DNA of 64,000 nt from positions 62,001 to 126,000 of the IMG/VR virus record IMGVR_UViG_3300020473_002209. One strand, given 5' to 3'. Made by a program: the position numbers and the translations under genes. Shown here one piece after another: positions 1 through 64,000 of this stretch. The notes beneath the pieces are model-generated. The model made no database searches. It saw nothing but the letters and a program-made list of their open reading frames with translations, and had not been told where the DNA came from. Position 1 is the stretch's first letter, and every line of letters starts with the position of its first letter. The stretch comes from a virus.

Positions 1-1
1 A

Positions 2-799
2 ACGCTAACAATCAAGCTATTAAAGCATAATGATTCGCACGTTTTGAGGAAGCTATTATCGGGTTCTTCTGGTTCTTTTTTAGATGTACCGCGCTATGAT
101 CGAGTGTCCACAAAGACTGGTCGACTTACAATTAAAAAGGGTCCGCAGGTCTTGACTCTAAAGAAGGAATTTCGGTCAGTGTTTACGCCGGAAAAATCTA
201 ATACATCCCTTTATGAAATTGACTTTGTTTCTCTTGAGCCGAGGGTAGCTCTTAATCTAGCAAATGTGCACGCGTCGAGTGACGTGTACCTTTCATTTAT
301 AGAGTCAACGAATATTGATATTTCCAGAGACACGGCAAAGCTAGCAGTGTTATGCTCGCTGTATGGAGCAGGAAATTTACGACTTGAACAGTTGCTGAGA
401 AAAGACAAATCAGAAGTGACCGCGTCATATTTGATGAGAGCAGTTTCTGATTATTTCAAGCTGAATGATCTCAAGCGAGAGCTACGATATCAGGCAAAGA
501 GTGGGATGATACAAAACTTCTTTGGTCGCCCAATTGAAATAGACGGCGCAAGAGAAAGTATTCTCGTGAATAATTACTTACAATCTACAGCATCAGATGT
601 GGCTATAGCTGGGTTTAACGAATTCACGAAGTTGTTTTCTAGTAAGTGCAAACCCTTGTTTGTAATTCACGATGCATTGATTATAGATGCTTCTACTGAG
701 CATTTAGACGCTATAACAAAATATGTAAATACAGGGTTTAACGTTCCAAAGCTTGGAAATTTCCCGCTTAAGATAAAAGAGTTTAACGATCATGAATGA
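2..799 (+). CDS. Family A DNA polymerase, C-terminal part (cut by window edge)
   Basis: This is the palm and fingers end of a Pol I-type (family A) DNA polymerase, expected to copy the phage genome. The frame is open from base 2, so the gene starts upstream of the window; the TTG at 44 is an internal codon. Family A motifs are visible in order: motif A (DFVSLEPR, nt 221-244, catalytic Asp), motif B (Arg-x3-Lys-x6-Tyr-Gly, nt 329-367) and motif C (VIHDAL, near nt 668). Motif C keeps the catalytic Asp but has Ala where most family members have Glu. It overlaps the next gene by 8 nt. A second replicative polymerase (DnaE) lies at 16.2 kb. Confidence 0.9.
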   Translation, partial: TLTIKLLKHNDSHVLRKLLSGSSGSFLDVPRYDRVSTKTGRLTIKKGPQVLTLKKEFRSVFTPEKSNTSLYEIDFVSLEPRVALNLANVHASSDVYLSFIESTNIDISRDTAKLAVLCSLYGAGNLRLEQLLRKDKSEVTASYLMRAVSDYFKLNDLKRELRYQAKSGMIQNFFGRPIEIDGARESILVNNYLQSTASDVAIAGFNEFTKLFSSKCKPLFVIHDALIIDASTEHLDAITKYVNTGFNVPKLGNFPLKIKEFNDHE

Positions 800-1277
800 A
801 CAAAAAGTCAGAAACTATATCAGAGAAATCCTCAATGAGGAAGAAAAGAAAAAGAAAAAAGGTAAAGCGATTAAACCAGGCGAAATTGGATTATCAGTTG
901 GTCGTGGTGGGTTCACAAAAGTTGTTGCCGAAACCGGAGCGCTTGCAAAGAAAAACCCGGGCCAGCTTATGAAAAACTTGGGGATCAAGGGTGGAGGAAA
1001 CGGCTTGGAGGGTGTGCTCGCTGTCTGGAAGCAAGCTGTAAAGCAAGACACAATGGCGCAAGCTTACGGCGGTGTTGGAGTTGTAACGAAAGGAAGTAGG
1101 AAAGGATTGTCCATTGGCCTTGGAGAGCTCGATGCTCGAAATGGCGCTAAATTTCTTCATCACACGCTGATGGGAGCCATGACATCCGGTATTTTGGTTT
1201 CAGATGTACCGCTACAGATCCAGGTTGATGGGGATGATGTAATCGTTCATACCGGCTCTGAAAAGGGAGATTGGTAG
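792..1277 (+). CDS. Small protein with N-terminal capsid-targeting-like helix
   Basis: The function is not recognised. The first 16 residues (VRNYIREILNE core) form an amphipathic helix ending in Leu-Asn-Glu, the pattern repeated at the start of proteins at 2191, 54201 and 56397-58640. In T4 a similar N-terminal tag directs internal proteins into the prohead and is cut after Leu/Ile-x-Glu. A lysine run follows. The remaining ~135 residues are glycine-rich with predicted alpha/beta character and no known motif. The start overlaps the polymerase stop by 8 nt, so translation is probably coupled. Packaging into the capsid is inference. Confidence 0.75.
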   Translation: MNEQKVRNYIREILNEEEKKKKKGKAIKPGEIGLSVGRGGFTKVVAETGALAKKNPGQLMKNLGIKGGGNGLEGVLAVWKQAVKQDTMAQAYGGVGVVTKGSRKGLSIGLGELDARNGAKFLHHTLMGAMTSGILVSDVPLQIQVDGDDVIVHTGSEKGDW

Positions 1278-1339
1278 TAATTTCTGTAAACATTGCTTCT
1301 TCGTTATACTATTAATTTGATCGTATTTTTGGAGAAGTG

Positions 1340-2179
1340 ATGAAGCATTTAGAGATAGATGGGCAAGTAATCCTCAATAAATTAACTGACTTAAGCCCGC
1401 CTGATAGAGACCCAGCAGATGGTGACGTTGTCGCTGCCGTTATTGATGTAGAGACTACCGGATTGAACCATCTGAAAGATGAGATTATCCAAATTGCTAT
1501 CCGGCCGTTCTTTGTAAATCCAACGACAGGCGAAGTGTCTGGATTAAGAAATACAATCGTCGCCCTCCAACAACCTTCATCACCGTTACCCAGGATTATT
1601 ACGGATATAACCGGTTTTACAGATGAAGATCTAGAAGGCAAGAGCATCCCATGGGATAAGGTGTCGCGTGTTCTTCAAAAGTGTCAATTTATTATTGCGC
1701 ATAACGCTTCGTTCGATAGAAAATGGATCGATGCTGCTCTCCGCAAGAATAACCAGCTAGCACCTGAGAATGCTATCTGGGGATGCTCTATGACGCAAGT
1801 TGATTGGACACCTATCGTTCGATGCTCAAAGGCTCTAGAAGTGCTTTGTGCTTGGCATGGCTACTTTTACGATTCGCATAATGCAGTTGCTGATGTAGAC
1901 GCAACGCTCCATCTTCTGAGAAAGAATAAGTACATGCAAGAACTTCTCCAGAATGCAGCAGAGCCAGACTATCACGTATTTGCCGCAAATTCACTGAGAG
2001 AAGAAAATGCCATCTTGAAACAAGGTCGATATAGATGGAATCCTGAGTTGACTTGCTGGTGGAAAGCAACAAACACCGCAGAAGAAGCAGAACGAGAGTG
2101 CTTGTGGCTAAAAGAGAACCTTTCCAAGGTTGAGCCGCAATATTTTGAGATAGATGCATCACATCGCTTTTCTGAGTAA
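1340..2179 (+). CDS. DEDDh 3'-5' exonuclease (DnaQ-like)
   Basis: A DnaQ-type exonuclease, probably a proofreading or repair subunit acting with the phage polymerases. Exo I is DVETTG (Asp36 and Glu38), Exo II is HNASFDRKW and Exo III is the SHNAVADVDATLHL stretch with the catalytic His and Asp. After the nuclease domain a short tail (GRYRWNPELTCWWK) matches the small Trp-rich module often found after DnaQ-like domains. The ATG at 1340 follows GGAG at 1331-1334 by 5 nt and is preferred over the in-frame GTG at 1337. It sits between two tagged small proteins and upstream of the SSB. Confidence 0.9.
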   Translation: MKHLEIDGQVILNKLTDLSPPDRDPADGDVVAAVIDVETTGLNHLKDEIIQIAIRPFFVNPTTGEVSGLRNTIVALQQPSSPLPRIITDITGFTDEDLEGKSIPWDKVSRVLQKCQFIIAHNASFDRKWIDAALRKNNQLAPENAIWGCSMTQVDWTPIVRCSKALEVLCAWHGYFYDSHNAVADVDATLHLLRKNKYMQELLQNAAEPDYHVFAANSLREENAILKQGRYRWNPELTCWWKATNTAEEAERECLWLKENLSKVEPQYFEIDASHRFSE

Positions 2180-2190
2180 TAATTAAATGT

Positions 2191-2439
2191 ATGGATTTGA
2201 TCAGAGAATACATTCGACTGTTACTTGAGAAAGAGGTCTTGGGCGAGCCTGATGAAAGTGCAGAAGAAGACCGGGAACCGGAGGATGAGGATCATCATGA
2301 TGAGCAAGCCTCTGGTGGAGTTCCAGGACCTATGGTTCCTCTAGGGATGGGTCCTGCTGGTGAAAGAAAGAAGCGAAGAAAAGATGCAGAAAAAGCAAAC
2401 GCTTCTGGTTTCGGCGGCGCAAAAGAATATAAAAAATAA
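2191..2439 (+). CDS. Small acidic protein with capsid-targeting-like N-terminus
   Basis: An 82-residue protein of unknown function. It begins MDLIREYIRLLLEKE, a clear copy of the LLREYIRELLTE tag with a Leu-Leu-Glu site. A very acidic stretch follows (Glu/Asp about residues 20-40), then a Gly/Pro/Met-rich part and a basic tail. It has no recognised domain and is probably largely unstructured after the helix. The likely SSB promoter starts 2 nt after its stop. Confidence 0.7.
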   Translation: MDLIREYIRLLLEKEVLGEPDESAEEDREPEDEDHHDEQASGGVPGPMVPLGMGPAGERKKRRKDAEKANASGFGGAKEYKK

Positions 2440-2440
2440 T

Positions 2441-2469
2441 TTGAAAAACTAACTACTAACTCTTATACT
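2441..2469 (+). promoter_or_regulatory. Sigma-70-type promoter for the SSB gene
   Basis: TTGAAA at 2441-2446, a 17-nt spacer, and TATACT at 2464-2469. Transcription would start near 2476, leaving a leader of about 80 nt ahead of the SSB start. Confidence 0.75.
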
Positions 2470-2474
2470 ATTAA

Positions 2475-2540
2475 TGTCCTTACGGACACAAGACAATTGA
2501 ATATTTGATTATTGAATATTTGAACATTGCATATTAAACA
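2475..2540 (+). promoter_or_regulatory. SSB mRNA leader: hairpin plus A/T-rich tandem repeats
   Basis: A 5-bp hairpin (TGTCC, loop TTAC, GGACA; 2475-2488) is followed by three imperfect tandem units at 2497-2511 (TTGAATATTTGATTA), 2512-2526 (TTGAATATTTGAACA) and 2527-2540 (TTGCATATTAAACA), then the Shine-Dalgarno GGAG at 2544. T4 gene 32 mRNA has a structured element followed by an unstructured A/U-rich stretch over the ribosome site, to which gp32 binds to repress its own translation. The same arrangement here suggests autoregulation; this is inferred from layout. Confidence 0.55.
2497..2540 (+). repeat. Three imperfect 14-15 nt tandem repeats
   Basis: Units begin TTGAATATTTGA, TTGAATATTTGA and TTGCATATTAAA. 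They lie entirely in the untranslated leader of the SSB gene. Confidence 0.8.
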
Positions 2541-2555
2541 TTTGGAGAAAATATA

Positions 2556-3350
2556 ATGGCAATTAATTTTGATGCGCTTCGAAAGAAGCTTGGCCAGCTA
2601 TCTGGCTCCGGCGGCCGCCGCAACTCGATGTGGCGTCCACAAGAAGGCGAAGAGAGTGTTGTTCGTCTCATGTCATTTCCAGCGAATGACGACGGTCTAC
2701 CCTTCGCAGAACGATGGTTTTACTATAACATCGGGAATAACCCAGGGCTTCTTGCTCCCTACCAATTTGGCGATCCTGATCCAATCCAGGAGCTGATTAC
2801 AAAGCTTCGTGATGAGGGCACGAAGGAGTCTTATGAGCTCTGCAAGAAGCTTTATCCCAAGGCACGGTACTACGCTCCTGTTATCGTACGCGGTGAAGAA
2901 GATAAAGGCGTTCGTATCTGGGCTTTTGGTAAGACTGTGTACCAGTCTCTTCTCAATATTATGCTTGATGAAGATTACGGTGATATTACCGACCCGTCTG
3001 ATGGCCGTGATGTAAAGGTGATTTGCACAAAGGCTCCTGGACGTATGTGGGCAACAACTGAAGTTCGTCCCCGCGGTAAGCAGTCAGCTCTCTGCAGTGA
3101 CAATAAGCAGGCTGCAACGTGGGTTGAGAACATTCCTGATATTAACGATATGTATGAAGCAAAGTCTTACGATGCTTTGACAAAGATTGTAAATGATTGG
3201 CTCGAAGGCGATGACGCCGAGAGCGATGAGGGCGAAACGACACGCGGTTTCAATGGTACTACTACCACTAGCTCCGCACCAAAGAATATCGAGTCTAAGT
3301 TCAAGAGCCTTGATGACGCGTTCGCAGACCTTGAAGATGATAGTTTCTAA
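2556..3350 (+). CDS. Single-stranded DNA-binding protein, T4 gp32-like
   Basis: This 264-residue protein should coat single-stranded DNA at the fork and recruit UvsX and the helicase. It shows the gp32 plan: a basic N-terminal arm (residues 1-25), a central OB-fold core with many aromatics (RWFYYNIGNN; ARYYAPVIVRGEEDKGVRIWAFG), then a Ser/Thr-rich linker and an acidic C-terminal tail (SLDDAFADLEDDSF) of the kind used for partner binding. GGAG lies 8 nt before the ATG. It has its own promoter and a strong terminator just downstream, so it is a single-gene transcription unit suited to high expression. Confidence 0.9.
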   Translation: MAINFDALRKKLGQLSGSGGRRNSMWRPQEGEESVVRLMSFPANDDGLPFAERWFYYNIGNNPGLLAPYQFGDPDPIQELITKLRDEGTKESYELCKKLYPKARYYAPVIVRGEEDKGVRIWAFGKTVYQSLLNIMLDEDYGDITDPSDGRDVKVICTKAPGRMWATTEVRPRGKQSALCSDNKQAATWVENIPDINDMYEAKSYDALTKIVNDWLEGDDAESDEGETTRGFNGTTTTSSAPKNIESKFKSLDDAFADLEDDSF

Positions 3351-3376
3351 TTAATCTTTATTGGTCTTTGAGCCCC

Positions 3377-3407
3377 AAGGGAGGAAGCATTCGCTTCCTC
3401 CCTTTTT
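3377..3407 (+). terminator. Intrinsic terminator after the SSB gene
   Basis: A perfect 10-bp stem (GGGAGGAAGC at 3379-3388 pairing with GCTTCCTCCC at 3393-3402, loop ATTC) is followed by five T. Confidence 0.9.
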
Positions 3408-3409
3408 AC

Positions 3410-3438
3410 TTGAACACTTCTTGATATGAGTGTATAAT
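3410..3438 (+). promoter_or_regulatory. Sigma-70-type promoter for the recombination/replication operon
   Basis: TTGAAC at 3410-3415, a 17-nt spacer, and TATAAT at 3433-3438, 18 nt before the uvsX ATG. It starts immediately after the SSB terminator. Confidence 0.85.
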
Positions 3439-3456
3439 CTTTTACGAGGTAATAAT

Positions 3457-4653
3457 ATGGCAAAGAAAAAAGGTGGCAACGGCAGTGATGATTTCACTTC
3501 TGACTTGATTAAGTCTCTTAACAAAGAGCACGGTTCTAGGGTGGCGTATAATCTTTCAACAGACGAATCTCCAACTCACGTTAATCGATGGATTAGTACC
3601 GGATCCGAGCAGCTAGATTATATCATCGCGAATCGTAGTAATGGGGGATTACCTGAGGGTAGGATTATAGAGATATTTGGGCCTCCGTCTATTGGGAAGT
3701 CTCATATTGCGATTCAGATTGCAAGATCATGTCAGCTTCTCGGTGGAATCGTAGTTTATATAGATACAGAGAATGCAACTTCTGTTGAAAACCTGGGTTT
3801 GCTGGGTGTTGACATCAACAAGCGGTTTGTATATGTTGATACGCACTGTACAGAAGAGGTTCTTTCTATTGCTGAATCAACCATAATGAAAGCTAAGGCG
3901 ATGGACAAAGACGTCCCAGTAACGATTATCTGGGACTCTGTTGCTGCTTCATCTCCTAAGGCCGAGCTCGACGGAACGTACGAACAAAATTCTATTGGTT
4001 TACAAGCTCGCGCAATCTCTAAAGGTATGCGCAAAATTACAGGTGTCATTGCAAATCAGAATGTCCTGTTTATCTGCTTAAACCAAATTCGCACTAAGAT
4101 TGGAGTTATGTATGGCGATCCTACTACTACACCCGGCGGTAAGGCAATCCCTTTTCACTCATCTGTACGAATCAAACTGGGAGCGGGACAACAGATCACA
4201 AACAAGAACAAGGAAGTCATCGGTATCCATGTTCGTGCTAAGACTATTAAGAATAAGGTAGCTCCTCCGTTTCGAGAATGTAATTTTGAGATCCATTTTG
4301 GTAAGGGCATTGTGGAACATGAACAGGTTTTTGATGAGCTAAGAAAGCATGGTGCTGAGATTATCGATGGGAAAGAGATTTGTGTAAAAGGAACCAGCGC
4401 ATGGAAAAACCTTACTGTGACAGATACAAAGACGGGTGAGATAGAGCTTGAAAAGAAATTTTATAAGGCTGATTTCGGAGACGTGTGGAAAGACCCGGAG
4501 TATAAACCATACGTCGACTCTCTTCTTGGTGCGTGTATGATTAGAAAGATGTCTGATGATGAACATGCAACTCTTGATACAGAGTCTTATGAAGAAGTTA
4601 GAGCCGCAGCAATGGAGATTAATTTAGAAGATCTTCCGGACCTGAATGACTGA
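3457..4653 (+). CDS. uvsX: RecA/UvsX-like recombinase
   Basis: A RecA-family strand-exchange ATPase for recombination-dependent replication and repair. Walker A is GPPSIGKS (residues 75-82), Walker B is the VTIIWDSVAA strand, and the LNQIRTKIGVMYGDPTTTPGG segment matches RecA loop regions. The 398 residues are close to T4 UvsX length. The ATG at 3457 follows ACGAGGT by 6 nt and is preferred to the upstream in-frame start at 3430, which lies in the promoter. Its stop overlaps the start of the next gene (TGATG), so the two are translationally coupled. Confidence 0.92.
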   Translation: MAKKKGGNGSDDFTSDLIKSLNKEHGSRVAYNLSTDESPTHVNRWISTGSEQLDYIIANRSNGGLPEGRIIEIFGPPSIGKSHIAIQIARSCQLLGGIVVYIDTENATSVENLGLLGVDINKRFVYVDTHCTEEVLSIAESTIMKAKAMDKDVPVTIIWDSVAASSPKAELDGTYEQNSIGLQARAISKGMRKITGVIANQNVLFICLNQIRTKIGVMYGDPTTTPGGKAIPFHSSVRIKLGAGQQITNKNKEVIGIHVRAKTIKNKVAPPFRECNFEIHFGKGIVEHEQVFDELRKHGAEIIDGKEICVKGTSAWKNLTVTDTKTGEIELEKKFYKADFGDVWKDPEYKPYVDSLLGACMIRKMSDDEHATLDTESYEEVRAAAMEINLEDLPDLND

Positions 4654-5603
4654 TGAAAGATCGACCAGTTTTATTGATTGATGGATTGAATTGTTTTTAT
4701 AGGCATTTTGTAGCGAATCCATCCATGGGGGAAAATGGCAATCCTGTCGGTGGCATTGTGGGTTTTCTAAAAGGAATTCAGCTTTTAACAGAGCGCTATT
4801 CTCCAGATTCTGTTGTGGTTGTGTGGGAGGGCGGCGGATCTCCTCGAAGAAGGTCTATCGACCCGACCTACAAGGGCGGCCGAAGACCTGAAAAGCTAAA
4901 TCGATTCTATTCAGGTGATTTACCTGATACGGTCTCGAACAGAAATGAGCAAATTTCAAAGCTGGTAAGCCTCATAAGAAAGACAGCAATTCCACAGATC
5001 TATATTTCAGACTGTGAAGCGGATGACGTTATTGCTCGCCTCTGTAATGTCGTGCTTAAGGAACGAAGGTGCATTATCGTTTCTACTGATAAAGATTTTT
5101 ATCAATTAATTGATGAGAGGATCAGCGCTTGGTCTCCAGGTAGCAAGAGAGAGTGGACGGTTGACAAAGTGCTACAAGAATTTAGGATACATCCTGTAAA
5201 TTTTTGTTTAGCAAGATGCTTTGTTGGTGACGGGTCTGACGGGCTAAAAGGTGTCCCTGGAGCTGGGTTTAGGAGCCTTGCAAAGAGGTTCCCTCGTTTA
5301 GGAAGTGAAGAATCTCTGACTGTTTCCGACATACTTACAGAATGTGAAGATCTTCGGAAACAAAAGCGTCTGAAGCTCTATGATAGCATCATAGATCACG
5401 AAGATACTGTCAACAAAAATTGGAAGCTTATGTATTTGGGGCATGGAAACGTATCGGGAGCTCAGGCTAAGAAAATAGACGAAGCACTTGAAATTTCCAG
5501 CTCAAAGAGAGATAAGCTTGGGTTTATTCGTTCCCTTAGAACACTGGGAATAAAAAATTTCGACTATGACAAATTGTTCATGACCTTACGAACATTGGGG
5601 TAA
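4653..5603 (+). CDS. 5'-3' exonuclease / flap endonuclease (first of two)
   Basis: A PIN/FEN-type nuclease that would remove RNA primers and flaps at the fork, as T4 RNase H does. Metal-binding acidic residues appear in family positions: LLIDGLN near the N-terminus, SDCEADDVIAR and VSTDKDFYQL in the middle, and the helix-hairpin-helix region GDGSDGLKGVPGAG. It lies between the recombinase and helicase in a tight operon. A second, divergent FEN is encoded at 40.5 kb. Confidence 0.88.
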   Translation: MKDRPVLLIDGLNCFYRHFVANPSMGENGNPVGGIVGFLKGIQLLTERYSPDSVVVVWEGGGSPRRRSIDPTYKGGRRPEKLNRFYSGDLPDTVSNRNEQISKLVSLIRKTAIPQIYISDCEADDVIARLCNVVLKERRCIIVSTDKDFYQLIDERISAWSPGSKREWTVDKVLQEFRIHPVNFCLARCFVGDGSDGLKGVPGAGFRSLAKRFPRLGSEESLTVSDILTECEDLRKQKRLKLYDSIIDHEDTVNKNWKLMYLGHGNVSGAQAKKIDEALEISSSKRDKLGFIRSLRTLGIKNFDYDKLFMTLRTLG

Positions 5604-5609
5604 AAAATA

Positions 5610-7016
5610 ATGAGCGCACTCGCTAGCAACAACATTTTGAGTGAAATTCCAGGCGGCCAGTTTCGTCAATATAACAAGTCTTTTCAAGAAAAGATTCTCC
5701 AGGGTCTGTTAACAGACCACCAATGGGCCGCTCAAATGGTTGAAGTTATGAGGCCAGACTTTTTTGAACTTAGGTACCTTGAGTATCTTTGCGAGAAATA
5801 CTTCAGTTATTTTACTGAATATAGATGTTTTCCAACGCAAGCTCTACTAATCAGTATCATTAAAGATGGTCTAAGCGAAGATGGTGATGTCTTGCTTCGT
5901 GACCAGATAGTAAGCTACTTGATAAGAGCGAAAGAGAATCCTCATCCAGGTGATATCGCTTATGTAAAAGAAAAGTCGCTTGATTTCTGTAAGAGGCAAG
6001 CTTTTAAGGAGGCGCTAGAAAAGTCTGTTGAGTTGATTTCAACTGATAATTTTGAATCTGTTATTTCTCTTATGAAGAACGCTGTTTCGATTGGACTAGC
6101 GAACACTGTTGGGCATGATTTCTTTGAAGACATGGAAGCTCGTTTTGTAGTTGCGAATCGTTGTGTTTGTCCCACGGGAATTCCGGAATTGGATGCGAAA
6201 GATATTTTGGCAGGCGGATTAGGTAGAGGGGAGATTGGTGTCGTTACCGCAAATACGGGCGTTGGAAAATCACACTATCTAGTTCAGATGGGTGCAAACG
6301 CTATGCGAAGGGGTAAGAACGTGTTGCATTATACCTTCGAGTTGACAGAACAAGCTGTTGGAATTCGGTATGATTCAAACCTTTGCGGTATCTCATCATC
6401 AGATGTTGTGGAAAATAAGGAGCAGGTAAAGAAGTTTTACGAAGGTAACGAAGACCTCGGAAGGCTCATTATCAAAGAGTACCCAACTGGCTATCCCTCG
6501 GTTACAACGATCAGAAACCACATAGAGAAGCTTGCACTTAGAGGGTTTAAGCCAAGTGTACTAGTGATTGACTATGCTGATATCATGCGATCCACTCGTT
6601 CGTACGATTCTCTCCGTCACGAGCTGAAACTAATTTATGAAGAGCTCAGAAACCTCGCGATGGAATTGCGGATACCTATTTGGACTGCTTCACAAGCCAA
6701 TCGCGATTCAGCGAATTCTGATATTGTGGGACTTGAAAATATGTCTGAAGCTTATGGGAAGGCTATGGTCGCAGATCTCGTGGTATCTTTATCTCGTAAG
6801 CCCACTGAGAAGGCAACTGGCGCCGGCCGGCTTTTCATTGCCAAGAACCGTGCTGGAAAGGATGGGATTCTTTTTCCTATTCACATTGACACAGCACGCT
6901 CTACTATTAAGGTACTTGATGAAGAGGTATCTACTTTGACAGAAGCGATAAGGGATGACAAACAAGAAACAAAGGCTCTAATCAAAAAGAAGTGGGCTGA
7001 ATTAAAGCGCGTCTAG
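5610..7016 (+). CDS. Replicative DNA helicase, DnaB/gp41-like
   Basis: A hexameric 5'-3' helicase of the DnaB/T4 gp41 family. The N-terminal half (about 1-165) is helical; the RecA-like motor begins near 180 with Walker A ANTGVGKS (214-221), Walker B VLVIDYADIM and the WTASQANRDS sensor motif. The 468 residues agree with gp41. It starts 7 nt after the FEN stop and belongs to the operon begun at 3410. No separate primase is visible in the window. Confidence 0.92.
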   Translation: MSALASNNILSEIPGGQFRQYNKSFQEKILQGLLTDHQWAAQMVEVMRPDFFELRYLEYLCEKYFSYFTEYRCFPTQALLISIIKDGLSEDGDVLLRDQIVSYLIRAKENPHPGDIAYVKEKSLDFCKRQAFKEALEKSVELISTDNFESVISLMKNAVSIGLANTVGHDFFEDMEARFVVANRCVCPTGIPELDAKDILAGGLGRGEIGVVTANTGVGKSHYLVQMGANAMRRGKNVLHYTFELTEQAVGIRYDSNLCGISSSDVVENKEQVKKFYEGNEDLGRLIIKEYPTGYPSVTTIRNHIEKLALRGFKPSVLVIDYADIMRSTRSYDSLRHELKLIYEELRNLAMELRIPIWTASQANRDSANSDIVGLENMSEAYGKAMVADLVVSLSRKPTEKATGAGRLFIAKNRAGKDGILFPIHIDTARSTIKVLDEEVSTLTEAIRDDKQETKALIKKKWAELKRV

Positions 7017-7039
7017 CAGCATTAGAGATAGAGGGAAAA

Positions 7040-9553
7040 ATGACTTTTGATTATCAGGAAGCGTTTGCGAATTCGTTAGAGTATTTTTCTGGCGATGAAT
7101 TGGCGGCCAATGTAGTCACTACAAAATATCTTTTAGCTGGAAATGATGGTACTTACCTTGAGTCTTCACCTGACGATATGCATAAGAGGATAGCAAAAGA
7201 GCTTCACAGGGCAGAGTCTCGTTATCCCAATGCAATGTCATACGAAGAGATATATGGGTTGCTGAAAGATTTTAAGTACGTCATACCTCAGGGCTCACCA
7301 ATGTCTGGAATCGGTAATGAGCAGAGAATCCAGAGCTTATCTAACTGCTTCGTTATACCAGCTCCAGAAGACAGCTACGGTGGTATATTAAAAACTGATC
7401 AAGAGCTTGTTCAGATAGCAAAACGCCGCGGCGGAGTGGGGTTTGATTTAAGCACTATCCGTCCAAAAGGATTACCTACCGCGAATGCTGCCCGCACTAC
7501 GGACGGTATTGAAGTTTTCATGGACAGGTTTTCCAATTCATGTAGAGAGGTAGCGCAAGGTGGGCGTCGAGGCGCATTGATGTTGACGATATCCGTCCAC
7601 CACCCGCAGATCCGAGACTTTATAAAGATCAAGAGAGATTTGGCAAGAGTAACTGGTGCGAATATATCTGTTCGGGTTTCTGATGAGTTTATGAGCGCAG
7701 TAAAAGAGGGTACAAATGTAGAGTTACGGTGGCCGATAGACTCTGATAATCCTAAGATTAGCGAGCAAGCAGACGCGAGATCGATATGGCATGAAATAAT
7801 TGGGGGTGCTCATGCGGCTGCTGAGCCAGGTGTGTTGTTTTGGGATACTGCGAAATCTTACACACCTGCGGACATTTATTCTGATGAAGGGTTTGGGTCT
7901 GTTTCTACGAACCCTTGTGGGGAGATCATTCTCTCCCCTTTCGACAGTTGTCGGTTGATGCTTCTTAACTTGACGAGCTTTGTTCGCAGTGAGTGGACAC
8001 AAGACGCTACTTTTGATTTTAAGAAATTTGCTGAGGTCGCATATCAGTCACAAAGACTTATGGACGATATGATTGATCTTGAGATAGAACAGATCGATAA
8101 GATTATTTCAAAAATTAGTGAAGACCCTGAGTCTCGAGAAGTAAAGCAGATTGAGCTGGACCTTTGGGAGAATATAAAGACGCAAGCGATCAGAGGCCGC
8201 AGGACTGGCTTAGGAATAACCGGGCTTGGTGACGCTTTAGCCATGTTAGGCGTCCGGTACGGGTCAGATGAGAGTGTTGAATGGACCGGAAAGATCTACA
8301 AGTCGCTCGCGGTAAATGCTTATCGCTCGTCAATCATGATGGCAAAAGAGCGCGGCCCCTTTGAAGTTTTTAATGCAGAGAAAGAAGAGGGTCATCCATT
8401 TCTACAGAGGATTTGGGACGCCGATGCTGAATTGCTGGATATGAACCGCAAGTATGGTAGAAGAAACATCGCATTAACCACAACTGCACCTGCGGGCTCT
8501 GTCTCCGTTTTAACACAGACAACGTCGGGTATAGAGCCGGCTTTTATGCTCCACTATACTCGTAGAAAGAAGCTGACAGGTCAGGATGAAGAAGCTCGTG
8601 TAGACTTTGTTGATGATAGCGGTGATAAGTGGCAAGAATATACTGTATATCATCATGGGTTTAAGCAGTGGCTAGACGCTGTAACGATTTCAGGTGTTGA
8701 GTGGAGTACCGATGACTTACCGACTGCAGTTTCGCATAGTCCATACGCTGCAGCAACTGCTAATGAGATTGACTGGGTTGCAAAAGTTAAAATGCAAGCC
8801 GCAGCTCAAGAGTGGGTCTGTCACGCAATATCAAATACGACAAATTTACCAGCCGACACAGACATAGAGACAGTAAAGCAAGTTTATATGACCGGTTGGG
8901 AGCTTGGCTGCAAGGGTGTAACCGTTTATAGGGATGGAAGTCGAGCTGGTGTGCTGGTTTCCTCTGATAATAAGAGTCAAGATCCTCGCGAGGCAGGTGA
9001 GATTATAACAAGGTCCGCGCCAAAGCGTCCTGAGGAAATGACTTGTGATATTCATCAAGCCAACATTAAGGGGGAGGCGTGGACCATCCTTGTTGGCCTC
9101 ATGAAAGGGAAACCTTATGAAGTTATAGGTGGGCTATCTGAGTACGTTGAGATCCCAAGAAAGCATACTTCTGGAAAGATTCGACGACGCTCCCGGAAGT
9201 CTGTTAATTCAAAGTACGATTTAATTGTAGGGACCAATGGCGATGAATTTGTGATAAAGGACATTGTCAAAGTGTTTGATAATCCTAATCATTCAGCGTT
9301 CACCAGAACAATATCGCTGGCACTGCGCCATGGCGTTCCTGTGCAGTATATGGTGGAGCAATTGCAAAAAGATAAAGATGCAGACCTATTTAGCTTTGCG
9401 AAGGTGACAGCACGATGTCTTAAGAAATACATCGCTGATGGCACAAAAGCGAGTAATGGAGTGTTTGATACAGCTTGCTGCGATAACCCTAACATAGTTT
9501 ACCAAGAAGGATGCGCGACTTGCTTAAATTGCGGCGCAGCAAAATGCGGATAG
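7040..9553 (+). CDS. nrdJ: Adenosylcobalamin-dependent (class II) ribonucleotide reductase
   Basis: Reduces ribonucleotides to deoxyribonucleotides using vitamin B12. Family signatures are clear: GGVGFDLSTIRPKG, the NPCGEI active-site region followed by LLNLTSFV, TTTAPAGSVSVLTQT(T)SGIEP, YRDGSRAGVL, and a C-terminal Cys cluster (CATCLNCGAAKCG) of class II type. At 837 residues it appears complete and needs no small subunit or oxygen. A GAGGG ribosome site precedes the ATG. The enzyme implies that the host makes or imports B12. It is followed directly by the ClpP-like gene. Confidence 0.95.
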   Translation: MTFDYQEAFANSLEYFSGDELAANVVTTKYLLAGNDGTYLESSPDDMHKRIAKELHRAESRYPNAMSYEEIYGLLKDFKYVIPQGSPMSGIGNEQRIQSLSNCFVIPAPEDSYGGILKTDQELVQIAKRRGGVGFDLSTIRPKGLPTANAARTTDGIEVFMDRFSNSCREVAQGGRRGALMLTISVHHPQIRDFIKIKRDLARVTGANISVRVSDEFMSAVKEGTNVELRWPIDSDNPKISEQADARSIWHEIIGGAHAAAEPGVLFWDTAKSYTPADIYSDEGFGSVSTNPCGEIILSPFDSCRLMLLNLTSFVRSEWTQDATFDFKKFAEVAYQSQRLMDDMIDLEIEQIDKIISKISEDPESREVKQIELDLWENIKTQAIRGRRTGLGITGLGDALAMLGVRYGSDESVEWTGKIYKSLAVNAYRSSIMMAKERGPFEVFNAEKEEGHPFLQRIWDADAELLDMNRKYGRRNIALTTTAPAGSVSVLTQTTSGIEPAFMLHYTRRKKLTGQDEEARVDFVDDSGDKWQEYTVYHHGFKQWLDAVTISGVEWSTDDLPTAVSHSPYAAATANEIDWVAKVKMQAAAQEWVCHAISNTTNLPADTDIETVKQVYMTGWELGCKGVTVYRDGSRAGVLVSSDNKSQDPREAGEIITRSAPKRPEEMTCDIHQANIKGEAWTILVGLMKGKPYEVIGGLSEYVEIPRKHTSGKIRRRSRKSVNSKYDLIVGTNGDEFVIKDIVKVFDNPNHSAFTRTISLALRHGVPVQYMVEQLQKDKDADLFSFAKVTARCLKKYIADGTKASNGVFDTACCDNPNIVYQEGCATCLNCGAAKCG

Positions 9554-9568
9554 TTTACAGGAGGCAAA

Positions 9569-10171
9569 ATGCATTGGACATCTGAGATAGACCCGAAAAT
9601 AAAAGAAATAGAATTGAGAAAACAACCGATGATGATTCGAGTCAATAAGTTCGATGAAGAATCGGCGAAGAAATTTGCATTAGAAATGGGCCAAGCTCAC
9701 AATACTGGGCAGAAGATAATTCCAGTGATAATCGATTCTTACGGCGGTCAAGTATACAGCCTAATGAGCATGATCAGCGCGATTAAACATGCAGAGATTC
9801 CCGTGGCGACTATCGTAGAGGGCAAGGCAATGTCATGCGGTGCAGTCCTATTTTCATTTGGCGATGAAGGGTATCGGTTTATGGATCCCAACGCGACAGT
9901 AATGATTCATGACGTTAGCTCTATGGAGTGGGGTAAAGTTGAAGAGATGAAGGCCGGCGCCGCAGAAGCTGATAGGTTAAACACAATAATCTACACCATG
10001 ATGGCTCAAAACTGTGGTAAGAAAGATGATTACTTCATGAAGATCGTAGATAAAAAGAAGCATGCTGACTGGTTTCTAGACGCAAAAGAAACAAAGAAAC
10101 ACAATATGGCTAACCACCTTCGTGTCCCAAAGTTGTCTATAAAGGTAACTGTTGACATCGATTTCGAATAG
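9569..10171 (+). CDS. ClpP-like serine protease
   Basis: A 200-residue protein of the ClpP/crotonase fold. IDSYGGQVYS is the conserved Gly-rich strand, Ser89 in GKAMSCGAV is the nucleophile position, and His114 in TVMIHDVSS is the general base; a candidate third residue lies in the DWFLDAKE segment typical of ClpP ends. It has a strong AGGAGG ribosome site. In phages such proteins can be prohead proteases or Clp-like partners. No ClpX/A ATPase was seen in the window, so it may use a host unfoldase or act in capsid maturation. Confidence 0.85.
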   Translation: MHWTSEIDPKIKEIELRKQPMMIRVNKFDEESAKKFALEMGQAHNTGQKIIPVIIDSYGGQVYSLMSMISAIKHAEIPVATIVEGKAMSCGAVLFSFGDEGYRFMDPNATVMIHDVSSMEWGKVEEMKAGAAEADRLNTIIYTMMAQNCGKKDDYFMKIVDKKKHADWFLDAKETKKHNMANHLRVPKLSIKVTVDIDFE

Positions 10172-10179
10172 GTACGCCG

Positions 10180-11094
10180 ATGGCAATCGATAAAGTATTC
10201 TACAACAAAAGCTCTGCTGATTCTCTTGGGTGGACGCCTGAATGGTTCGGTGTAAAATATCATGATGAAAAACTTGTCAGTGCGATTCGTAAATGGCAAA
10301 GGGCACACGGCATAACTGCTGATGGTCTTTGTGGTCCCGCGACGTATCGACGCGTATGGACAGAGAGAGAAGCAGACATAAGCGATTACATCAACAAGTG
10401 CCCTAAAGATCGTGATGACAGCTTTATTATTTGTAATAGCCAGCCTGTTGAGATTAATTGGCCTCGTGTTGTTTTGTGGGATGATAAAGACGGGTTTAAG
10501 TCTGACCCGGGTACCTATTACGACTACTCTGGTAAAGAAGATCGCGATGTGAAAATGTTCGTCAATCACTGGGACGTATGTCTCAGCTCTGAGTCTTGTG
10601 CGAAAGTCCTGAATCGTCGTGGGATCTCGGTACATTTTTTGATTGATAATGATGGTACAATATACCAAATGTTAGATACTCAACATGGTGCATGGCACGC
10701 TGGGTCTGTAAACGCCTGCTCTGTTGGTGTTGAAATTGCCAATGCGTACTATACAAAATATCAGTCTTGGTATACTAAGAATGGTTTTGGGGAGCGTCCT
10801 GTGGTTGAGAATGCTGAATGTCATGGCAAGAAAATAGATCCGTTTCTTGGATTTTATCCAGTACAACTTGAAGCTTTGAAGGCGTTATGGCTAGCTGTCC
10901 ATGAGCGCTATGGCGTGCCGCTGGAGGCACCGGAATCTGGTGATGACGATTTCATGACGAGCAGAAAATATGAATCAGATGTTGATCGAAAAAGATTTAG
11001 CGGATTTGTTAGCCATTACCACCAAAGCAAGCGAAAAATCGATTGTGCGAATTTAGATATCGCAAGAATGCTCGAAGAGCTTAAGGAGAATTAA
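10180..11094 (+). CDS. Endolysin: peptidoglycan-binding domain plus N-acetylmuramoyl-L-alanine amidase
   Basis: A lysis enzyme that cleaves the amide bond of peptidoglycan. Residues ~5-65 form a peptidoglycan-binding repeat (IRKWQRAHGITADGLCGPAT). The amidase_2/PGRP-like domain follows at ~110-260, with Zn-ligand candidates in FVNHWDVCL and HGAWHAGSVN and the SVGVEIANAYY strand. No signal peptide is visible, so a holin is needed; candidates lie at 31.4-32.1 kb. The gene starts 8 nt after the ClpP-like gene and ends next to glutamine synthetase. Confidence 0.9.
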   Translation: MAIDKVFYNKSSADSLGWTPEWFGVKYHDEKLVSAIRKWQRAHGITADGLCGPATYRRVWTEREADISDYINKCPKDRDDSFIICNSQPVEINWPRVVLWDDKDGFKSDPGTYYDYSGKEDRDVKMFVNHWDVCLSSESCAKVLNRRGISVHFLIDNDGTIYQMLDTQHGAWHAGSVNACSVGVEIANAYYTKYQSWYTKNGFGERPVVENAECHGKKIDPFLGFYPVQLEALKALWLAVHERYGVPLEAPESGDDDFMTSRKYESDVDRKRFSGFVSHYHQSKRKIDCANLDIARMLEELKEN

Positions 11095-12105
11095 ATGCTG
11101 GTTCATCTAGACTACATTTGGGTTGACGGCTTTGAAAACCCGTCAATCAGATCAAAAACTAAAACGGCAGTACTGCAGGTCGATGAAAACGGTGAAGTGC
11201 AGCTAGACGTTCCAGAATGGAATTTTGATGGTTCATCAACTGGTCAGGCTGACACAGGCGACTCTGAAAGAATTCTTAAGCCACAATCGATGTATCAGAT
11301 TGCAGATAATCATTATGTCGCGCTATGTGAAGTGTGTATGCCGGATGAAGACAGGACCCCCCACCCCTCAAACTATAGAGCAAAATTAAGGGAAGCAGTG
11401 AGAGAAACAGAGGGCGCAAAAGAAATGTGGGTTGGTTTCGAGCAAGAGTATTTTATCACCGCAGCTGGTAAGAATGTATTTTGGCCAGACTCTGGTGAGC
11501 CAGTTAAGGATTCTAGATACTATTGCTCTTCAGGTGGTAGCGTTAAGTTCAGAAAAATGGTCAGAGAACACGCTTCATTCTGTAATCAAGTGGGCATTAG
11601 GGTTGTGGGTTACAATGCAGAGGTTTCCCCAGGACAGTGGGAGTATCAGTGCTTTGCTGAAAATCCGCTCACCGCCGCAGACTCATTGTGGGTTAGCCGA
11701 TATATCTTGGAGCTAATGACTGAAGACCTTGAGCTTGGTATAGACTGGCACCCCAAGCCTCACCCCGGGTGGAACGGGTCGGGCTGTCACACTAATTTTT
11801 CTACAAAAAAGATGCGGGAAGAAGGTGGTAAAGAAGAATTCCAGCGTATTATTTCTAACATGGAAGCTCGCCATAACGAATCAATATCAGAGTACGGTGA
11901 AGATAATTCCTTACGCTTGACGGGTGGGTTTGAGACAGCTTCATTAAACCAATTTTCATACGGTGTTGCTTCACGTGACACTTCTGTAAGAATACCAAAC
12001 CGTGTTGTAGAGCAAGAATGGAAGGGCTATCTTGAGGATCGTCGTCCTTCGTCAGGGTGTGACCCTTACAGGGTCGCTTTACAACTTTGCAAGTTTGTAC
12101 AATAA
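11095..12105 (+). CDS. Glutamine synthetase, type II (GSII)
   Basis: An ATP-dependent glutamate-ammonia ligase of the shorter eukaryote/GlnII type (336 residues) rather than the ~470-residue bacterial GSI. Signatures include WNFDGSSTGQA, the Glu-rich GFEQEYF strand, AEVSPGQWEYQ, NGSGCHTNFSTKKMREEGG and SRDTSVRIPNRVV followed by GYLEDRRPSSGCDPY. The active-site Glu and Arg residues appear intact, so it is probably active and could change host nitrogen flow or supply glutamine for nucleotide synthesis. AAGGAGAA precedes the ATG. An auxiliary metabolic gene of this type is unusual in a phage. Confidence 0.93.
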   Translation: MLVHLDYIWVDGFENPSIRSKTKTAVLQVDENGEVQLDVPEWNFDGSSTGQADTGDSERILKPQSMYQIADNHYVALCEVCMPDEDRTPHPSNYRAKLREAVRETEGAKEMWVGFEQEYFITAAGKNVFWPDSGEPVKDSRYYCSSGGSVKFRKMVREHASFCNQVGIRVVGYNAEVSPGQWEYQCFAENPLTAADSLWVSRYILELMTEDLELGIDWHPKPHPGWNGSGCHTNFSTKKMREEGGKEEFQRIISNMEARHNESISEYGEDNSLRLTGGFETASLNQFSYGVASRDTSVRIPNRVVEQEWKGYLEDRRPSSGCDPYRVALQLCKFVQ

Positions 12106-12111
12106 ATACAA

Positions 12112-12543
12112 ATGATGCAGCTTATTTCGACACATATATGTAAGGGACAGAACATTGGTGTCCACGGTAACCTCTTCGGTGGGGTTATGCTTTCTTGGCT
12201 AGATGAAGCAGCGGGAGCTTTTACAGCTCAAGTGTGCGGATCTCCGAGGCTTGTAACAAAGAGCATTTCACAGGTAGTGTTTCAAAGACCAGTTCGTCCA
12301 GGTCAGATAATAAAGATTTATGGTGACGTGCTAAGAATCGGGACGTGCTCTATCACTGTAAAATTAGAAGCTCGCCGGCATAGTGTCGTGAATGGCTCAC
12401 AAAAGCTTGTATGTGATGTTGAGATGACATTTGTGAGAATTGATGGTGATGGTGAACCGGTACCAATTCTTAACATAAAGAAAGAGTACCAAGGCAAAAG
12501 AGAGAAGAGCGAAGAAGAAATCAGAAAAGACATGGAGTACTGA
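12112..12543 (+). CDS. Acyl-CoA thioesterase, hotdog fold (YciA-like)
   Basis: A 143-residue hotdog-fold protein that resembles YciA-type acyl-CoA hydrolases: NLFGGVMLSWLDEAAGAF carries the conserved Gly and catalytic Asp helix, and VFQRPVRPGQIIKIYGDV is the following strand pair. It ends in a basic/acidic helical tail. It follows glutamine synthetase by 6 nt and is followed by thyX with no gap. Its substrate in infection is unknown; a change to membrane lipids or release of CoA are possibilities, not evidence. Confidence 0.82.
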   Translation: MMQLISTHICKGQNIGVHGNLFGGVMLSWLDEAAGAFTAQVCGSPRLVTKSISQVVFQRPVRPGQIIKIYGDVLRIGTCSITVKLEARRHSVVNGSQKLVCDVEMTFVRIDGDGEPVPILNIKKEYQGKREKSEEEIRKDMEY

Positions 12544-13251
12544 GTGAAAAGAATTGAGCTTTATAACGACGCCATCGGCGCCGTTGAGTATGTTGAACAC
12601 ATGGGGTCAGATTTGACAGTGATAAACAGCGCGAGGGTTTCATTCGGAAAAGTAAAGGAATCGCTAGATGAAAAAGATAAAAAGCTTATTCGCTACCTTA
12701 TCAAGCACAGGCATACGTCGACTCTTGAGCACAATGTTATTACTTTCCGGTTTACTGTACCTCTTTTTGTGCGCAGCCAGCATCACCGCCACAGAACTTG
12801 GTCTTATAATGAGATATCTAGAAGGTACACCGACGTAGACATTAGGTTTTATGAGCCGAAGAGTTTCAGGACCCAGCATAAGTCAAATCGACAAGCTTCG
12901 AACACCAACGAAATGATAGACCCTGTACTGATTCCAGATCTATCAGATCCTGATGTTGGGTTAACAGCAGCGCATTGTATAGAACAACACCATAAGCTGT
13001 CTTTGCGCCTCTATAACGACCTCATGAAGAACGGCGTTTGTCGAGAGCAGGCTCGTGGGGTATTACCTCAAAACCTCTATTCAGAGTACTATGGAACAGT
13101 CAACTTAAACAATCTACTTAAGTTTGTTGAGCTACGTGTCCATGAGGGCGCTCAGTGGGAAATACAGCAGGTGGCGAGAGCGTGCCTGGAAATTGCGAAA
13201 GAAATTTGGCCCGAAACTATTTCTGCATATCGAGAACTTCGCGATATTTGA
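12544..13251 (+). CDS. thyX: FAD-dependent thymidylate synthase ThyX
   Basis: Makes dTMP from dUMP using FAD and methylene-tetrahydrofolate. The diagnostic motif RHR-x-x-S-x-NE-x-S-x-R-Y is present at residues 82-95 (RHRTWSYNEISRRY), and the length (235) is normal. GTG start directly after the TGA of the thioesterase gene. The phage also encodes a ThyA-fold protein at 19.9 kb; since ThyX already provides dTMP, the second enzyme is free to have another substrate. Confidence 0.95.
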   Translation: MKRIELYNDAIGAVEYVEHMGSDLTVINSARVSFGKVKESLDEKDKKLIRYLIKHRHTSTLEHNVITFRFTVPLFVRSQHHRHRTWSYNEISRRYTDVDIRFYEPKSFRTQHKSNRQASNTNEMIDPVLIPDLSDPDVGLTAAHCIEQHHKLSLRLYNDLMKNGVCREQARGVLPQNLYSEYYGTVNLNNLLKFVELRVHEGAQWEIQQVARACLEIAKEIWPETISAYRELRDI

Positions 13252-13300
13252 ATATACTTAAGCTTTGTGGTTTAGTGTTTAATTACGTTTTGAGGTCCGT

Positions 13301-13549
13301 ATGGCAGATTGTGATACCAAAGAGTCTATCACGAAATTACGAAAGCTAAGAGAAGCTCTTTGCGAGAAGCAAACTGAGTGGAAAAGAGCGTTCGCTGTTA
13401 AAGACACGATCGTGAGTGAGCTTAAATCTTTAAAGGAATCTGCTCTCGATCCAGATGTTGGCAGAGATGATATTTTGCAAAAGATTGACTCTCTTCTCAT
13501 TTTGATAGATCCAGACCGCCAAAAAGAGCTGGAGGATCAAAGTGGCTGA
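13301..13549 (+). CDS. Small coiled-coil protein
   Basis: An 82-residue, mostly helical, charged protein with heptad-like spacing (TKLRKLREALCEKQTEWKRAF). No known domain. GAGGT lies 7 nt before the ATG. It overlaps the next gene by 8 nt, which encodes another coiled coil with a membrane anchor, so they may act together. Confidence 0.7.
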   Translation: MADCDTKESITKLRKLREALCEKQTEWKRAFAVKDTIVSELKSLKESALDPDVGRDDILQKIDSLLILIDPDRQKELEDQSG

Positions 13550-13862
13550 TGAAAACGGGTGGAGTGAGTACTCAAGGCTTGTACTCAAAGAATTAGAGAC
13601 ACTTGCTTCTAGCATTCAATCTTTGAATGCAGAGATTCAAGATCTTAAGCAAGAAATCGCTAGAATGAGAGAGCGTGAAGACCGCGTTGACGAGCTTCGA
13701 GCGTGGAAAGAAAAAGTTGACGAAGTCGCTTCCCCATCTCAGATGCAGGCGATGGTAAAAGATGTCGAAGACCTTAAGATGTTTAAGACAAAGGCAATCA
13801 CAATATTTGCTGTTGTCCAGTTCGGCATGGCGTTCTTTGCTTGGGCAATGAAGTTCATGTAA
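13542..13862 (+). CDS. Coiled-coil protein with C-terminal membrane segment
   Basis: 106 residues. Residues ~15-80 form a strong coiled coil (LETLASSIQSLNAEIQDLKQ). Residues ~86-104 (ITIFAVVQFGMAFFAWAM) form a single membrane span at the extreme C-terminus. Start is GTG, overlapping the preceding gene. Such tail-anchored coiled coils occur near phage lysis genes, but no lysis function is shown here. Confidence 0.7.
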   Translation: MADENGWSEYSRLVLKELETLASSIQSLNAEIQDLKQEIARMREREDRVDELRAWKEKVDEVASPSQMQAMVKDVEDLKMFKTKAITIFAVVQFGMAFFAWAMKFM

Positions 13863-13890
13863 AAAGCACTGGAGACTGTTATCATATAAC

Positions 13891-14319
13891 ATGATGACAT
13901 GGATCCCACCCGAGTCCCCATACGACCTGCTGCAAGAGCGCTTCTGGCCAGATGAGTGGAAGCTTCTAATGGTTTGCCTTATGTTAAATCAGACATCAAG
14001 AAAGCAGGTTGAGCCAATGATATCCGATTTCTTTGCTACATTTCCAACGCCTGAGTCTGTTGTTGATGCGGATGAAGAAATTCTTCGATCGTTCCTACAG
14101 CCTCTTGGACTAGTAAACCGTCGTATAAAAACTGTAAAGAAGTTTAGCGAAGAATTTGTCACAAAAGACTGGCAAACTGCAAAAGAGTTATACGGTTGTG
14201 GAAAATACGCTGATGATGCTTACCGTATTTTTATGCGCGGTGAGTGGGAGTCTGTTGAACCAACCGACCATGCGTTAAATGATTATCATAATTTTCTTGT
14301 ACAGATTCATAATCGATGA
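13891..14319 (+). CDS. MBD4-like mismatch DNA glycosylase (HhH-GPD fold)
   Basis: A 142-residue helix-hairpin-helix glycosylase most like the catalytic domain of eukaryotic MBD4. The matches run through the protein: WKLLMVCLMLNQTS, FLQPLGLVNRRIKTV, the hairpin YGCGKYADDAYRIF, and the catalytic segment PTDHALNDYH with Asp126 in the position of the MBD4 catalytic Asp. MBD4 removes T, U and 5-hydroxymethyluracil paired with G, the products of deaminated 5-substituted cytosine. This fits a phage that modifies cytosine (see the gene at 19874). Gene next to dUTPase and ThyX. Confidence 0.85.
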   Translation: MMTWIPPESPYDLLQERFWPDEWKLLMVCLMLNQTSRKQVEPMISDFFATFPTPESVVDADEEILRSFLQPLGLVNRRIKTVKKFSEEFVTKDWQTAKELYGCGKYADDAYRIFMRGEWESVEPTDHALNDYHNFLVQIHNR

Positions 14320-14326
14320 ATATAAT
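14297..14326 (+). promoter_or_regulatory. Possible sigma-70-type promoter
   Basis: TTGTAC at 14297-14302, an 18-nt spacer and TATAAT at 14321-14326, 27 nt before the ATG at 14353. The -35 matches only partly, and it overlaps the end of the glycosylase gene. Confidence 0.5.
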
Positions 14327-14352
14327 ATGCTTTAGTTAAAGGGAGATAACAC

Positions 14353-14652
14353 ATGAGCTCTAACCAACCAACATACACAATGGATGACACAACAATCGGA
14401 CATGTCGCCCAATTACTTCAGCTTGCAATTTTGACTGGTACTGATATTATCGATCATTTTCGGACTGCAAGGTTCACTACAAGTGATGAAGGCACGCTTA
14501 CACTCCATCCAGACTATGCAGAAAATTTTGACGATAACGTACAGAAGATGCTAAGAGATGCTGCTGCTGAGGCGAAGCCCGAACCAGACACTAGAGAGTG
14601 GGGAACCACAGAAGTTTCTTTTTCTCTTAATCAGGATGGCCTCAAAGAATAA
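14353..14652 (+). CDS. Hypothetical protein, 99 residues
   Basis: Not recognised. An N-terminal helical part (IGHVAQLLQLAILTGTDIIDHFRT) is followed by a beta-like stretch (TLTLHPDYAENF) and an acidic tail. It has a good ribosome site (GGGAGA, 8 nt before the ATG). The stop overlaps the dUTPase start, which suggests co-translation. Confidence 0.65.
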   Translation: MSSNQPTYTMDDTTIGHVAQLLQLAILTGTDIIDHFRTARFTTSDEGTLTLHPDYAENFDDNVQKMLRDAAAEAKPEPDTREWGTTEVSFSLNQDGLKE

Positions 14653-15026
14653 TGGACGACAAGCTTCAAAGAATATTCGCTTTACGTGAAGAATTTATGC
14701 AGAAGATAAACTCTACAGTCCCCGATGCATATCCATCGTGGCCTGTAGATTTGAGCAAGAAAAAGAACCAGAAAGCAATTCGTGAATTTGCGTTTCGTGG
14801 AATGGAAGAGTTGTTCGAAGCGCTTCTGCACTTGAAGAATTGGAAAGACCACAGAGAAGAAACATACGGCGTTCCAGAGTTTGATCGGGAAGAATTTTTA
14901 GAAGAAATGATTGATGCGTTCAATTATTTTCTTGCGATAATTGTGCTTTCTGGTGTAGACTATAAAGAGTTTTTCAACGCTTATGTAAGGAAACACGATA
15001 TTATAACGGAGCGCTTAGATGCATAG
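14652..15026 (+). CDS. Dimeric all-alpha dUTPase-like nucleotide pyrophosphatase
   Basis: 124 residues of the all-alpha NTP pyrophosphohydrolase group (dUTPase/MazG). The metal-binding pattern is visible: FRGMEELFEALLHLKNW (EE-x2-E helix) and EFLEEMIDAFNYFLAI (E-x2-D helix). It should hydrolyse dUTP to dUMP, feeding ThyX and keeping uracil out of DNA. If the phage uses modified cytosine it might instead act on dCTP; the sequence alone does not decide. Confidence 0.8.
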   Translation: MDDKLQRIFALREEFMQKINSTVPDAYPSWPVDLSKKKNQKAIREFAFRGMEELFEALLHLKNWKDHREETYGVPEFDREEFLEEMIDAFNYFLAIIVLSGVDYKEFFNAYVRKHDIITERLDA

Positions 15027-15037
15027 TTATATGTACT

Positions 15038-15739
15038 ATGCAACATCCTTCAAGAATCACAAGAAAAAAGATAAGGCTTCTTCAGTCTGAGCTTCAGATG
15101 GTACAACAGTACCATTCTCAGATAGCAGACTTGCTTGAAGATTATAGGGAAGAATACTCTCGTGATTTAGAGTACTTTGTTAAAAAGGCGAAAGATGTTA
15201 TTGGTGAATTAGAGACACCACTGAACGAAAATCCAGACGAAAAACAATTTAAGATTACAAAAGACGATGCAGAGTTTAGAGAACAGAATGAAGAATGGTT
15301 TAATAAAGAGCCAGACTCTGCGAAGAAATCAGAAGCTCCTGAATGGGCCCGAAAGCTATTCAAGAAGATTGCTCTTATGACACATCCTGATAGAGTGAAT
15401 GATGACCACCTGCGCAGCGTGCTACAAAAAAGCTTTATGCAGGCTTCAAAGGCACTAGAGACTGGTAAGTTCGATGATCTCGTTGGAGTTGCCATCGATC
15501 TAAAAATTGATGTAGGTCTTGACGATGCATCCCTGATCCCTCTATTAGAATCGAAGATTGAATCCTGTCGTGAAAGTATAAAACAAATCGAAACATCTCA
15601 AGAATGGATATGGGGTGAGTCTTTCGGTTTACCAGATGCTCGCCAAGCACTGCTACGTGGCATTCTTTCATCCCATGGATACACTCTTACACCAGAGCAG
15701 CTTATAGCGCTGATGTCTGATTATGGTGACGAAATATGA
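15038..15739 (+). CDS. J-domain (DnaJ-like) protein
   Basis: A 233-residue protein with an internal J-domain core: ARKLFKKIALMTHPDRV contains the HPD motif at 116-118 that stimulates Hsp70 ATPase. It is preceded by a long coiled coil (1-60) and an acidic linker, and followed by a helical C-terminal domain. No zinc finger or Gly/Phe region, so it is a type III J-protein that would target host DnaK to a phage substrate. Together with the phage GroEL at 41.5 kb it suggests extensive use of chaperones. Confidence 0.82.
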   Translation: MQHPSRITRKKIRLLQSELQMVQQYHSQIADLLEDYREEYSRDLEYFVKKAKDVIGELETPLNENPDEKQFKITKDDAEFREQNEEWFNKEPDSAKKSEAPEWARKLFKKIALMTHPDRVNDDHLRSVLQKSFMQASKALETGKFDDLVGVAIDLKIDVGLDDASLIPLLESKIESCRESIKQIETSQEWIWGESFGLPDARQALLRGILSSHGYTLTPEQLIALMSDYGDEI

Positions 15740-15924
15740 AGCCTGGCGATATCGCTGTCTTGATGGACGAACACGTGGGAGTTGATGATGAGTTTTATAG
15801 CTACGTCCTGCATCCGGGAGACTCTGGTCTGGTTGTAGAGATAGAAGACGAAACAACAAGTCTTCTAATTTCAAATCAACTCGTATATGTTATGACTCGA
15901 TCACTAGAGAAGTTAGAGGCTTAA
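15736..15924 (+). CDS. Small SH3/KOW-like protein
   Basis: 62 residues, all-beta pattern: KPGDIAVLMDEH, then GDSGLVVEIEDE. This Gly-Asp-x-Val start with a later Gly-x-Val strand recurs in several short proteins of this window (46630, 47574, 48027, 54201, 63789). ATGA overlap with the J-domain gene. Function unknown. Confidence 0.7.
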   Translation: MKPGDIAVLMDEHVGVDDEFYSYVLHPGDSGLVVEIEDETTSLLISNQLVYVMTRSLEKLEA

Positions 15925-16151
15925 TGTCGCCAGAGGTTCAAAAGATCATATTGCAAGCCGCTAGAATGGCAGGTGACGAATTGAAGGGAAAGTTACCACC
16001 ACACCCAAGGCATCCAAAAGGTCGAAATTCTTATGCTCATATTTTTGAGAGGATCAAAAGCAAGATGGGCCGCAGCTATAAAGACTGTGAAGATTGGGAA
16101 GCTCCAAGAATTCTTGACCTTATAGAATATTATTCAAAAAACCCTTGCTAA
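15924..16151 (+). CDS. Hypothetical protein, 75 residues
   Basis: Short basic protein with a His/Pro-rich turn (PPHPRHPKGRNSYAHIFERI) and a charged helical remainder. It resembles conserved small proteins of T4-like phages but has no assigned role. Starts 1 nt into the stop codon of the preceding gene; the DnaE promoter begins just after it. Confidence 0.65.
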   Translation: MSPEVQKIILQAARMAGDELKGKLPPHPRHPKGRNSYAHIFERIKSKMGRSYKDCEDWEAPRILDLIEYYSKNPC

Positions 16152-16155
16152 ATCG

Positions 16156-16184
16156 TTGAAAACAGCGGCTTTTTGTGGTATAAT
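16156..16184 (+). promoter_or_regulatory. Strong sigma-70-type promoter for dnaE and the modification operon
   Basis: TTGAAA at 16156-16161, exactly 17 nt, then TATAAT at 16179-16184. A second TATAAT follows at 16187-16192. The dnaE ATG is 24 nt downstream. Confidence 0.9.
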
Positions 16185-16208
16185 AGTATAATCAAACAGG
16201 AGCTCTTT

Positions 16209-19200
16209 ATGAGAAATTCGTCCCTTACTCCCCCTAGTAAGTTTATTTCCCTTCATTCACATGACGGGTTTAGTACGTTCGACGGCTTAGGTTATCCACA
16301 AGAACACATTGACTTTGTTATTGAAAATGGTATGGATGGCTGGTGCCTTACGAACCATGGTCACATGAATTCTTTTGGGCATGCATTTCTACATGCAGAA
16401 AAAGTCCAAAAGCGTGGCGGGGTTTTTAAGTTTGTACCTGGCTGCGAAATGTACGTTCACCCTGATCTCGAGGCGTGGAAGCTTGATATGGAAATTCGCC
16501 AAGCTGCAAAGAAGGGGGATAAAGATGCGCTTCATGTCTTGCGTGCTCAACGAGAAGCAATTGCCACACCCCTCACAGCAGTGGTCGATGGTGATGATGA
16601 GGTTGTTGATATTGGTAAGGAGGAAGCTGGTCTCACAATCGAGAATGAAGAAGAGACGAAGTCTTCTAAATTTTATGACCCAATTAAGCGTAGACATCAT
16701 CTGGTGGTGCTGCCTAAAACAAGCGTAGGCCTCCAACGCCTTTTTCATCTTGTGAGTAGAGGGTACAGGGAGGGATTCTATAGGTTCCCTCGTGTCGATT
16801 ATAAGATGTTAAGAGAGGCTGCTGAGGGTGGTCACCTTATGGTCTCCACAGCATGTATCGGTGGTCCGATTGCGTATGAAGTATTTCGCCATGCTCAAAA
16901 TGTGGAATTCGATGACTTGAGCTACAAGCTTATGGACGATCGATCATTTTATGAGAATGTCATGACAGGTGTTGGTAATGCGTACCAGGGTCTTGTCGAT
17001 GCAGTGGGAATTAATGATGTCTGCTTGGAGCTGCAATTCAATAAGCTTCCTGCACAGCACCTTGTTAATCGAGCGATTATCGAATTTGCGAATGCAAACG
17101 GTCTACAGGATAAGCTGGTTGTAACTACCGATTCTCACTATGCTCGTCCTGAACACTGGCGTGAGCGTGAGCTTTATAAAAAGCTGGGGTGGCTCAACTA
17201 TCGTGAGTTTGATCCCTCGAAGCTTCCTCAGTCGAAAGAAGACCTGAAGTGTGAGCTATACCCTAAAAATGCTCAACAGGTTTGGGATACATATCTTGAA
17301 AGTACAGAAGGCATGCCGTTTTACGATGACCAGATTGTAAAAGATGCCATTGAGCGACCACACCAAGTTGTTCATGAAGAGATGGAGACTATCACTCCGG
17401 ATCGTACTATGAAGCTTCCATCTTACGTCGTTCCCGAAGGAATGTCTGATGATAAGGCGCTACTTGAAGCATGTAAGAAGGGTCTTGTAGAGCGAGGTCT
17501 TGCAGGGGACCCTAAGTACATCGAGCGAATAAAGCACGAACTACAGATTATTAAGGATAAGAATTTCTCTCGATACTTCTTAACAATGGAAGCGATCATT
17601 GGGATTGCTAAGCAGGCGATGCTTGTCGGTCCGGGTCGTGGTTCTGCAGCTGGCAGTCTTGTTGCTTATGTTCTTAAATTGACAGATGTTGATCCATTCG
17701 AATATGATCTTATGTTCGGTCGTTTTTTGAATCCATCTCGTGAAGGTGCCCCAGATATCGATACCGACGTAGGAGATCGAGACCTGCTTATCAACATGAT
17801 GAAGGAGAAGTGGGGCGATGAGAACATCGTACCGATTTCTAACTACAACACATTCAAGTTGAAGTCTTTGGTAAAAGACATTTCTAGATTTTATGGCATT
17901 CCATTCAACGAAGTAAATAAAGCGCTAGCACCCGTTGAGGAAGACGTGAAGCGTGCGGTGTTTAAGCAAGGTACAGATAAGAACCTTTTCGTCTTGCTTT
18001 ACGAAGATGCGCTTGCTCATTCAAAGACGTTTAGAGCATTTATCGAAAAGTACCCAGAAGTCGCCGCACCAATTCAGGTCTTGTTTAAGCAGAACAAAGC
18101 TCTTGGTCGCCATGCTGGGGGTTGTATTGTCGCAGAGGATATAGCTGAAAGAATGCCACTCATCAAGGCTCGTGGTGAGCTCCAGACCCCCTGGGCTGAA
18201 GGCATGAACTATAAGCATCTTGAGACATTCGGCTGGATTAAGTTCGATCTTCTTGGCCTTGAAACGCTTCGAATTATCCAGCGGACCATCGAGCTCATCC
18301 TACAGCGAAAGGAGGGTATCGAAGACCCAACGTTTGCTCAGGTGTATGAATGGTTTAACGCCAACATGGATCCGAAAGTTCTTGACATGGACGACCAGCA
18401 TGTATACGATCACGTTTATGGAAAGGGCCGCTGGGCTGGCATCTTTCAGCTGGCAGGCCGCGGCGCTCAGAACTTGTTCAAAAAGGCGAAGCCTAAGAGC
18501 ATCATTGATATTGCTACCCTAACTTCTATCTACCGACCTGGCCCTCTCACTGCGAAGGTCGATAGGTTGTATATCAAGGCGAAGAACAATCCTGATGATA
18601 TTGATTATGGCCACCCGCTAATCAAGGAGGTTCTTGAAGAAACGTACGGCCTGATTGTCTTCCAGGAGCAGATCATGAAGTTGTGTTCCGTGGTTGCTGG
18701 CTTCCCCGAGGAGGAAACAGACACTGTGCGCCGAAGCATTATGAAGCGCAAAGCTTCTGAGGCTGCTGAGTCCCTTGCTAAGGCTCGATCTATTAAGGAA
18801 CAGTTTGTCGCAGGCTCAGTTAAGAACGGTGTCGACCGCCAGCTGGCTGATGATCTTTACGAAAAGATTCTTTTCTTTGCTGGATACGGCTTCAATAAGT
18901 CTCACGCTGTTTGTTACGCCATTGACTCGTATTACTGCGCATGGCTATTAACATATTTTGAGGAAGAGTGGTTGTGCGCTTATCTTGAAGCAATGTCAGG
19001 TAATGACAAGAAGCGTGCCAAAGCGTTCGCAGAAGTCAAGGCGCTGGGCTATCGCGTTGCCCCGCTAGACATCAACTACGCAACTAAGAAGTGGACAATT
19101 CTTGAGGGTAAGAAATTCATGCCCTCACTGCTGTCATGTAAGGGTATTGGTGAGTCTGCGATTGATGAGCTTGTTGCTAATCGGCCGTACCAAACTGTGG

Positions 19201-19829
19201 ATGATCTCTTGTGGACTGACGAGGGCAAGTGGAAGCACTCTAAGTTTAACAAGCGGGCCCTCGAGGCTTTAATCAATATTCGCGGTTTTGAGTCAATGGA
19301 CATCGTTGGTCCTGGTAAGACGTTTGAGAGTTATAAGCACATGCATGAAGTAGTGATAGGTCGCCAGAATGATATCAAGAAGTGGACTAAGCGTGATCCA
19401 GAACGCGGGAGGAATAATTTCAAAGAAGCCCTGCTTGAGACGCAAGGGACTGGCCACTGGTCACGCCGTGAGATGGTAGAGAATAGCGTAAAGCACTTTG
19501 GGTCGTTCAACGCCTCGACTCTTATCAGCGAAGAAGTACAAGAGCGGCTTGCTGCAAAAGATATCGCATGTATTGATGAGATTGATACCAGAGGTCATGA
19601 CGTGTATTGGTTCCTCGTATCTGATGTGAAGCCTAAGTTGACAAAGAACAAGAGGCCATATCTTCTGGTCACCGCAACAGGTCTAGAGGGTAAAAACTTC
19701 CGGATGTTTTGTTGGGGCTGGGATGGCGAGACAGAGCTTCCGCTGTACAGTCTTTGCTGCGCAGAGGTCAAGAAAAATGATTTCGGATATCAAACTTCTA
19801 TGAGTAAAGTCAAGCTTCTTCGTATATGA
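16209..19829 (+). CDS. dnaE: DNA polymerase III alpha subunit (DnaE, family C)
   Basis: A complete family C polymerase of about 1206 residues. The PHP domain is at the N-terminus (FISLHSHDGFSTFDG; LTNHGHMNSFGHA). The palm carries GPGRGSAAGSLVAYVL and the catalytic PDIDTD triad region, then VFQEQIMKLC and the fingers/tau-binding parts. The ATG at 16209 follows AGGAG by 6 nt. Having both a family A and a family C polymerase is unusual for one phage; DnaE may be the fork enzyme and the other a repair or lagging-strand enzyme. No intein was seen. Confidence 0.95.
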   Translation: MRNSSLTPPSKFISLHSHDGFSTFDGLGYPQEHIDFVIENGMDGWCLTNHGHMNSFGHAFLHAEKVQKRGGVFKFVPGCEMYVHPDLEAWKLDMEIRQAAKKGDKDALHVLRAQREAIATPLTAVVDGDDEVVDIGKEEAGLTIENEEETKSSKFYDPIKRRHHLVVLPKTSVGLQRLFHLVSRGYREGFYRFPRVDYKMLREAAEGGHLMVSTACIGGPIAYEVFRHAQNVEFDDLSYKLMDDRSFYENVMTGVGNAYQGLVDAVGINDVCLELQFNKLPAQHLVNRAIIEFANANGLQDKLVVTTDSHYARPEHWRERELYKKLGWLNYREFDPSKLPQSKEDLKCELYPKNAQQVWDTYLESTEGMPFYDDQIVKDAIERPHQVVHEEMETITPDRTMKLPSYVVPEGMSDDKALLEACKKGLVERGLAGDPKYIERIKHELQIIKDKNFSRYFLTMEAIIGIAKQAMLVGPGRGSAAGSLVAYVLKLTDVDPFEYDLMFGRFLNPSREGAPDIDTDVGDRDLLINMMKEKWGDENIVPISNYNTFKLKSLVKDISRFYGIPFNEVNKALAPVEEDVKRAVFKQGTDKNLFVLLYEDALAHSKTFRAFIEKYPEVAAPIQVLFKQNKALGRHAGGCIVAEDIAERMPLIKARGELQTPWAEGMNYKHLETFGWIKFDLLGLETLRIIQRTIELILQRKEGIEDPTFAQVYEWFNANMDPKVLDMDDQHVYDHVYGKGRWAGIFQLAGRGAQNLFKKAKPKSIIDIATLTSIYRPGPLTAKVDRLYIKAKNNPDDIDYGHPLIKEVLEETYGLIVFQEQIMKLCSVVAGFPEEETDTVRRSIMKRKASEAAESLAKARSIKEQFVAGSVKNGVDRQLADDLYEKILFFAGYGFNKSHAVCYAIDSYYCAWLLTYFEEEWLCAYLEAMSGNDKKRAKAFAEVKALGYRVAPLDINYATKKWTILEGKKFMPSLLSCKGIGESAIDELVANRPYQTVDDLLWTDEGKWKHSKFNKRALEALINIRGFESMDIVGPGKTFESYKHMHEVVIGRQNDIKKWTKRDPERGRNNFKEALLETQGTGHWSRREMVENSVKHFGSFNASTLISEEVQERLAAKDIACIDEIDTRGHDVYWFLVSDVKPKLTKNKRPYLLVTATGLEGKNFRMFCWGWDGETELPLYSLCCAEVKKNDFGYQTSMSKVKLLRI

Positions 19830-19873
19830 TTAGCTTGGCACAAATCTACAGCTATTAACTAGTGGAGTAAAAA

Positions 19874-20905
19874 TTGCATATTGGTACGTACCAGTCGTTT
19901 ACACATTGCTACATATCGTTGGTAAGAAATGTTTATGAAAATCCAGCGTTTGAAGCAGCACCTCGTGGCCAAAAGGTCAAAGAAATACTCGGGGCATCAT
20001 TTACAATCACCAACCCAAGAGACAGAATTCCCTATGTTGCCGGTCGTAAGTTCAGCATTTCGTACATGGTTGCAGAGCTTGTGTGGTATCTTTCTGGTAA
20101 TAACGAAACAGCGTGGATTTCAAAGTATTCAAATTTCTGGCGTAATATCTCCGATGATGGTGTGACAGCGAATTCTGCTTATGGTGCAAGACTCTTTAAG
20201 CACCACCCCAAGATTGCTCAAGGAAGATTTAATCAGTGGGAATACATCATCGATGAGCTTACACGTGATCCAGACTCCCGTCGTGCAGTGATGCACTTGA
20301 GGGTTCCTGATGACAGCATCGACGCTAAGCTGGATGTACCCTGTACACTTGCTCTTCAATTTTTTATTAGAGATGGTAAGTTACACCAGGTTGTAAATAT
20401 GAGAAGCTCCGACGTGATATTCGGTATTGCATATGATATTCCAGCGTTCACAATGTTCCAAGAATTGCTTGCCAATGAGCTGGGCGTTGGGCTTGGTACA
20501 TACACACACACCAGTAATTCACTGCACATATATGAGCGCCACTTCGAGATGGCAGAGAGTATTTTACAAACTTCTAACGTCAATAAGTCACAGTTTGCGC
20601 TTTGGAAAAAGTACGGCCCGATGCCACCACTTAATTGTGTTTCAAGAGATGAGCTCTCTTATTGGACAGACAAGATGATGGAGCTTGAGAAAGACTTGAC
20701 CAACTCGACATCAGTGGATTCTGTCCACCAAGCATTCCGCCGTGTATTTGCGTATCCGACTGCTGATGCACTGACATGGCATGATTTCGCAGTGGTATTA
20801 GCCGCTGATAGAATAAGAAAGATATCTACCAGGGATGAGGCAAGAAAAATGTTAGAAAATTTGAAATTTGAAGGTTATCGGTTTAACACAAGGAGTGTAA
20901 AGTGA
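19874..20905 (+). CDS. Thymidylate-synthase-fold enzyme, probable deoxycytidylate hydroxymethylase
   Basis: A 343-residue ThyA-fold protein. Cys157 (DVPCTLALQF) is the nucleophile, RRAVMHL the phosphate Arg, RSSDV the substrate loop and THTSNSLHIY the C-terminal His/Tyr. In thymidylate synthase an Asn in the L-G-L-P-F-N segment selects uracil; here the matching residue is Asp188 (GIAYDIP). T4 dCMP hydroxymethylase has Asp at this place. As dTMP is already covered by ThyX, hydroxymethyl-dCMP is the likely product. TTG start after a GTGGAG site. Followed without gap by sugar-nucleotide genes. Confidence 0.8.
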   Translation: MHIGTYQSFTHCYISLVRNVYENPAFEAAPRGQKVKEILGASFTITNPRDRIPYVAGRKFSISYMVAELVWYLSGNNETAWISKYSNFWRNISDDGVTANSAYGARLFKHHPKIAQGRFNQWEYIIDELTRDPDSRRAVMHLRVPDDSIDAKLDVPCTLALQFFIRDGKLHQVVNMRSSDVIFGIAYDIPAFTMFQELLANELGVGLGTYTHTSNSLHIYERHFEMAESILQTSNVNKSQFALWKKYGPMPPLNCVSRDELSYWTDKMMELEKDLTNSTSVDSVHQAFRRVFAYPTADALTWHDFAVVLAADRIRKISTRDEARKMLENLKFEGYRFNTRSVK

Positions 20906-22032
20906 GTAAGTACGATTATCTGATTGTGGGTTCAGGAATATTTGGGTCTACATTTGCTAGAGAAATGACAGATGCCGGGTATAGGTGTCTTGTCATAGAT
21001 AAGCGAGACCATATCGCTGGTAACGTCTATTCAGAAAAGCGGAATGGTGTGGATGTCCATGTGTACGGAGCGCACATCTTTCATACCAGCAGCGATCGCA
21101 TTTGGGATTATGTAAACCGATTCGCGACCTTTAACAACTACATCAATAAGCCGAAGATTCGTTTCAATGATCGTATTTTTTCGTTCCCCATTAATTTAAT
21201 GACGCTCCACCAGTTGTGGGGTGTTATGACCCCTGCCGAAGCAGAAGCCAAGCTGGAAGAAGTCCGGATTCCGTGTGAGAACCCTGATAATCTTGAAGAC
21301 TGGATTCTTTCTCAAGTCGGTCGTGAAGTTTATGAGACTTTCATCAGGGGCTACACGATGAAGCAGTGGCAGCGAGATCCAAAAGAGTTACCCGCTTCCA
21401 TCATCAAGCGTCTTCCTATCCGAATGGTTTTTGAAGAAAACTATTTCTTTGACAAGTATCAGGGGATCCCTAAGGAAGGGTATACTCAGATGGTTGCGAA
21501 TATGCTGGAAGGTATTGAGGTCAGGACAGGCGTCGATTATTTTGCGAATAGAGATGAGCTGAACAGTCTTGCTGAAAAAGTTGTGTTCACTGGAAAGATC
21601 GATGAGTATTTTGGTTATCAGTTTGGAGAGCTAGAATATAGAACGCTTCGCTTCGAACATGAAGAGCTTGAGGGAGACTTTCAGGGAAATGCAGTTGTAA
21701 ACTATACACATCCTGATGTTCCATACACTCGGATTGTTGAGCATAAGCATTTCTTACCAGAGACGGCTAGTAAGATTCCAAACACTATTATTACTCGTGA
21801 ATATTCAGATGAGTATAAGCGTGGAAAGACGCCTTACTACCCCATTAACAATGAGAAGAATACTTCAATGTATAAGAAGTATGCTGCTATGGCTCATGAA
21901 GAATCAGGAGTCATTTTCGGCGGAAGGTTGGCAGAATACAAGTACTACGACATGCACCAAGTTATCGGTTCTGCACTTGTAAAAGCTAAGCGTGAGCTTG
22001 AAAAACGTAAGAAATCAACATATAATGGTTAA
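20902..22032 (+). CDS. glf: UDP-galactopyranose mutase
   Basis: A flavoenzyme that interconverts pyranose and furanose UDP-sugars. The N-terminal FAD fold (YDYLIVGSGIFGSTFARE), DKRDHIAGN, YGAHIFHTS and the C-terminal GRLAEYKYYDMHQVIG motif are textbook, and the 376-residue length is normal. GTG start overlapping the previous stop. Placed directly behind the hydroxymethylase-like gene and ahead of a glycosyltransferase, it could supply a furanose donor for DNA or another phage target. Confidence 0.95.
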   Translation: MSKYDYLIVGSGIFGSTFAREMTDAGYRCLVIDKRDHIAGNVYSEKRNGVDVHVYGAHIFHTSSDRIWDYVNRFATFNNYINKPKIRFNDRIFSFPINLMTLHQLWGVMTPAEAEAKLEEVRIPCENPDNLEDWILSQVGREVYETFIRGYTMKQWQRDPKELPASIIKRLPIRMVFEENYFFDKYQGIPKEGYTQMVANMLEGIEVRTGVDYFANRDELNSLAEKVVFTGKIDEYFGYQFGELEYRTLRFEHEELEGDFQGNAVVNYTHPDVPYTRIVEHKHFLPETASKIPNTIITREYSDEYKRGKTPYYPINNEKNTSMYKKYAAMAHEESGVIFGGRLAEYKYYDMHQVIGSALVKAKRELEKRKKSTYNG

Positions 22033-22047
22033 TATTAAGGAGAAAAA

Positions 22048-23103
22048 ATGAGGGTCTTGTATAGTTTTTGGGGGTTTATCACTCCGCTGGAAAAGAATAG
22101 CATTGTTGATACACCTGATGGTGAGCGCGGCAACCGCGTTGATTGGGTGAATGAGCTACTTAAGCGCGGTCACACACCGATTCAGCTCCAGAAAATGAGG
22201 GATGATGAGCAGTATCCCGGCGTGGAGTATGACGATTCCGGCTTTCCAGACGGAGATATTCTCTACGTAGAGTGGCGATGGCCGACTTGGAAAAATAGCG
22301 GCGAAAATCCTGCTGAGCCAGACTATAATAGGCAATGCCAGGTGCTTGACTACTATCATGAGCAAGGGATTCCAATTGTTATTGTCGATGGTGATCTTAA
22401 GATGACGCCTGAAGAAGAGCTGCGCTGGCCAAATGCCATACTTGCAGATGCATGCGTTTCACCACAGCATCAGACTCGTAAGCGTATCACAATCCCTTGG
22501 TGCAACTATATGAAGAGGTACTTTGAGCCAGTTGAGTATTCGTACAATTACACATACGTCGGAAACAACTACGAGCGTGAAGAGCCTTTTGCGAAGTATT
22601 ACACTGGACCGAGTACCGCACTTCGTGCAGGCGGCGTTCAGACAATGATTTATGGAAACTGGCTTAATAAGTCACCTGAGAGAATTGATCCAGCAAAGCT
22701 ACTTGCCCAGACTCCAAACGTTGCTTTCGGTCCGCGGTTGGCGTATAAAGACATCTTTGGTGTTCTTAATTCTTCTATCACTGTGACCCACATCACTAAG
22801 CCAGCATACACTCCGTTCGGGAATATCACTGGACGCTTTTTCGAAGCGATTAAGAGTAACGTCCCCGCGCTAATCCCTATCGAGTTTCAGCATGCTGTCC
22901 CTGTCGCTCTTTCAGATAAGTCTTTGCTGGTTGAATCGTCACGAGATGTGTTTGAGAAAGTGAAGTGGCTATCCACGCTTAATGGCGAACAGAGGAAGGC
23001 TCTTGTTGATGCACAAGAGGAGGCTCTGAGGACCGTGATCGACCCGCGGCCTGAATATAGGACTGATTTGCTCGAGCACATTCTGGGGGACTATCGGGCA
23101 TGA
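22048..23103 (+). CDS. Glycosyltransferase-like protein (GT-B type)
   Basis: 351 residues resembling GT-B glycosyltransferases. The N-terminal half has the split-Rossmann look (MRVLYSFWGFITPLEKNS, GDILYVEWRW, IPIVIVDGDLKM); the C-terminal half contains GNITGRFFEAIKSNVPALIP, the donor-binding helix with a Glu following a Gly/Arg as in GT4-like enzymes. AAGGAG ribosome site. Position between the mutase and a kinase suggests it uses the furanose sugar. Whether the acceptor is hydroxymethyl-cytosine in DNA is inference. Confidence 0.75.
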   Translation: MRVLYSFWGFITPLEKNSIVDTPDGERGNRVDWVNELLKRGHTPIQLQKMRDDEQYPGVEYDDSGFPDGDILYVEWRWPTWKNSGENPAEPDYNRQCQVLDYYHEQGIPIVIVDGDLKMTPEEELRWPNAILADACVSPQHQTRKRITIPWCNYMKRYFEPVEYSYNYTYVGNNYEREEPFAKYYTGPSTALRAGGVQTMIYGNWLNKSPERIDPAKLLAQTPNVAFGPRLAYKDIFGVLNSSITVTHITKPAYTPFGNITGRFFEAIKSNVPALIPIEFQHAVPVALSDKSLLVESSRDVFEKVKWLSTLNGEQRKALVDAQEEALRTVIDPRPEYRTDLLEHILGDYRA

Positions 23104-23624
23104 AAATTGCGTTCATCGGGCCAGACATGACAGGGAAATCTAATATTGCCGCAGAGCTGTCTCTACAGACTGGAATTCCAGTATTTAAGAATTCTGGAGA
23201 GTGGAAAACTGAACTCGGTAGTCCTGATTACTTTCTTAACCTTTTGCGCTACGGCGGTCCATTCCTCATGGACTTTATGAAGCAGACTGATGTGAAAGTA
23301 ATCCTTGACCGCTTTTATCCTTGTGAGCTCGTATACGCAGAAGCATTCGAGCGAGAGACCGATATGTCTGCGATATCTTGGATGGATGTGAATTTTGCCG
23401 AAGCATCTGGCAAATTTATTATTTGTTTGCGCAAAGATTATTCTGGCTTGATTGATGATCAATACCCTGATGATTTACCAAAAGAAATGCTTGAAAAGCT
23501 TGATAAGCTGTACAGGGCGTTTGCCGACACAACAGATTGCGATTGTCTTATTTTAGAAACCGACGATAGAGACTTGAACAATCAGATCAAAAAGATTAAA
23601 ATGTTCTTAGGAATTAAAACTTAG
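23100..23624 (+). CDS. P-loop nucleoside/nucleotide kinase
   Basis: 174 residues with Walker A GPDMTGKS near the N-terminus and the D-R-F-Y (ILDRFYPCE) motif of deoxynucleoside and thymidylate kinases, plus a lid-like segment. In a hydroxymethylcytosine pathway a dNMP kinase is needed to raise hm-dCMP to the diphosphate, as T4 gp1 does, so this role fits the position. A general dNMP kinase is an equal alternative. ATGA overlap with the transferase gene. Confidence 0.75.
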   Translation: MKIAFIGPDMTGKSNIAAELSLQTGIPVFKNSGEWKTELGSPDYFLNLLRYGGPFLMDFMKQTDVKVILDRFYPCELVYAEAFERETDMSAISWMDVNFAEASGKFIICLRKDYSGLIDDQYPDDLPKEMLEKLDKLYRAFADTTDCDCLILETDDRDLNNQIKKIKMFLGIKT

Positions 23625-23640
23625 AGAATTGGAGGATTTT

Positions 23641-24645
23641 GTGCGTTTACGTAAAGCACTAGTAACGGGCTGCTGTGGATTTATAGGCAGTCATGTAACA
23701 CAGCAGCTAGTTGAGGCTGGCTGGTATGTTGAGGGGGTTGATGATTTGTCAAATGGCGACTTGTCCACTCTTGAGGGCATGCGATACCGCACAGTAACAG
23801 AGGGAATGCTTCATCTGTATGATGAGCAGGCTGGGGTGCCACTTGCTGGTGAGTTGCTGGTTATAACAGCAGATTTTGCAGCAGGACAAGTTTTGTCTCG
23901 TGTCGCTGCCGGAGATTATGATGTGATTTTTCACCTGGCTGCAAACCCGCGAGTTGAATATTCTGTCAAATATCCAGCATTGACAACGCACACAAACGTT
24001 CAGAAGACGATCGAGCTGATGTCAGCTGCAATTAACAAAATAGACCGATTTGTATTTGCGTCTTCATCAGCTTGCTATGGAGAGGTTGCTCACCTTCCAA
24101 CGACAGAGGAAGAAGCAGAAGACCCAACTTCTCCTTACGGGCTACAGAAGCTTGTGGTTGAACAATTCGCTGAAATGTATACCAAACTTTATGGGATGGA
24201 TTTCGTCGCGCTAAGGTTCTTCAATGTATACGGTCCAGGACAACTCGGGGATTCACCATATTCAACAGCAGTCGCAGCGTGGTGTACACGCCTGAAGAAT
24301 GGCGATCCACTCAGGAGCGATGGCGACGGTGAGCAGACAAGAGATATGATATATGTTAAAGACGTTGCGCAAGCAATGATTGCAGCTGCAGACCACCCTG
24401 AGTATCTTGGGTTTCAGATGTACAATGTCGCCACAGGTGAGTCGGTTTCAAATAACCAGATTTTAGGTGTACTGAAAGAGTACTTTCCTGACCTAACCAT
24501 CACTCATGCACCAGAGAGGGCAGGTGATGTTAAGCATACATTGGGGTGTATAAATAAGATTAGCGAAGATCTTAGCTGGCATCCTCGGAAGCAATTCTGG
24601 GATGGCTTAAGAAAAACGCTTCAATGGTGGGAGCTAATCGATTAA
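23641..24645 (+). CDS. NAD-dependent nucleotide-sugar epimerase (GalE-like)
   Basis: An extended short-chain dehydrogenase. TGCCGFIGSHV is the NAD-binding Gly motif, FASSSACYGE holds the catalytic Ser, and SPYGLQKLVVEQ the Tyr-x3-Lys pair. RFFNVYGPGQ and the substrate-binding C-terminus follow. It probably makes a UDP-hexose such as UDP-galactose, the substrate of the mutase three genes upstream. GTG start at 23641 lies 6 nt after GGAGG, better than the in-frame TTG at 23629. Confidence 0.88.
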   Translation: MRLRKALVTGCCGFIGSHVTQQLVEAGWYVEGVDDLSNGDLSTLEGMRYRTVTEGMLHLYDEQAGVPLAGELLVITADFAAGQVLSRVAAGDYDVIFHLAANPRVEYSVKYPALTTHTNVQKTIELMSAAINKIDRFVFASSSACYGEVAHLPTTEEEAEDPTSPYGLQKLVVEQFAEMYTKLYGMDFVALRFFNVYGPGQLGDSPYSTAVAAWCTRLKNGDPLRSDGDGEQTRDMIYVKDVAQAMIAAADHPEYLGFQMYNVATGESVSNNQILGVLKEYFPDLTITHAPERAGDVKHTLGCINKISEDLSWHPRKQFWDGLRKTLQWWELID

Positions 24646-25085
24646 TGAATAGATGCATTTGGCCAGGAAGATCAATAGCAACTGAGAAGCCGTGGGGCTA
24701 TGAAGTCCAGTGGTGCGGCATCTTTTATGGCAAAGAAATTCACCTAAGGGCAGGCCATCGAACTAGCTTGAAGTTTCACCCCAAGAAAGAAGAAGCGTTG
24801 TATGTTCAGAAGGGCTTGATTGAGGCAGAAATCGCAGACGAAAGACACTTTTCAGACCACATACTTCATCCAGCTCGAATCGTGACATTAGGACCTGGCG
24901 AAATAATAAATGTTCAAGCCGGGTGTGCGTACAGATTGACAGCAGTGGATGATAGCGTTGTTTTTGAAATTTCCTCAGGCTCTGACTCTTCCTCTCCTGT
25001 TCGTTTGGAAGACGATTATGGTCGTGAAGTTGACCAAAGTGGCAAATATATTTTTGTGCACCCGACAAAAGAAAATGATAATTAA
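24645..25085 (+). CDS. Cupin protein, mannose-6-phosphate isomerase-like
   Basis: About 146 residues with a single cupin barrel. The segment EKPWGYEVQW, then GKEIHLRAGHRTSLKFHPKK, resembles the C-terminal cupin of type II phosphomannose isomerase/GDP-mannose pyrophosphorylase; His residues in RTSLKFHPKKEE could bind metal. Start taken at the ATG overlapping the epimerase stop (TAATG); an in-frame ATG 21 nt upstream is possible. Last of the sugar genes, so it may isomerise or bind a sugar phosphate. Confidence 0.72.
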   Translation: MNRCIWPGRSIATEKPWGYEVQWCGIFYGKEIHLRAGHRTSLKFHPKKEEALYVQKGLIEAEIADERHFSDHILHPARIVTLGPGEIINVQAGCAYRLTAVDDSVVFEISSGSDSSSPVRLEDDYGREVDQSGKYIFVHPTKENDN

Positions 25086-25105
25086 AAATCTATCCCGGGA
25101 ATATT

Positions 25106-25960
25106 ATGAGTTCAATGGACCCAAATTCGGTTAACGTAGTGATTTATCATGCAGACTGTACAGACGGTTTCGGCGCAGCTTACTCTGCTTGGAAGCAACT
25201 TGGAAACCGAGCAGAATATTACGCATGCAAGCATGGTACAACACCTCCAGATGTGAAAGGAAAAAACGTTGTAATTCTTGATTTTTCTTGGGATAAGGCG
25301 ACGATCAAGAAGATGATAAAGAAAGCCAAAAATCTACTGATCATCGATCACCACAAGTCAGCTATGGTCGAGCTTCATGATATCTCAAATACTTATTTTG
25401 ATATGACGAAGAGCGGAGCAATGCTGGCGTGGGAATGGTTTCACCCAGGAAAAGAGCCGCCAAAATTCATAAAGTATATTCAAGATCGTGACCTATGGGA
25501 GTGGAAGCTTGAATATTCTAAAGAATTCAGCGCGGCATTTGATATGGTGCCGTTTGAATTTGAAGAGTTCGAGAAGTTTGAAGATGACTCTGTTTTTGAT
25601 GACGCATGTAAGCGTGGGTCCTACATCCTCGCGTATAGCAAGACGGTTGTCAAAAAAGTTTGTGAAAAAGCTCAACCCCGTACGATGGGTGGTAAGTCTG
25701 TCTTGGTGGTAAATGCCTCCCACTGGATGTCTGAGATTGGTGCTCGCTTAGCCCCTGATTGTGATTTTGCAATGATCTGGTATTGGGATCATGAAGATGA
25801 AATAACAAAGGTTAGCTTAAGAGCTTTTCACGATAGCGTTGATGTTTCCGAGATCGCAAAGCAGTTTGGCGGAGGCGGTCACAAGAAAGCAGCGGGATTT
25901 ACTTTACCTAAGGAGAAACACATTGAAGAACTTTTTGACACAGCCGAGCCCGAGGTATGA
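25106..25960 (+). CDS. DHH/DHHA1 phosphoesterase
   Basis: 284 residues with the complete DHH layout: HADCTDGFGAAYSAW (motif I), a VVILDFS strand, IIDHHKS (the DHH motif) and the C-terminal DHHA1 substrate motif GGGGHKKAAGF. Such enzymes degrade nanoRNA, pAp or cyclic/linear di-nucleotides. Possible roles are recycling short RNA for nucleotide pools or removing signalling nucleotides made by host defence; the sequence does not separate them. The 3' end overlaps the methyltransferase gene by 38 nt. Confidence 0.85.
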   Translation: MSSMDPNSVNVVIYHADCTDGFGAAYSAWKQLGNRAEYYACKHGTTPPDVKGKNVVILDFSWDKATIKKMIKKAKNLLIIDHHKSAMVELHDISNTYFDMTKSGAMLAWEWFHPGKEPPKFIKYIQDRDLWEWKLEYSKEFSAAFDMVPFEFEEFEKFEDDSVFDDACKRGSYILAYSKTVVKKVCEKAQPRTMGGKSVLVVNASHWMSEIGARLAPDCDFAMIWYWDHEDEITKVSLRAFHDSVDVSEIAKQFGGGGHKKAAGFTLPKEKHIEELFDTAEPEV

Positions 25961-26516
25961 TATTGTCTACCTGGATCCACCATGGGATTACAAAGGCCAG
26001 CTCCAACATAGTAAGCCTGGAATGGGTGATACAGGTGGCGCTCGCAAGCATTATGGTACACTCAAGCTAAAGCAGCTTAAGCAGTTTCCAATGCAGAAAC
26101 TCATGAATGATGATGCACTGGTATTTATGTGGGTGACGAACCCACATCTTGACCAAGGTATTGAGCTTCTAAAAAGCTGGGGATTGAAATATGCAACCGT
26201 TGGGTTTGTGTGGAACAAGATGCGAGTTAATCCTGGCTTTTACACAATGTCCCAATGTGAGCTTTGTCTTGTCGGAAAGAATGGGAAAATTCCGCGCCCT
26301 CGTGGAGCAAGGAATGTACGCCAATATCTTGAGCACATGCGCGAACAGCACAGCAAAAAGCCAGACGAAGTGCGCGTACGAATTGAGCAAATGTTTCCAG
26401 ATCAGACGAAGGTCGAGCTTTTCGCAAGGCACCAAAACCCAGGGTGGTCAGCTTGGGGCGATGAAGTTGAGAGCTGTGAAAGCCTTAAGAGGTATTTGAA
26501 TGAGCTCGGATGGTAG
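25923..26516 (+). CDS. MT-A70-family adenine methyltransferase
   Basis: An N6-adenine methyltransferase of the MT-A70 group. The catalytic DPPW motif is in YDIVYLDPPWDYKG near the N-terminus; MWVTNPHLDQG and the VELFARHQNPGWSAWG ending are also typical. Start taken as TTG at 25923, because AAGGAG lies 6 nt before it and the domain begins there; upstream in-frame codons run inside the DHH gene. Likely methylates phage DNA against host restriction. Overlaps the deaminase gene by 17 nt. Confidence 0.85.
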   Translation: MKNFLTQPSPRYDIVYLDPPWDYKGQLQHSKPGMGDTGGARKHYGTLKLKQLKQFPMQKLMNDDALVFMWVTNPHLDQGIELLKSWGLKYATVGFVWNKMRVNPGFYTMSQCELCLVGKNGKIPRPRGARNVRQYLEHMREQHSKKPDEVRVRIEQMFPDQTKVELFARHQNPGWSAWGDEVESCESLKRYLNELGW

Positions 26517-26919
26517 GCCAGAATGGGATGAGATATGGATGGGCTTTGCTCATTCCATATCTCGTAGATCATACGATCCCAGACACCAAGTTGGTGCCGT
26601 TATCGTGACCAAAGAGAATACACAGGTTCTTGCTGTAGGATATAACGGCAATTACTCTGGTGGGCCCAATGAAGTAGAGTCCACAGAGCCAGGAAGCTCA
26701 GGAATGATCCACGCTGAGATTAACGCATTGTTAAAATGTGACTATAATATTCGCGGAAGAAAAATCATGTATGTGACTCTTAGTCCATGCAAGATGTGCG
26801 CGAAAGCAATAATCAATGGTGGCGTTTCTGAAGTGGTTTATGACGAAGAATATAGGGATATGTCCGGAGTCGACCTACTTAAGTCCGCAGGAGTCACGGT
26901 TAGACGCTATAGAACGTAG
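26500..26919 (+). CDS. Deoxycytidylate (dCMP) deaminase
   Basis: A zinc deaminase of 139 residues: HAEINALL supplies the His ligand and catalytic Glu, SPCKMCAKAI the two Cys ligands. RRSYDPRHQVGAVIV and VGYNGNYSGGPNE are typical of the dCMP group. It would make dUMP for ThyX. In a phage with modified cytosine it also competes for dCMP, so the two pathways must be balanced. GAGG precedes the ATG. Confidence 0.88.
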   Translation: MSSDGRPEWDEIWMGFAHSISRRSYDPRHQVGAVIVTKENTQVLAVGYNGNYSGGPNEVESTEPGSSGMIHAEINALLKCDYNIRGRKIMYVTLSPCKMCAKAIINGGVSEVVYDEEYRDMSGVDLLKSAGVTVRRYRT

Positions 26920-26937
26920 CACCAGTGATATTTACTC

Positions 26938-26945
26938 CATATTTA
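26938..26945 (+). promoter_or_regulatory. CATATTTA motif, candidate late promoter
   Basis: CATATTTA 37 nt before the ATG at 26983, in the first real gap before the 27-39 kb late-type block. The same octamer or a one-base variant precedes 31427, 32112, 33614, 48565, 52507 and, on the minus strand, 51372. Confidence 0.45.
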
Positions 26946-26982
26946 CTTGTAAGCGCTATATTATTAATTGGAGTTCCAAGAC

Positions 26983-29001
26983 ATGAGTGGGATTGTATAT
27001 AAGCTTTCGAAGCAATGCTCGAAGGCATTTATTAAGACACAGGTCGACTTATTTGCTGAGCATTTTTTGGCGGCTGGTGAGTTAGAGACGCTTCTTACAG
27101 AAGCACTTGATGATAAGGACAAGCAAGAGTTTAGTGCTGCCCTAGATCAAGCAATATCGATTATGAATCAAATCAGCGATGCGACGCCAGACACTCCGGA
27201 GTGGAAAGCATTGGTTGATGCACTAAACGCCTCAGCTCCTGATATCGGTGGGGCAGAAATTATATATGATGCAGATGGAGACCCGAAGAAAAGAGCAGAG
27301 GTAGCAGCTGAATATACAAAGAGCACACAAGACATGATGGGAGAAGCCGCTGCGCTAATCCAGTGTATTGAAACAGTGAAAGGCGAGATTGGTAAATCTA
27401 AAGTCGAAGATGGTACAAAGACTGTTGGCGATCTTGCGAATGCCGCTGCAGAAGGTGGCGATGACGCACCAGACTTTCCAACACCTGATGATCTTAAGAA
27501 AGCTGTAGAAAAAACGTATGTTGTACCTGATTGGTATAACAAGGCATGGGAGTCTGGCTCTAAAGAAGCTGAAGCAGAGAGCGGCGGTTTCTTTAAGAAG
27601 GTTATGGGTTTCATAGGTAAGCTTTTTGGTGGTGACGATTCAGGAAATATTGTTGCAGATGATATGGTTCTTGCAGCAATTATGTCATCTCCTTTTGAAG
27701 AGTTTGCAGCTATAAACCTTCAGAAGCTTCAGCAAGAGCTCGTCGGTGTAACAGAGGATATCGGTGCCGAAACAGCAGAAGCCTCAGCAGCAGCCGCGCA
27801 AGCCCAGGGCGGAGCCGATGCCGCGGCATCTGCCACAGCTGACATGAAAGCTGCTGCTCAAGGTGCTGAGGTACTTAAAAAGAATCCTGATGTTGCAAAA
27901 AATACTTTTACCGCTGCCAAGGAAGTTTTAGAACCATCCGACGCAGCAGCTGTTGAGGCTGGTATGGCTGGCAAGCTTGATGCTTTGACACCTCGCCAAC
28001 AGCAGATTGTAGCTCTGATTTTACAGCTATTTGGGTCTGGTCCTGATGCTGCATCACCTGAACAAGTTGCGGATGTTGCCGACAAGGCTGATGACGCAGC
28101 AGATGAAGAGGTTGCAAAAGACTTTAAGAATTTAGCAGCTCTAGCAGATCTCGGTACCAAGCACTTAGGCGATGGCGGGGATGAGCTTGTAAAGAATATG
28201 CTTAGTGATGAAGAAGCAAGCAAGGTTTTTGCTGCTCACTATTCTCGTCCTGGAGCTGCGATCCATGAAAGTACGTTGTTGAACCTATTGTTTGAGGAAG
28301 AGGAAGGTATTCCTTTTGAAGACGTTGTCACCGCCTTTTCCACTGCTGGTAAAGCTACAGGCCTCGAACCCGGTGAAGAAGAAATAACAGCCTGGGCGAC
28401 GGATGTGAATGACCAAGGATTACTTGACAAGGCAATTGCAATTGCTGGTGAGGAAGGCGGAGAAGAGGGAGAAGAAGGCGCACCCGCTTCCGAAGAGGAA
28501 GCAGCAGAAGAACAAGAGACCGCACAGGCAGAACTCGAATCAGCTGCTCAAGAAGCAGCTGCTGAAGAAGCACCGCCCGCAGTTGCAGTCGCCGCCGCTT
28601 TAGACAATTGGATGGGCGGATTATCAAAATCATCCCAACAATCTCTAGCTGCAAAGGATCGTATTGGTGGTCTAAAAGATTTGGTAAATACAGCTCTTGA
28701 AGATGCAGCTAAAGCTATTGAGGGTGAAGTTGAAGCAGCTATTGATATATGGCGCGGAGAACACGAAGAAACTTTGATGAAGAGTAAGCGTTTCGCAAAG
28801 AAGAATTTTGATTCTCTTTCGCAGCTGATCCCGCAAATTGCTGCTCAAATGTTAAAAGTTACAGCAGAAAACAATGTTCGACTTACTCGTGGTATGGTAC
28901 GAAAAACAGTGTATCGTCATCTCGATAGAAAGTTTGGTCGTCATGGAATGTTAATCGAGTCAACGCGCTGGGAAGCGTTAGCAGGAATTCGGAGTAAATG
29001 A
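26983..29001 (+). CDS. Large Ala/Glu-rich protein, probable virion or core protein
   Basis: 672 residues, not recognised. It is very rich in Ala, Glu and Asp, mostly helical, with short amphipathic parts (SGGFFKKVMGFIGKLFGG at about 200) and two acidic low-complexity stretches near 415-560. Around nt 28258-28305 the segment HESTLLNLLFEEEE ends in Leu-Phe-Glu, the protease-site pattern seen in the tagged small proteins. Composition resembles prohead core or internal head proteins. ATG at 26983 follows GGAG by about 9 nt; the TTG at 26968 upstream is less likely. First gene of the block. Confidence 0.75.
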   Translation: MSGIVYKLSKQCSKAFIKTQVDLFAEHFLAAGELETLLTEALDDKDKQEFSAALDQAISIMNQISDATPDTPEWKALVDALNASAPDIGGAEIIYDADGDPKKRAEVAAEYTKSTQDMMGEAAALIQCIETVKGEIGKSKVEDGTKTVGDLANAAAEGGDDAPDFPTPDDLKKAVEKTYVVPDWYNKAWESGSKEAEAESGGFFKKVMGFIGKLFGGDDSGNIVADDMVLAAIMSSPFEEFAAINLQKLQQELVGVTEDIGAETAEASAAAAQAQGGADAAASATADMKAAAQGAEVLKKNPDVAKNTFTAAKEVLEPSDAAAVEAGMAGKLDALTPRQQQIVALILQLFGSGPDAASPEQVADVADKADDAADEEVAKDFKNLAALADLGTKHLGDGGDELVKNMLSDEEASKVFAAHYSRPGAAIHESTLLNLLFEEEEGIPFEDVVTAFSTAGKATGLEPGEEEITAWATDVNDQGLLDKAIAIAGEEGGEEGEEGAPASEEEAAEEQETAQAELESAAQEAAAEEAPPAVAVAAALDNWMGGLSKSSQQSLAAKDRIGGLKDLVNTALEDAAKAIEGEVEAAIDIWRGEHEETLMKSKRFAKKNFDSLSQLIPQIAAQMLKVTAENNVRLTRGMVRKTVYRHLDRKFGRHGMLIESTRWEALAGIRSK

Positions 29002-29462
29002 TGGCAGATGCAGCTTTTTTATTAGAAGTGCTAAAGTTCGAATATGACAGTCGGCTTAATGAAGTTATGGGTGAGTCTGATGTTTTTGATGACAGAGGGA
29101 ACCTAATCCTTTCACCTGACTTAAAGGTACGCCACAAGAAGTCTGGATATGAATATACGATTGCGCATGTGAAGGGTGATAAGCCCGGAGATATACAGAT
29201 TGTTTTGCGTGAACCTGAAGAACCGCGCTTCGACCCCCCAGGCGGCGGTGAAGAAGTATTAGGCGGTCCAGATGATGCAGGCGCTCTTAACGAAGAAGAT
29301 GCCGACCCAAGGATACCTGATTTACTAGACCCAGAAGCAGGCCCCGTTGATGTTGACGCTCAAGTACAAGCAATCGCGCAGGTCGCAGATGAAGAACCGC
29401 AAGATGAAGTTGTCTTTGTGATCGATCAAGAAGAGTTTGAAAAAGAATATGAGGTGGATTAA
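29001..29462 (+). CDS. Acidic protein of the late block
   Basis: About 153 residues. The first ~65 have mixed secondary structure (AFLLEVLKFEYDSRLNEVMGES, then YEYTIAHVKGDKPGDIQIVLRE), the rest is Pro/Asp/Glu-rich and probably disordered. The N-terminal helix has Leu-x-Glu sites. ATG at 29001 is 6 nt after GGAG; the overlapping ATG at 28998 is only 3 nt away. No known function. Confidence 0.7.
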   Translation: MADAAFLLEVLKFEYDSRLNEVMGESDVFDDRGNLILSPDLKVRHKKSGYEYTIAHVKGDKPGDIQIVLREPEEPRFDPPGGGEEVLGGPDDAGALNEEDADPRIPDLLDPEAGPVDVDAQVQAIAQVADEEPQDEVVFVIDQEEFEKEYEVD

Positions 29463-29464
29463 AC

Positions 29465-30184
29465 ATGCCAATAGATGAGAAAGAAATATTGAAAGCGATA
29501 AATGAGACCCTCTATAAGGACTCAGAGAAGCCGCAGCAGCCTCTTTCGGAAGCTTATGTGGTTCAAGCGAAGAATTATGAAATTAACACTGACATGCTCA
29601 GTGAGAAGGCTATTAAGGCAAATGTAGAGAATCTACATGAGTATGTCGACGCGCTAAATGAAGTCTCCGCAAAGCTGGACTCTGTTGACAGATCCGAGGC
29701 GAACCCTAAGGATTCTTCATTTAGAGGTATTAAGCAGGAAGAAGCCTATAATATAAATGGCTCATTTCTTTCAGCTTACTATTTCGATAACATAGCGGAT
29801 CCAACCTCAAAGATCTCAATGGACAGCTTGGCATACATGAGACTTACACGTGATTTCGGTACGTTCGAAGACTGGCAAAAAGACTTTATTGCATGTGGAA
29901 TGGCTTCTCGTGATGGATGGGTATGTACCGTATACAACGGTTTTCTAAATCGCTACATGAATATATTCATTGACGGTAATGAGGTAGGGGTCCCAATGTG
30001 CTCTGTACCGATTATCGTATTGTCAGTGCAAGAGCGAGCATATTTCAGAGATTACCTCAATGATCGCAAGAAGTACATCTTCGCGATGATGAAAGAGCTT
30101 AACTGGGAGCTTGTCAACGCACGAGTTAAAAGAGCTGATAAACTTGCGAAGTTATTTTCAGCCGGCTTAGGGAGCGAAAAATGA
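29465..30184 (+). CDS. Superoxide dismutase-fold protein without metal ligands
   Basis: 239 residues. Residues ~45-225 follow the Fe/Mn superoxide dismutase sequence: EYVDALN with the first helix, YNINGSFLSAYYFDN in place of W-N-H-T-F-Y-W, DFGTFEDWQKDFIACG in place of FGSFADFKAQFTDAA, and LSVQERAYFRDYLNDRKKYI in place of [20 protein letters not shown]. None of the four metal ligands remains: Ala or Asn for the first His, Gly99 for the second, Ser187 for Asp and Arg191 for the last His. It is therefore a non-enzymatic relative. The N-terminal 30 residues include LSEA, a possible protease site. Confidence 0.8.
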   Translation: MPIDEKEILKAINETLYKDSEKPQQPLSEAYVVQAKNYEINTDMLSEKAIKANVENLHEYVDALNEVSAKLDSVDRSEANPKDSSFRGIKQEEAYNINGSFLSAYYFDNIADPTSKISMDSLAYMRLTRDFGTFEDWQKDFIACGMASRDGWVCTVYNGFLNRYMNIFIDGNEVGVPMCSVPIIVLSVQERAYFRDYLNDRKKYIFAMMKELNWELVNARVKRADKLAKLFSAGLGSEK

Positions 30185-30837
30185 AAAGAGACCAATTAAA
30201 AGAATACTTTCAAAGAGCTTATAAGGGCACGCTTCTTGAGCAGGATGACCCATTTGCAGCCGATGATGAAGGCGGCGAAGAAGGCGGCGACGAAGGTGGG
30301 GAAGAAGAAGGTGGCGATGATCCCTTTGGCGGCGAAGAAGAAGGCGGAGATGAAGGTGGAGAAGAAGAGGGTGGTGATGAAGGTGGTGAAGAAGAAGCTG
30401 AAGATGAGGGTCCCAAAGCCGAGGAAGAAGATGAGGTTCGCTTTGGCAAGTCTTTAGATGACCAGCTTCAAGCTATTTTTATCGACATAGAGTCCGACTC
30501 TATCAAGAGCGCTCAAGTACAAGAAGAAGGGTATTCTCTGAAGAGAACGCTGCTAAGAGAAGCAGATGAAGTTACTATCGATGTCGATCGTTTTGCTGCT
30601 GAGACAGCAAGGCTGATCTTAAACTTTGATGCATTTTTCGATATTGAAGAGCTGATAATGTCTAAAGCTAGAAGCTTTTTATTGGACAAATACGGCGAAG
30701 AAATCGCGGATGAAGTAGGTGAGCTTCTTGCAACACGTCACGACATCAGAAAGAAAGAAGACCACACCGCCAAGCAAGAGGAATACGATGAACAGGTTCC
30801 AATCGCAGTCGGTGCCACAGCTGCAGGCGGTCCATGA
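30181..30837 (+). CDS. Acidic Glu/Gly-repeat protein with capsid-tag-like start
   Basis: 218 residues. The N-terminal helix (DQLKEYFQRAYKGTLLEQDD) ends in Leu-Leu-Glu. Residues ~28-85 are a Glu/Asp/Gly repeat (EEGGDEGGEEEGGD units), then a folded-looking helical domain. Repeat codons are GAAGAAGG-rich at nt 30270-30420, so unit number could vary between isolates. The stretch is strongly acidic and might mimic DNA or balance charge in the capsid; no function is known. Confidence 0.72.
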   Translation: MKRDQLKEYFQRAYKGTLLEQDDPFAADDEGGEEGGDEGGEEEGGDDPFGGEEEGGDEGGEEEGGDEGGEEEAEDEGPKAEEEDEVRFGKSLDDQLQAIFIDIESDSIKSAQVQEEGYSLKRTLLREADEVTIDVDRFAAETARLILNFDAFFDIEELIMSKARSFLLDKYGEEIADEVGELLATRHDIRKKEDHTAKQEEYDEQVPIAVGATAAGGP

Positions 30838-31121
30838 GTAACTGGGTCAAAAAGAAGTCAGTCCATTTTAACCTTCTTACTGAGACCCATGCTGAATTTC
30901 GTGTACTTGCTTTTAGGAAAAAGCTGTCAATGCAAGAGATTGTTGATGGTTTAATTTCTCGGCTCGTTAACGGAGATCCCGCTTTAGTTAAAATAGTTGA
31001 TAAGATAGCAGATGACAAGTCAAATAAAGAGCTAAGAAAAGTTATTGGTACTGACGCAGAGAGCGTATTCGACGTGATTGAAAGGTACGATACGCTAAAG
31101 AATTCTTCCGAGGAGAAATAA
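30834..31121 (+). CDS. Ribbon-helix-helix-like protein
   Basis: 95 residues. The first 45 fit a ribbon-helix-helix DNA-binding fold: a short strand (SVHFNLLTET) followed by two helices (HAEFRVLAFRKKLS and MQEIVDGLISRLV). Such proteins bind DNA as dimers and are often repressors. The C-terminal half is charged and helical. ATGA overlap with the preceding gene. A regulator inside a late block could control it, but no operator was identified. Confidence 0.65.
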   Translation: MSNWVKKKSVHFNLLTETHAEFRVLAFRKKLSMQEIVDGLISRLVNGDPALVKIVDKIADDKSNKELRKVIGTDAESVFDVIERYDTLKNSSEEK

Positions 31122-31122
31122 T

Positions 31123-31389
31123 ATGTCGTGGTGGCCGTGGAGAAGTAAAAAAGCTAAAGAGCTAGAGGAAGCGAAAGAAAGAATACTCCAGCTCGAGCGA
31201 GACTACCGTTCTTTAGCGTTAACGCTACAAAACCTCCAGAGCGCCATCGTGGCTATCTCGAGAAACAATGACTTGGTCGCCAACGACGTCCGGAACATTC
31301 AGGATATGGTTTCACATTTTCTACAAGACGTTGACCCAACGTCGATGATACTTGGGCTTTCTTCATCCCCAAGTAGAGACGATAATTAA
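31123..31389 (+). CDS. Coiled-coil protein with Trp-rich start
   Basis: 88 residues beginning MSWWPWRSKK, then a coiled coil (ELEEAKERILQLERDYRSL to about residue 60). The Trp/basic start could sit at a membrane surface. It starts 1 nt after the ribbon-helix-helix gene and precedes two membrane proteins, so it may belong to a lysis or membrane group. Not recognised. Confidence 0.65.
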   Translation: MSWWPWRSKKAKELEEAKERILQLERDYRSLALTLQNLQSAIVAISRNNDLVANDVRNIQDMVSHFLQDVDPTSMILGLSSSPSRDDN

Positions 31390-31414
31390 CTTCATCCATA
31401 TTTAGTGTTATAAT
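31386..31414 (+). promoter_or_regulatory. Sigma-70-like promoter overlapping a CATATTTA motif
   Basis: TTAACT at 31386-31391, a 17-nt spacer and TATAAT at 31409-31414; CATATTTA (31397-31404) sits in the spacer. The downstream start is 31427. Confidence 0.5.
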
Positions 31415-31426
31415 TTGGAGGTTATG

Positions 31427-31666
31427 ATGGGCGATAATGAAATAGACATACTTGAAGCTAAGGCTCTTGTTGAAGGAGAAAAGCTTGGTATTGTAGATAG
31501 GATCGTTGGCAGAATCATCTCGAGGAAGTTTTTTGTATTCTTGACAGCGACTGGACTTTTGGCTTGGGCTGGTCTTGATAGTGAGACTTGGGGAATGATT
31601 GCCATGATCTATATCGGTGGCCAGTCCGTAATCGACGCCGCCATCGCATGGAGACACGGTAAATAA
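31427..31666 (+). CDS. Small two-span membrane protein, holin candidate
   Basis: 79 residues with a charged N-terminus and two hydrophobic stretches (FFVFLTATGLLAWAGL and WGMIAMIYIGGQSVIDAAIAW) and a basic tail (RHGK). This size and shape suit a class II-type holin that would release the endolysin encoded at 10.2 kb. ATG at 31427 is 5 nt after GGAGG; an in-frame ATG lies 3 nt earlier. Followed immediately by a second membrane protein. Confidence 0.62.
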   Translation: MGDNEIDILEAKALVEGEKLGIVDRIVGRIISRKFFVFLTATGLLAWAGLDSETWGMIAMIYIGGQSVIDAAIAWRHGK

Positions 31667-32067
31667 TGATAACGTGGTTAGCTTTTAAGGTTTGGGCTGC
31701 ATCAGCTTGGAAGTCTTTCATTGAGTTCTGCAGAGAACGATGGGAGCTGCTGGTTGGTGTTCTTGTGGGCGTGCTGGGTATGCTTACATTGACTCGCGGA
31801 TCGAGAGATGCCGCAAAAGCTTTAGAAGAAAAGAATAAGCTTATTGACACTCTGGTTGCCAGTGAACAGGACGCAACCGAAAAAGAGCGAGAAGCATTAA
31901 AGAAAAATTTAGAAAATTTCTTGTCTGCAAATGAAGAAGCAGAAGAGAAGTTTAGAGAAAAAATGGAATCTCTTGATGAAGAGAAGAAGAACAGCGTAAA
32001 AGAAATATTGAAGTCCGAGTCGCCGGAGGAAGAGATTGCTAGACGACTTAGGGAATATTTGGATTAG
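31666..32067 (+). CDS. Membrane-anchored coiled-coil protein, spanin/Rz-like candidate
   Basis: 133 residues: an N-terminal helical region, a membrane span (LLVGVLVGVLGMLTLT, about 28-44), then a long charged coiled coil to the C-terminus. This is the plan of an inner-membrane spanin subunit, and it directly overlaps the holin-like gene. No lipoprotein partner is embedded in it. A role in holding the membrane is equally possible. Confidence 0.55.
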   Translation: MITWLAFKVWAASAWKSFIEFCRERWELLVGVLVGVLGMLTLTRGSRDAAKALEEKNKLIDTLVASEQDATEKEREALKKNLENFLSANEEAEEKFREKMESLDEEKKNSVKEILKSESPEEEIARRLREYLD

Positions 32068-32071
32068 ACCG

Positions 32072-32079
32072 AATATTTA
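32072..32079 (+). promoter_or_regulatory. AATATTTA motif, candidate late promoter
   Basis: One-base variant of CATATTTA, 32 nt before the start at 32112. Confidence 0.3.
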
Positions 32080-32111
32080 ATGAAGTAATATCGACCGCTT
32101 AGGGGATACAA

Positions 32112-33101
32112 ATGAAAACAAGCAAAACTCTAAAAGAAGTTTTTGGAATCCAGCCCACAAGAACAAAGGCCGTGAAGCTTGGTGGAAGCCAGTTACGGAA
32201 CATAATCTTAAATGAAATTCGAGAAGTCTTAAAGGAAGATGCCGACCCTAAGGCGGTGGATCCTGAGCGCTTTCCGCTCCCGCTCTCTGCAGTTGCTGGC
32301 GACAAAGACAAGGCGATGCAGCTAACGCAGTCTGGAAAGGATGATGTCGACGGCGGAAAGGCAGATGACGTTATCGGCGTCGGCGGCGCTTCATTCTCTG
32401 TTTCAGAGTTGAAGCCTTCACAGTCTAGTATGAACATTGAAAAGGCACTAAGCATGGCTCTTGGTATGATTAGAGATGATCAAGCAGGTGGAGACCTTGG
32501 TGCTTTTATTTCTAGTGACAAGCATATTATGGATGGCCACCACAGGTGGGTTGCTACTGCCATGGTCGATCCATCAGCAGAGATTGGCGGATATGGTGTC
32601 GAGTTTCCAGCTGATAAGTTGATCCCGGTTCTTAACGCGCTTACTGTCGGTCGCTTTGGTGTAACTGCTGGTAAGCCTGCGACTGGTGGGTTTGACCAAT
32701 TTGAAGAGGGCCCGATTAGAGACCAGCTCAATGTATATCTCCAGAACGGTGCATACCAAATGGAGCCTGAAGTCGTGCAGCAGACAATCGAAAAGTTCAC
32801 TGGAGAGGTTGGAGAAGCAGCAGTAGATGCAGCTGTTGACAAGTTCGTTGAGAACCTTGGCGCTGTTAGCTTCGACCTTCCTGGTGGCGCGCCTTCTCGC
32901 GAAGACATGCCAGTGATTGATGAGCCTGATGTACCAGACGCAGTTGCTGCTCTTTCAGCTGGTGAAGTTGATGTCAATGAGCCCTATGGCTGGGAAGAGG
33001 GTGAAGAAAAAGAAGAGAGTACTACCACCGAGTCTCAGTTTTCTAGGGATGATGTAATCCTTGAGCGCTGGCGTAAAATGGCTGGTTTACTAACAGACTG
33101 A
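32112..33101 (+). CDS. ParB/sulfiredoxin-like domain protein of the late block
   Basis: 329 residues. Residues ~25-44 (SQLRNIILNEIREVLKED) resemble the capsid tag. The domain at ~90-175 contains SSDKHIMDGHHRWVATAM (136-151), the core motif of ParB-type nuclease/CTPase folds (G-x-H-R-x-x-A). The C-terminal third is Val/Asp/Glu-rich. Some phage ParB-like domains are structural or transferase-like. Whether it binds nucleotide is unknown; the key Arg and His are present. AGGGGAT precedes the ATG. Confidence 0.65.
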   Translation: MKTSKTLKEVFGIQPTRTKAVKLGGSQLRNIILNEIREVLKEDADPKAVDPERFPLPLSAVAGDKDKAMQLTQSGKDDVDGGKADDVIGVGGASFSVSELKPSQSSMNIEKALSMALGMIRDDQAGGDLGAFISSDKHIMDGHHRWVATAMVDPSAEIGGYGVEFPADKLIPVLNALTVGRFGVTAGKPATGGFDQFEEGPIRDQLNVYLQNGAYQMEPEVVQQTIEKFTGEVGEAAVDAAVDKFVENLGAVSFDLPGGAPSREDMPVIDEPDVPDAVAALSAGEVDVNEPYGWEEGEEKEESTTTESQFSRDDVILERWRKMAGLLTD

Positions 33102-33118
33102 TCAACATACAATTCTGT

Positions 33119-33568
33119 ATGAAGTTTTTTAATACAGTGGTTGTTGCGTGGATTTGCGCATTTTTAGTGGTGTATCCAGCTGTTTCTCATGCTGGTGAGC
33201 CTGTGCCTATCAATGAAGGTGACCCGGCACCCTTCACTGGCGTCATACTTACAACAGAAGATGCAGCAAATCTTCTAGCTGATCTTGAACAGCAGAATGC
33301 ACGTTGTCAAGCAAATATTGATTTAGCAGTCGCAACTGCTGTAGCAGCAAAGCAGCTAGAGCTAGATACATGTAATTCTAACTTTCAAATTCGTACCGAT
33401 TTTTATAATACCCAGCTGTCTGCATACCGGGATTACAATGGATATTTAGAAGAGAGACTAACAAAGCCTAAGCTTTCTCCGGAATGGGCTTTAGTTATAG
33501 GGATTGTCGCTGGGGTTGGTATTACCATCGGCGCGGGTGTTGCAATGAATCAAGCGGCATCTCGATAG
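33119..33568 (+). CDS. Exported coiled-coil protein with C-terminal membrane span
   Basis: 149 residues. A typical signal peptide (MKFFNTVVVAWICAFLV, cleavage near SHAG) is followed by an acidic linker, a central coiled coil (LLADLEQQNARCQANIDLAV) and a C-terminal span (ALVIGIVAGVGITIGAGVAM). Two ends in membrane with a periplasmic coiled coil is the layout of a unimolecular spanin, though such proteins usually have a lipobox. With the holin-like genes just upstream, lysis is the best guess. Confidence 0.6.
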   Translation: MKFFNTVVVAWICAFLVVYPAVSHAGEPVPINEGDPAPFTGVILTTEDAANLLADLEQQNARCQANIDLAVATAVAAKQLELDTCNSNFQIRTDFYNTQLSAYRDYNGYLEERLTKPKLSPEWALVIGIVAGVGITIGAGVAMNQAASR

Positions 33569-33587
33569 AAAAACTACTAAACTTCTT

Positions 33588-33595
33588 CATATTTA
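33588..33595 (+). promoter_or_regulatory. CATATTTA motif, candidate late promoter
   Basis: Exact CATATTTA 18 nt before the ATG at 33614, in a gap with no sigma-70-like boxes. Confidence 0.45.
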
Positions 33596-33613
33596 GTAGG
33601 TGAGGTGGCAATA

Positions 33614-34639
33614 ATGACTAACAAGAATTTTGGTAATTTAAGAGCTCAAGCAAGAGCGCTACTTTTTGAACAGGCTTTCGGGTACCCCGAATACAGCGAG
33701 TCTAGCTGGGCCGATGGTGAAAGAGCAGGCACCCAGTTTGTGGATGATGGCCCAGAGGAAGAAGATCCGATGGATATGCCGATCAGCCCCGCGCCCCAGA
33801 TGGCAACACAGCTTAGCGAAGATGAGCCGCCAGTTGACGATCCAGAGTACGCTCCAGTTAATACTCAAGATTTGGCCCGGGCACTTTACACGCTTGCGCA
33901 GAAATTACCTGATGACCCAAAAATCGCAGGAAAAACTTACGAAAAATTCAAAAAGTTTGTTGATGACCATGAGGTCGTTAGCGTGCAAGTTGAAGACCAG
34001 GGTGGCATGAATGAGCCTGAAGAAGTTCAAGAAGCCAGAAGTATTATAAGGAACCAGCTGCTGGTTTCTTTGATGGAAGGTAACTGGGACGAGTTTAAGT
34101 TGGGTAAGCACTACGATGACGATGATGAAGATGAGTGGGGTGAACCAACAGATGCAGAGCTGGCTGCTGTCGACAGGGGGGATCCTCACGCCGGCGAAGT
34201 TACGCTAGCCCAGATCGCAGATGAAATGGGTTTAAGCACAAGCGGTGTAAAGAAGCTTGAGGGAGATGCCTTGAAGCACTTCAGGCTAATTTATGCAGAC
34301 TTTCCTGGTGACATCGATCAAATAAAATCTTTTGCTCTTGATTTTTTCGCTAATGCGCTTGTTGAGCTTGACGCGATTGATGAAGAAGATGCAGCGGAGC
34401 TGATGAATGCTCCTGAAGATGTTATGATGTGGGCACCATTCCGGTATTTCATGTGGGATGGCTTTATGACGAACGTCTTCAATAAGATGGTGAGAGATGC
34501 AAAGAAGCAAGGCTTAGATCCTGAAAAAGAATTAAGTCAGCTAACTCCTGGATTACATGATAGAGCCAAAACATATTTCGATGGCTTACCGCACAGTAAA
34601 TTAATGCAGTCTGTTGTGAATGCAATGAACGCCGAGTAG
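33614..34639 (+). CDS. Acidic protein with capsid-tag-like start and sigma-4-like HTH
   Basis: 341 residues. It begins NFGNLRAQARALLFEQ, a helix ending in Leu-Phe-Glu. Acidic linkers surround two folded parts. At about 195-225 the segment VTLAQIADEMGLSTSGVKKL reads like sigma-70 region 4.2 (T-L-x-x-I-A-x-x-x-G-x-S-x-x-x-V-x-x-x-E). A DNA- or polymerase-binding protein brought in with the virion would fit, but this is inference. ATG at 33614 follows GAGGTGG by 5 nt, better than the GTG at 33605. Confidence 0.68.
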   Translation: MTNKNFGNLRAQARALLFEQAFGYPEYSESSWADGERAGTQFVDDGPEEEDPMDMPISPAPQMATQLSEDEPPVDDPEYAPVNTQDLARALYTLAQKLPDDPKIAGKTYEKFKKFVDDHEVVSVQVEDQGGMNEPEEVQEARSIIRNQLLVSLMEGNWDEFKLGKHYDDDDEDEWGEPTDAELAAVDRGDPHAGEVTLAQIADEMGLSTSGVKKLEGDALKHFRLIYADFPGDIDQIKSFALDFFANALVELDAIDEEDAAELMNAPEDVMMWAPFRYFMWDGFMTNVFNKMVRDAKKQGLDPEKELSQLTPGLHDRAKTYFDGLPHSKLMQSVVNAMNAE

Positions 34640-34643
34640 GAAC

Positions 34644-35042
34644 ATGATGCTTCAATCGATTATGAAAAATTATCTAAATGATAAAGAGTCATCAAGCTCG
34701 AAGACAGATGTCTTTGGGCTTGTTGTTGAGTCTAGTCATGAAGTGCCGATTGAAGTAGACCAAAGCACATGGGGTAGGCTACAACAGCCAGAGCGCCTTA
34801 TAAAGAAATTTATTTTTCAAGATATTGATACACGCAACTGGTTTATCAAAGAGCTTATCGAAGATGAAGCACAATCAGGACATCACGGAAATATACTCAT
34901 TGGAGGGATGGAAATCACTGTTGAGGTGTGGACTCATGATGTCGATGCTGTAACTGAGCTTGATCTAGAGTACGCCGGCCGATGTGATGACATCTTTAAT
35001 GACGTGAGTCTTTTAGGAGAAGTAGGCTATGACTACAGATAA
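34644..35042 (+). CDS. Pterin-4a-carbinolamine dehydratase-like protein
   Basis: 132 residues. The second half carries the PCD/DCoH motif: FIFQDIDTRNWFIKEL, then SGHHGNILIGGMEITVEVWTHDVDAVTELDLEYAGRCDDI. The paired His, the later Thr-His and the final Asp helix match the enzyme; Gly replaces the Pro after the His pair. It might be an active recycling enzyme, but its place among late-block proteins with other recycled folds makes a structural use at least as likely. Overlaps the next gene by 14 nt. Confidence 0.72.
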   Translation: MMLQSIMKNYLNDKESSSSKTDVFGLVVESSHEVPIEVDQSTWGRLQQPERLIKKFIFQDIDTRNWFIKELIEDEAQSGHHGNILIGGMEITVEVWTHDVDAVTELDLEYAGRCDDIFNDVSLLGEVGYDYR

Positions 35043-35502
35043 TATGAGAGTGATCAACGAAGTGTATGAGCAGATGGTCGATGAGTCTGCTGCGGGTAAT
35101 ATTATTATGTCAGATGGCTTAAAAGAATTAATGGGCTTAGACTTTGATCAATCCCGGGGTGAGGTTATCGAAGAAGAAAATAAGCTTTCGATTATCATGG
35201 ATCCTCCTGATACTGCAACGATAACTGGTAATCTCCACGCGCTGAAATTCGGATGCTCACAAGAGCCACGATCATTTACCCTTGAGGTTTCGAGGTGTAA
35301 TTCCGAAATCATGCAAGCACTCCACGAATCGTGCAAACGAAAAGATTCCGGAGCGCACCTTAAAACCGTGAATATTGTCTTAACTGGTGACACTGGTTTT
35401 GAGGCTGAAGACTGTACTGTCTCGTCATTTGGCGTTACGAAAGTCGCAGCTCACACATTTTTATTAACGATAACATTTGAGAGCCAACATGTCACATTTT
35501 GA
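35029..35502 (+). CDS. Hypothetical late-block protein, 157 residues
   Basis: Not recognised. A helical N-terminal ~40 residues are followed by an all-beta pattern (LSIIMDPP, FTLEVSR, VNIVLTGDTGFEAEDCTVSSFG, FLLTITFE), which would suit a tail or baseplate component. Coupled to both neighbours by overlaps. Confidence 0.62.
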   Translation: MTTDNMRVINEVYEQMVDESAAGNIIMSDGLKELMGLDFDQSRGEVIEEENKLSIIMDPPDTATITGNLHALKFGCSQEPRSFTLEVSRCNSEIMQALHESCKRKDSGAHLKTVNIVLTGDTGFEAEDCTVSSFGVTKVAAHTFLLTITFESQHVTF

Positions 35503-35671
35503 TAAATTCATGAAAGATATTGAGCAGAAACAAGCTAGAGAAAAACAAGCTCGAGAAACAGCTGCTAAAGATGAGAATAATCACTTACAACGTGAGAGAG
35601 TTCGAAGATACACTGAGCGCTGGCAAAATTCGGTTCGCTGGATGACACGAGGTAGAAATGAGAAGAATTGA
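35489..35671 (+). CDS. Small basic helical protein
   Basis: 60 residues, rich in Lys, Arg, Gln and Glu, ending in an Arg/Trp-rich part (RERVRRYTERWQNSVRWMTRG). Probably a single long helix. The ATG at 35489 is chosen over an in-frame ATG at 35477 because of the following MSHFDKF start and overlap pattern. No function known. Confidence 0.55.
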   Translation: MSHFDKFMKDIEQKQAREKQARETAAKDENNHLQRERVRRYTERWQNSVRWMTRGRNEKN

Positions 35672-36605
35672 CTTAACGAAGATCGCAAATGATATCGCCT
35701 CTATAATTCTACAGGAAGACTTTAAGATTACTGACGAAGAATCGATGCAGGCTAAGATGTCTAAGCAGATCGATGATGATAATTTAAGGGCTCCTGAAAA
35801 ATCTAAAAAAGAAGAAATAACCGACGAAGCCGAGGAAGAAGAGGAAGAAGAAGCCGAAGAAGCCGAGGAAGAAGAGGAAGAAGAGATTGAGGCAAAACCG
35901 AAGCCTTCAGCAGATGGTGAAGAAGATGAGTCTTCTGATGAGTTTGAAGTGCAGGCTCCTGATGTCATACCAGATATGATTTCTTATAAGCAGATAGAAA
36001 AGCAAATCAATAATCTTCGAGCGGGTAAGAGCCTAAAAGATGAAGAGATATCTGGAGCGCTTGAAGACTATTTCGATAGTTTGGGTACTGGCGAGACCGA
36101 TGCACTGTTTTCGTATTTGGCAGCTCTTGGCGCTATTTTAACAGGTGGCACTTCTGGAGAAGACGCTCCTCGTCCAAGCCAGATGGGAATAAAGATAACA
36201 CAGCCCGAAAAAGAAGAGAAGTCGAAGACTCCAGCTGGCGAGCCTGAAGAGCTTGGTATTGATCGCCTTCCCCCTGGTGAGGCGCCAATTATCGTGGGTG
36301 AAATAGCCGATAAGTCTCGAGAGCTTCTTGCTGTGCTGGAAAATTATTCATCGGCTGATTCTCATAGATGCATGGATGGCCAGATCGTAGATTTCGGAAG
36401 TTCAGACTGTATTCAGGACATATCAAGTAGAATAGAAGACACGGTACACCAACGTGATAACCTGAACAGGGGCTCAGCAGATAGGTCAAGCTTAAATGGT
36501 ACACTAAAATATCTTCGCCAGAAACTACGCAAGGCCCACAAGATTTCAAAAGAAGATGAAGAACTAAAGGTTCAGTCCAAATTAAATCTTGCGGATTCTG
36601 CTTAA
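35658..36605 (+). CDS. Acidic protein with capsid-tag-like start
   Basis: 315 residues. N-terminal helix DLTKIANDIASIILQED ends in Leu-Gln-Glu. Residues ~55-80 are an almost pure Glu run, similar to the Glu-rich protein at 30181. Helical segments follow, then a Cys-containing domain (DSHRCMDGQIVDFGSSDC) and a basic coiled-coil end. Perhaps a core or scaffold protein. No known domain. Confidence 0.68.
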   Translation: MRRIDLTKIANDIASIILQEDFKITDEESMQAKMSKQIDDDNLRAPEKSKKEEITDEAEEEEEEEAEEAEEEEEEEIEAKPKPSADGEEDESSDEFEVQAPDVIPDMISYKQIEKQINNLRAGKSLKDEEISGALEDYFDSLGTGETDALFSYLAALGAILTGGTSGEDAPRPSQMGIKITQPEKEEKSKTPAGEPEELGIDRLPPGEAPIIVGEIADKSRELLAVLENYSSADSHRCMDGQIVDFGSSDCIQDISSRIEDTVHQRDNLNRGSADRSSLNGTLKYLRQKLRKAHKISKEDEELKVQSKLNLADSA

Positions 36606-37424
36606 ATGTTGACTGAGGCTCGCGATAATCTGGCGCGCGTTGATGGGAAAAAGCTTTTAGAGATCGCTGATTTTCTTTGCCATCAATCACCAGTTGTGCG
36701 CCCTATTTTTGAGTGCGTAAAGATTTTCGCCAGACTTCATGAAACAGGCGAATTCACGTACGCTCGCCACCCATTTGATCTTGGTACGAATATCGTGCGA
36801 GCTGAAGATATCGCTTCTCGCATGAAAGACCCTGGTAGGCAAGTGGCGGTTCTTCAAGCTTTAGAAGAGGTAGAGCGAGAGTGCGCGGCATCGTGGCCAT
36901 TCTCACCTGGCTCCTCCAGCTGGATTTTACTTGAAGTTCTACACCCAGAGATAAAGATTGCAGCAGCAGAAAACCCTCCTGCAGTAATTTTTCGTAAGGC
37001 AACGAGATTGAGCTCAAGGGGTAATTTAACTACTACTCCTCTGCTGGAAAGAATGTTCAAGACTTTTGCACCAGTAAATTCTGGTGGGTCTTTTCGTTTT
37101 ATAATCGACCCAACAATACAGCTGCCCAATATTTCAGGTTCAGGTGTCTTTACGACTTTTCACCAGCAAGTAGAAGGAATACTATACCTCACAGAAGGAC
37201 AGCAGTTTTCAGAATTTAGCGGCCTGGGTTCGTTCGCTGAAGAAACAGTCGGTGAATTTATCGATGGATTGCTGGAGAGCAACTTCAGTCTGTCTCTAGA
37301 CTCAAACCCTGGGTTTTATTTTAGCTTTGAAGACAGCATATATCAAGTACGTAGCAAACTATTTTCTGCAAAGAAGAAGGAGGAAGTAGCAGCTCCCCTT
37401 CCAGTGTTTGGAATAAGAAGATGA
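36606..37424 (+). CDS. Hypothetical late-block protein, 272 residues
   Basis: Unrecognised, well-folded composition. The segment SSSWILLEVLHPEIKIAAAE with PPAVIFRKATRLSS recalls a beta-rich core seen in other unassigned phage proteins with nucleotidyltransferase-like spacing, but no catalytic motif is clear. It starts directly at the stop of the preceding gene and overlaps the next by ATGA. Confidence 0.6.
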   Translation: MLTEARDNLARVDGKKLLEIADFLCHQSPVVRPIFECVKIFARLHETGEFTYARHPFDLGTNIVRAEDIASRMKDPGRQVAVLQALEEVERECAASWPFSPGSSSWILLEVLHPEIKIAAAENPPAVIFRKATRLSSRGNLTTTPLLERMFKTFAPVNSGGSFRFIIDPTIQLPNISGSGVFTTFHQQVEGILYLTEGQQFSEFSGLGSFAEETVGEFIDGLLESNFSLSLDSNPGFYFSFEDSIYQVRSKLFSAKKKEEVAAPLPVFGIRR

Positions 37425-37666
37425 CAGAGACAGAAATAATATCCGAAGCAGTGTCGTTAGGTAGTGATTGCGGAGTAGAAAGCTGGATGGAATTAAAAAA
37501 GCTTTTGCTTGTTACGCTACCATCACAAGCTCGGTCAAATTTTTCGGTAAGAGACCCCAAGACTAAAAAACAGAGGCTAAATGAATTCGAGCACCGCTTG
37601 ATTGATAATTACTATAGCAGAACCGGCACAAGGTTGAAAAAGGATGTGGATCGTGAGAGAACTTGA
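37421..37666 (+). CDS. Hypothetical helical protein, 81 residues
   Basis: Helical, basic C-terminal half (KTKKQRLNEFEHRLIDNYYSRT). ATGA overlap with the gene before and 14-nt overlap with the gene after. No known domain. Confidence 0.6.
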   Translation: MTETEIISEAVSLGSDCGVESWMELKKLLLVTLPSQARSNFSVRDPKTKKQRLNEFEHRLIDNYYSRTGTRLKKDVDRERT

Positions 37667-38945
37667 CGAGATATTTATTAGAAGTGAAATTCAACGGATC
37701 CTAAGCGAGCAGACATTTGATGCTACATGGGGAGATATCGTTCCTCCTTCGGGCGAGCAGTTTTATAATACATTCATCGGCCCCTTTGTTGACGTGTACA
37801 AAGTAGCCACAGTCGCCCTTAAAGACACAGCTGATATGGTGCTTACAAATATTCAATCGGCATTTACTTTTGATCCTGAAAAGCAGAAAGTACTGATGGA
37901 TAAATTCCGAAAACGCCGCGATAAGTACAATTCTGAAATGGCTGAGGCTATGAGAACAACTGATGAAGCTCTTTCATCTCCTGATGCGCAACTGATTATG
38001 TTTATGGCAAATCCAGGCGTGTATTTGGGCGCGGGCATGGCAAAAGAAGCCATAGACGTTGCAGAGCCGATTACTGATTATGCTGCAGATAAATTTGGTA
38101 ATGTATCAAAGATGCTAGGTCTTGGAAGTGACTATGTTCCACCCGCGCCACCCCCAAAGGGCCCGATTGCTGGAATCCTTGGAGATCTTAAGAATTTATT
38201 TTTTGGTCCAGACATGTCAATGACGACAGCTGACATGGGACAAATCGGTCCACAGTCTGGCGGGACTGTTCGGGTTGAGGGTCTGGATGAGATTGATGAG
38301 CTTGAGCGTGTGTTAAAAGAGCAGGATGGCGAAGGCGAAAAGAAAGAAGAGGGTGGCGATGAAGAACAAGATATCCAGTATCTTGTTGATGACTATTTAG
38401 CGATGTCCGGTGCGGGTGAAAAAATCGAAGGCTATATGAGAGATGTAATCGATAGCAAAAAAGCGGAAGCAGAAGAAGTTAAGAAGCAGTATATGGATAT
38501 TATTGAGGGGCTAAATGCGGTTGCTCAAGCAAAGACGCTTGAGGAGCTAGCGCAACTTATTCCCCCGCTTGCTCAGGCAGGAATCGATCTAGCACCTGCG
38601 GCTGCTGAATTAGAGAAAAATATCGAAGAGCAAAAGAAGACTCTCGAAGCTGGAGGAGATGAGGCTGATGAAATGATAGAGCAGCTTAGGGATACTCCTG
38701 ACGGAAAAGCAGTACCAGAAGACGCTCCCGCAGAAGCATGGGCACCGATTATAGAGCAGGCGACGTTAGCAGTAGCTTTTGCAGATGCAGTTGATGAAGC
38801 TAAGAAGCAAAGCATCGGAGAAATGATTGGCTTTGTTGCTGAAATGCCAAGACCAGATTTAGAGCTAATATCAAAAGCAAGTCCACTCGGTAAAGAATTT
38901 GCTGACGTCATATTCCAGCTAGAAAATGACTTGCTTTCAGTGTAG
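37653..38945 (+). CDS. Large helical protein with capsid-tag-like start
   Basis: 430 residues. N-terminal RELDEIFIRSEIQRILSEQT ends in Leu-Ser-Glu. A hydrophobic central part (LIMFMANPGVYLGAGMAKEA; GPIAGILGDLKNLFFG) and a long acidic coiled coil follow. It resembles the first protein of the block in composition, so the two may be paired virion proteins. GTG start at 37653 with AAGGATG 5 nt upstream; the ATG at 37644 lies inside that ribosome site. Confidence 0.65.
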   Translation: MRELDEIFIRSEIQRILSEQTFDATWGDIVPPSGEQFYNTFIGPFVDVYKVATVALKDTADMVLTNIQSAFTFDPEKQKVLMDKFRKRRDKYNSEMAEAMRTTDEALSSPDAQLIMFMANPGVYLGAGMAKEAIDVAEPITDYAADKFGNVSKMLGLGSDYVPPAPPPKGPIAGILGDLKNLFFGPDMSMTTADMGQIGPQSGGTVRVEGLDEIDELERVLKEQDGEGEKKEEGGDEEQDIQYLVDDYLAMSGAGEKIEGYMRDVIDSKKAEAEEVKKQYMDIIEGLNAVAQAKTLEELAQLIPPLAQAGIDLAPAAAELEKNIEEQKKTLEAGGDEADEMIEQLRDTPDGKAVPEDAPAEAWAPIIEQATLAVAFADAVDEAKKQSIGEMIGFVAEMPRPDLELISKASPLGKEFADVIFQLENDLLSV

Positions 38946-39000
38946 ATATTTTTTAATTTCATCCATTCTTTAATATAATGCTTGAGGTACGGAGGTTATA

Positions 39001-39366
39001 GTGTCTACAGACGATAGAGCAACTCATTGGTTGCCAGAGATATGTTACGAGGAAGCTGATGAGGGCCTAACGTCAAAAATACCATTTATTGATGTTCCCA
39101 TGACAGAAGAGATGCCAAAGATTTTATTTATCTTTGAAGCGAGAGAAACAGGGGAGTTTGAGCCGGGCCCAGATGGTGAGCCAATGCCTATTGTGGACCT
39201 TGATTTACATCAATACGCAGACATGAATACTTTACGTGATAATCTACCTCAAGCTACATACAGCATTGTACGTCAAGCATTAGGTCTTGAAGAGCTATCT
39301 AGCGCCGTTGAGAAGGGTCGAGCTATCACAGAAAAGGTCAGGAGTAACGTAGAAACCACCTCATAA
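39001..39366 (+). CDS. Hypothetical acidic protein, 121 residues
   Basis: Mixed alpha/beta, acidic, no recognised motif (PKILFIFEARETGEFEPGPD is the most regular segment). GTG start 7 nt after GGAGG. A TATAAT at 38974-38979 lies 22 nt upstream but its -35 (TTTTAA) is poor. Confidence 0.65.
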   Translation: MSTDDRATHWLPEICYEEADEGLTSKIPFIDVPMTEEMPKILFIFEARETGEFEPGPDGEPMPIVDLDLHQYADMNTLRDNLPQATYSIVRQALGLEELSSAVEKGRAITEKVRSNVETTS

Positions 39367-39442
39367 TCGTGTAAAACAAGACATAATAGTGTATAATAAA
39401 AATGTAGGAAATACATCCCGTACTTTGTCTTGAGGACTTTAC

Positions 39443-40111
39443 ATGCAACCTTATCTTACACGAGATTCGTCGGTCAGCGCGATTCGAAATATCAATAAGC
39501 TTTTCTGCCAGATCAAAGAGCTTTATTCAGCTCACGGAATCGACATTACAAATGATGTTGGCAGACAGAATATTTTGATATCAGCAGCTCAAGAGCACTT
39601 CTTCGCAAATGCTATTGATCAGTCATTCGGAACGTGCTCTAACGACGGCCGGACTGGTGCAGCAGACATTATTATCGAGTGTCTAGATGATCGTGAGCTA
39701 GAGTGTAAAGTTGTATGCCAGGGGAAAACAGGATCTTGGCATTTACAAGCTGACAAGGCGACATTAGTCAAAAAGGGAGAGTGCGATTTCCTTTACCTTC
39801 TTTTTGATAGAACCCATGAGAATGTTGGACTTCTTTTATTTACGGCTCTGACACCAGAAGACTTTAAAGATCCGTCACCAGGTTCGAGAGGTAAGGCTCG
39901 CCTAAACAAGCACACTGCGTTTAAGAAGTGTACACCGCTTATCGGATCGTTCGAGGATAAGAGGAAGATGTACATGCAAAAGTATGAAGATCAGCTAGCT
40001 GCAGCTAAAACAGAAAAAGACCGACAAACTGCTGCACAAAAGCTGGAGCTGTGGTATAATAAAACATCACAATATAAAATTCAGCTGGAGGATATAAATG
40101 ATATCTGCTAA
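39443..40111 (+). CDS. PD-(D/E)XK nuclease-like protein
   Basis: 222 residues with a restriction-endonuclease-like core: GRTGAADIIIE supplies the Asp, DRELECKVVCQG the Glu-x-Lys, and SWHLQADKATLVKKGECDFLYLLFD the following helix and strand. Order and spacing fit the PD-(D/E)XK fold. A C-terminal coiled coil may drive oligomers. It could be a DNA-processing or host-DNA-degrading nuclease. TATAAT at 39392-39397 upstream may serve as a promoter. Confidence 0.68.
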   Translation: MQPYLTRDSSVSAIRNINKLFCQIKELYSAHGIDITNDVGRQNILISAAQEHFFANAIDQSFGTCSNDGRTGAADIIIECLDDRELECKVVCQGKTGSWHLQADKATLVKKGECDFLYLLFDRTHENVGLLLFTALTPEDFKDPSPGSRGKARLNKHTAFKKCTPLIGSFEDKRKMYMQKYEDQLAAAKTEKDRQTAAQKLELWYNKTSQYKIQLEDINDIC

Positions 40112-40541
40112 AGGATCGCTTGGGTCTGAGTTTAAGGTCGGGAATATTGTTTACTTCATCTCAAGTAAAACAGAGCAGGTAATTCCGGCCCTTGTCGCTG
40201 AAAAGATTACGCGGTCTTCTCTGGATGTCGGGGTAAGAGTCACGTACGTTCTGAAGGTGCGGCAAGGAAAGTCGTTTAAGTCTATAGAGGTCGACCCACA
40301 GAAGATTGAGTTGTTTGAAGACCCAGCCGATGTAAAGACTTTTATGCTAGAGAGGACAGAGCAAGCGATTGATAAGCTTGTAGCAACAGCCACCGAAGCA
40401 GCTACACACCTGAGGCCTCCAAAGCCTCCCTCTGAAGAGGTGGCCACTGCACAAGCGCCAGATATAAATTTAGATATGCCAGTTGATGAGTCAATAGAAG
40501 TCGCTCTGCCAGATGGTCGAACCGCAAAGTTGAGGATGTGA
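40098..40541 (+). CDS. Protein with N-terminal SH3-like barrel
   Basis: 147 residues. The first 75 look like a small beta barrel (FKVGNIVYFISSKTEQVIPALV, then VTYVLKVRQG), the rest is a helix and a Pro/Asp-rich linker. TGGAGG ribosome site; overlaps the nuclease gene by 14 nt. Function unknown. Confidence 0.62.
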   Translation: MISAKGSLGSEFKVGNIVYFISSKTEQVIPALVAEKITRSSLDVGVRVTYVLKVRQGKSFKSIEVDPQKIELFEDPADVKTFMLERTEQAIDKLVATATEAATHLRPPKPPSEEVATAQAPDINLDMPVDESIEVALPDGRTAKLRM

Positions 40542-40542
40542 C

Positions 40543-41373
40543 ATGAAGCATTTATTACTAGATGCGAACAATCTAATGTTTCGTGCTCGCCATGCATGCG
40601 CAAGACGAAGCTATGACAATGTTATTATTCACACCTTCTTTCGAAGCTTGAAGCCGATCATAGAAAAATTCTCTCCTGATTATGTGTATTTTGTTTTAGA
40701 CGGATACCCGAAGAAGCGCATGGAGATGCAACCAGATTATAAGGGCACGCGAAAGTATCATGATAAAGATGGGTTCCGCGCTCAAAAGAAATACGCTGAA
40801 AAAATTATTAGGGAGTCAGTACCCTTTGTGACAGCTCGTCACCCTGAAGCTGAAGCAGACGATGTGATAGCAGATCTGGTATTGTGTCTTATCCCAGATG
40901 ACCATGAAAAGATTATTGTCTCCAGTGACACAGACTTCATCCAGTTGTGTCAAGATGCTCCGAATACCTCACTCTATAATCCAATAAAGAAAGACTTCAG
41001 AGACGTTCCTGACTACCCTTACGCGAGGTGGAAGGCTCTCCGCGGCGACAGCTCAGATAACATCACTGGGATTAAGGGAATTGGAAATAAGCGTGCCACG
41101 CAATTGCTAGAGCCAGGTAGGCTAACAGAATACTTCGATAAGTTTCCTGAGCACCGCCAAACGTACCTCCAGAATTTGGAGATGATCGCCTTGCAGCCGA
41201 TGACAACTCGTGAAAGGTCATCTGTAGAATATTCATTTCCAGACGAGTCTCTTGACACTTTACGAGAGGCCTTTACTACTTTAAAATTTAAAAGTATGAT
41301 TACCGATAAAGCGTGGGGAAAATACGCCACACCGTTTATGGAGTTGAAAGATGGCCGGAAATACTTTACCTGA
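40543..41373 (+). CDS. Second FEN / 5'-3' exonuclease
   Basis: 276 residues of the FEN family, distinct from the one at 4.65 kb. LLLDANNLMFRAR, VLDGYPKKR, HPEAEADDVIADL, VSSDTDFIQL and GDSSDNITGIKGIGNKRA give the acidic metal ligands and the helix-hairpin-helix. All key acidic residues seem present in both copies, so both may be active, perhaps on different substrates (T4 RNase H type and T5 D15 type). Overlaps a small gene at its 3' end. Confidence 0.85.
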   Translation: MKHLLLDANNLMFRARHACARRSYDNVIIHTFFRSLKPIIEKFSPDYVYFVLDGYPKKRMEMQPDYKGTRKYHDKDGFRAQKKYAEKIIRESVPFVTARHPEAEADDVIADLVLCLIPDDHEKIIVSSDTDFIQLCQDAPNTSLYNPIKKDFRDVPDYPYARWKALRGDSSDNITGIKGIGNKRATQLLEPGRLTEYFDKFPEHRQTYLQNLEMIALQPMTTRERSSVEYSFPDESLDTLREAFTTLKFKSMITDKAWGKYATPFMELKDGRKYFT

Positions 41374-41542
41374 GGAGCAGCTTGCGAGAATGCGCGCTTC
41401 GGGAGTTATAGAGAGCAATGAAATAGCAATGACAGAGGGAGACCTTCTAGTCGCAGTTAACGTGATTACTGGAGCGAGAAGACTGCTGCAGTCACCCCCA
41501 TTAAGAGAGGGGTCTAGCAATAAGAGGCTCTTGAAGGGATGA
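41351..41542 (+). CDS. Hypothetical protein, 63 residues
   Basis: Small, Arg/Glu-rich, no known domain. Overlaps the FEN by 23 nt and GroEL by 4 nt, so it may mainly couple translation of the two. A GAAAG weak ribosome site. Confidence 0.5.
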   Translation: MAGNTLPEEQLARMRASGVIESNEIAMTEGDLLVAVNVITGARRLLQSPPLREGSSNKRLLKG

Positions 41543-43125
41543 TAGAGCAAGATAACAGGATCATAACTTTTTCAGATGAATCCAGAGAGCTAATTCGAGT
41601 TGGCGTTGAGAAGTTGGCAGATGCTGTCCGTGTAACAATGGGCCCAAGCGGTAAGAATGTCTTAATTGAGCATCTCAATGCTCCCCCAACGTTGACCAAA
41701 GATGGTGTGACTGTTGCTAGGGCGATTAATTTACGAGATCGTTTTGCAAATTTAGGCGTTCAGCTTGTGCGTGAAGCAGCTCAACGTACAGCTGAAGAAG
41801 CTGGTGACGGAACAACCACTGCGACCGTGCTGGCTTGCGCTATCTTTCAGGAAGGATTGAAAGCATTAGCTGGCGGTCATGAATTGAGAGATATTCGATC
41901 AGGTATTCGAGAAGCTTCAGAGCAACTGTGCAAAGAAGTTAGCGCTAGCGCCGTTCCCGTTAAGTCAGATGAGGATCTCCAAAGGGTTGCCAACATTTCC
42001 GTGAATAACGAACCAGAGCTGGCTGATTTGATTGTTCAGGCGCTAAAAGCTGTAGGCAATCATGGGACCGTAACAGTAGATGAAGCAAAGGGGTTTGAGA
42101 GCTCTCTAGAGGTCGTAGATGGCTGCGAATTAGATCGTGGGTATGTTTCACCATATTTTGTTAACAAGCCTGCCAGAATGTCTTGTGAGCTTGTTAAACC
42201 AGCTATTTTGGTTACTGACCAGCGAATAAGCTCTGTTCATGATATCATGCACTTTATGGAAGAAGCAGCAAGAGATAATCGTCCGTTGGTTGTAATTGGG
42301 CCAGAGACGACGGGCGACGCTCTTCAGGGATTGATACTGAATCATTCAAAAAATCTAATACGAGCTTGTGTTCTTGCAGCTCCTGAGTTTGGCACTTCAC
42401 GTCTTGAAGCCCTACATGATCTTGCGATATTGCTTGGTACCGAGCTTTTAACCGGTGAACCTTCGGGATGGAGATCAACAAAGCTTAGTGAATTGGGTTC
42501 CTGCAAGAAGATGACGTCATACAGGTTCAGAACAATTTTTATCGGTCCGGCTGGGACAGAAGAGAACGTGAATAATCGGATTAGCCAGATAAAAGAGGCT
42601 TCTATCGAGTATTCAGACGACAAAGAGATGCTAAGTGTGTTTATTCGTAGGATCAAGCGCATGAATAGTGGCATTGGTATTTTACGAGTTGGCGGCTCTA
42701 CCGAAGCAGAAATAAGCGAAAGAAAAGACAGGGTTGAAGATGCGCTTTATGCAACAAAGGCTGCAATGGAAGAAGGGATTGTTGCTGGGGGTGGATCCCT
42801 GCTCGCAAAGGTAGCGGAGTCTAGACTTAGGAAAGACAAGGGCACTTTGTCGATTGGTCATAAGATCTTGTATAACGCAGCCCAGCAGCCGCTTAAGCAG
42901 ATTGCTTCGAATTGCGGCTCTGTTCCCGAAGTAATTCTAGAAAAAATAATTGAAAAACCCAAGAATTTTGGGTATAATGGAAATTCCGGGAAAGTTTGTA
43001 ATCTAATGAAAGAAGGGATCGTTGATCCAGCAAAAGTAACAAGGCTTGCATTGCAAAATGCATCGAGCGTATCCATTAATTTACTCTCAATAGGATGCGC
43101 CATGGTTAGGGATGATGAGTTGTAG
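41539..43125 (+). CDS. groEL: GroEL-type chaperonin
   Basis: A full-length group I chaperonin subunit (528 residues). DAVRVTMGPSGKNVLIE, TKDGVTVARAI, GDGTTTATVLA (ATP site) and the apical-domain segment are present, and the second equatorial half (EEGIVAGGGSLLAKV) is complete. The Gly-Gly-Met tail is absent. No GroES or gp31-like gene was recognised in the window, so it may use host GroES, a co-chaperonin elsewhere, or work alone as reported for phage EL GroEL. ATGA-type overlap with the preceding gene. Confidence 0.95.
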   Translation: MIEQDNRIITFSDESRELIRVGVEKLADAVRVTMGPSGKNVLIEHLNAPPTLTKDGVTVARAINLRDRFANLGVQLVREAAQRTAEEAGDGTTTATVLACAIFQEGLKALAGGHELRDIRSGIREASEQLCKEVSASAVPVKSDEDLQRVANISVNNEPELADLIVQALKAVGNHGTVTVDEAKGFESSLEVVDGCELDRGYVSPYFVNKPARMSCELVKPAILVTDQRISSVHDIMHFMEEAARDNRPLVVIGPETTGDALQGLILNHSKNLIRACVLAAPEFGTSRLEALHDLAILLGTELLTGEPSGWRSTKLSELGSCKKMTSYRFRTIFIGPAGTEENVNNRISQIKEASIEYSDDKEMLSVFIRRIKRMNSGIGILRVGGSTEAEISERKDRVEDALYATKAAMEEGIVAGGGSLLAKVAESRLRKDKGTLSIGHKILYNAAQQPLKQIASNCGSVPEVILEKIIEKPKNFGYNGNSGKVCNLMKEGIVDPAKVTRLALQNASSVSINLLSIGCAMVRDDEL

Positions 43126-43170
43126 TAATCAGTTTTTCCACGCTGGTATAATTAAATAAGGATAGAAAAT

Positions 43171-43467
43171 ATGCCGATCGCTAATAAAGATATTCCATAC
43201 GTCCGTGAGGATCGTCTACATAAAGAAATGAGCTTCCTCTCTTATAAGAGAGACCAGCTCCTGCGTCAGATTAGGAAAGAAAGAAAAGACGAGATTCTTG
43301 CAGAACGGTTGCATTCTATGGAAACAGATATTTGCTATATATTTAGAGAGCTCGAGCGACGCGCAGCCAGGAAGGTAGCACACCAAAAATTCATGCAGAA
43401 AAAAAATGCCAAAAGAAGTCATTTTAAGCGTGATAATCGTGCAAATCGCAACAAAAATAGTGTATAA
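43171..43467 (+). CDS. Small basic helical protein, 98 residues
   Basis: Arg/Lys-rich, coiled-coil-like centre (YKRDQLLRQIRKERKDEILAE), strongly basic tail. Might bind nucleic acid. TATAAT at 43147-43152 and AAGGAT precede the ATG. No known domain. Confidence 0.62.
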   Translation: MPIANKDIPYVREDRLHKEMSFLSYKRDQLLRQIRKERKDEILAERLHSMETDICYIFRELERRAARKVAHQKFMQKKNAKRSHFKRDNRANRNKNSV

Positions 43468-43523
43468 TATAAAAGACAGTAGGGAAAGACCTGTTGTTGT
43501 TTCACTAATCCCCGGAGGCCATT

Positions 43524-44285
43524 TTGGTTTTAGAAAGTTATTTTAGCGAGGTTGGAAAACATTCACTTCTTACTCGTGCTGAAGAAGTTGAATTAGCGAA
43601 GGCTATTGAGGCTGGAGACCAGCTTGCACGCGATCGGATGATCCAAGCAAATCTTAGGCTTGCTATTTCGATTGCTAAGAATTTCCGCGACAAAGGTTGT
43701 TCTTTTGAAGACCTTGTACAAGAGTCTAACATCGGATTGATTCGAGCCGTTGATAGATTTGACTGGCGGAAAGGATTCAAATTTAGCACGTACGCTGTTT
43801 GGTGGATTCGCCAAGCGGTGCAATCGCACGTTGCAGGACAGTCGGGGGCTATTAAGATGCCCACGTCAGCGCGTGCTGTCTTGTATAAGGCGTACAAGTT
43901 CAGGGAAGAGTACACAGAAGCCTTTAAGTGCGAGCCATCTCCTCAGGAGGTTGCAACCGCTGTAGGTGTGCCTGTTGAGACGCTTAAGGCAATTCGCAAA
44001 TCAGGTGCTCCACAAATCTCTCTTGATCGTCCTATCAATTCTGATGATTCGGGTAGCCGCACGTTTGCAGAGATTGTTGGTGGTGTTGATGACACAGACC
44101 CGGGTGACGAGCTTGACAAAGTCGTTATTCGTGAAACGCTTGTCGAGGCCCTTAAGGCTCTCTCATCGCGTGAGGAAAAGATCATTCGCTTGCGTTTCGG
44201 CCTCACCGAAGACGGTACAGACCATGTAAATTTTCCAATCACAAACAAAGAACACAAAGAAGTAATTAAGCGAGGTGCAAAATGA
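43524..44285 (+). CDS. Sigma-70-family factor lacking region 4.2
   Basis: 253 residues. Region 1.2/2 is full (LVLESYFSEVGKH, QANLRLAISIAKNF, FEDLVQESNIGLIRAV for core binding, KFSTYAVWWIRQAV for -10 recognition) and regions 3 and 4.1 follow (SSREEKIIRLRFGL). After that the usual -35-binding helix-turn-helix is missing and the chain ends in an unrelated 20 residues. The next gene, overlapping by ATGA, begins with a helix-turn-helix, so the -35 reader appears to be a separate polypeptide. TTG start after CCGGAGG. Confidence 0.88.
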   Translation: MVLESYFSEVGKHSLLTRAEEVELAKAIEAGDQLARDRMIQANLRLAISIAKNFRDKGCSFEDLVQESNIGLIRAVDRFDWRKGFKFSTYAVWWIRQAVQSHVAGQSGAIKMPTSARAVLYKAYKFREEYTEAFKCEPSPQEVATAVGVPVETLKAIRKSGAPQISLDRPINSDDSGSRTFAEIVGGVDDTDPGDELDKVVIRETLVEALKALSSREEKIIRLRFGLTEDGTDHVNFPITNKEHKEVIKRGAK

Positions 44286-44563
44286 GTATGCCAAAAGGAT
44301 TCAAAGCAGACAATGGGTACGCAACTGTAGGAGACAGAGGCGGCAAGGGCTATAGAGAGATCGCGGAGATTATGACAGGCGACGGCTTTCCTATGAAGCA
44401 TTCTGCTGCCCGTAATTATTTCTTGTCAGGCATGAGAAAGCTCGCTGCACCGATTTGTGAAATGCACGGTTTGTCAAGTGATGAAGTAGACCGCATTGCT
44501 CTCGATCCTCGTTTTCAAGAGTCAGTTGCTGACATTATCGAAGAGGAAGGGATTTCATTATGA
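44282..44563 (+). CDS. Helix-turn-helix protein, detached sigma region 4.2 candidate
   Basis: 93 residues. The core YREIAEIMTGDGFPMKHSAA followed by RNYFLSGMRKLA has the plan of sigma region 4.2 (x-x-E-I-A, turn, then recognition helix and basic helix end). Start overlaps the sigma stop as ATGA, giving coupled, equal translation. It could pair with the sigma body to read late or middle promoters. An unrelated small regulator is the alternative. Confidence 0.7.
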   Translation: MSMPKGFKADNGYATVGDRGGKGYREIAEIMTGDGFPMKHSAARNYFLSGMRKLAAPICEMHGLSSDEVDRIALDPRFQESVADIIEEEGISL

Positions 44564-44898
44564 TCAATCTCATCCTTGGCTATATCGATGATCTTCGAAG
44601 CCACACAGAGCTTTTAGAAGCTCTCAATTGGGATGATGAATTGACAGCAGAATTTACAAACGAGCTTAAGGCTATGCTTCTCGCAGCACCACCGAATGTT
44701 GACAAGGCTTTGTTCTGGTTAAAGAACACTCCTTGGGATTGCTTTGATGGCGGTGCAATGCCAGATTCAGTTGCTATAGCTGTAGAGAAGTGTATTCGTA
44801 AATCTGAAGCACTAGTAATGAAAGAAATAGCTGCGAGGAAAGACCAAGTCTATGCTCTTCCTCACGCTAACAAGAACGACGAACCGGAGTGGAATTAA
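44560..44898 (+). CDS. Hypothetical protein, 112 residues
   Basis: Helical, acidic, no known motif (SHTELLEALNWDDELTAEFT). ATGA overlap with the helix-turn-helix gene, so it is expressed with the sigma pair and might modulate it. Confidence 0.6.
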   Translation: MINLILGYIDDLRSHTELLEALNWDDELTAEFTNELKAMLLAAPPNVDKALFWLKNTPWDCFDGGAMPDSVAIAVEKCIRKSEALVMKEIAARKDQVYALPHANKNDEPEWN

Positions 44899-44900
44899 AG

Positions 44901-45233
44901 ATGAGAACGTTTGACAGATATATAAACAGAAGAAACATTACAGATCCCCATGCGTATTTCGCAGCGAAGGGTATTACGACAGATGAACAGCTTCATAAAT
45001 GGTGCGAGAACCATGAAGTTGAGCCGCCGAGCATTTCGTTATTTGGCACAACACCAGCTCAAGAAGCCCCAGAGCCAGCGCCTAAAAAAGCCGCGGCTGC
45101 GAAGAAGGCTTCAGCAAAAAGAGTTACTGCCCCTGAAGACTCGACCGAGACGTGGCATGTACCGGCTGCAGAGCGCCCCCTTAAGAAGCAAGTTAAGAAG
45201 TCACCACCCAAGAAGCGTAAGGCTACGAAGTGA
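44901..45233 (+). CDS. Protein with histone H1-like Lys/Ala/Pro tail
   Basis: 110 residues. The first ~50 are compact; the second half is a Lys/Ala/Pro-rich tail (PKKAAAAKKASAKR; KKSPPKKRKATK) like the tails of H1 or bacterial H1-like DNA-binding proteins. Might compact DNA or bind nucleic acid. ATG at 44901 chosen over a GTG at 44889. Just after the sigma group. Confidence 0.6.
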   Translation: MRTFDRYINRRNITDPHAYFAAKGITTDEQLHKWCENHEVEPPSISLFGTTPAQEAPEPAPKKAAAAKKASAKRVTAPEDSTETWHVPAAERPLKKQVKKSPPKKRKATK

Positions 45234-45418
45234 GTGCAGCGTTAAAAAAGATATTGCCTTCATCATTACGAGAAGCGTTGTTTTCAGTAATGACATTTTG
45301 CAATGTAGGCGTTACAACTTTTTTTGTGATGATGGGGCATTATCCTGAAGCTGCGTTTAGTTGTGTGACTTCGCTGCTTTGTTTTGGCATGTGGGTTTCT
45401 GAAATTAACAAAAAATAG
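45230..45418 (+). CDS. Small membrane protein, 62 residues
   Basis: Two hydrophobic stretches (ALFSVMTFCNVGVTTFFVMM and AAFSCVTSLLCFGMWVSEI). GTG start overlapping the preceding stop. Function unknown. Confidence 0.58.
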   Translation: MSAALKKILPSSLREALFSVMTFCNVGVTTFFVMMGHYPEAAFSCVTSLLCFGMWVSEINKK

Positions 45419-45429
45419 TAAGGGTTACT

Positions 45430-46086
45430 ATGTTTAGGAAGGTTCTAGAGTGGCCAGATTCCGCTCTTAAAAATAAGTCTGTTCCATTTACTCGTGAAGA
45501 CCCAACGTCCTGGATCGATGATTTACGAGACAGCTTTACTGTTACAGGGGGTCTAGGATTAGCCGCCCCACAGATCGGTATTTTTCGTCGAGCTATTGTC
45601 GTTAACCCATCTCATCTAAGCATTTCTGATGATGAAATGCTTTTAATGATAAACCCACGTCTAGAATTGTCGGGTGAGACTTATAAGAACAATGAGGGCT
45701 GTTTTTCTGTTCCGTACACAGCCGGAAATGTTCCGAGATATTCACATTGCAAAGTTGTGTTTTATAATGAAGATTGGGAGGAGCAGTGGTTAAATCTTCA
45801 AGGGCTAGCAGCAGCATGCGTTCAGCATGAAGTTGACCACCTTGATGGAATTCTTTATTTAGACAGAATGGGTCGTATGTCACGTCAGCTTCTTATCAAG
45901 AAGATAAAAAAGCAAAAAAAGAAGCTTGCAGATCTTGAAAGAGCGGCACAAGAAGAATTTGATAAAGACCATGCAGAGCTGCTAGCTGGGTTCGGTGGAA
46001 AAGAAAAGACTAAAACAACTCATTCGCGGAAAAGGAAGCCCAAACCGCGTAGAAAGAGCAAGAGGCAAAGAAGCCGTAAGAAGTAA
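45430..46086 (+). CDS. def: Peptide deformylase with basic C-terminal tail
   Basis: Removes the N-formyl group from new proteins. The three family motifs are intact: GLGLAAPQ (41-48), NEGCFSVP (Cys ligand), and QHEVDHLDG (HExxH, 133-137). After residue ~160 it has an extra coiled coil and a very basic tail (SRKRKPKPRRKSKRQRSRKK) not usual in the family. The tail is encoded by bases that also encode the start of the next protein. Phage deformylases are known from marine phages. Confidence 0.93.
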   Translation: MFRKVLEWPDSALKNKSVPFTREDPTSWIDDLRDSFTVTGGLGLAAPQIGIFRRAIVVNPSHLSISDDEMLLMINPRLELSGETYKNNEGCFSVPYTAGNVPRYSHCKVVFYNEDWEEQWLNLQGLAAACVQHEVDHLDGILYLDRMGRMSRQLLIKKIKKQKKKLADLERAAQEEFDKDHAELLAGFGGKEKTKTTHSRKRKPKPRRKSKRQRSRKK

Positions 46087-46333
46087 AGAGTTTGCTCCGG
46101 GCGATATTGTCATATATTCTTCGATTGTGAAAGATGCACTGTTTAAAGACGAGAATGACGGTAAGGTCTATCTGTGTTTAGGTGATGCTGAAAGTGATGA
46201 TCTTGGCGTATTAGGCAGTCTTTTATCTGGCTCGTTTAATGATCTTCGAGTGATAGCAGTGCTGGAAGACTGTGGTGATGTGCATTTCTTTTTACCTGAA
46301 GAGTTAGAGGTAGCAAAAAAAAATGATAAGTAA
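45995..46333 (+). CDS. Protein with SH3-like barrel, out-of-frame overlap with deformylase
   Basis: 112 residues. A basic N-terminal 30 residues are followed by a barrel-like part (EFAPGDIVIYSSIVKD, then GKVYLCLGDAE). Start is GTG at 45995; no later ATG, GTG or TTG occurs before the barrel, so the 92-nt overlap with the deformylase tail seems real. Alternatively translation begins at a non-standard codon near 46080. Function unknown. Confidence 0.58.
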   Translation: MEKKRLKQLIRGKGSPNRVERARGKEAVRSKEFAPGDIVIYSSIVKDALFKDENDGKVYLCLGDAESDDLGVLGSLLSGSFNDLRVIAVLEDCGDVHFFLPEELEVAKKNDK

Positions 46334-46658
46334 TCTAATGTTAGACCATATAGCGATAAATGTTGATAGTATCGAGGATTCTGTTAGCTGGTATAGAGAT
46401 GTTACGGGCGCGACAGTCGATTATGCAGATGACACATGGGCGATGCTTGACGTTGAAGGGTCTAAGATCGCCTTGACAGTCACTTCACAACACCCACCGC
46501 ACATCGCTTTTCGAGTCTCGACATTAGAAGAATTGGGCTCTGAATATCGTGAACATCGTGACGGGAGCTGTTATGTTTATAAAGTAGATCCAAGTGGGAA
46601 TACTATCGAATTAATCTATTGGAGAAGTAATGGCACAGAAGACGCTCAAGAGGGGTGA
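46323..46658 (+). CDS. Glyoxalase/VOC-superfamily protein
   Basis: 111 residues with two beta-alpha-beta-beta units: MLDHIAINVDSIEDSVSWYRDVTGA and the paired HIAFRVST, ending DPSGNTIELIYW. Possible metal ligands are the His in each start strand and the Glu near the end (NTIELI). Activity (lyase, dioxygenase or resistance-type binding) cannot be told. Confidence 0.75.
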   Translation: MISNLMLDHIAINVDSIEDSVSWYRDVTGATVDYADDTWAMLDVEGSKIALTVTSQHPPHIAFRVSTLEELGSEYREHRDGSCYVYKVDPSGNTIELIYWRSNGTEDAQEG

Positions 46659-46881
46659 TGTTGTGAGGCGCTCGATTCGCGGCGCAAGAGGATTTTTTTA
46701 TCCTGACTTAAGCGGCAAACAAATCATGGTCCGTGAAGACTGCTTGGCAGAATCACAGGTCGGGTGGAATCATTGCCAGAATTATGAGGCCTTTCATGCT
46801 CCTTGCACATCGTTTGCTGAAAAAGACAGATATGATTCTACGACAGAAAAGATGATTGTGTGGGTAGACAAGAATGGCTAA
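46630..46881 (+). CDS. Small SH3-like protein, 83 residues
   Basis: Starts KRGDVVRRSIRGARG, the recurrent small-barrel pattern of this phage. Cys and His residues are scattered but form no clear zinc motif. Overlaps both neighbours. Confidence 0.58.
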   Translation: MAQKTLKRGDVVRRSIRGARGFFYPDLSGKQIMVREDCLAESQVGWNHCQNYEAFHAPCTSFAEKDRYDSTTEKMIVWVDKNG

Positions 46882-47212
46882 AAAGAGAAAAGCAAGAGTT
46901 AGAAAGACAGATACATCTAAGTGGTCAAAGCCTAACCCAAATGTCAAGGTTACTAACCCCCACGTTACTTTATTGATACCAAGTGGGAAGTGTCCTGTAA
47001 CTTTAGAGGGTAATGATAGGACCGCAATTCGTGATTGGATTCTCGAGTTAACAAGGATTAAGCCTCCTAACACCACGTATCAGGCGTCTGTGTACAAGTA
47101 TTGGGTGAGAGATTTCTACGAATCATATTCCCAAGAATACAAAGACGTAGGCGCTGTAATAGACACCATGGTTACTGGAAAAGTTAATAAGTTATCAGAC
47201 ATAGGAGTATAA
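46874..47212 (+). CDS. Hypothetical basic protein, 112 residues
   Basis: A basic N-terminus (KKRKARVRKTDTSKWSK) and a compact alpha/beta remainder. No known domain. ATG overlaps the previous gene by 8 nt. Confidence 0.58.
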   Translation: MAKKRKARVRKTDTSKWSKPNPNVKVTNPHVTLLIPSGKCPVTLEGNDRTAIRDWILELTRIKPPNTTYQASVYKYWVRDFYESYSQEYKDVGAVIDTMVTGKVNKLSDIGV

Positions 47213-47220
47213 AATGCCCA

Positions 47221-47577
47221 GTGTACTATCGAGCTAAAAATCTCGCCATCAATAATGGGAGAACATACCACCTGGCTGCCATTTTAAGAAGAAATGGTAG
47301 GGTTGTCAAGATCGGTGAGAATACTGACAAGACTCACCCAAGATTTAAGCGACAATATGAGGATGGCACATGGGCTTCGCATATGCACGCAGAGATGAAC
47401 GTCCTTAGGTTTGCGAAACCCGGGGATGAGATTGAAGTAATGCGCTTCAAAAAATGCAGCCATGAGATAACGATGGCAATGCCTTGCTCTCTTTGTATAG
47501 AGCAAATGCGTAAAGCTGGAATTAAGAAGGTAAGATATACCAATTGGGAAGGCGAGTGGGAGACCATGGAAGTATGA
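47221..47577 (+). CDS. Cytidine deaminase-fold protein
   Basis: 118 residues with a zinc deaminase core: MHAEMNVL (His ligand and Glu) and MPCSLCIEQM (two Cys ligands), then VRYTNWEG. It differs from the dCMP deaminase at 26.5 kb and might act on free nucleosides, RNA or DNA. GTG start; the AGGAG at 47201 is about 15 nt upstream, rather far. An ATG at 47214 is in another frame and closes after 8 codons. Confidence 0.75.
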   Translation: MYYRAKNLAINNGRTYHLAAILRRNGRVVKIGENTDKTHPRFKRQYEDGTWASHMHAEMNVLRFAKPGDEIEVMRFKKCSHEITMAMPCSLCIEQMRKAGIKKVRYTNWEGEWETMEV

Positions 47578-47855
47578 TAAGAAAAGGTTCTGTAGTAAGA
47601 AGGAAGCCAAATGATTTTTGCTCGCTAAGTCTTGCGCTGCGTTATGATGTTTTGACAGCTCTTTATCCACCCGAGTCAGAAATCTGCATTGTTACAGCAG
47701 GCCCTAAAGAAGTCGACTTAAGCACTCATGACCGTAACTACACGGGAAAAGTAAATTTAATAATTCTGAAAAAAGGGATCGAAGTGATTTATAATGGTAA
47801 ATGGTACGGTCCTTGTGATATAAACGCTTTTGAAGAGGTTAAAAAGAGTGGTTAG
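47574..47855 (+). CDS. Small SH3-like protein, 93 residues
   Basis: Begins MIRKGSVVRRKPNDF, another small-barrel start, then beta-rich (GKVNLIILKKGIEVIYNG). Start overlaps the deaminase stop as ATGA; an earlier in-frame start at 47544 is inside the deaminase. Function unknown. Confidence 0.58.
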   Translation: MIRKGSVVRRKPNDFCSLSLALRYDVLTALYPPESEICIVTAGPKEVDLSTHDRNYTGKVNLIILKKGIEVIYNGKWYGPCDINAFEEVKKSG

Positions 47856-48039
47856 TGAATTATACCTTATCAAGAAATTAAAGGCTCTACCCAGGCAACT
47901 TTCTATTTTTTATCCCTTTGGGCTCTGCGGTGGAGAGATAGTACTCTGTATTCGGGAAAATTCAGAATTTGCAAAAGTGCTTTACTGCGGTGAGCTGTTC
48001 ACTGTCCCTAGAGAATACTTATCAGTATGGGCATCATAG
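47848..48039 (+). CDS. Hypothetical protein, 63 residues
   Basis: Beta-rich (GGEIVLCIRENSEFAKVLYCG). GTG at 47848 is preceded by GAGGT by about 10 nt and overlaps the previous stop. Probably another small barrel. Confidence 0.5.
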   Translation: MVSELYLIKKLKALPRQLSIFYPFGLCGGEIVLCIRENSEFAKVLYCGELFTVPREYLSVWAS

Positions 48040-48209
48040 ATCTTGGGACAATTGTAAAGCTTGGTGGCGGTGACATTGCTGTCGTTATTGGTTTACTTCA
48101 TGGAGGTCCATTGGGAACGTTTTACACTATTCTGGTCGGTGATGAAGTCAGAGAGATTGATGATTCACAAATAATCGCGGTAGCACCTTTTGGAGATGAA
48201 GAACAATGA
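48027..48209 (+). CDS. Small SH3-like protein, 60 residues
   Basis: GTIVKLGGGDIAVVIGLLHGG followed by YTILVGDEVREI gives four or five strands. Overlaps neighbours by 13 and 4 nt. Function unknown. Confidence 0.55.
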   Translation: MGIIDLGTIVKLGGGDIAVVIGLLHGGPLGTFYTILVGDEVREIDDSQIIAVAPFGDEEQ

Positions 48210-48553
48210 GTGTAAACATAATGTACTCTGCGTTGTGCTTTATAGGTTTACATGTCATGGTGTGGTTCTCGACCAATTTACAGTTTATGAGCGCACCATG
48301 GTCTGCAAAAAGCCTGTGGGTTTCATTAACACTGGCAATCCCAATTTCGATGCTTGCTTATTTCGGGTCGAGGTTTGGGTATAGCGCTCTTGGTGACTCC
48401 GCTTGGGGCGTAAGGTTTTTAGCGTTCTCTTTATCTTACCTAACATTTCCGTTTATGACGTATTATTTTTTGGGCGAATCGATGTTCACTCTTAAGACAA
48501 TGCTTTGTATTATTTTGTCTTGTGCTATCTTAGCCATACAGCTTTTTATGTGA
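48206..48553 (+). CDS. Four-span integral membrane protein
   Basis: 115 residues with four predicted spans (SALCFIGLHVMVWFST, WVSLTLAIPISMLAYF, RFLAFSLSYLTFPFMTYYF, TMLCIILSCAILAIQLF) and the short motif GESMFTLKT between the last two. Small exporter-like or half-transporter shape. Such proteins occur in other marine phages; the role is unknown. Confidence 0.68.
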   Translation: MSVNIMYSALCFIGLHVMVWFSTNLQFMSAPWSAKSLWVSLTLAIPISMLAYFGSRFGYSALGDSAWGVRFLAFSLSYLTFPFMTYYFLGESMFTLKTMLCIILSCAILAIQLFM

Positions 48554-48559
48554 TATTTA
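48552..48559 (+). promoter_or_regulatory. GATATTTA motif, candidate late promoter
   Basis: Variant of CATATTTA only 5 nt before the ATG at 48565; if used, the mRNA would have almost no leader, so weak. Confidence 0.25.
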
Positions 48560-48564
48560 TAATC

Positions 48565-49314
48565 ATGGCTACATTCACTAGAGAAGACTTCGAGGATGTG
48601 TACTCAACTGCTCGTATGGCACACATGGGGCAGAAGAGACGAACAGGCGCAGAGTATTTTACTCATCCCTCTGAAGTCAGAAATATCGTGCGCAAATATT
48701 ACCCTGATGACTATGCCGCGCAGATGGTTGCTTTGCTTCACGACTCACTAGAAGATGCACCCGGCTCAACGGTGGGTTCAATTGAAGAGATGGAGTCTTT
48801 TATCCTCGGATCGATTGGTGATCCTGCATCAGGCCAAGAAGTTGTCGACGCTGTTAGAAGCCTAACACACGCCAAGGGAACAGACTACGGGTCTTACGTT
48901 GCTTCTTTGCTGGGGAACCCGCTTGCGCTGAGGGTAAAGCTTTCTGACATGCTGCACAATCTTTCGTCATCCCCCTCACCCCGCCAGAAAAAGAAGTATG
49001 AAGATGCTTTAGCGATCGCCTCTGACACTGCGGGTGGAGTACCTACAGACATCAGTCCACAACATTGGGATGATTTAACATCTTTAACAGAAACATCTGA
49101 CAGGCGCGCTTTAAGATTACTAATAAGGGAATATATGAAACCCATAAGCACGATAGAAAAAGGCTGCACCGTACGTTGCACTGAAACCGGAAGAGTGGGT
49201 ATTGTCTTAGAGAAGCGTAGGGGAGCTGATTGTATGTACGCTCGAGTGCTTTGGGACACCAACGAAACGACTCTTACTGAAACAGTTGAGCTTCAGCTAG
49301 TAAAGCCCGCTTAG
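48565..49314 (+). CDS. HD-domain (p)ppGpp hydrolase-like protein
   Basis: 249 residues. The first ~150 match the SpoT/MESH1 hydrolase domain: ARMAHMGQKRRTGAEYFTHPSEV, the HD motif ALLHDSLEDA (His59-Asp60, with the Glu-Asp pair) and VKLSDMLHNL. No synthetase domain. It could remove ppGpp and so keep the host from a stringent response. The C-terminal part has RALRLLIREYMKP, a tag-like helix, then an SH3-like piece (GRVGIVLEKR). ATG at 48565 chosen for the domain start. Confidence 0.82.
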   Translation: MATFTREDFEDVYSTARMAHMGQKRRTGAEYFTHPSEVRNIVRKYYPDDYAAQMVALLHDSLEDAPGSTVGSIEEMESFILGSIGDPASGQEVVDAVRSLTHAKGTDYGSYVASLLGNPLALRVKLSDMLHNLSSSPSPRQKKKYEDALAIASDTAGGVPTDISPQHWDDLTSLTETSDRRALRLLIREYMKPISTIEKGCTVRCTETGRVGIVLEKRRGADCMYARVLWDTNETTLTETVELQLVKPA

Positions 49315-50159
49315 CCAAGCACTTTTGATATTTGCTTCTGGACCCATGGATCACTTGGGTCCGCGCCTTTTGCGGTAATGGCATCTTGAACCCACTGTCT
49401 TCCCACCGGGTTTTGGACCGGTCCTTCGATAAAAGCAACTGCCGCTGCAGCCGCTTCTTCTTCTGCTGGACCCCATGCATATTCTGTGTTGTCAATAATC
49501 TCGAAATTTGAAAACATGCTCTGGTATGTTTCTAGGTTGGATTGCACGTCTGTCCACATTTCTTCAACTAAGTCTTCAGGGAGTACGCGCTCTCTTTTCT
49601 TGTTTCGCTCTTGAGCCATTTCCAGAGTTGTGTTAACGAACACCATCATCGTATCATAGCCGAGCTCTTCCACAGCAGCTTTTCTACGAGCGATTTTATC
49701 AGCATCTGCTCCAGTGCCGTCGATTATCATTCCCAACCGACCGATTTCAGCCGATCTCTGAGCCGTCTTCTTCATTTTTGACGCTTTGCCTCTTGGCGAA
49801 TCTGGCGGCTCTGTTACTGCTTTAAATTCTTCATCACTCATTGCAGCCAGATCGCTTGGCGATATACCAGCGTGCCTGAGGTACATCTCGAATGCCGGGT
49901 CGCTATTGATTATTCGGAGCCCCATGGAAGTTGAAGCTTGATTAGTTGCATTTTCAATTGCGTTTCCACCGAAAATCTCCCCAGCAGTATAGCTTTTGCC
50001 GCTACCAGGTCCGCCTGCCATGAAGACCGCCTTTAGGATCCCAGGGTCATAGATTCCCTCAATGATCAACCCAATAATCGCTTCGTTGATCTTCTGCTGT
50101 GTGTTATAAAGAATTTCTTCCCTTATGATTTTCCGCAGGTAAGCCTCGTTTAATTCCAT
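49311..50159 (-). CDS. P-loop kinase, zeta-toxin-like
   Basis: 282 residues. Walker A GGPGSGKS follows VFMA near residue 50; GMIIDGTGAD is the next conserved strand and QERNKKRERVLPEDLV the Arg-rich lid, as in zeta toxin and polynucleotide kinase-like enzymes. The N-terminus AYLRKIIREEILYN resembles the capsid tag. It may phosphorylate a nucleotide sugar, nucleic acid end or protein. ATG at 50159 lies 1 nt after the stop of the FtsZ-like gene; a TTG at 50174 overlaps it. Convergent with the HD gene. Confidence 0.75.
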   Translation of the reverse strand: MELNEAYLRKIIREEILYNTQQKINEAIIGLIIEGIYDPGILKAVFMAGGPGSGKSYTAGEIFGGNAIENATNQASTSMGLRIINSDPAFEMYLRHAGISPSDLAAMSDEEFKAVTEPPDSPRGKASKMKKTAQRSAEIGRLGMIIDGTGADADKIARRKAAVEELGYDTMMVFVNTTLEMAQERNKKRERVLPEDLVEEMWTDVQSNLETYQSMFSNFEIIDNTEYAWGPAEEEAAAAAVAFIEGPVQNPVGRQWVQDAITAKGADPSDPWVQKQISKVLG

Positions 50160-50160
50160 C

Positions 50161-51372
50161 TTACAGTCCGCCAAGAAGGGTGATCGCTATTAAGCCAGGG
50201 ATTCCTTCCTTTATATATACTCCTGAAAACAGCGTTGACGCTCGTCCGCCCACATAAGAAAAAGCAGACTCAAGGCGTCGGCTCACGTCAGGGTCGGAGG
50301 CCATATCTCCATTTACTACAAGCAGTAATGTTCCTGTGGCTGCTCCGCCTGAAGGTGTTGGGCAAGGTGAAGAGCGTAAGCAACCCTGGTAGACCAATGA
50401 CCCTAAATCGCTTCTAGTAACATCACGAACCACTGTGCTTCCGATGACCATCCTACCGTCAGTACTTAAGCACTTTTCAAGGTCCTTGGTGTCGAATGTT
50501 TGTATATCAGTATGCTCGTCAGCGAGCTTCAGTACTTGCGATAATAGCTTAGCAAAGTTTCTGTTAGCAGCAGGGAACATATTCATCATTCCCACTTTTC
50601 CCCTTAATAATTGGAGCTGCTTTTCATTGTCAATAATGATATGCGGTGCACCTTTGACATCTTCAATAAGAGATTTATAGTTTTTAGAAATAGTGGGGTT
50701 AAGCATCTCTTGTGCAGTAGGCTTGGAGATGATGTAAACAACTTTTCCAGACGCCTCGATAGAAGAAAGATACCGTGTTAAAGAACCATGCAGCTCATGA
50801 CATGCGGATCCTGTTCCACCACCGCCACCGGCACAAACGAATAACCAGTCTAACTGACCAAGTCGCGTTCTAACAGCGTCTTCAACAAACGCACTGTTTT
50901 CTTGTAAAACTTGCTTTCCAAGAACGATATCTTTTCCAACACCATCAGCTCCAGGCACCAGCACGAAGTGCGATTCTTCCAAACCACCAGGCTGATCTTT
51001 CTTAGTTGTGTTCACTAAAATAGTCTTGTTGAACCCGAGGTCTAAAAATGCTTTCGCTAATTTTCCACCACCTCCACCAACGCCGATGAACCCACAAGAA
51101 ATAGCGGATCTTGCTGAATTATCTGGTAATAATCTTTCGTCAGCTTCTGCTGGATCATCATCATAGGCCATTACGAAATCAAAATCATCACCCGCGTCTG
51201 GAGCGTTGATGTAAGTATCGTCTTCTTTTTCATCGATTTTTGACATTTGTTTTTCCTCTATTATGTTCCCGTCTGGGATCAGGATATTAAGAATTTCCTG
51301 TAGGCTTAAGTCTCTAAACCCTTCATCATGACTGAATTTCTTTCCTGCAAGGGACCAGCTTCCCGAAGCCAT
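50161..51372 (-). CDS. FtsZ/tubulin-family GTPase
   Basis: 403 residues. The tubulin signature is clear: AGGGGGTGSA (181-190) for phosphate binding, preceded by GFIGVGGGGGKLAKAFLDLGF (94-114), and the TFDTKDLEK segment gives the T7-loop Asp pair needed for GTP hydrolysis in the polymer. The N-terminal ~85 residues are extra and acidic. Two starts have good ribosome sites: ATG 51372 (GGAGAG) and ATG 51246 (GAGG), giving 403- and 361-residue forms. Phage tubulins (PhuZ, TubZ) move DNA or centre replication sites. Confidence 0.85.
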   Translation of the reverse strand: MASGSWSLAGKKFSHDEGFRDLSLQEILNILIPDGNIIEEKQMSKIDEKEDDTYINAPDAGDDFDFVMAYDDDPAEADERLLPDNSARSAISCGFIGVGGGGGKLAKAFLDLGFNKTILVNTTKKDQPGGLEESHFVLVPGADGVGKDIVLGKQVLQENSAFVEDAVRTRLGQLDWLFVCAGGGGGTGSACHELHGSLTRYLSSIEASGKVVYIISKPTAQEMLNPTISKNYKSLIEDVKGAPHIIIDNEKQLQLLRGKVGMMNMFPAANRNFAKLLSQVLKLADEHTDIQTFDTKDLEKCLSTDGRMVIGSTVVRDVTRSDLGSLVYQGCLRSSPCPTPSGGAATGTLLLVVNGDMASDPDVSRRLESAFSYVGGRASTLFSGVYIKEGIPGLIAITLLGGL

Positions 51373-51409
51373 ATCTGCTCTCCGCTAACCTGACCCCATA
51401 CTCATGTAT

Positions 51410-51417
51410 TAAATATG
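51410..51417 (-). promoter_or_regulatory. CATATTTA motif on minus strand, candidate late promoter
   Basis: Exact octamer in the orientation of the FtsZ-like gene, 37 nt before its ATG at 51372. It is inside the 3' end spacing of the upstream minus gene. Confidence 0.45.
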
Positions 51418-51428
51418 CGGTTTTAGGG

Positions 51429-51698
51429 TTAATTGTCTTCCTTAACTATGCGTAGCATCGAACACGCTGCTGGTCCAAAGAAACAACACTTACCACACTC
51501 AACGCAGTATTTGCCGATCTCTTCTTCAGTCTTAGTTTCGAGAAGCTCTTCCATTGATAGAAGGTCGTCTTTCTTTTCATTCAAAAACTGGCAATCGAAA
51601 AAGATTTGGTTTGCCAGATTCCAAGGATATTTCCTGCACGTTTCAGGTCTTTCGTCGTAGATGCTGCATACGTACTTTGTCTTGTTTTCTTTTCCCAT
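51429..51698 (-). CDS. Cys-cluster protein, YkgJ-like motifs in swapped order
   Basis: About 89 residues. It contains CSIYDERPETCRKYPW and then YCVECGKCCFFGPAAC. Both are hallmarks of the YkgJ zinc/iron-cluster family, where the CxxC-x-CC part normally comes first. The ATG at 51698 is preferred because the upstream in-frame GTG at 51731 lies in a terminator hairpin. Metal-binding role uncertain. Confidence 0.62.
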   Translation of the reverse strand: MGKENKTKYVCSIYDERPETCRKYPWNLANQIFFDCQFLNEKKDDLLSMEELLETKTEEEIGKYCVECGKCCFFGPAACSMLRIVKEDN

Positions 51699-51717
51699 AA
51701 TCCACTGCGAAGAGCTT

Positions 51718-51747
51718 AAAAAAGGAGGCACCCAATTGGGCGCCCCC
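51718..51747 (-). terminator. Intrinsic terminator
   Basis: A 10-bp stem (51724-51747, loop AATT, two G-U pairs on the minus strand) is followed on the minus strand by a run of T. It ends the small gene at 51761-51973. Confidence 0.8.
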
Positions 51748-51760
51748 TTCAGGATTGAGC

Positions 51761-51973
51761 CTACTTTTTCTCAACAAAAGCATAAAGCTTTTCAGCTTCA
51801 GCAATTACATCTTCCGATGTAAAAGGGTCAATAGGCTTCCTTTGATACCTTTTATCATTCTCAGCAAGAAAATGCTCATTCGCTTCCAGTCGACTTACTC
51901 TCTCAGAAACGATTCCCATCGCCATTCCCAACAATTCTTGGCGGAGTTGGTACCCGCTTTTATTATCTGCCAT
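51761..51973 (-). CDS. Small conserved T4-like phage protein
   Basis: 70 residues. SGYQLRQELLGMAMGIVSER and EDVIAEAEKLYAFV match a small protein often found in T4-like phages, without assigned function. GGAG lies 7 nt before the ATG. Own terminator downstream, tmRNA terminator upstream, so it is a separate unit. Confidence 0.7.
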   Translation of the reverse strand: MADNKSGYQLRQELLGMAMGIVSERVSRLEANEHFLAENDKRYQRKPIDPFTSEDVIAEAEKLYAFVEKK

Positions 51974-52021
51974 TTTATTCTCCTATAGTGTGTGTGTAAT
52001 AATCGAGTGTGGCATACACTC

Positions 52022-52066
52022 ATGAAAAAAATAAAGAAAGAGCAACGTATGTAAACGCTGCTCTTT
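52022..52066 (-). terminator. Intrinsic terminator of the tmRNA gene
   Basis: On the minus strand an 11-bp stem (AAAGAGCAGCG with CGTTGCTCTTT, one G-U pair, 8-nt loop; 52037-52066) is followed by a T-rich tail. It begins 9 nt after the tmRNA CCA end. Confidence 0.85.
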
Positions 52067-52074
52067 TATAAAGG

Positions 52075-52411
52075 TGGTGGAGGCGGCGGGAGTCGAACCC
52101 GCGTCCGCAATAGTCTTAGTTTGAGTCATCCACAAGCTTGTCTGATCATTTCTCCGACCAGTAGGATAGTCACTGCATTTTTTGCCTCCGCTGTGACCGA
52201 GTGAGGACTGGTGGGCTTTTATTCCTCAGCAGGACCAACTGCTCAAGCCTAAATTGGATAGATGGCTTTAGGCGGCCACCCGATTAAGCGGCTAAGCGCT
52301 CTTCGAAGTGATTGTTGTTATTTGCAACTATTGTTTTGAACGATTAGGGGCCGTTTCTTACCCGCTTGCACTCTCCCCTTGATTCTACCCCGTCGAAGCC
52401 GTTACGCCCCC
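52075..52411 (-). ncRNA. ssrA: Transfer-messenger RNA (one-piece tmRNA)
   Basis: A 337-nt tmRNA that rescues stalled ribosomes. The 5' end GGGGGCGTAACGGCTTCGAC and the 3' end with GGGTTCGACTCCCGCCGCCTC, then ACCA form a 7-bp acceptor stem (one G-U) and T-arm; CCA is encoded. The message part (52325 to 52284) reads GCA AAT AAC AAC AAT CAC TTC GAA GAG CGC TTA GCC GCT TAA. With the charged Ala the tag is AANNNNHFEERLAA, ending in the LAA used by ClpXP. A TATAAT sits at 52438-52433. It is not split, unlike alphaproteobacterial tmRNA. Confidence 0.95.
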
Positions 52412-52463
52412 GTTAAATGTTTGGTTTTTCTTATTATATTTATCGACATCGTAGTTTTTACGA

Positions 52464-52471
52464 CATATTTA
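52464..52471 (+). promoter_or_regulatory. CATATTTA motif, candidate late promoter
   Basis: Exact octamer 35 nt before the GTG at 52507 and divergent from the tmRNA. The 52412-52506 gap holds this motif, the tmRNA promoter on the other strand and the ribosome site, nothing else visible. Confidence 0.45.
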
Positions 52472-52506
52472 GACATAACTTCGCCCATTTAAAGAGGTAC
52501 CTATTC

Positions 52507-53388
52507 GTGGATGAGCTTAAGCTACTCGAGGCAGTATTAGACCGCCTTCGAAATTACGAAAAAATTGACGAGTGCATAATAGTCGGCGGCGAGGTGGACG
52601 GTGACCACGTTCTTGCAAAATCCAGAGACAGAAACTACCATGCTAGAGTTGAGATCATTCGTGATTTGCTAGATGACGGTACTGAGATAGTATATTTTGA
52701 AGACCTCGATACAGGTTATGCCGAAGGCATGAATTCCCACGGTTTGGGTGTTATTAATTCTGCTCTTTCTATTGCTGATGATGAGAAAGCGAAAGACAAG
52801 ACGAAGGGCAAGGTCAATTCTGACGATGGCCCAAGAATGATAAACGCTCTACAGTACCAGGACATAGATGAAGCCATAAAGTCTCTGGTTGGTTTTATGG
52901 GTGGCATCAAGGGACACACATTCGTCGGCAATCCCCAGTCTTTGTACAGCATCGAGATGTCTTCAGCTCACACTCCTGTAATTACACCCCTAGATCCTAC
53001 GACTGGTTTCGATGTACGCACAAATCATGGTATGGATCACGACGGTGCAGGATATTCTCCAGAGCGCCGCCCAGACGACTACATGTCTTCTAAAATACGG
53101 AAAGCACAGGCAGAAGTAGAGCTATCTGATGTCGCAGATTTTGAAGAAATCGCTCCTGCTTTAGCTCAGCAAAACTTCGACGCAGGCTCAAACAACAATA
53201 TGCTACGTAGAACAGAACCTGATAGCGGGATGGTGACTACTTCACAAGTTGCCATGCATCTTCCCAAGAAAGAGTTCATTTTCTACTATTTCCCTGATGA
53301 GTGCGATTTTGAGGGGATTGTTGATAAAACTCCGGAAAATTACGAGCCAAAGATCAATATTCGAGTAATAGAGCGTCCAGAAAGCTAG
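52507..53388 (+). CDS. NTN-hydrolase-like protein (C45/acyltransferase-like)
   Basis: 293 residues. The order of IVGGEVDGDHVLAKSRDRNY, the TEIVYFEDLDTGYAEGMNSH region, GLGVINSAL and VRTNHG resembles the peptidase C45/acyltransferase group of NTN hydrolases, but the usual N-terminal Cys is not seen after the initial strand. So it may be inactive or use another residue. The GTG at 52507 has AAAGAGG 9 nt upstream; the longer frame from ATG 52417 would begin next to the tmRNA end and cover its divergent promoter. Confidence 0.6.
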   Translation: MDELKLLEAVLDRLRNYEKIDECIIVGGEVDGDHVLAKSRDRNYHARVEIIRDLLDDGTEIVYFEDLDTGYAEGMNSHGLGVINSALSIADDEKAKDKTKGKVNSDDGPRMINALQYQDIDEAIKSLVGFMGGIKGHTFVGNPQSLYSIEMSSAHTPVITPLDPTTGFDVRTNHGMDHDGAGYSPERRPDDYMSSKIRKAQAEVELSDVADFEEIAPALAQQNFDAGSNNNMLRRTEPDSGMVTTSQVAMHLPKKEFIFYYFPDECDFEGIVDKTPENYEPKINIRVIERPES

Positions 53389-53390
53389 AC

Positions 53391-53419
53391 TTGTACAACC
53401 TACTGTACTTTTCTACAAT
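53391..53419 (+). promoter_or_regulatory. Sigma-70-like promoter
   Basis: TTGTAC at 53391-53396, a 17-nt spacer, TACAAT at 53414-53419, 12 nt before the ATG at 53432. A TATATTTA (53419-53426) overlaps it. Confidence 0.5.
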
Positions 53420-53431
53420 ATATTTAAGGAC

Positions 53432-54196
53432 ATGCCTATTAAGAGGATCATAGCTTTTGATTTTGATGACACACTTGCGCAGACTGTGTCAACAATCGGT
53501 GTACGTCGAATTTTAGACGATGGAAATTCCATTGATGACGCAATGCTGGATGGAACATTCGAAGACTGGTTATTAGACAACAATATCCAGTATACCAGGA
53601 ATGAGCACGGGTTTTATTGGTTAGACTCTGCAAATTTCGCTCTTTATGAAGAGCTTCAGGTTCCGGATGGATTTAAGGATGAAATAGACTATTCGGGAAC
53701 GGCTTCTATTGATATGTCACTATCGAAAGGTATCGCCTCTATGCTCGGTAAACTGGCAGAGGCGCAAGCAGACCCTGATACACTTGCGCTCGTTGTAACA
53801 GCAAGAGCTGGTAATAAAGACATGTATAGCCCGGCTCGGGGAGCGAATATAACACCGCAGAACAGACAGCAGATCATTCAGTTTCTTAATGACAATGGTA
53901 TCGGCATATCTGACGGACAGTTACATACAGTGGGAGATATGGATGGCGAAACACCCGCTGGTAAGGCATCTGTGCTGGCTGGGTACCTTGATCAACATCA
54001 ACCGGAAGAATTAATCTTTTATGATGACAGTGAAAGAAATGTCCGCGCAGTAGCTCAACTTTGTAAGCAATATTCACCTGATGTTAAGATTTCTGCATAT
54101 CGTGTTGCCAATGGTTCGGCTTCTAGCCCAGAAACCTGCACTGAGAGTATAAAAGACCGTCTCCGCAAAATACTTATGACAGTATTACGGGGATAA
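53432..54196 (+). CDS. HAD-superfamily hydrolase
   Basis: 254 residues with the HAD motifs: AFDFDDTLAQT (Asp nucleophile and Asp+2), LVVTARAG (motif II Thr), Lys in AGKASVL and IFYDDSERN (motif IV acidic pair). A cap lies between motif I and II. Likely a phosphatase. It ends IKDRLRKILMTVLRG, a helix like the capsid tag, directly before a gene starting with the tag. First gene of the 53-59 kb island. Confidence 0.8.
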   Translation: MPIKRIIAFDFDDTLAQTVSTIGVRRILDDGNSIDDAMLDGTFEDWLLDNNIQYTRNEHGFYWLDSANFALYEELQVPDGFKDEIDYSGTASIDMSLSKGIASMLGKLAEAQADPDTLALVVTARAGNKDMYSPARGANITPQNRQQIIQFLNDNGIGISDGQLHTVGDMDGETPAGKASVLAGYLDQHQPEELIFYDDSERNVRAVAQLCKQYSPDVKISAYRVANGSASSPETCTESIKDRLRKILMTVLRG

Positions 54197-54200
54197 GTGT

Positions 54201-54500
54201 ATGAAGGTCTTACGAGAGTACATTAGGGCTCTTATCAAAGAAACATATCAAAGTCATTCGTTCGAACCAAAAGAGGGCGATATGATTGTGAATGTCAATG
54301 ACAATTGCAAGCACCGGGGTAGCGAGGGTGCTGTCGTTTCTGTTGAAGAATTACCACATGAGCAAGGAAAGGTTGTTGGGTACCGATGCACAAACTCTGG
54401 CCCAACATGGGGCGAAGGTGATGTTCTTAAGAAGACGATGGACCAACTAGAGCCGATGCTAAACCCTGCTGGAAGATCGTATACTGTTCGTAGAAGGTAA
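54201..54500 (+). CDS. Capsid-tagged SH3-like protein
   Basis: 99 residues. The tag is MKVLREYIRALIKET, with the site Leu-Ile-Lys-Glu. The rest is a small barrel (KEGDMIVNVNDNCKHRGSEG; GAVVSVEELP) ending in a basic tail. After processing, an ~84-residue barrel would remain. GTG-free ATG start 4 nt after the HAD stop. Confidence 0.7.
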   Translation: MKVLREYIRALIKETYQSHSFEPKEGDMIVNVNDNCKHRGSEGAVVSVEELPHEQGKVVGYRCTNSGPTWGEGDVLKKTMDQLEPMLNPAGRSYTVRRR

Positions 54501-54501
54501 A

Positions 54502-55701
54502 ATGATAACTGAACTTTGCATATTTGATTTTGATGCAACTCTTTTTATGAGCCCAATGTTTCCTGATGACTGGGAAGGTCATACCGGTGATTGGTTTGAC
54601 ACACTTCAGTCTCTCACTCCTCCATGTGTTGTTGACCCGGGCCCGCTGTGGATTGGTAGCTCTGTATCAGCGGCACAAGAAGCCATCAGCCGACCTGAAG
54701 CTTATGTCGTTCTCATGACTGGTCGAGGGATGTCACCAGAGTTGTATGAGAGAGTATCTGAGCTCGTATCATCAGCTGGTTTATCATTTGATGAAATCCA
54801 TCTGAAGCCAGGCGGCAGAACCATGGGCTGGAAATCATCGATGCTCGAGCAATTTATTCAGAAGTTTCCAGATCTTCAGACTGTGCAAGTTTGGGAAGAT
54901 AGGTCAGACCACTTAGACCACTTCATACAGGTTGCAGAAGCAGCAGGTCTTGAAGCTATACCTCACTTTGTTGGTAATGTTCTTAAAGACCCATGCGTAC
55001 TCGATGATCCAGTTCAGGAAGCAGCGCTGCGACAGTACGTGAGAGACTTGTTGGTCGAGGTTAATGAGTACGGCTGGAATAAAGCTGACCGGAAGACTAT
55101 GGGCCAAGACGGAAAAGCTAATGGTCGTCAAAAGAAAAATTGGGTAGGCCAGAACACCAATGACGTGATTACCAACTGGTATAAGAAGATGGGTCTGGCT
55201 GAAGCTATTGGGCTATTAGCGGAAAAAGACAACTCAGCTGGATCCGGACAGAGATACATCTATCGTGGTATGAAGATTGATATGGGAGAGGCTGGCTTGG
55301 CTTCTCAAATTAGAAAGATAGCCCAAAACAAGCCCGCCGGTATTAGCGAGCGAGAAGCCGGCTCCTTTATTATGGGTAAATTACAGAATGAAACTATCGG
55401 CGAGTCTTGGACTACGAACCAGGACGTTGCAGCCAATTTTGCAGATGCATGGGAAGCTACAAATAGGGGCAGCACTCTTCACGTAATGTTTACTGGTAAG
55501 ATACCAAACGAATTTGGATATGATCCCACCACCACTGGCGAAGAGCCTGCGATGTTCGAAGACGAGAGCGAAGTTAGGATCCCAAAAGGTGAAGAGATTG
55601 AAATAGCCAATGTCGCAGTTTTTATTGCAAGCAAGAAGGGCGGCAAGATGTGGCAGAAGTTTCAGCCTGTTGCGTTTAATCTGGGGAATGTTAAGGCATG
55701 A
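54502..55701 (+). CDS. HAD domain - capsid tag - ADP-ribosyltransferase fusion
   Basis: 399 residues in three parts. Residues 1-165 are a HAD-like domain (CIFDFDATLF, VVLMTGRGMS, VWEDRSDHL) like the Swiss-army-knife RNA-repair type. Residues 175-186 (ALRQYVRDLLVE) are the capsid tag placed internally. Residues ~245-395 look like a mono-ADP-ribosyltransferase of the R-S-E class: YRGM (Arg255), ESWTTN (301-306) and EDESEVRIPKGEE with Glu355-x-Glu357 near the end. T4 Alt is such an enzyme, packed in the head and injected to modify host RNA polymerase. The substrate here is unknown. Confidence 0.8.
   Translation: MITELCIFDFDATLFMSPMFPDDWEGHTGDWFDTLQSLTPPCVVDPGPLWIGSSVSAAQEAISRPEAYVVLMTGRGMSPELYERVSELVSSAGLSFDEIHLKPGGRTMGWKSSMLEQFIQKFPDLQTVQVWEDRSDHLDHFIQVAEAAGLEAIPHFVGNVLKDPCVLDDPVQEAALRQYVRDLLVEVNEYGWNKADRKTMGQDGKANGRQKKNWVGQNTNDVITNWYKKMGLAEAIGLLAEKDNSAGSGQRYIYRGMKIDMGEAGLASQIRKIAQNKPAGISEREAGSFIMGKLQNETIGESWTTNQDVAANFADAWEATNRGSTLHVMFTGKIPNEFGYDPTTTGEEPAMFEDESEVRIPKGEEIEIANVAVFIASKKGGKMWQKFQPVAFNLGNVKA
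55024..55059 (+). other. Internal capsid-targeting-like segment (codons for ALRQYVRDLLVE)
   Basis: Codes for the tag motif between the HAD and ADP-ribosyltransferase domains; cleavage after Leu-Val-Glu would separate them. Confidence 0.6.
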
Positions 55702-55967
55702 ACCAGCTAAAAGAAAAAATCCAAGAATTTGTTGAAGACTATATCAACCCAGCTCTCGCAGCTCATTCCGGCCACTTGGCTGTTGAAGATTTTGACGATG
55801 AAGGTGTTCTACACGTCAGACTAAGTGGGGGCTGCCAGGGTTGCGCCGCTTCTAAGCAAACGCTGCAGGGGCAAGTAGGCGCGTACCTTACCGAAGAGTT
55901 TCCAGAAATAACAGGGATTGTAGATTTAACAGACCATGCTGAGGGAGAGAACCCTTATTATGCCTAA
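55698..55967 (+). CDS. NifU C-terminal domain (NfuA-like) Fe-S protein
   Basis: 89 residues matching the NifU-C/NfuA scaffold: EFVEDYINPALAAHSGHLAVE, then LSGGCQGCAASKQTLQ with the CxxC pair that holds a 4Fe-4S cluster, and the terminal helix. It could supply clusters to phage or host enzymes. No Fe-S enzyme that needs it was recognised nearby. ATGA overlap with the fusion gene. Confidence 0.85.
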   Translation: MNQLKEKIQEFVEDYINPALAAHSGHLAVEDFDDEGVLHVRLSGGCQGCAASKQTLQGQVGAYLTEEFPEITGIVDLTDHAEGENPYYA

Positions 55968-56400
55968 TTTTAGAGCTATCTTTTTGCTGCTGCTAACGGG
56001 TTGTACTAATCAAGAATCGCCTATAATACCCTGCGAATCAGACCAAACATCTCAAACAGGTGTTTACGAGATGACGACCTCAGAAATCTTAGGAGATTGC
56101 GGGTCCATGGGCAGTTTACCTGTAACGATTGATAACGGCATCGTCCTACTAGACGAAGGAGTTGGCTGCACCATGATCGATTCATCTTGGTCTGATGGTA
56201 CTTGCACAACTGAGTCTGTATTCGACTGCGACGACGGTACTTGGGTCATGCACCTCGAGTGGTCAGTAGCAACAGACCCTATCGACGAAAGCAAACTTAC
56301 AGGAACTTTATTGGCAGATATGTCAAAATGGAATGGGATCTACACTTGCTATAGTGAGTATGATTTTGATGCTGTAAGAACTGGAGACATTGTAGAATGA
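55960..56400 (+). CDS. Predicted lipoprotein
   Basis: 146 residues. MPNFRAIFLLLLTGCTNQ is a short signal peptide with lipobox LLTGC; the mature part is Cys-rich (8 or so Cys) and acidic, beta-like. It should be anchored in a membrane, facing the periplasm or surface. It might block reinfection or serve lysis. ATG at 55960 overlaps the NfuA-like gene by 8 nt. Confidence 0.72.
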   Translation: MPNFRAIFLLLLTGCTNQESPIIPCESDQTSQTGVYEMTTSEILGDCGSMGSLPVTIDNGIVLLDEGVGCTMIDSSWSDGTCTTESVFDCDDGTWVMHLEWSVATDPIDESKLTGTLLADMSKWNGIYTCYSEYDFDAVRTGDIVE

Positions 56401-56966
56401 AACTCCTCCGTGAATATATAAAAGAAGTGATTAGCGAAACCTATTTTCCGCTTGAGGGTGGAGACAAAATGCGCGTTCATCATTCTCGCAAGGGTACCCG
56501 CTCCGGTGACGAACCACAAGTTAGTGGTTTTTCTCAAAAGATTGGCAACAAGCCAGACGGTCTTTGGTATGAGTGCCAAGACGGAAGCGCAGAAACCTGG
56601 GAAGAATTTTGCAACACTGGCTTCGGCGATGATCAGTACTATGAAAAGAAATACGACGGCCAGTATAACGTTATCTTAAATGATTACGAGATCCTCTTTA
56701 TTCCGGACGAGTACCACTTTGAGAAGTTCTATAAGATGTACAGCGTTCCTCACCCCGCTGACCCTGATGGAAAGAAGGGCTACGACAAGCAGATCGATTG
56801 GCCAAGAGTCGCTAGCGACTACGCCGGAATAGAGATTTGTCCCTATCTTTCAAGCAAGCGCAATGATGATGATAGCTTCTGGTATTACGGCTGGGATGTC
56901 GCATCAGGCTGTGTTTGGGACCCATCAGGCGTCAAAGAGTTAGTGGGGGCAGGTGATTGCGAATGA
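56397..56966 (+). CDS. Capsid-tagged protein of unknown fold
   Basis: 189 residues. Tag MKLLREYIKEVISETY (site Ile-Ser-Glu). The body includes GLWYECQDGSAETWEEFC, the strand YNVILNDYEILFIPD, and DWPRVASDYAGIEICPYLSS with FWYYGWDVASGCVWDPSG. This Trp/Tyr pattern recurs in unassigned phage proteins; its order (W-Y near start, strand, Y-x-G-I-E-I) recalls some ADP-ribosyltransferase or toxin folds, but I see no sure catalytic set. Confidence 0.68.
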   Translation: MKLLREYIKEVISETYFPLEGGDKMRVHHSRKGTRSGDEPQVSGFSQKIGNKPDGLWYECQDGSAETWEEFCNTGFGDDQYYEKKYDGQYNVILNDYEILFIPDEYHFEKFYKMYSVPHPADPDGKKGYDKQIDWPRVASDYAGIEICPYLSSKRNDDDSFWYYGWDVASGCVWDPSGVKELVGAGDCE

Positions 56967-57604
56967 GCCTCCTTCGTGAATACATAAGAGAGCTCTTGAC
57001 AGAAGCAGCCTATGGCTTGGATGAGTTTGAAAAGCGCGGTTTCGGTGTTTCTATAGAAGACAGTGGGGATGCATTCGAAATAATGATACATGATAACTGG
57101 CCGCCTCAGCCGTATAGCACTCTCGGTACAATATCAGCCATGCAGAATGCTGAGCCTGATAATGGTCCATGCTTAGGTGGTTATACAGTCACATGGTCAA
57201 GCGTTGACGAGGACGGTTGGGGTCCATTACTTTATGATTTAGCGATGGAGCTTGCTACGTCCAAAGGGTCCGGCTTAACACCGGACCGAACTAACGTTTC
57301 ATTCCAGGCCAACAAGGTTTGGGATTATTATCTAGCAAATCGCAGTGATGTTGAAATGGTTCAGATGGATGATTTATCAAATCGTTTGACTCCTGGCACA
57401 AAAGAAGACAATTGCGCAATGACGCTGGCATACGAAAGAGGTCTTGAATCCGGAACGTTCTGGGATGAAGATAATCAAGAGACCCCCTGGGATCCGTACG
57501 GCAAAGATGTGCTAGAGCAAAGCCCACTTTCAAAGATGGGTGTATGGAAAGGCGCGGCCAATATTGATGCGATCAAGGCGATGGACAGGTGGATTGAAAT
57601 ATGA
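56963..57604 (+). CDS. Capsid-tagged protein, paralogue A
   Basis: 213 residues. Tag MSLLREYIRELLTEA. The body contains GWGPLLYDLAMELATSKG, then LTPDRTNVSFQANKVWDYYLANRSDVE, shared with the next protein. The central part has the rhythm of a GNAT-like acetyltransferase (substrate strand, G-x-G-P-L-x-Y-D helix), which I suggest only weakly. ATGA overlap with the gene before; ATG at 56963 chosen over TTG at 56957. Confidence 0.7.
   Translation: MSLLREYIRELLTEAAYGLDEFEKRGFGVSIEDSGDAFEIMIHDNWPPQPYSTLGTISAMQNAEPDNGPCLGGYTVTWSSVDEDGWGPLLYDLAMELATSKGSGLTPDRTNVSFQANKVWDYYLANRSDVEMVQMDDLSNRLTPGTKEDNCAMTLAYERGLESGTFWDEDNQETPWDPYGKDVLEQSPLSKMGVWKGAANIDAIKAMDRWIEI
56978..57004 (+). repeat. 27-nt tag repeat, copy 1
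   Basis: Codes for the end of the tag (EYIRELLTE). Identical over 27 nt to 58197-58223 and one base different from 57616-57642. Confidence 0.85.
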
Positions 57605-58185
57605 ACCTGCTACGTGAATACATAAGAGAACTCTTGACAGAATCAGTTGATTCGAAAATCATGTCAATGATCGACGAGCTAGAAAGTAACGGTGGGTATG
57701 TTGAGATATTGCCAGATAGAGTTATGATTTGGGAGCCTACTGAAAACAATCCACGCCGATGGGTGGCGATGGTAGCTTACGAAACAACGGTCGCAGCAGG
57801 AGCCGGCAAATGCGGTGGCGCCGATAGCGTAGTTCAAAGTGCAACCGCCAAAACAGGTCTTGGTCCACTCGCCTATGATGTTGCAATAGAGGAAACCGGC
57901 GGTCTCGGGATGATCTCAGACAGGGCATCAGTCTCCAGGGATGCTCGAGCTGTTTGGGACTACTACATGAACAACAGACCGGACGTTATTAAGCAGCAGC
58001 TTGACGACCTACACAACACACTCACCCCAGAAGATGAAGACAACTGTGATCAATACGTAGCGATTAAAGATGCACAGGGGATGCATATGCCCAAGAACTG
58101 GAAAGATGATGCGTTAAGCAAACTATACAAAAAGTCGGGTACGCCAGTTATGGATGAGCTTCGTAAACGGGGGATGCTTAAATGA
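57601..58185 (+). CDS. Capsid-tagged protein, paralogue B
   Basis: 194 residues. Tag MNLLREYIRELLTES. The body is homologous to the previous protein: TGLGPLAYDVAIEETGG, ISDRASVSRDARAVWDYYMN, NRPDV and QLDDLHNTLTPEDEDNC. The pair arose by tandem duplication and has diverged except for the tag and core motifs. Same weak acetyltransferase-like appearance. ATGA overlaps on both sides. Confidence 0.7.
   Translation: MNLLREYIRELLTESVDSKIMSMIDELESNGGYVEILPDRVMIWEPTENNPRRWVAMVAYETTVAAGAGKCGGADSVVQSATAKTGLGPLAYDVAIEETGGLGMISDRASVSRDARAVWDYYMNNRPDVIKQQLDDLHNTLTPEDEDNCDQYVAIKDAQGMHMPKNWKDDALSKLYKKSGTPVMDELRKRGMLK
57616..57642 (+). repeat. 27-nt tag repeat, copy 2
   Basis: One-base variant of the repeat at 56978 and 58197. 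Confidence 0.85.
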
Positions 58186-58640
58186 AACTACTCCGCGAAT
58201 ACATAAGAGAGCTCTTGACAGAAAAAACCATCGCGATGGGGATGTGCTTTCCATTCGCAATTCAGAAAGCTGAGGAATGGTTCGGCGATCATTATACGCC
58301 ACCCGACGATCCTGAAGATGGCGGTGTAGAGCATCCAGACCTCAACAACATGGATAAATTTAAGGTTGTACATGGAAAGGTGACTGACAAGTGGAAGAAG
58401 CCGCCGAAGCCTATCGTGCACGCATGGGTTGAGATGGGCGACTTGGTTTTCGACGATCAGACAAGAATAACAAAGCCAAATGGGGTCCCGAAAGACATGT
58501 ACTATGATATGTATCAGCCAGAGGTTGTCGAAGAGTTTACTGCTGAGCAAGCATTGACAAAGTGTACGATGTCAGGGTACGAAGGTCCCTGGGATGAAGA
58601 GCTTAAAGACATAATGCGCCAACGCGATGAGGTCACGTAA
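58182..58640 (+). CDS. Capsid-tagged papain-like hydrolase candidate
   Basis: 152 residues. Tag MKLLREYIRELLTEK. The mature part starts MGMCFPFAIQKAEEWF, with a Cys at a helix start, and later HAWVEMGDLVFDD with His and a following Asp. Cys-helix, then His and Asp strands, is the order of papain-like and NlpC-like cysteine hydrolases. Exposed after tag removal, it could be injected with the DNA. Proposed on motif order only. Confidence 0.62.
   Translation: MKLLREYIRELLTEKTIAMGMCFPFAIQKAEEWFGDHYTPPDDPEDGGVEHPDLNNMDKFKVVHGKVTDKWKKPPKPIVHAWVEMGDLVFDDQTRITKPNGVPKDMYYDMYQPEVVEEFTAEQALTKCTMSGYEGPWDEELKDIMRQRDEVT
58197..58223 (+). repeat. 27-nt tag repeat, copy 3
   Basis: Identical to the copy at 56978-57004. 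Confidence 0.85.
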
Positions 58641-58966
58641 TGTATGAATACAGAGCATTCGTTAGGAAAGTCTATGATGGAGACACTATTACTGTTGATA
58701 TTGACCTTGGTTTTGATGTTGTACTTAAAGCTCAAAAAATACGCCTCCTCAGAATAAACACTCCTGAAATCCGCGGTAAAGAGCGTCCAGAAGGGCTGAA
58801 GTCAAGAGATGCTCTTCGTGTAAAAATTGGAAATAAGTGGATAAGATTAAAGACACAAAAAGATAAAAAAGGCAAGTACGGTCGTTGGCTTGGCGAGATC
58901 TGGTTAGATGACGAATGTATTAACGACTGGTTACTCGCAGAAGGCTATGCAGAGAAATATGAATGA
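58640..58966 (+). CDS. Thermonuclease (SNase)-like protein
   Basis: 108 residues of the staphylococcal-nuclease OB fold: VRKVYDGDTITVDIDLG (Asp-Gly-Asp-Thr), RLLRINTPEIRG (Arg and Asn-x-Pro-Glu), GLKSRDAL and KYGRWLGEIW. Catalytic Arg and Glu seem present. No signal peptide, so cytoplasmic or virion. Might degrade host nucleic acid. It is the first untagged gene after the tagged group; start overlaps by 1 nt. Confidence 0.85.
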   Translation: MYEYRAFVRKVYDGDTITVDIDLGFDVVLKAQKIRLLRINTPEIRGKERPEGLKSRDALRVKIGNKWIRLKTQKDKKGKYGRWLGEIWLDDECINDWLLAEGYAEKYE

Positions 58967-59714
58967 AAAATTAGGGTCGCTTCCATCCCTCCAAATAAGG
59001 GAGATGCTACGTCATGATTTACTGACGTACTTCACACCCAACCCAGGTTGGGATCCGAAAGACATCAAGTGGTTCGACGGCTGCGGTCCTCAGTTGGCTG
59101 CAAGGATGGGGTTGCAAAAGTATCTCTCCGGGAGTGATATAATCGTTTTTGATGTTGGCTGTAATATAGCTCCGCCCCTTGATGACTTTACTGGTCTTGT
59201 ACTTCACCATTTTCCCGATTGTAAAGTACACGGATTTGAACCTGTTCATTGGGAAGAATACAAAGAGACGTACAAGCAAGATGAGCGAGTTGACTTACAC
59301 AAGATTGCTCTGTCAGAGAATGATTGCTTAAAAAAAATATATTCCCCTTCGGCATCTGGGCTTTCATCATTTCATTTTAGGAAATCATGGCAACGCTGGG
59401 AAGAGGAAGACCAGCAACAAATTCAAGAAAAACGTGTTGAGTGCAGAAGTATAGACTCATTTTCGGAAGAAATGCGGATAAATCATATAGACTATCTGAA
59501 GCTAGATTGTGAGGGAGCAGAGTTTGAAGTGCTATTAGGCGCGTCTAGGCTAATCAGTCAGCGACGAATTTACCTAATTCAGGTCGAAGACCAGACTGGG
59601 TTTTGTGAAGACGCAGGTTTCGATTCCCAAACATCCATATCTCTGTTTTTAGAACAGAATGGTTATGAGCCAGTTGTGTATGACGGTCAAGATTTTGTGT
59701 GGAGGTTGAAGTAA
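58959..59714 (+). CDS. FkbM-family methyltransferase
   Basis: 251 residues. A SAM-binding Rossmann fold: IIVFDVGCNIAPP (motif I), HGFEPVHWE, HKIALSEND, and DYLKLDCEGAEFEVLLGA, the FkbM signature. FkbM enzymes O-methylate sugars or other small groups. Next to a sulfotransferase it may modify surface glycans or a phage glycan. ATG at 58959 overlaps the nuclease stop. Confidence 0.85.
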   Translation: MNEKLGSLPSLQIREMLRHDLLTYFTPNPGWDPKDIKWFDGCGPQLAARMGLQKYLSGSDIIVFDVGCNIAPPLDDFTGLVLHHFPDCKVHGFEPVHWEEYKETYKQDERVDLHKIALSENDCLKKIYSPSASGLSSFHFRKSWQRWEEEDQQQIQEKRVECRSIDSFSEEMRINHIDYLKLDCEGAEFEVLLGASRLISQRRIYLIQVEDQTGFCEDAGFDSQTSISLFLEQNGYEPVVYDGQDFVWRLK

Positions 59715-59715
59715 T

Positions 59716-59856
59716 ATGATAAAAAGAATCAAAAAATGGATGCATTGGCGGGGAGTGACCCCTAAAGACCTCACCTATGCAGTGTTTGCGTTAGGCACTC
59801 TTTGTACCATGGCGGGACTTTTAGTTTACTTGATAATTGCCAGTACACTTGCTTAG
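59716..59856 (+). CDS. Short single-span membrane peptide, 46 residues
   Basis: ATG at 59716 to TAG at 59854-59856. The product starts with a basic helix (MIKRIKKWMHWRGVTP) and has one membrane span (ALGTLCTMAGLLVYLIIAS) near its end. It fills the gap between the methyltransferase and sulfotransferase genes. Ribosome site GGAGG lies at 59701-59705, 10 nt upstream. Confidence 0.6.
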   Translation: MIKRIKKWMHWRGVTPKDLTYAVFALGTLCTMAGLLVYLIIASTLA

Positions 59857-59886
59857 AATCTCTTACAATCTGTGTAGAGGTTAAAG

Positions 59887-60738
59887 ATGCAAGAGTTTCC
59901 TGAAAATTTTGATAATCGAGTTATGTCACACTGCCGTCAGCTTTCCGAACAAGACCGCTTATTCTTCATTCATGTTCCTAAGACAGCAGGTACAGCTGTT
60001 AAGTGGCGTATGGAGCAGAATGATCTCGAAACATACCACATGGCAGACCCGCACCCATTTCCGGTCATGAGGGTTGAAAAAGTTACGACACCCATCTGGG
60101 CTCGTGTTAATAGACAAGACGTGAAGTTAGCTGTTCAGCAGAGCTTTCCCATGCACCAGAACCGGTGGGAAAATATGTTAAAATTTTCTCTTACAAGAAA
60201 TCCATTTTCATGGCTTGTTAGCTGGTATATGCACGGCACACCAGATACAGAAGATGGGTGGGGTAACGTAAATTACATTTATGGAATTCGCAGCTTCCCA
60301 GAGTTCGTGGAAAAGTTTTGTTCTCCGAGAGTACCTTGGAACCACGGACTAAACACCACATATTGGAAGAGGTCTATGTATGCGCAGTGGTTCAACCGTG
60401 ATTCGGAATGTATCATCAATTTTGCCATCAGGTCTGAGAATCTACACGCAGGTGTAGATGCGATGTTCACAGCTTCTGGTCTTTCTAATATGAGTCACCC
60501 ACCTCGAGCAAATAGCAACTATAGTCATCGTAAAAACAAAGACTATAGAGATTATTATGATTCCGCTTCAAAGGAAATAGTGGAAAAATATTTTGCAAGA
60601 GACCTACAAGTCTTTGGCTACGATTTTGATGGCCCTACTGATGACCGCATTATTTATGATATTGAGAGAATGCATTTGTCATATACTGTTGATAACGACC
60701 TATTTATGCACAAGGGAACCGCAATAAGTAGAGGCTGA
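59887..60738 (+). CDS. Sulfotransferase-like protein
   Basis: 283 residues with the PAPS-binding pattern: FFIHVPKTAGTAVKW (5'-phosphosulfate loop, Lys32) and SLTRNPFSWLVSWY (3'-phosphate Arg and Ser). It would transfer sulfate to a glycan or other target using host PAPS. AGAGG lies 7 nt before the ATG. Grouped with the FkbM methyltransferase, so both may alter the same surface or phage glycan. Confidence 0.82.
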   Translation: MQEFPENFDNRVMSHCRQLSEQDRLFFIHVPKTAGTAVKWRMEQNDLETYHMADPHPFPVMRVEKVTTPIWARVNRQDVKLAVQQSFPMHQNRWENMLKFSLTRNPFSWLVSWYMHGTPDTEDGWGNVNYIYGIRSFPEFVEKFCSPRVPWNHGLNTTYWKRSMYAQWFNRDSECIINFAIRSENLHAGVDAMFTASGLSNMSHPPRANSNYSHRKNKDYRDYYDSASKEIVEKYFARDLQVFGYDFDGPTDDRIIYDIERMHLSYTVDNDLFMHKGTAISRG

Positions 60739-60741
60739 CAG

Positions 60742-62598
60742 ATGAAGCTCGTTATAAACGGGAGCGCAATAAGCGTAGAAAGAGCCGATGATCATGCTGC
60801 GAGACAGCTCGGGCTTATGTACCGTAACTTCTTGCCGCAGGACTCTGGGATGCTTTTTTCTTTTCCAAATTCTGAGGAAAGAAGCTTTTGGATGAAGAAC
60901 ACATATATTCCACTTTCGATAGCTTATCTGGACTCCGAAGGTCGGATCCTGAACATCGAAGACATGGAGCCTCAAGACTTGACGGGCATCCGCTCATCAG
61001 GACCAGCTATGTTTGCTTTAGAAGCGAATAAGGGGTGGTTCGAAGAGCGAGGAATTTCTGCTGGAGATATTGTTCAAGGTCTCTTGGGTGGCGCACTTCA
61101 AGAGGCAGCAGGCCCTAACCTGTCGGATCAAGGCTTCCATTATGCAGATGTAGTCCAGCCGATTATAGAGCAGATCATGAGCAACCTTGGTACTTCTCCA
61201 GAAGAAGGTGAGTATTTAAGCACACACATGTGGGATTATCCGATAGCACCAGATGTATGGCTTGAGTATTGGGAAGACGAAGGCGGCGCATTTTTTGACG
61301 TAAACGTAAGTGTTTCTATTACAGATTTTCCTGATGGTCATGCTGGGTGGAATATAGACGCCGACGCTGGATGGGGCGAAAGCTCGGAGGCGCTAGTCAA
61401 CATAAATGTTGAGCTTTCACCAGAGTTTGTTTTAGACGCGGACTCTCTACAACAAATACGTCAAGAGCTATTCAACGCTGTTCCGCATGAGGTCCATCAC
61501 CTTACACAGAGCGGTAACCCGTTTGAGAGACCAAATTGTCCCGCAATGCCTCCGGCAGAGGGTAACAGCTATTTTAATTACTTCACGCAAGCATGCGAAG
61601 TTCCAGCATTCTTAGTTGGCTTTCGTGGAGAAGCAAGCCAGTCTGGAATGGCGATAGAAAAGTTGATCGATGGATATTTGAACAATTACGTAGAAGTGGG
61701 TAAAATTACACCAGATGAATTGCTTAAAGTGAAGGATACTTGGCTAGGGCATGAAAAATGGGATAAGGAAACAGTGCAAGAATCTATGCTTAGGCGATAC
61801 GTTCGGGAGGTTTTGCTTGAGGTGACCACACTTCCGCAAGAGTATTTCAAGACAATCGATGATGCTGTTTCTGCTTCACGCTTCTGGGAACAACCTAATT
61901 CACAGGATGATATTGATTTGATATCGAGCAGAGTGGGAAATTCTCTGGGTACCCCTGCAGCCGATGCCTTGAGCCAGACTCTGCAAGATGTGTTTGACGA
62001 TCTCGAACTAGACATTGATGTAGTTGTCAGCTCTCATGAGACAGATGATATCGATGGTTTCACTCTACACCCGGAACATCCGGCGTACCCTGACCGGTGG
62101 TTAGTTGACGCACGCTGGTACGTTTCGAAACAAAACCCGGGCCGAAATACTGTTGATATGGAGATGATGACAGCAGAACAAGAGCTTCCCGACCTCGATT
62201 CAGCAGCTCTTATGAGGCACATTACGCAGACTGTACGCCACGAGCTGGTGCACTATCACCAGATGAAGAAGCAAGCTCAAAACAAGGGTCTTGACGATAC
62301 AGCGGCATTTGAAGAGATGAAAGCCGACCCATCTCAGGTTCCCTCATCAGGAAAGATCGAAGATTATCTAAGGTCTCATATAGAAATTGATGCTCATGCT
62401 CATGATGGAGCAGAAGAATTACTCGCAGTATACGGTAAGGAAAAGTCGCTAGACATGTTAAGACGAGGATTTGATCTAACTGATCGTAAGATGCCAAATG
62501 CTGTCAAGCACTATTTTGAACAGCTTCCTGAATCAGATCCAACACTTGATAAATTTCGTTCAAAACTCTATTCTCAGATTGAGAAAATGACAGCTTAG
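60742..62598 (+). CDS. DUF192 - zinc peptidase - capsid tag - zinc peptidase fusion
   Basis: 618 residues. Residues 1-115 are a DUF192 domain (GLMYRNFLPQDSGMLFSF; FWMKNTYIPLSIAY). Residues ~125-345 hold a first metallopeptidase with H249-E-V-H-H253 and a Glu in ACEVPAF (286). Residues 349-360 (MLRRYVREVLLE) are the tag. Residues ~365-618 hold a second, related peptidase with H500-E-L-V-H504 and Glu548 region (HIEIDAHAH). Both show the HExxH-then-Glu spacing of gluzincins. A second Leu-x-Glu (LQEA, 119-122) follows DUF192, so cleavage could free three parts. Confidence 0.8.
   Translation: MKLVINGSAISVERADDHAARQLGLMYRNFLPQDSGMLFSFPNSEERSFWMKNTYIPLSIAYLDSEGRILNIEDMEPQDLTGIRSSGPAMFALEANKGWFEERGISAGDIVQGLLGGALQEAAGPNLSDQGFHYADVVQPIIEQIMSNLGTSPEEGEYLSTHMWDYPIAPDVWLEYWEDEGGAFFDVNVSVSITDFPDGHAGWNIDADAGWGESSEALVNINVELSPEFVLDADSLQQIRQELFNAVPHEVHHLTQSGNPFERPNCPAMPPAEGNSYFNYFTQACEVPAFLVGFRGEASQSGMAIEKLIDGYLNNYVEVGKITPDELLKVKDTWLGHEKWDKETVQESMLRRYVREVLLEVTTLPQEYFKTIDDAVSASRFWEQPNSQDDIDLISSRVGNSLGTPAADALSQTLQDVFDDLELDIDVVVSSHETDDIDGFTLHPEHPAYPDRWLVDARWYVSKQNPGRNTVDMEMMTAEQELPDLDSAALMRHITQTVRHELVHYHQMKKQAQNKGLDDTAAFEEMKADPSQVPSSGKIEDYLRSHIEIDAHAHDGAEELLAVYGKEKSLDMLRRGFDLTDRKMPNAVKHYFEQLPESDPTLDKFRSKLYSQIEKMTA
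61786..61821 (+). other. Internal capsid-targeting-like segment (codons for MLRRYVREVLLE)
   Basis: Tag motif between the two peptidase domains, ending in Leu-Leu-Glu. Confidence 0.6.
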
Positions 62599-62607
62599 CT
62601 TTTATTG

Positions 62608-63324
62608 TTATAGAGCTTCTCTTATCTGCGCGATCTCATTTCTGCTTATTTCATGTGAATAGACGATAGTTGCCAGAGGTGTTGGTCTGCCATAGAAGTT
62701 TTCTACCGCAACCGCGAAGATAATCGATCGTAATCTTCCTGAGTTATCAAAGCCTCCTGATCCAGAGTATCCGAACCAAACGAAGCCTTGAAGTAGTGTA
62801 GCGTTATGTGGCTCGCTGTGTCCAGACACATGAGATCTAGTGGTCAATAGCTCATAGCTTGATGGATAACCAGTGTAAGTAATTTCATCGCCAACAGAAA
62901 GCTCCCCAGTTCTTGCCAGCCCGATAGCAGTCCGTGAGTGGAGCTTTGGGATGCGCAGTACAGCGATGTCTTTCGTTTGTGATTTCCATATTACTTGTCC
63001 AACAACTTTCTCTGTGGGCGTTGAAATGTAATAGATTTCCGATCTATCAACTACATGTCGCGCTGTTATAACAAGGAAGTGGTCGTTCATCTCGACGTAT
63101 GTACCAGACCCATGTCCCCCTTGTAACCCTTCTACCTTGACTGCGCTGTTTCTGCTCGCTCTTTGAGCGCTAGTGAATAAAACCTCAGCAGTCCCGTTTA
63201 TTATCTGCGCGTCTGGAACGGTTGCACTTTCTGCAGGCGGTACTATATCGTTAGAGTAAGCAGTTGTCTGCGGTAGCGTAATTCCAGCGAATGCTAACAA
63301 AAGTATTGAGAATATTTTTTTCAT
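62608..63324 (-). CDS. Secreted trypsin-like serine protease
   Basis: 238 residues. A signal peptide (MKKIFSILLLAFAGITLPQ, cleavage near TAYS) leads to a chymotrypsin-fold domain with His90 (ITARHVVD), Asp119 (TKDIAVLRI) and Ser189 (GYSGSGGF). HtrA-like without PDZ. It should act in the periplasm or outside. It is the only gene of the right-hand island on the minus strand, convergent with the peptidase fusion, and has its own GGAGG site, so it may be a separate acquisition. Confidence 0.85.
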   Translation of the reverse strand: MKKIFSILLLAFAGITLPQTTAYSNDIVPPAESATVPDAQIINGTAEVLFTSAQRASRNSAVKVEGLQGGHGSGTYVEMNDHFLVITARHVVDRSEIYYISTPTEKVVGQVIWKSQTKDIAVLRIPKLHSRTAIGLARTGELSVGDEITYTGYPSSYELLTTRSHVSGHSEPHNATLLQGFVWFGYSGSGGFDNSGRLRSIIFAVAVENFYGRPTPLATIVYSHEISRNEIAQIREAL

Positions 63325-63363
63325 TTAGAAATCCTCCATTTATTAACTATCGTGTACATAGTG

Positions 63364-63371
63364 TATATTTA
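63364..63371 (+). promoter_or_regulatory. TATATTTA motif, weak late-promoter candidate
   Basis: Variant of CATATTTA, 71 nt before the GTG at 63443. The rest of 63325-63442 shows no clear sigma-70 boxes. Confidence 0.25.
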
Positions 63372-63442
63372 CTAATGGTTTTTAAGGACAGCTTGAAAGA
63401 GCAGCGCTCACCGCCATATTGCTTTAGGACAGGGAGACCAGG

Positions 63443-63814
63443 GTGAAGAATTTTTTTCCAATTTTTGTCGAAAATTCTAGACTCCCCGCTATTCTTTCAA
63501 AAATATCCCCCATAGATATTTGGGCCATTAGTTTAGGCCTATTCGTTTTTTGTCGGGGCGAAATGAGCGCTGAGACAAAGAATCACGAGTCAATACACTT
63601 CAAACAATGGGTCGAACTTTTGTTCATCGGTTTTCTTGTGTTATATCCTCTCTTCTGGATTGTAGGATTGTTCAAGTACCGCGATGGCGCCCATGCCTAT
63701 ATGATGATTCCTTTTGAGCAAGAAGCTTATGGGAATGATCAGGATCTAAATTATCTTAATAATAGAAAGCTATATGCATGGGTGAAGTATGTCAGAGCAA
63801 GAGGATCCGAATAA
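63443..63814 (+). CDS. Membrane protein with HExxH motif
   Basis: 123 residues. Two hydrophobic parts (DIWAISLGLFVFC and WVELLFIGFLVLYPLFWIVGL). Between them is KNHESIHFKQ, an HExxH zinc motif, and after the second span PFEQEAYGND offers a Glu. This order resembles a family of small membrane proteins in Bacteroidetes with HE-x-x-H-x-x-Q-x-x-E and E-x-E-A-Y. It may be a membrane zinc peptidase; no activity is known to me. GTG start after GGGAGA. Confidence 0.65.
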   Translation: MKNFFPIFVENSRLPAILSKISPIDIWAISLGLFVFCRGEMSAETKNHESIHFKQWVELLFIGFLVLYPLFWIVGLFKYRDGAHAYMMIPFEQEAYGNDQDLNYLNNRKLYAWVKYVRARGSE

Positions 63815-63977
63815 GCAAACGCACATCGCCGTGAAGGGGGATTTAGTGATTTGTTTAGACACTGGAAGCGTAGGAATTATACTTGAGCGTCGTGCTCACA
63901 ATATTTATTTGGTAAGCTTCCCGCACGGCGTCTTTCCGTATGAGCGGGAAGATTTTGATGTACTAAAATCTGGATGA
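63789..63977 (+). CDS. Small SH3-like protein, 62 residues
   Basis: VKGDLVICLDTGSVGIILERR repeats the small-barrel pattern and is close to the C-terminal part of the HD protein at 48565 (TGRVGIVLEKR). Overlaps the preceding gene by 26 nt. Function unknown. Confidence 0.6.
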   Translation: MSEQEDPNKQTHIAVKGDLVICLDTGSVGIILERRAHNIYLVSFPHGVFPYEREDFDVLKSG

Positions 63978-63984
63978 CAATAAA

Positions 63985-64000
63985 ATGTTCGAACACTTAA
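63985..64000 (+). CDS. Possible start of the next gene (cut by window edge)
   Basis: An ATG 8 nt after the previous stop with no in-frame stop before the edge; only five codons are visible. Confidence 0.25.

Follow-up and report, generated by a model that had tools for sequence, protein, structure and literature searches.

The window, a stretch of 64,000 nucleotides from IMG/VR virus record IMGVR_UViG_3300020473_002209, holds a tightly packed operon (19874–25085) for a ThyA-fold enzyme, a UDP-galactopyranose mutase (UGM), a GT-B glycosyltransferase (GT), a dNMP-kinase-fold protein, a UDP-hexose 4-epimerase and a cupin; these and all other genes described here lie on the plus strand. ORF coordinates place the genes named in an earlier note on this DNA contiguously and in frame, including the small cupin (24624–25085; PHROG 7851, E 2e-12; weak Cupin_2), whose end lies beyond the interval considered previously (19874–24645). 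Overlaps measure 4 bp between the thymidylate synthase (TS)-like gene and UGM as well as between GT and kinase, and 22 bp between epimerase and cupin. The cluster is not a chance arrangement, since other metagenomes contain it again, at 26 loci of the GT and 62 of the TS. Upstream are genes for a DNA polymerase III alpha subunit (16173–19829; Pfam DNA_pol3_alpha, E 2e-54), an all-alpha NTP pyrophosphohydrolase that is a candidate dCTPase/dUTPase (14652–15026; Pfam PRA-PH, 22.7 bits against a cut-off of 21.3; PHROG nucleotide pyrophosphohydrolase, E 3e-15) and the flavin-dependent thymidylate synthase ThyX (12544–13251; Pfam Thy1, E 5e-49; NCBIfam thyX above cut-off), the source of dTMP that the earlier note had invoked. 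Downstream follow a DHH phosphoesterase, which is a conserved neighbour (25106–25960; PHROG 4771, E 2e-79), an MT-A70 family DNA adenine methyltransferase (25839–26516; Pfam MT-A70, E 6e-26) and a dCMP deaminase (26500–26919; PHROG 174, E 4e-50); ThyX, the deaminase and the dCTPase-like protein are thus all found near the operon. The adenine methyltransferase, absent from some relatives, represents a separate modification.

What does the ThyA-like enzyme (19874–20905; Thymidylat_synt, E 4e-36) act on? Domain databases label it a thymidylate synthase, yet an ordinary extra TS accompanied by unrelated sugar genes is scarcely credible: the two diagnostic positions, Asn and Leu in TS, are each Asp in this protein, its NCBIfam scores lie below every TS cut-off, ThyX is present, and synteny with the kinase and the GT is conserved. 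The GIAYDIP motif reported previously was recovered, and in the alignment its Asp188, which replaces TS Asn177/229 in cytosine recognition, corresponds to Asp179 of T4 dCMP hydroxymethylase and Asp186 of MilA. This residue is invariant in 50 of 50 distinct relatives, as are the hydroxymethylation marks Asp154-x-x-Cys157 and Ser101-x-Tyr103 and the deoxyribose-selecting sites Arg136 and Ser178. The Asp that precedes the catalytic Cys by three residues activates water and is missing in TS, and Asp-x-x-Cys plus Ser-x-Tyr constitute the hydroxymethylation signature (PMC6400193); MilA selects ribose through K133/A176, and Arg and Ser at these positions switch it to dCMP (PMC5175136). The proposal of cytosine hydroxymethylation is therefore supported by the published diagnostic positions, all of which agree with it. 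The likeness to the T4 enzyme holds for the deoxy-type sugar-selecting residues, but overall MilA, its closest solved structure (E 2e-49), is nearer to the protein than T4 gp42 is (E 4e-19). That MilA tops the structural-database matches could favour a CMP hydroxymethylase of nucleoside metabolism, as in MilA, or a dCMP methylase, as in phage Xp12, neither of which would place 5-hydroxymethylcytosine (5hmC) in DNA. However, equivalents of the Lys133/Ala176 of MilA are absent, the invariant, deoxy-type Arg136 and Ser178 set the protein apart from the CMP hydroxymethylases MilA and BcmA and led us to reject a MilA-like reading, and the water-activating Asp154 is likewise invariant, making this pair of readings very improbable. 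Carrying every mark of a dCMP hydroxymethylase that we tested, the enzyme is predicted, with strong support, to hydroxymethylate cytosine, and we hold with high confidence that the cytosine of this phage is replaced by 5hmC.

The gene slot adjoining the hydroxymethylase is occupied in relatives by this GT, by a second protein family or by a carbamoyltransferase, and mapping the occupant onto the tree of hydroxymethylases gives 11 label changes, where the minimum would be 3. Carbamoyltransferases of this kind, together with an Asp177 TS, mark cytosine-modified contigs and act on 5hmC in vitro, and PRA-PH co-occurs with both proteins on modified contigs (PMC8670742). The window shares with this 5-carbamoyloxymethylcytosine system the Asp-type TS, the dCMP deaminase and PRA-PH, but fills the slot with GT and UGM, the carbamoyltransferase being found in the same slot of its relatives. 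Repeated swaps with a 5hmC-type carbamoyltransferase point to 5hmC in DNA as the likely acceptor. The lineage appears to treat its 5hmC decoration, which may come from any of several transferases or be a carbamoyl group, as an exchangeable cassette at a single locus.

The GT (22048–23103) had no sequence match in 50,697 phage records, PHROGs, NCBIfam or the PDB, and an 18-row profile retrieved no PDB entry either, so its identification is carried by fold and HMM comparison. Its AlphaFold2 model (pLDDT 79.6) comprises two Rossmann-like domains and yielded 227 Foldseek matches in the PDB at E < 0.001 with GT-B enzymes on top, in agreement with the original assignment. Against the beta-glucosyltransferases (BGTs) of VPE25 and T4, the C-terminal half reached profile scores of 31.6 and 26.7 bits (best shuffle, 10.5); only residues ~184–347 align to BGT (blastp against VPE25 BGT, E 0.002), and we found no full-length homology to the T4 enzyme, the similarity being partial and weak. 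Among candidate relatives, RB69 ORF003c was rejected (hhalign probability 0.7%), and neither phage G gp306/gp313 nor the Aeromonas phage 25 neighbours showed a detectable relationship to the GT. Judged by these comparisons, the GT would represent a family not described before. Searches with the Pfam models PF00535, PF00534 and PF13524 detected no further GT in the window's record, which may be incomplete, or in two relatives of 180–188 kb, although divergent GTs would escape these models. That this GT glycosylates 5hmC is, in our view, probable.

The UGM (20902–22032) is securely assigned, as had been claimed, with 369 bits to NCBIfam TIGR00031 (cut-off 304) and E 1e-127 to E. coli UGM (1i8t), and would convert UDP-galactopyranose to UDP-galactofuranose. 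It contains the motifs IKRLPIR, LEYRTL, PYTRIVEHK and HIFHT, the last resembling E. coli UGM and not the HIFRT of C. jejuni UNGM; we take these to represent active-site Arg motifs and a His59-type site, as opposed to Arg59 in UNGM. Among the hydroxymethylase loci, UGM occurs only alongside this GT, in 13 of 50 distinct loci and in none of the 17 with another or no cassette.

The predictions of a dNMP kinase-like protein and a GalE-like epimerase also stood. The former (23100–23624; AlphaFold2 pLDDT 89; YorR profile, E 5e-6), a P-loop protein proposed to act as hm-dCMP kinase, has the Walker A motif GPDMTGKS and matches YorR, deoxyadenosine kinase and thymidylate kinases in Foldseek, while tblastn against phage records detected no relative. 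The epimerase (23629–24645; Epimerase, E 9e-50; GalE/WbpP class, with PDB matches 6dnt, 4zrm, WbgU and WbpP) is a short-chain dehydrogenase/reductase with catalytic Ser145–147, Tyr170 and Lys174 (YxxxK at 170–174). Its gatekeeper Thr304, aligned by hand, is a small residue of the sort seen in epimerases that accept GlcNAc as well, so UDP-GlcNAc/GalNAc are possible substrates. The epimerase is far commoner than UGM and is present beside carbamoyltransferases too, which blurs its connection to the sugar.

The operon follows the same logic as the glucosyl-5hmC system of T4 (gp42 dCMP hydroxymethylase, gp1 kinase, gp56 dCTPase, alpha- and beta-glucosyltransferases), with which it shares an Asp-type hydroxymethylase, a small kinase, a dCTPase-like protein, a dCMP deaminase and a GT-B enzyme; unlike T4, it adds its own UGM and 4-epimerase, and its GT matches BGT weakly and in the C-terminal half only. 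As predicted here, RB69 places a non-glucose sugar, arabinose, on 5hmC, for which phage sugar genes have been proposed (PMC6024577), but its UDP-arabinose genes ORF053_052c/ORF055c contrast with UGM and 4-epimerase here, and the two GTs are unrelated by hhalign. Lactobacillus phage ATCCB (MK504445) and VPE25-type phages resemble the window in their Asp-type TS and kinase-like gene, whereas the GTs of those phages are genuine homologues of T4 BGT. In ATCCB, UGM adjoins the Asp-type hydroxymethylase and the BGT homologue (31%, E 1e-48); its annotation lists no neighbouring epimerase, and its isolation paper does not mention sugar chemistry. Enterococcus phage VPE25, which encodes an Asp-type enzyme and BGT, has cytosines experimentally shown to be modified (PMC4999554).

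Together, these genes suggest a pathway, wherein the dCTPase-like protein would lower dCTP and yield dCMP, which the ThyA-like enzyme, given its residues, is expected to convert to 5-hydroxymethyl-dCMP. Fold and linkage suggest that the kinase makes hm-dCDP, which host NDP kinase could turn into hm-dCTP for the phage DNA polymerase III alpha to copy with, placing hmC in DNA. The 4-epimerase and UGM, by family, would supply UDP-galactose and from it UDP-galactofuranose; linkage, cassette swapping and distant T4 BGT similarity point to the GT-B enzyme as transferring the sugar to the hydroxymethyl groups of 5hmC in DNA. The resulting galactofuranosyl-5hmC may protect the DNA from host nucleases. 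That the operon hypermodifies genomic cytosine through this full pathway is an interpretation we favour slightly. Palindromes of four bases fall clearly short of a Markov expectation only in the case of CGCG and GATC (both 0.75) and CATG (0.82), a result from which we draw no conclusion.

Is the sugar indeed a furanose? The same pathway might instead attach a pyranose (galactose, glucose or GlcNAc/GalNAc), UGM serving another purpose. This GT type occurs without detectable UGM in long contigs (G002, 143 kb; G029, 202 kb; G030, 211 kb; G034, 213 kb; G035, 145 kb; G039, 205 kb), so a furanose is not necessarily the donor in every member; moreover, the widespread epimerase with its small gatekeeper would by itself yield UDP-Gal or UDP-GalNAc. 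In a second clade, UGM is absent beside the GT, but this was rejected as proof that UGM is dispensable, because G008 has one elsewhere; yet larger contigs without UGM exist, and both facts stand. Against a pyranose, UGM sits between hydroxymethylase and GT, overlapping the hydroxymethylase stop; UGM has joined hydroxymethylase clusters on three separate occasions, once beside the BGT homologue of ATCCB; L058, within the window's clade, lacks UGM and this GT together and carries another GT; and the record shows no further GT of three common families. On balance, we regard a pyranose as a serious but unlikely alternative.

Alternatively, the hydroxymethylase could act on DNA precursors while UGM, GT and epimerase serve to make a glycan of the surface or the virion, e.g. 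for host envelope conversion, and share only its operon. Of the viral UGM genes that we fetched, the majority had no detected hydroxymethylase beside them, and the presence of UGM by itself therefore does not mark DNA modification; glf is found near the ends of Streptococcus prophages, and the UGM of G008 belongs to a large sugar-nucleotide, polysaccharide-like cluster away from its GT. Such a role nevertheless appears improbable given that the slot alternates between the GT and a carbamoyltransferase of the 5hmC type, the failure to detect a second GT in the record, the pairing of UGM with a T4 BGT homologue in ATCCB and the position of all these genes within a replication and nucleotide gene block. 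Because UGM is tied to the GT, has joined such clusters three times and no other GT was detected in the record, galactofuranosyl-5hmC is the best prediction. The same observations strengthen the earlier proposal of a furanose on 5hmC, the sugar itself remaining a prediction, and we give galactofuranose about an even chance. Equally balanced is our judgement of the wider claim that a phage UGM and a previously undescribed GT-B family put galactofuranose on 5hmC in a cassette-swapping lineage. A literature search, mostly of open-access papers, found no precedent for galactofuranose on phage DNA.

Which restriction, CRISPR and DNA-glycosylase defences are effective depends on the sugars that phage DNA carries. 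If true, a furanose would bring to DNA a new class of chemistry, needing its own defence and counter-defence enzymes, and the UGM and BGT cluster of the cultured Lactobacillus brevis phage ATCCB makes this idea directly testable. Mammals lack galactofuranose, and a 5hmC-directed galactofuranosyltransferase, if that is what the GT proves to be, could thus serve as a labelling tool. More generally, the locus speaks for a modular design—a single 5hmC core with interchangeable decorating cassettes—that may make it possible to read the chemistry off the sequence.

Which reaction does the ThyA-fold (TS-like) protein catalyze? Among solved structures it matches the CMP hydroxymethylase MilA best (E 2e-49); thymidylate synthases reach about 1e-22 at most, and T4 dCMP hydroxymethylase 4e-19. 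The Asp that the earlier note read where thymidylate synthase has Asn is Asp188, at the cytosine-recognition position (T4 179, MilA 186). This Asp and one other residue show the strongest association with viral contigs whose cytosines were found by experiment to be modified (PMC8670742). Hydroxymethylation rather than methylation is marked by an Asp at position -3 relative to the catalytic Cys together with Ser-x-Tyr (PMC6400193), and TS-like carries both (Asp154/Cys157; Ser101/Tyr103). Placing Arg and Ser in MilA switches its substrate from CMP to dCMP (PMC5175136); these deoxyribose-type residues are likewise present (Arg136, Ser178). Twelve active-site positions are invariant across 50 distinct hydroxymethylases, the window's included. 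The VPE25 enzyme shares the Asp and signature residues with TS-like, and VPE25 cytosines are bisulfite-resistant and its DNA resists MspI (PMC4999554).

The window comprises bases 62001-126000 of an IMG/VR virus record 126,620 bases long. The genes that the earlier note took to be contiguous do form a run on one strand, with overlaps at three junctions: TS-like (19874-20905), UDP-galactopyranose mutase (UGM; 20902-22032), a glycosyltransferase (GT; 22048-23103), a kinase (23100-23624), an epimerase (23629-24645) and a cupin (24624-25085), followed by DHH, MT-A70 and dCMP deaminase genes. The cluster lies in a replication and nucleotide gene block downstream of the PolIII alpha gene. ThyX, likewise anticipated, is encoded at 12544-13251, and an all-alpha NTP pyrophosphohydrolase (PRA-PH), a candidate dCTPase, at 14652-15026. 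Near ThyX lies a glutamine-synthetase-like protein (11095-12105) that is conserved in some relatives; such ligases may participate in DNA hypermodification. Elsewhere, the window encodes a GroEL/Cpn60-like chaperonin (41539-43125), an RNA polymerase sigma factor (43524-44285), a peptide deformylase (45430-46086) and, on the minus strand, a tmRNA (52075-52573; ARAGORN and Rfam; tag ANNNNHFEERLAA) overlapped by a permuted-tmRNA model match. At least five neighbouring, otherwise unlike ORFs (starts 54201, 56397, 56957, 57601 and 58182; region 54201-58640) share a near-identical N-terminal peptide (M-K/N-L-LREYIRELLTE-like), which could, by analogy, be a targeting or cleavable leader; T4 has a capsid-targeting sequence.

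Structural models bore out two further assignments. The kinase model (pLDDT 89), matching YorR, deoxyadenosine kinase and thymidylate kinases, agrees with a dNMP kinase-like protein and would suit the role of T4 gp1. The GT, modelled with AlphaFold2 from 18 sequences (pLDDT 79.6), adopts the expected GT-B fold, and its Foldseek matches are GT-B enzymes. A 31-member GT profile scored the T4-type beta-glucosyltransferases (BGTs) of VPE25 and T4 at 31.6 and 26.7 bits, respectively, against 10.5 for the best of 9,000 shuffles, with the likeness confined to the C-terminal donor half. The GT thus probably works like a DNA glycosyltransferase, but the match falls short of placing it in the BGT family.

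What is its acceptor? Searching IMG/VR with the GT and with a hydroxymethylase profile returned 26 and 62 loci, respectively. Most relatives retain four core genes, for the hydroxymethylase, the kinase, the epimerase and a dCMP deaminase, and the decorating gene varies: among the 50 distinct hydroxymethylase loci, 31 carry this GT family, seven a different protein of ~430 residues (GT65) and seven a carbamoyltransferase (PF02543 and PF16861), in most cases accompanied by an ATP-grasp protein. Of the remainder, one (L058) has only another GT, one is truncated after UGM and three have none of these cassettes. On the hydroxymethylase tree, the cassette labels need 11 changes (minimum, 3). The 5hmC carbamoyltransferase that was expressed and shown to work came from a pairing with an Asp-type TS (PMC8670742). 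Genes replacing one another at a single locus probably share an acceptor, and we therefore infer that the window's GT most likely acts on 5hmC, the exchange at this slot being the strongest argument.

Whether the sugar is a furanose turns largely on UGM. Its family assignment, proposed earlier, is secure: E. coli UGM is the nearest solved structure, and its site reads HIFHT, as in E. coli, not HIFRT as in C. jejuni UNGM, a residue that presumably decides between UDP-Gal and UDP-GalNAc. UGM occurs in 13 of the 50 loci, each time with this GT (one contig stops before the GT) and in none with any other cassette. Hydroxymethylase-linked UGMs fall in three places on the UGM tree (the window clade, L088 and the cultured Lactobacillus phage ATCCB), the starred branches forcing at least three changes. 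With L088 and ATCCB on long branches, this makes a good but not perfect case that UGM joined hydroxymethylase clusters three separate times. UGM-bearing GTs form two separate groups on the GT tree. In ATCCB (L002:7031-10086), as in the window, UGM adjoins an Asp-type hydroxymethylase, but the GT beside them is a T4 BGT homologue (31% identical); the isolation paper makes no mention of DNA modification. The 80-kb contig of L058, which branches within the window's hydroxymethylase clade, encodes neither UGM nor this GT. Searches for three widespread GT families of Pfam (PF00535, PF00534, PF13524) found no further GT in the window's record or in two relatives (180 and 188 kb), unlike a third relative (G009), which has several.

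Counting against a furanose, contigs of 143-213 kb carry this GT type without detectable UGM, although a host UGM could supply such phages with UDP-Galf. The epimerase also accompanies carbamoyltransferase cassettes, its gatekeeper is Thr, small as in GlcNAc-tolerant enzymes, and one contig (G008) has UGM in a large sugar-nucleotide cluster apart from the GT. Known 5hmC sugars are glucose in T4 and arabinose in RB69, and Thanatos bears a pentose on cytosine (PMC6024577, PMC12838424). As the earlier note had supposed, a furanose of this kind would apparently lack precedent: our incomplete coverage of the literature yielded no report of DNA bearing galactofuranose or another hexose in furanose form. 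One paper interprets a phage UGM as cell-wall related (PMC6630229).

The decorating slot holds further proteins of interest. Carbamoyltransferase cassettes occupy L085:4151-7983, L100:4278-8005 and L101:5578-7993 (L085 and L100 also encode the ATP-grasp protein), and in all three an unnamed ORF of 218-232 residues directly precedes the hydroxymethylase; it may be part of a 5-carbamoyloxymethylcytosine pathway. The ~430-residue family (L065:6672-7991; homologues in L067, L071, L078, L087, L095 and L096), without a Pfam or PHROG match, is a candidate for a further 5hmC modification of a new type. The new GT family and the locus with its swappable cassettes are the most interesting parts of the finding.
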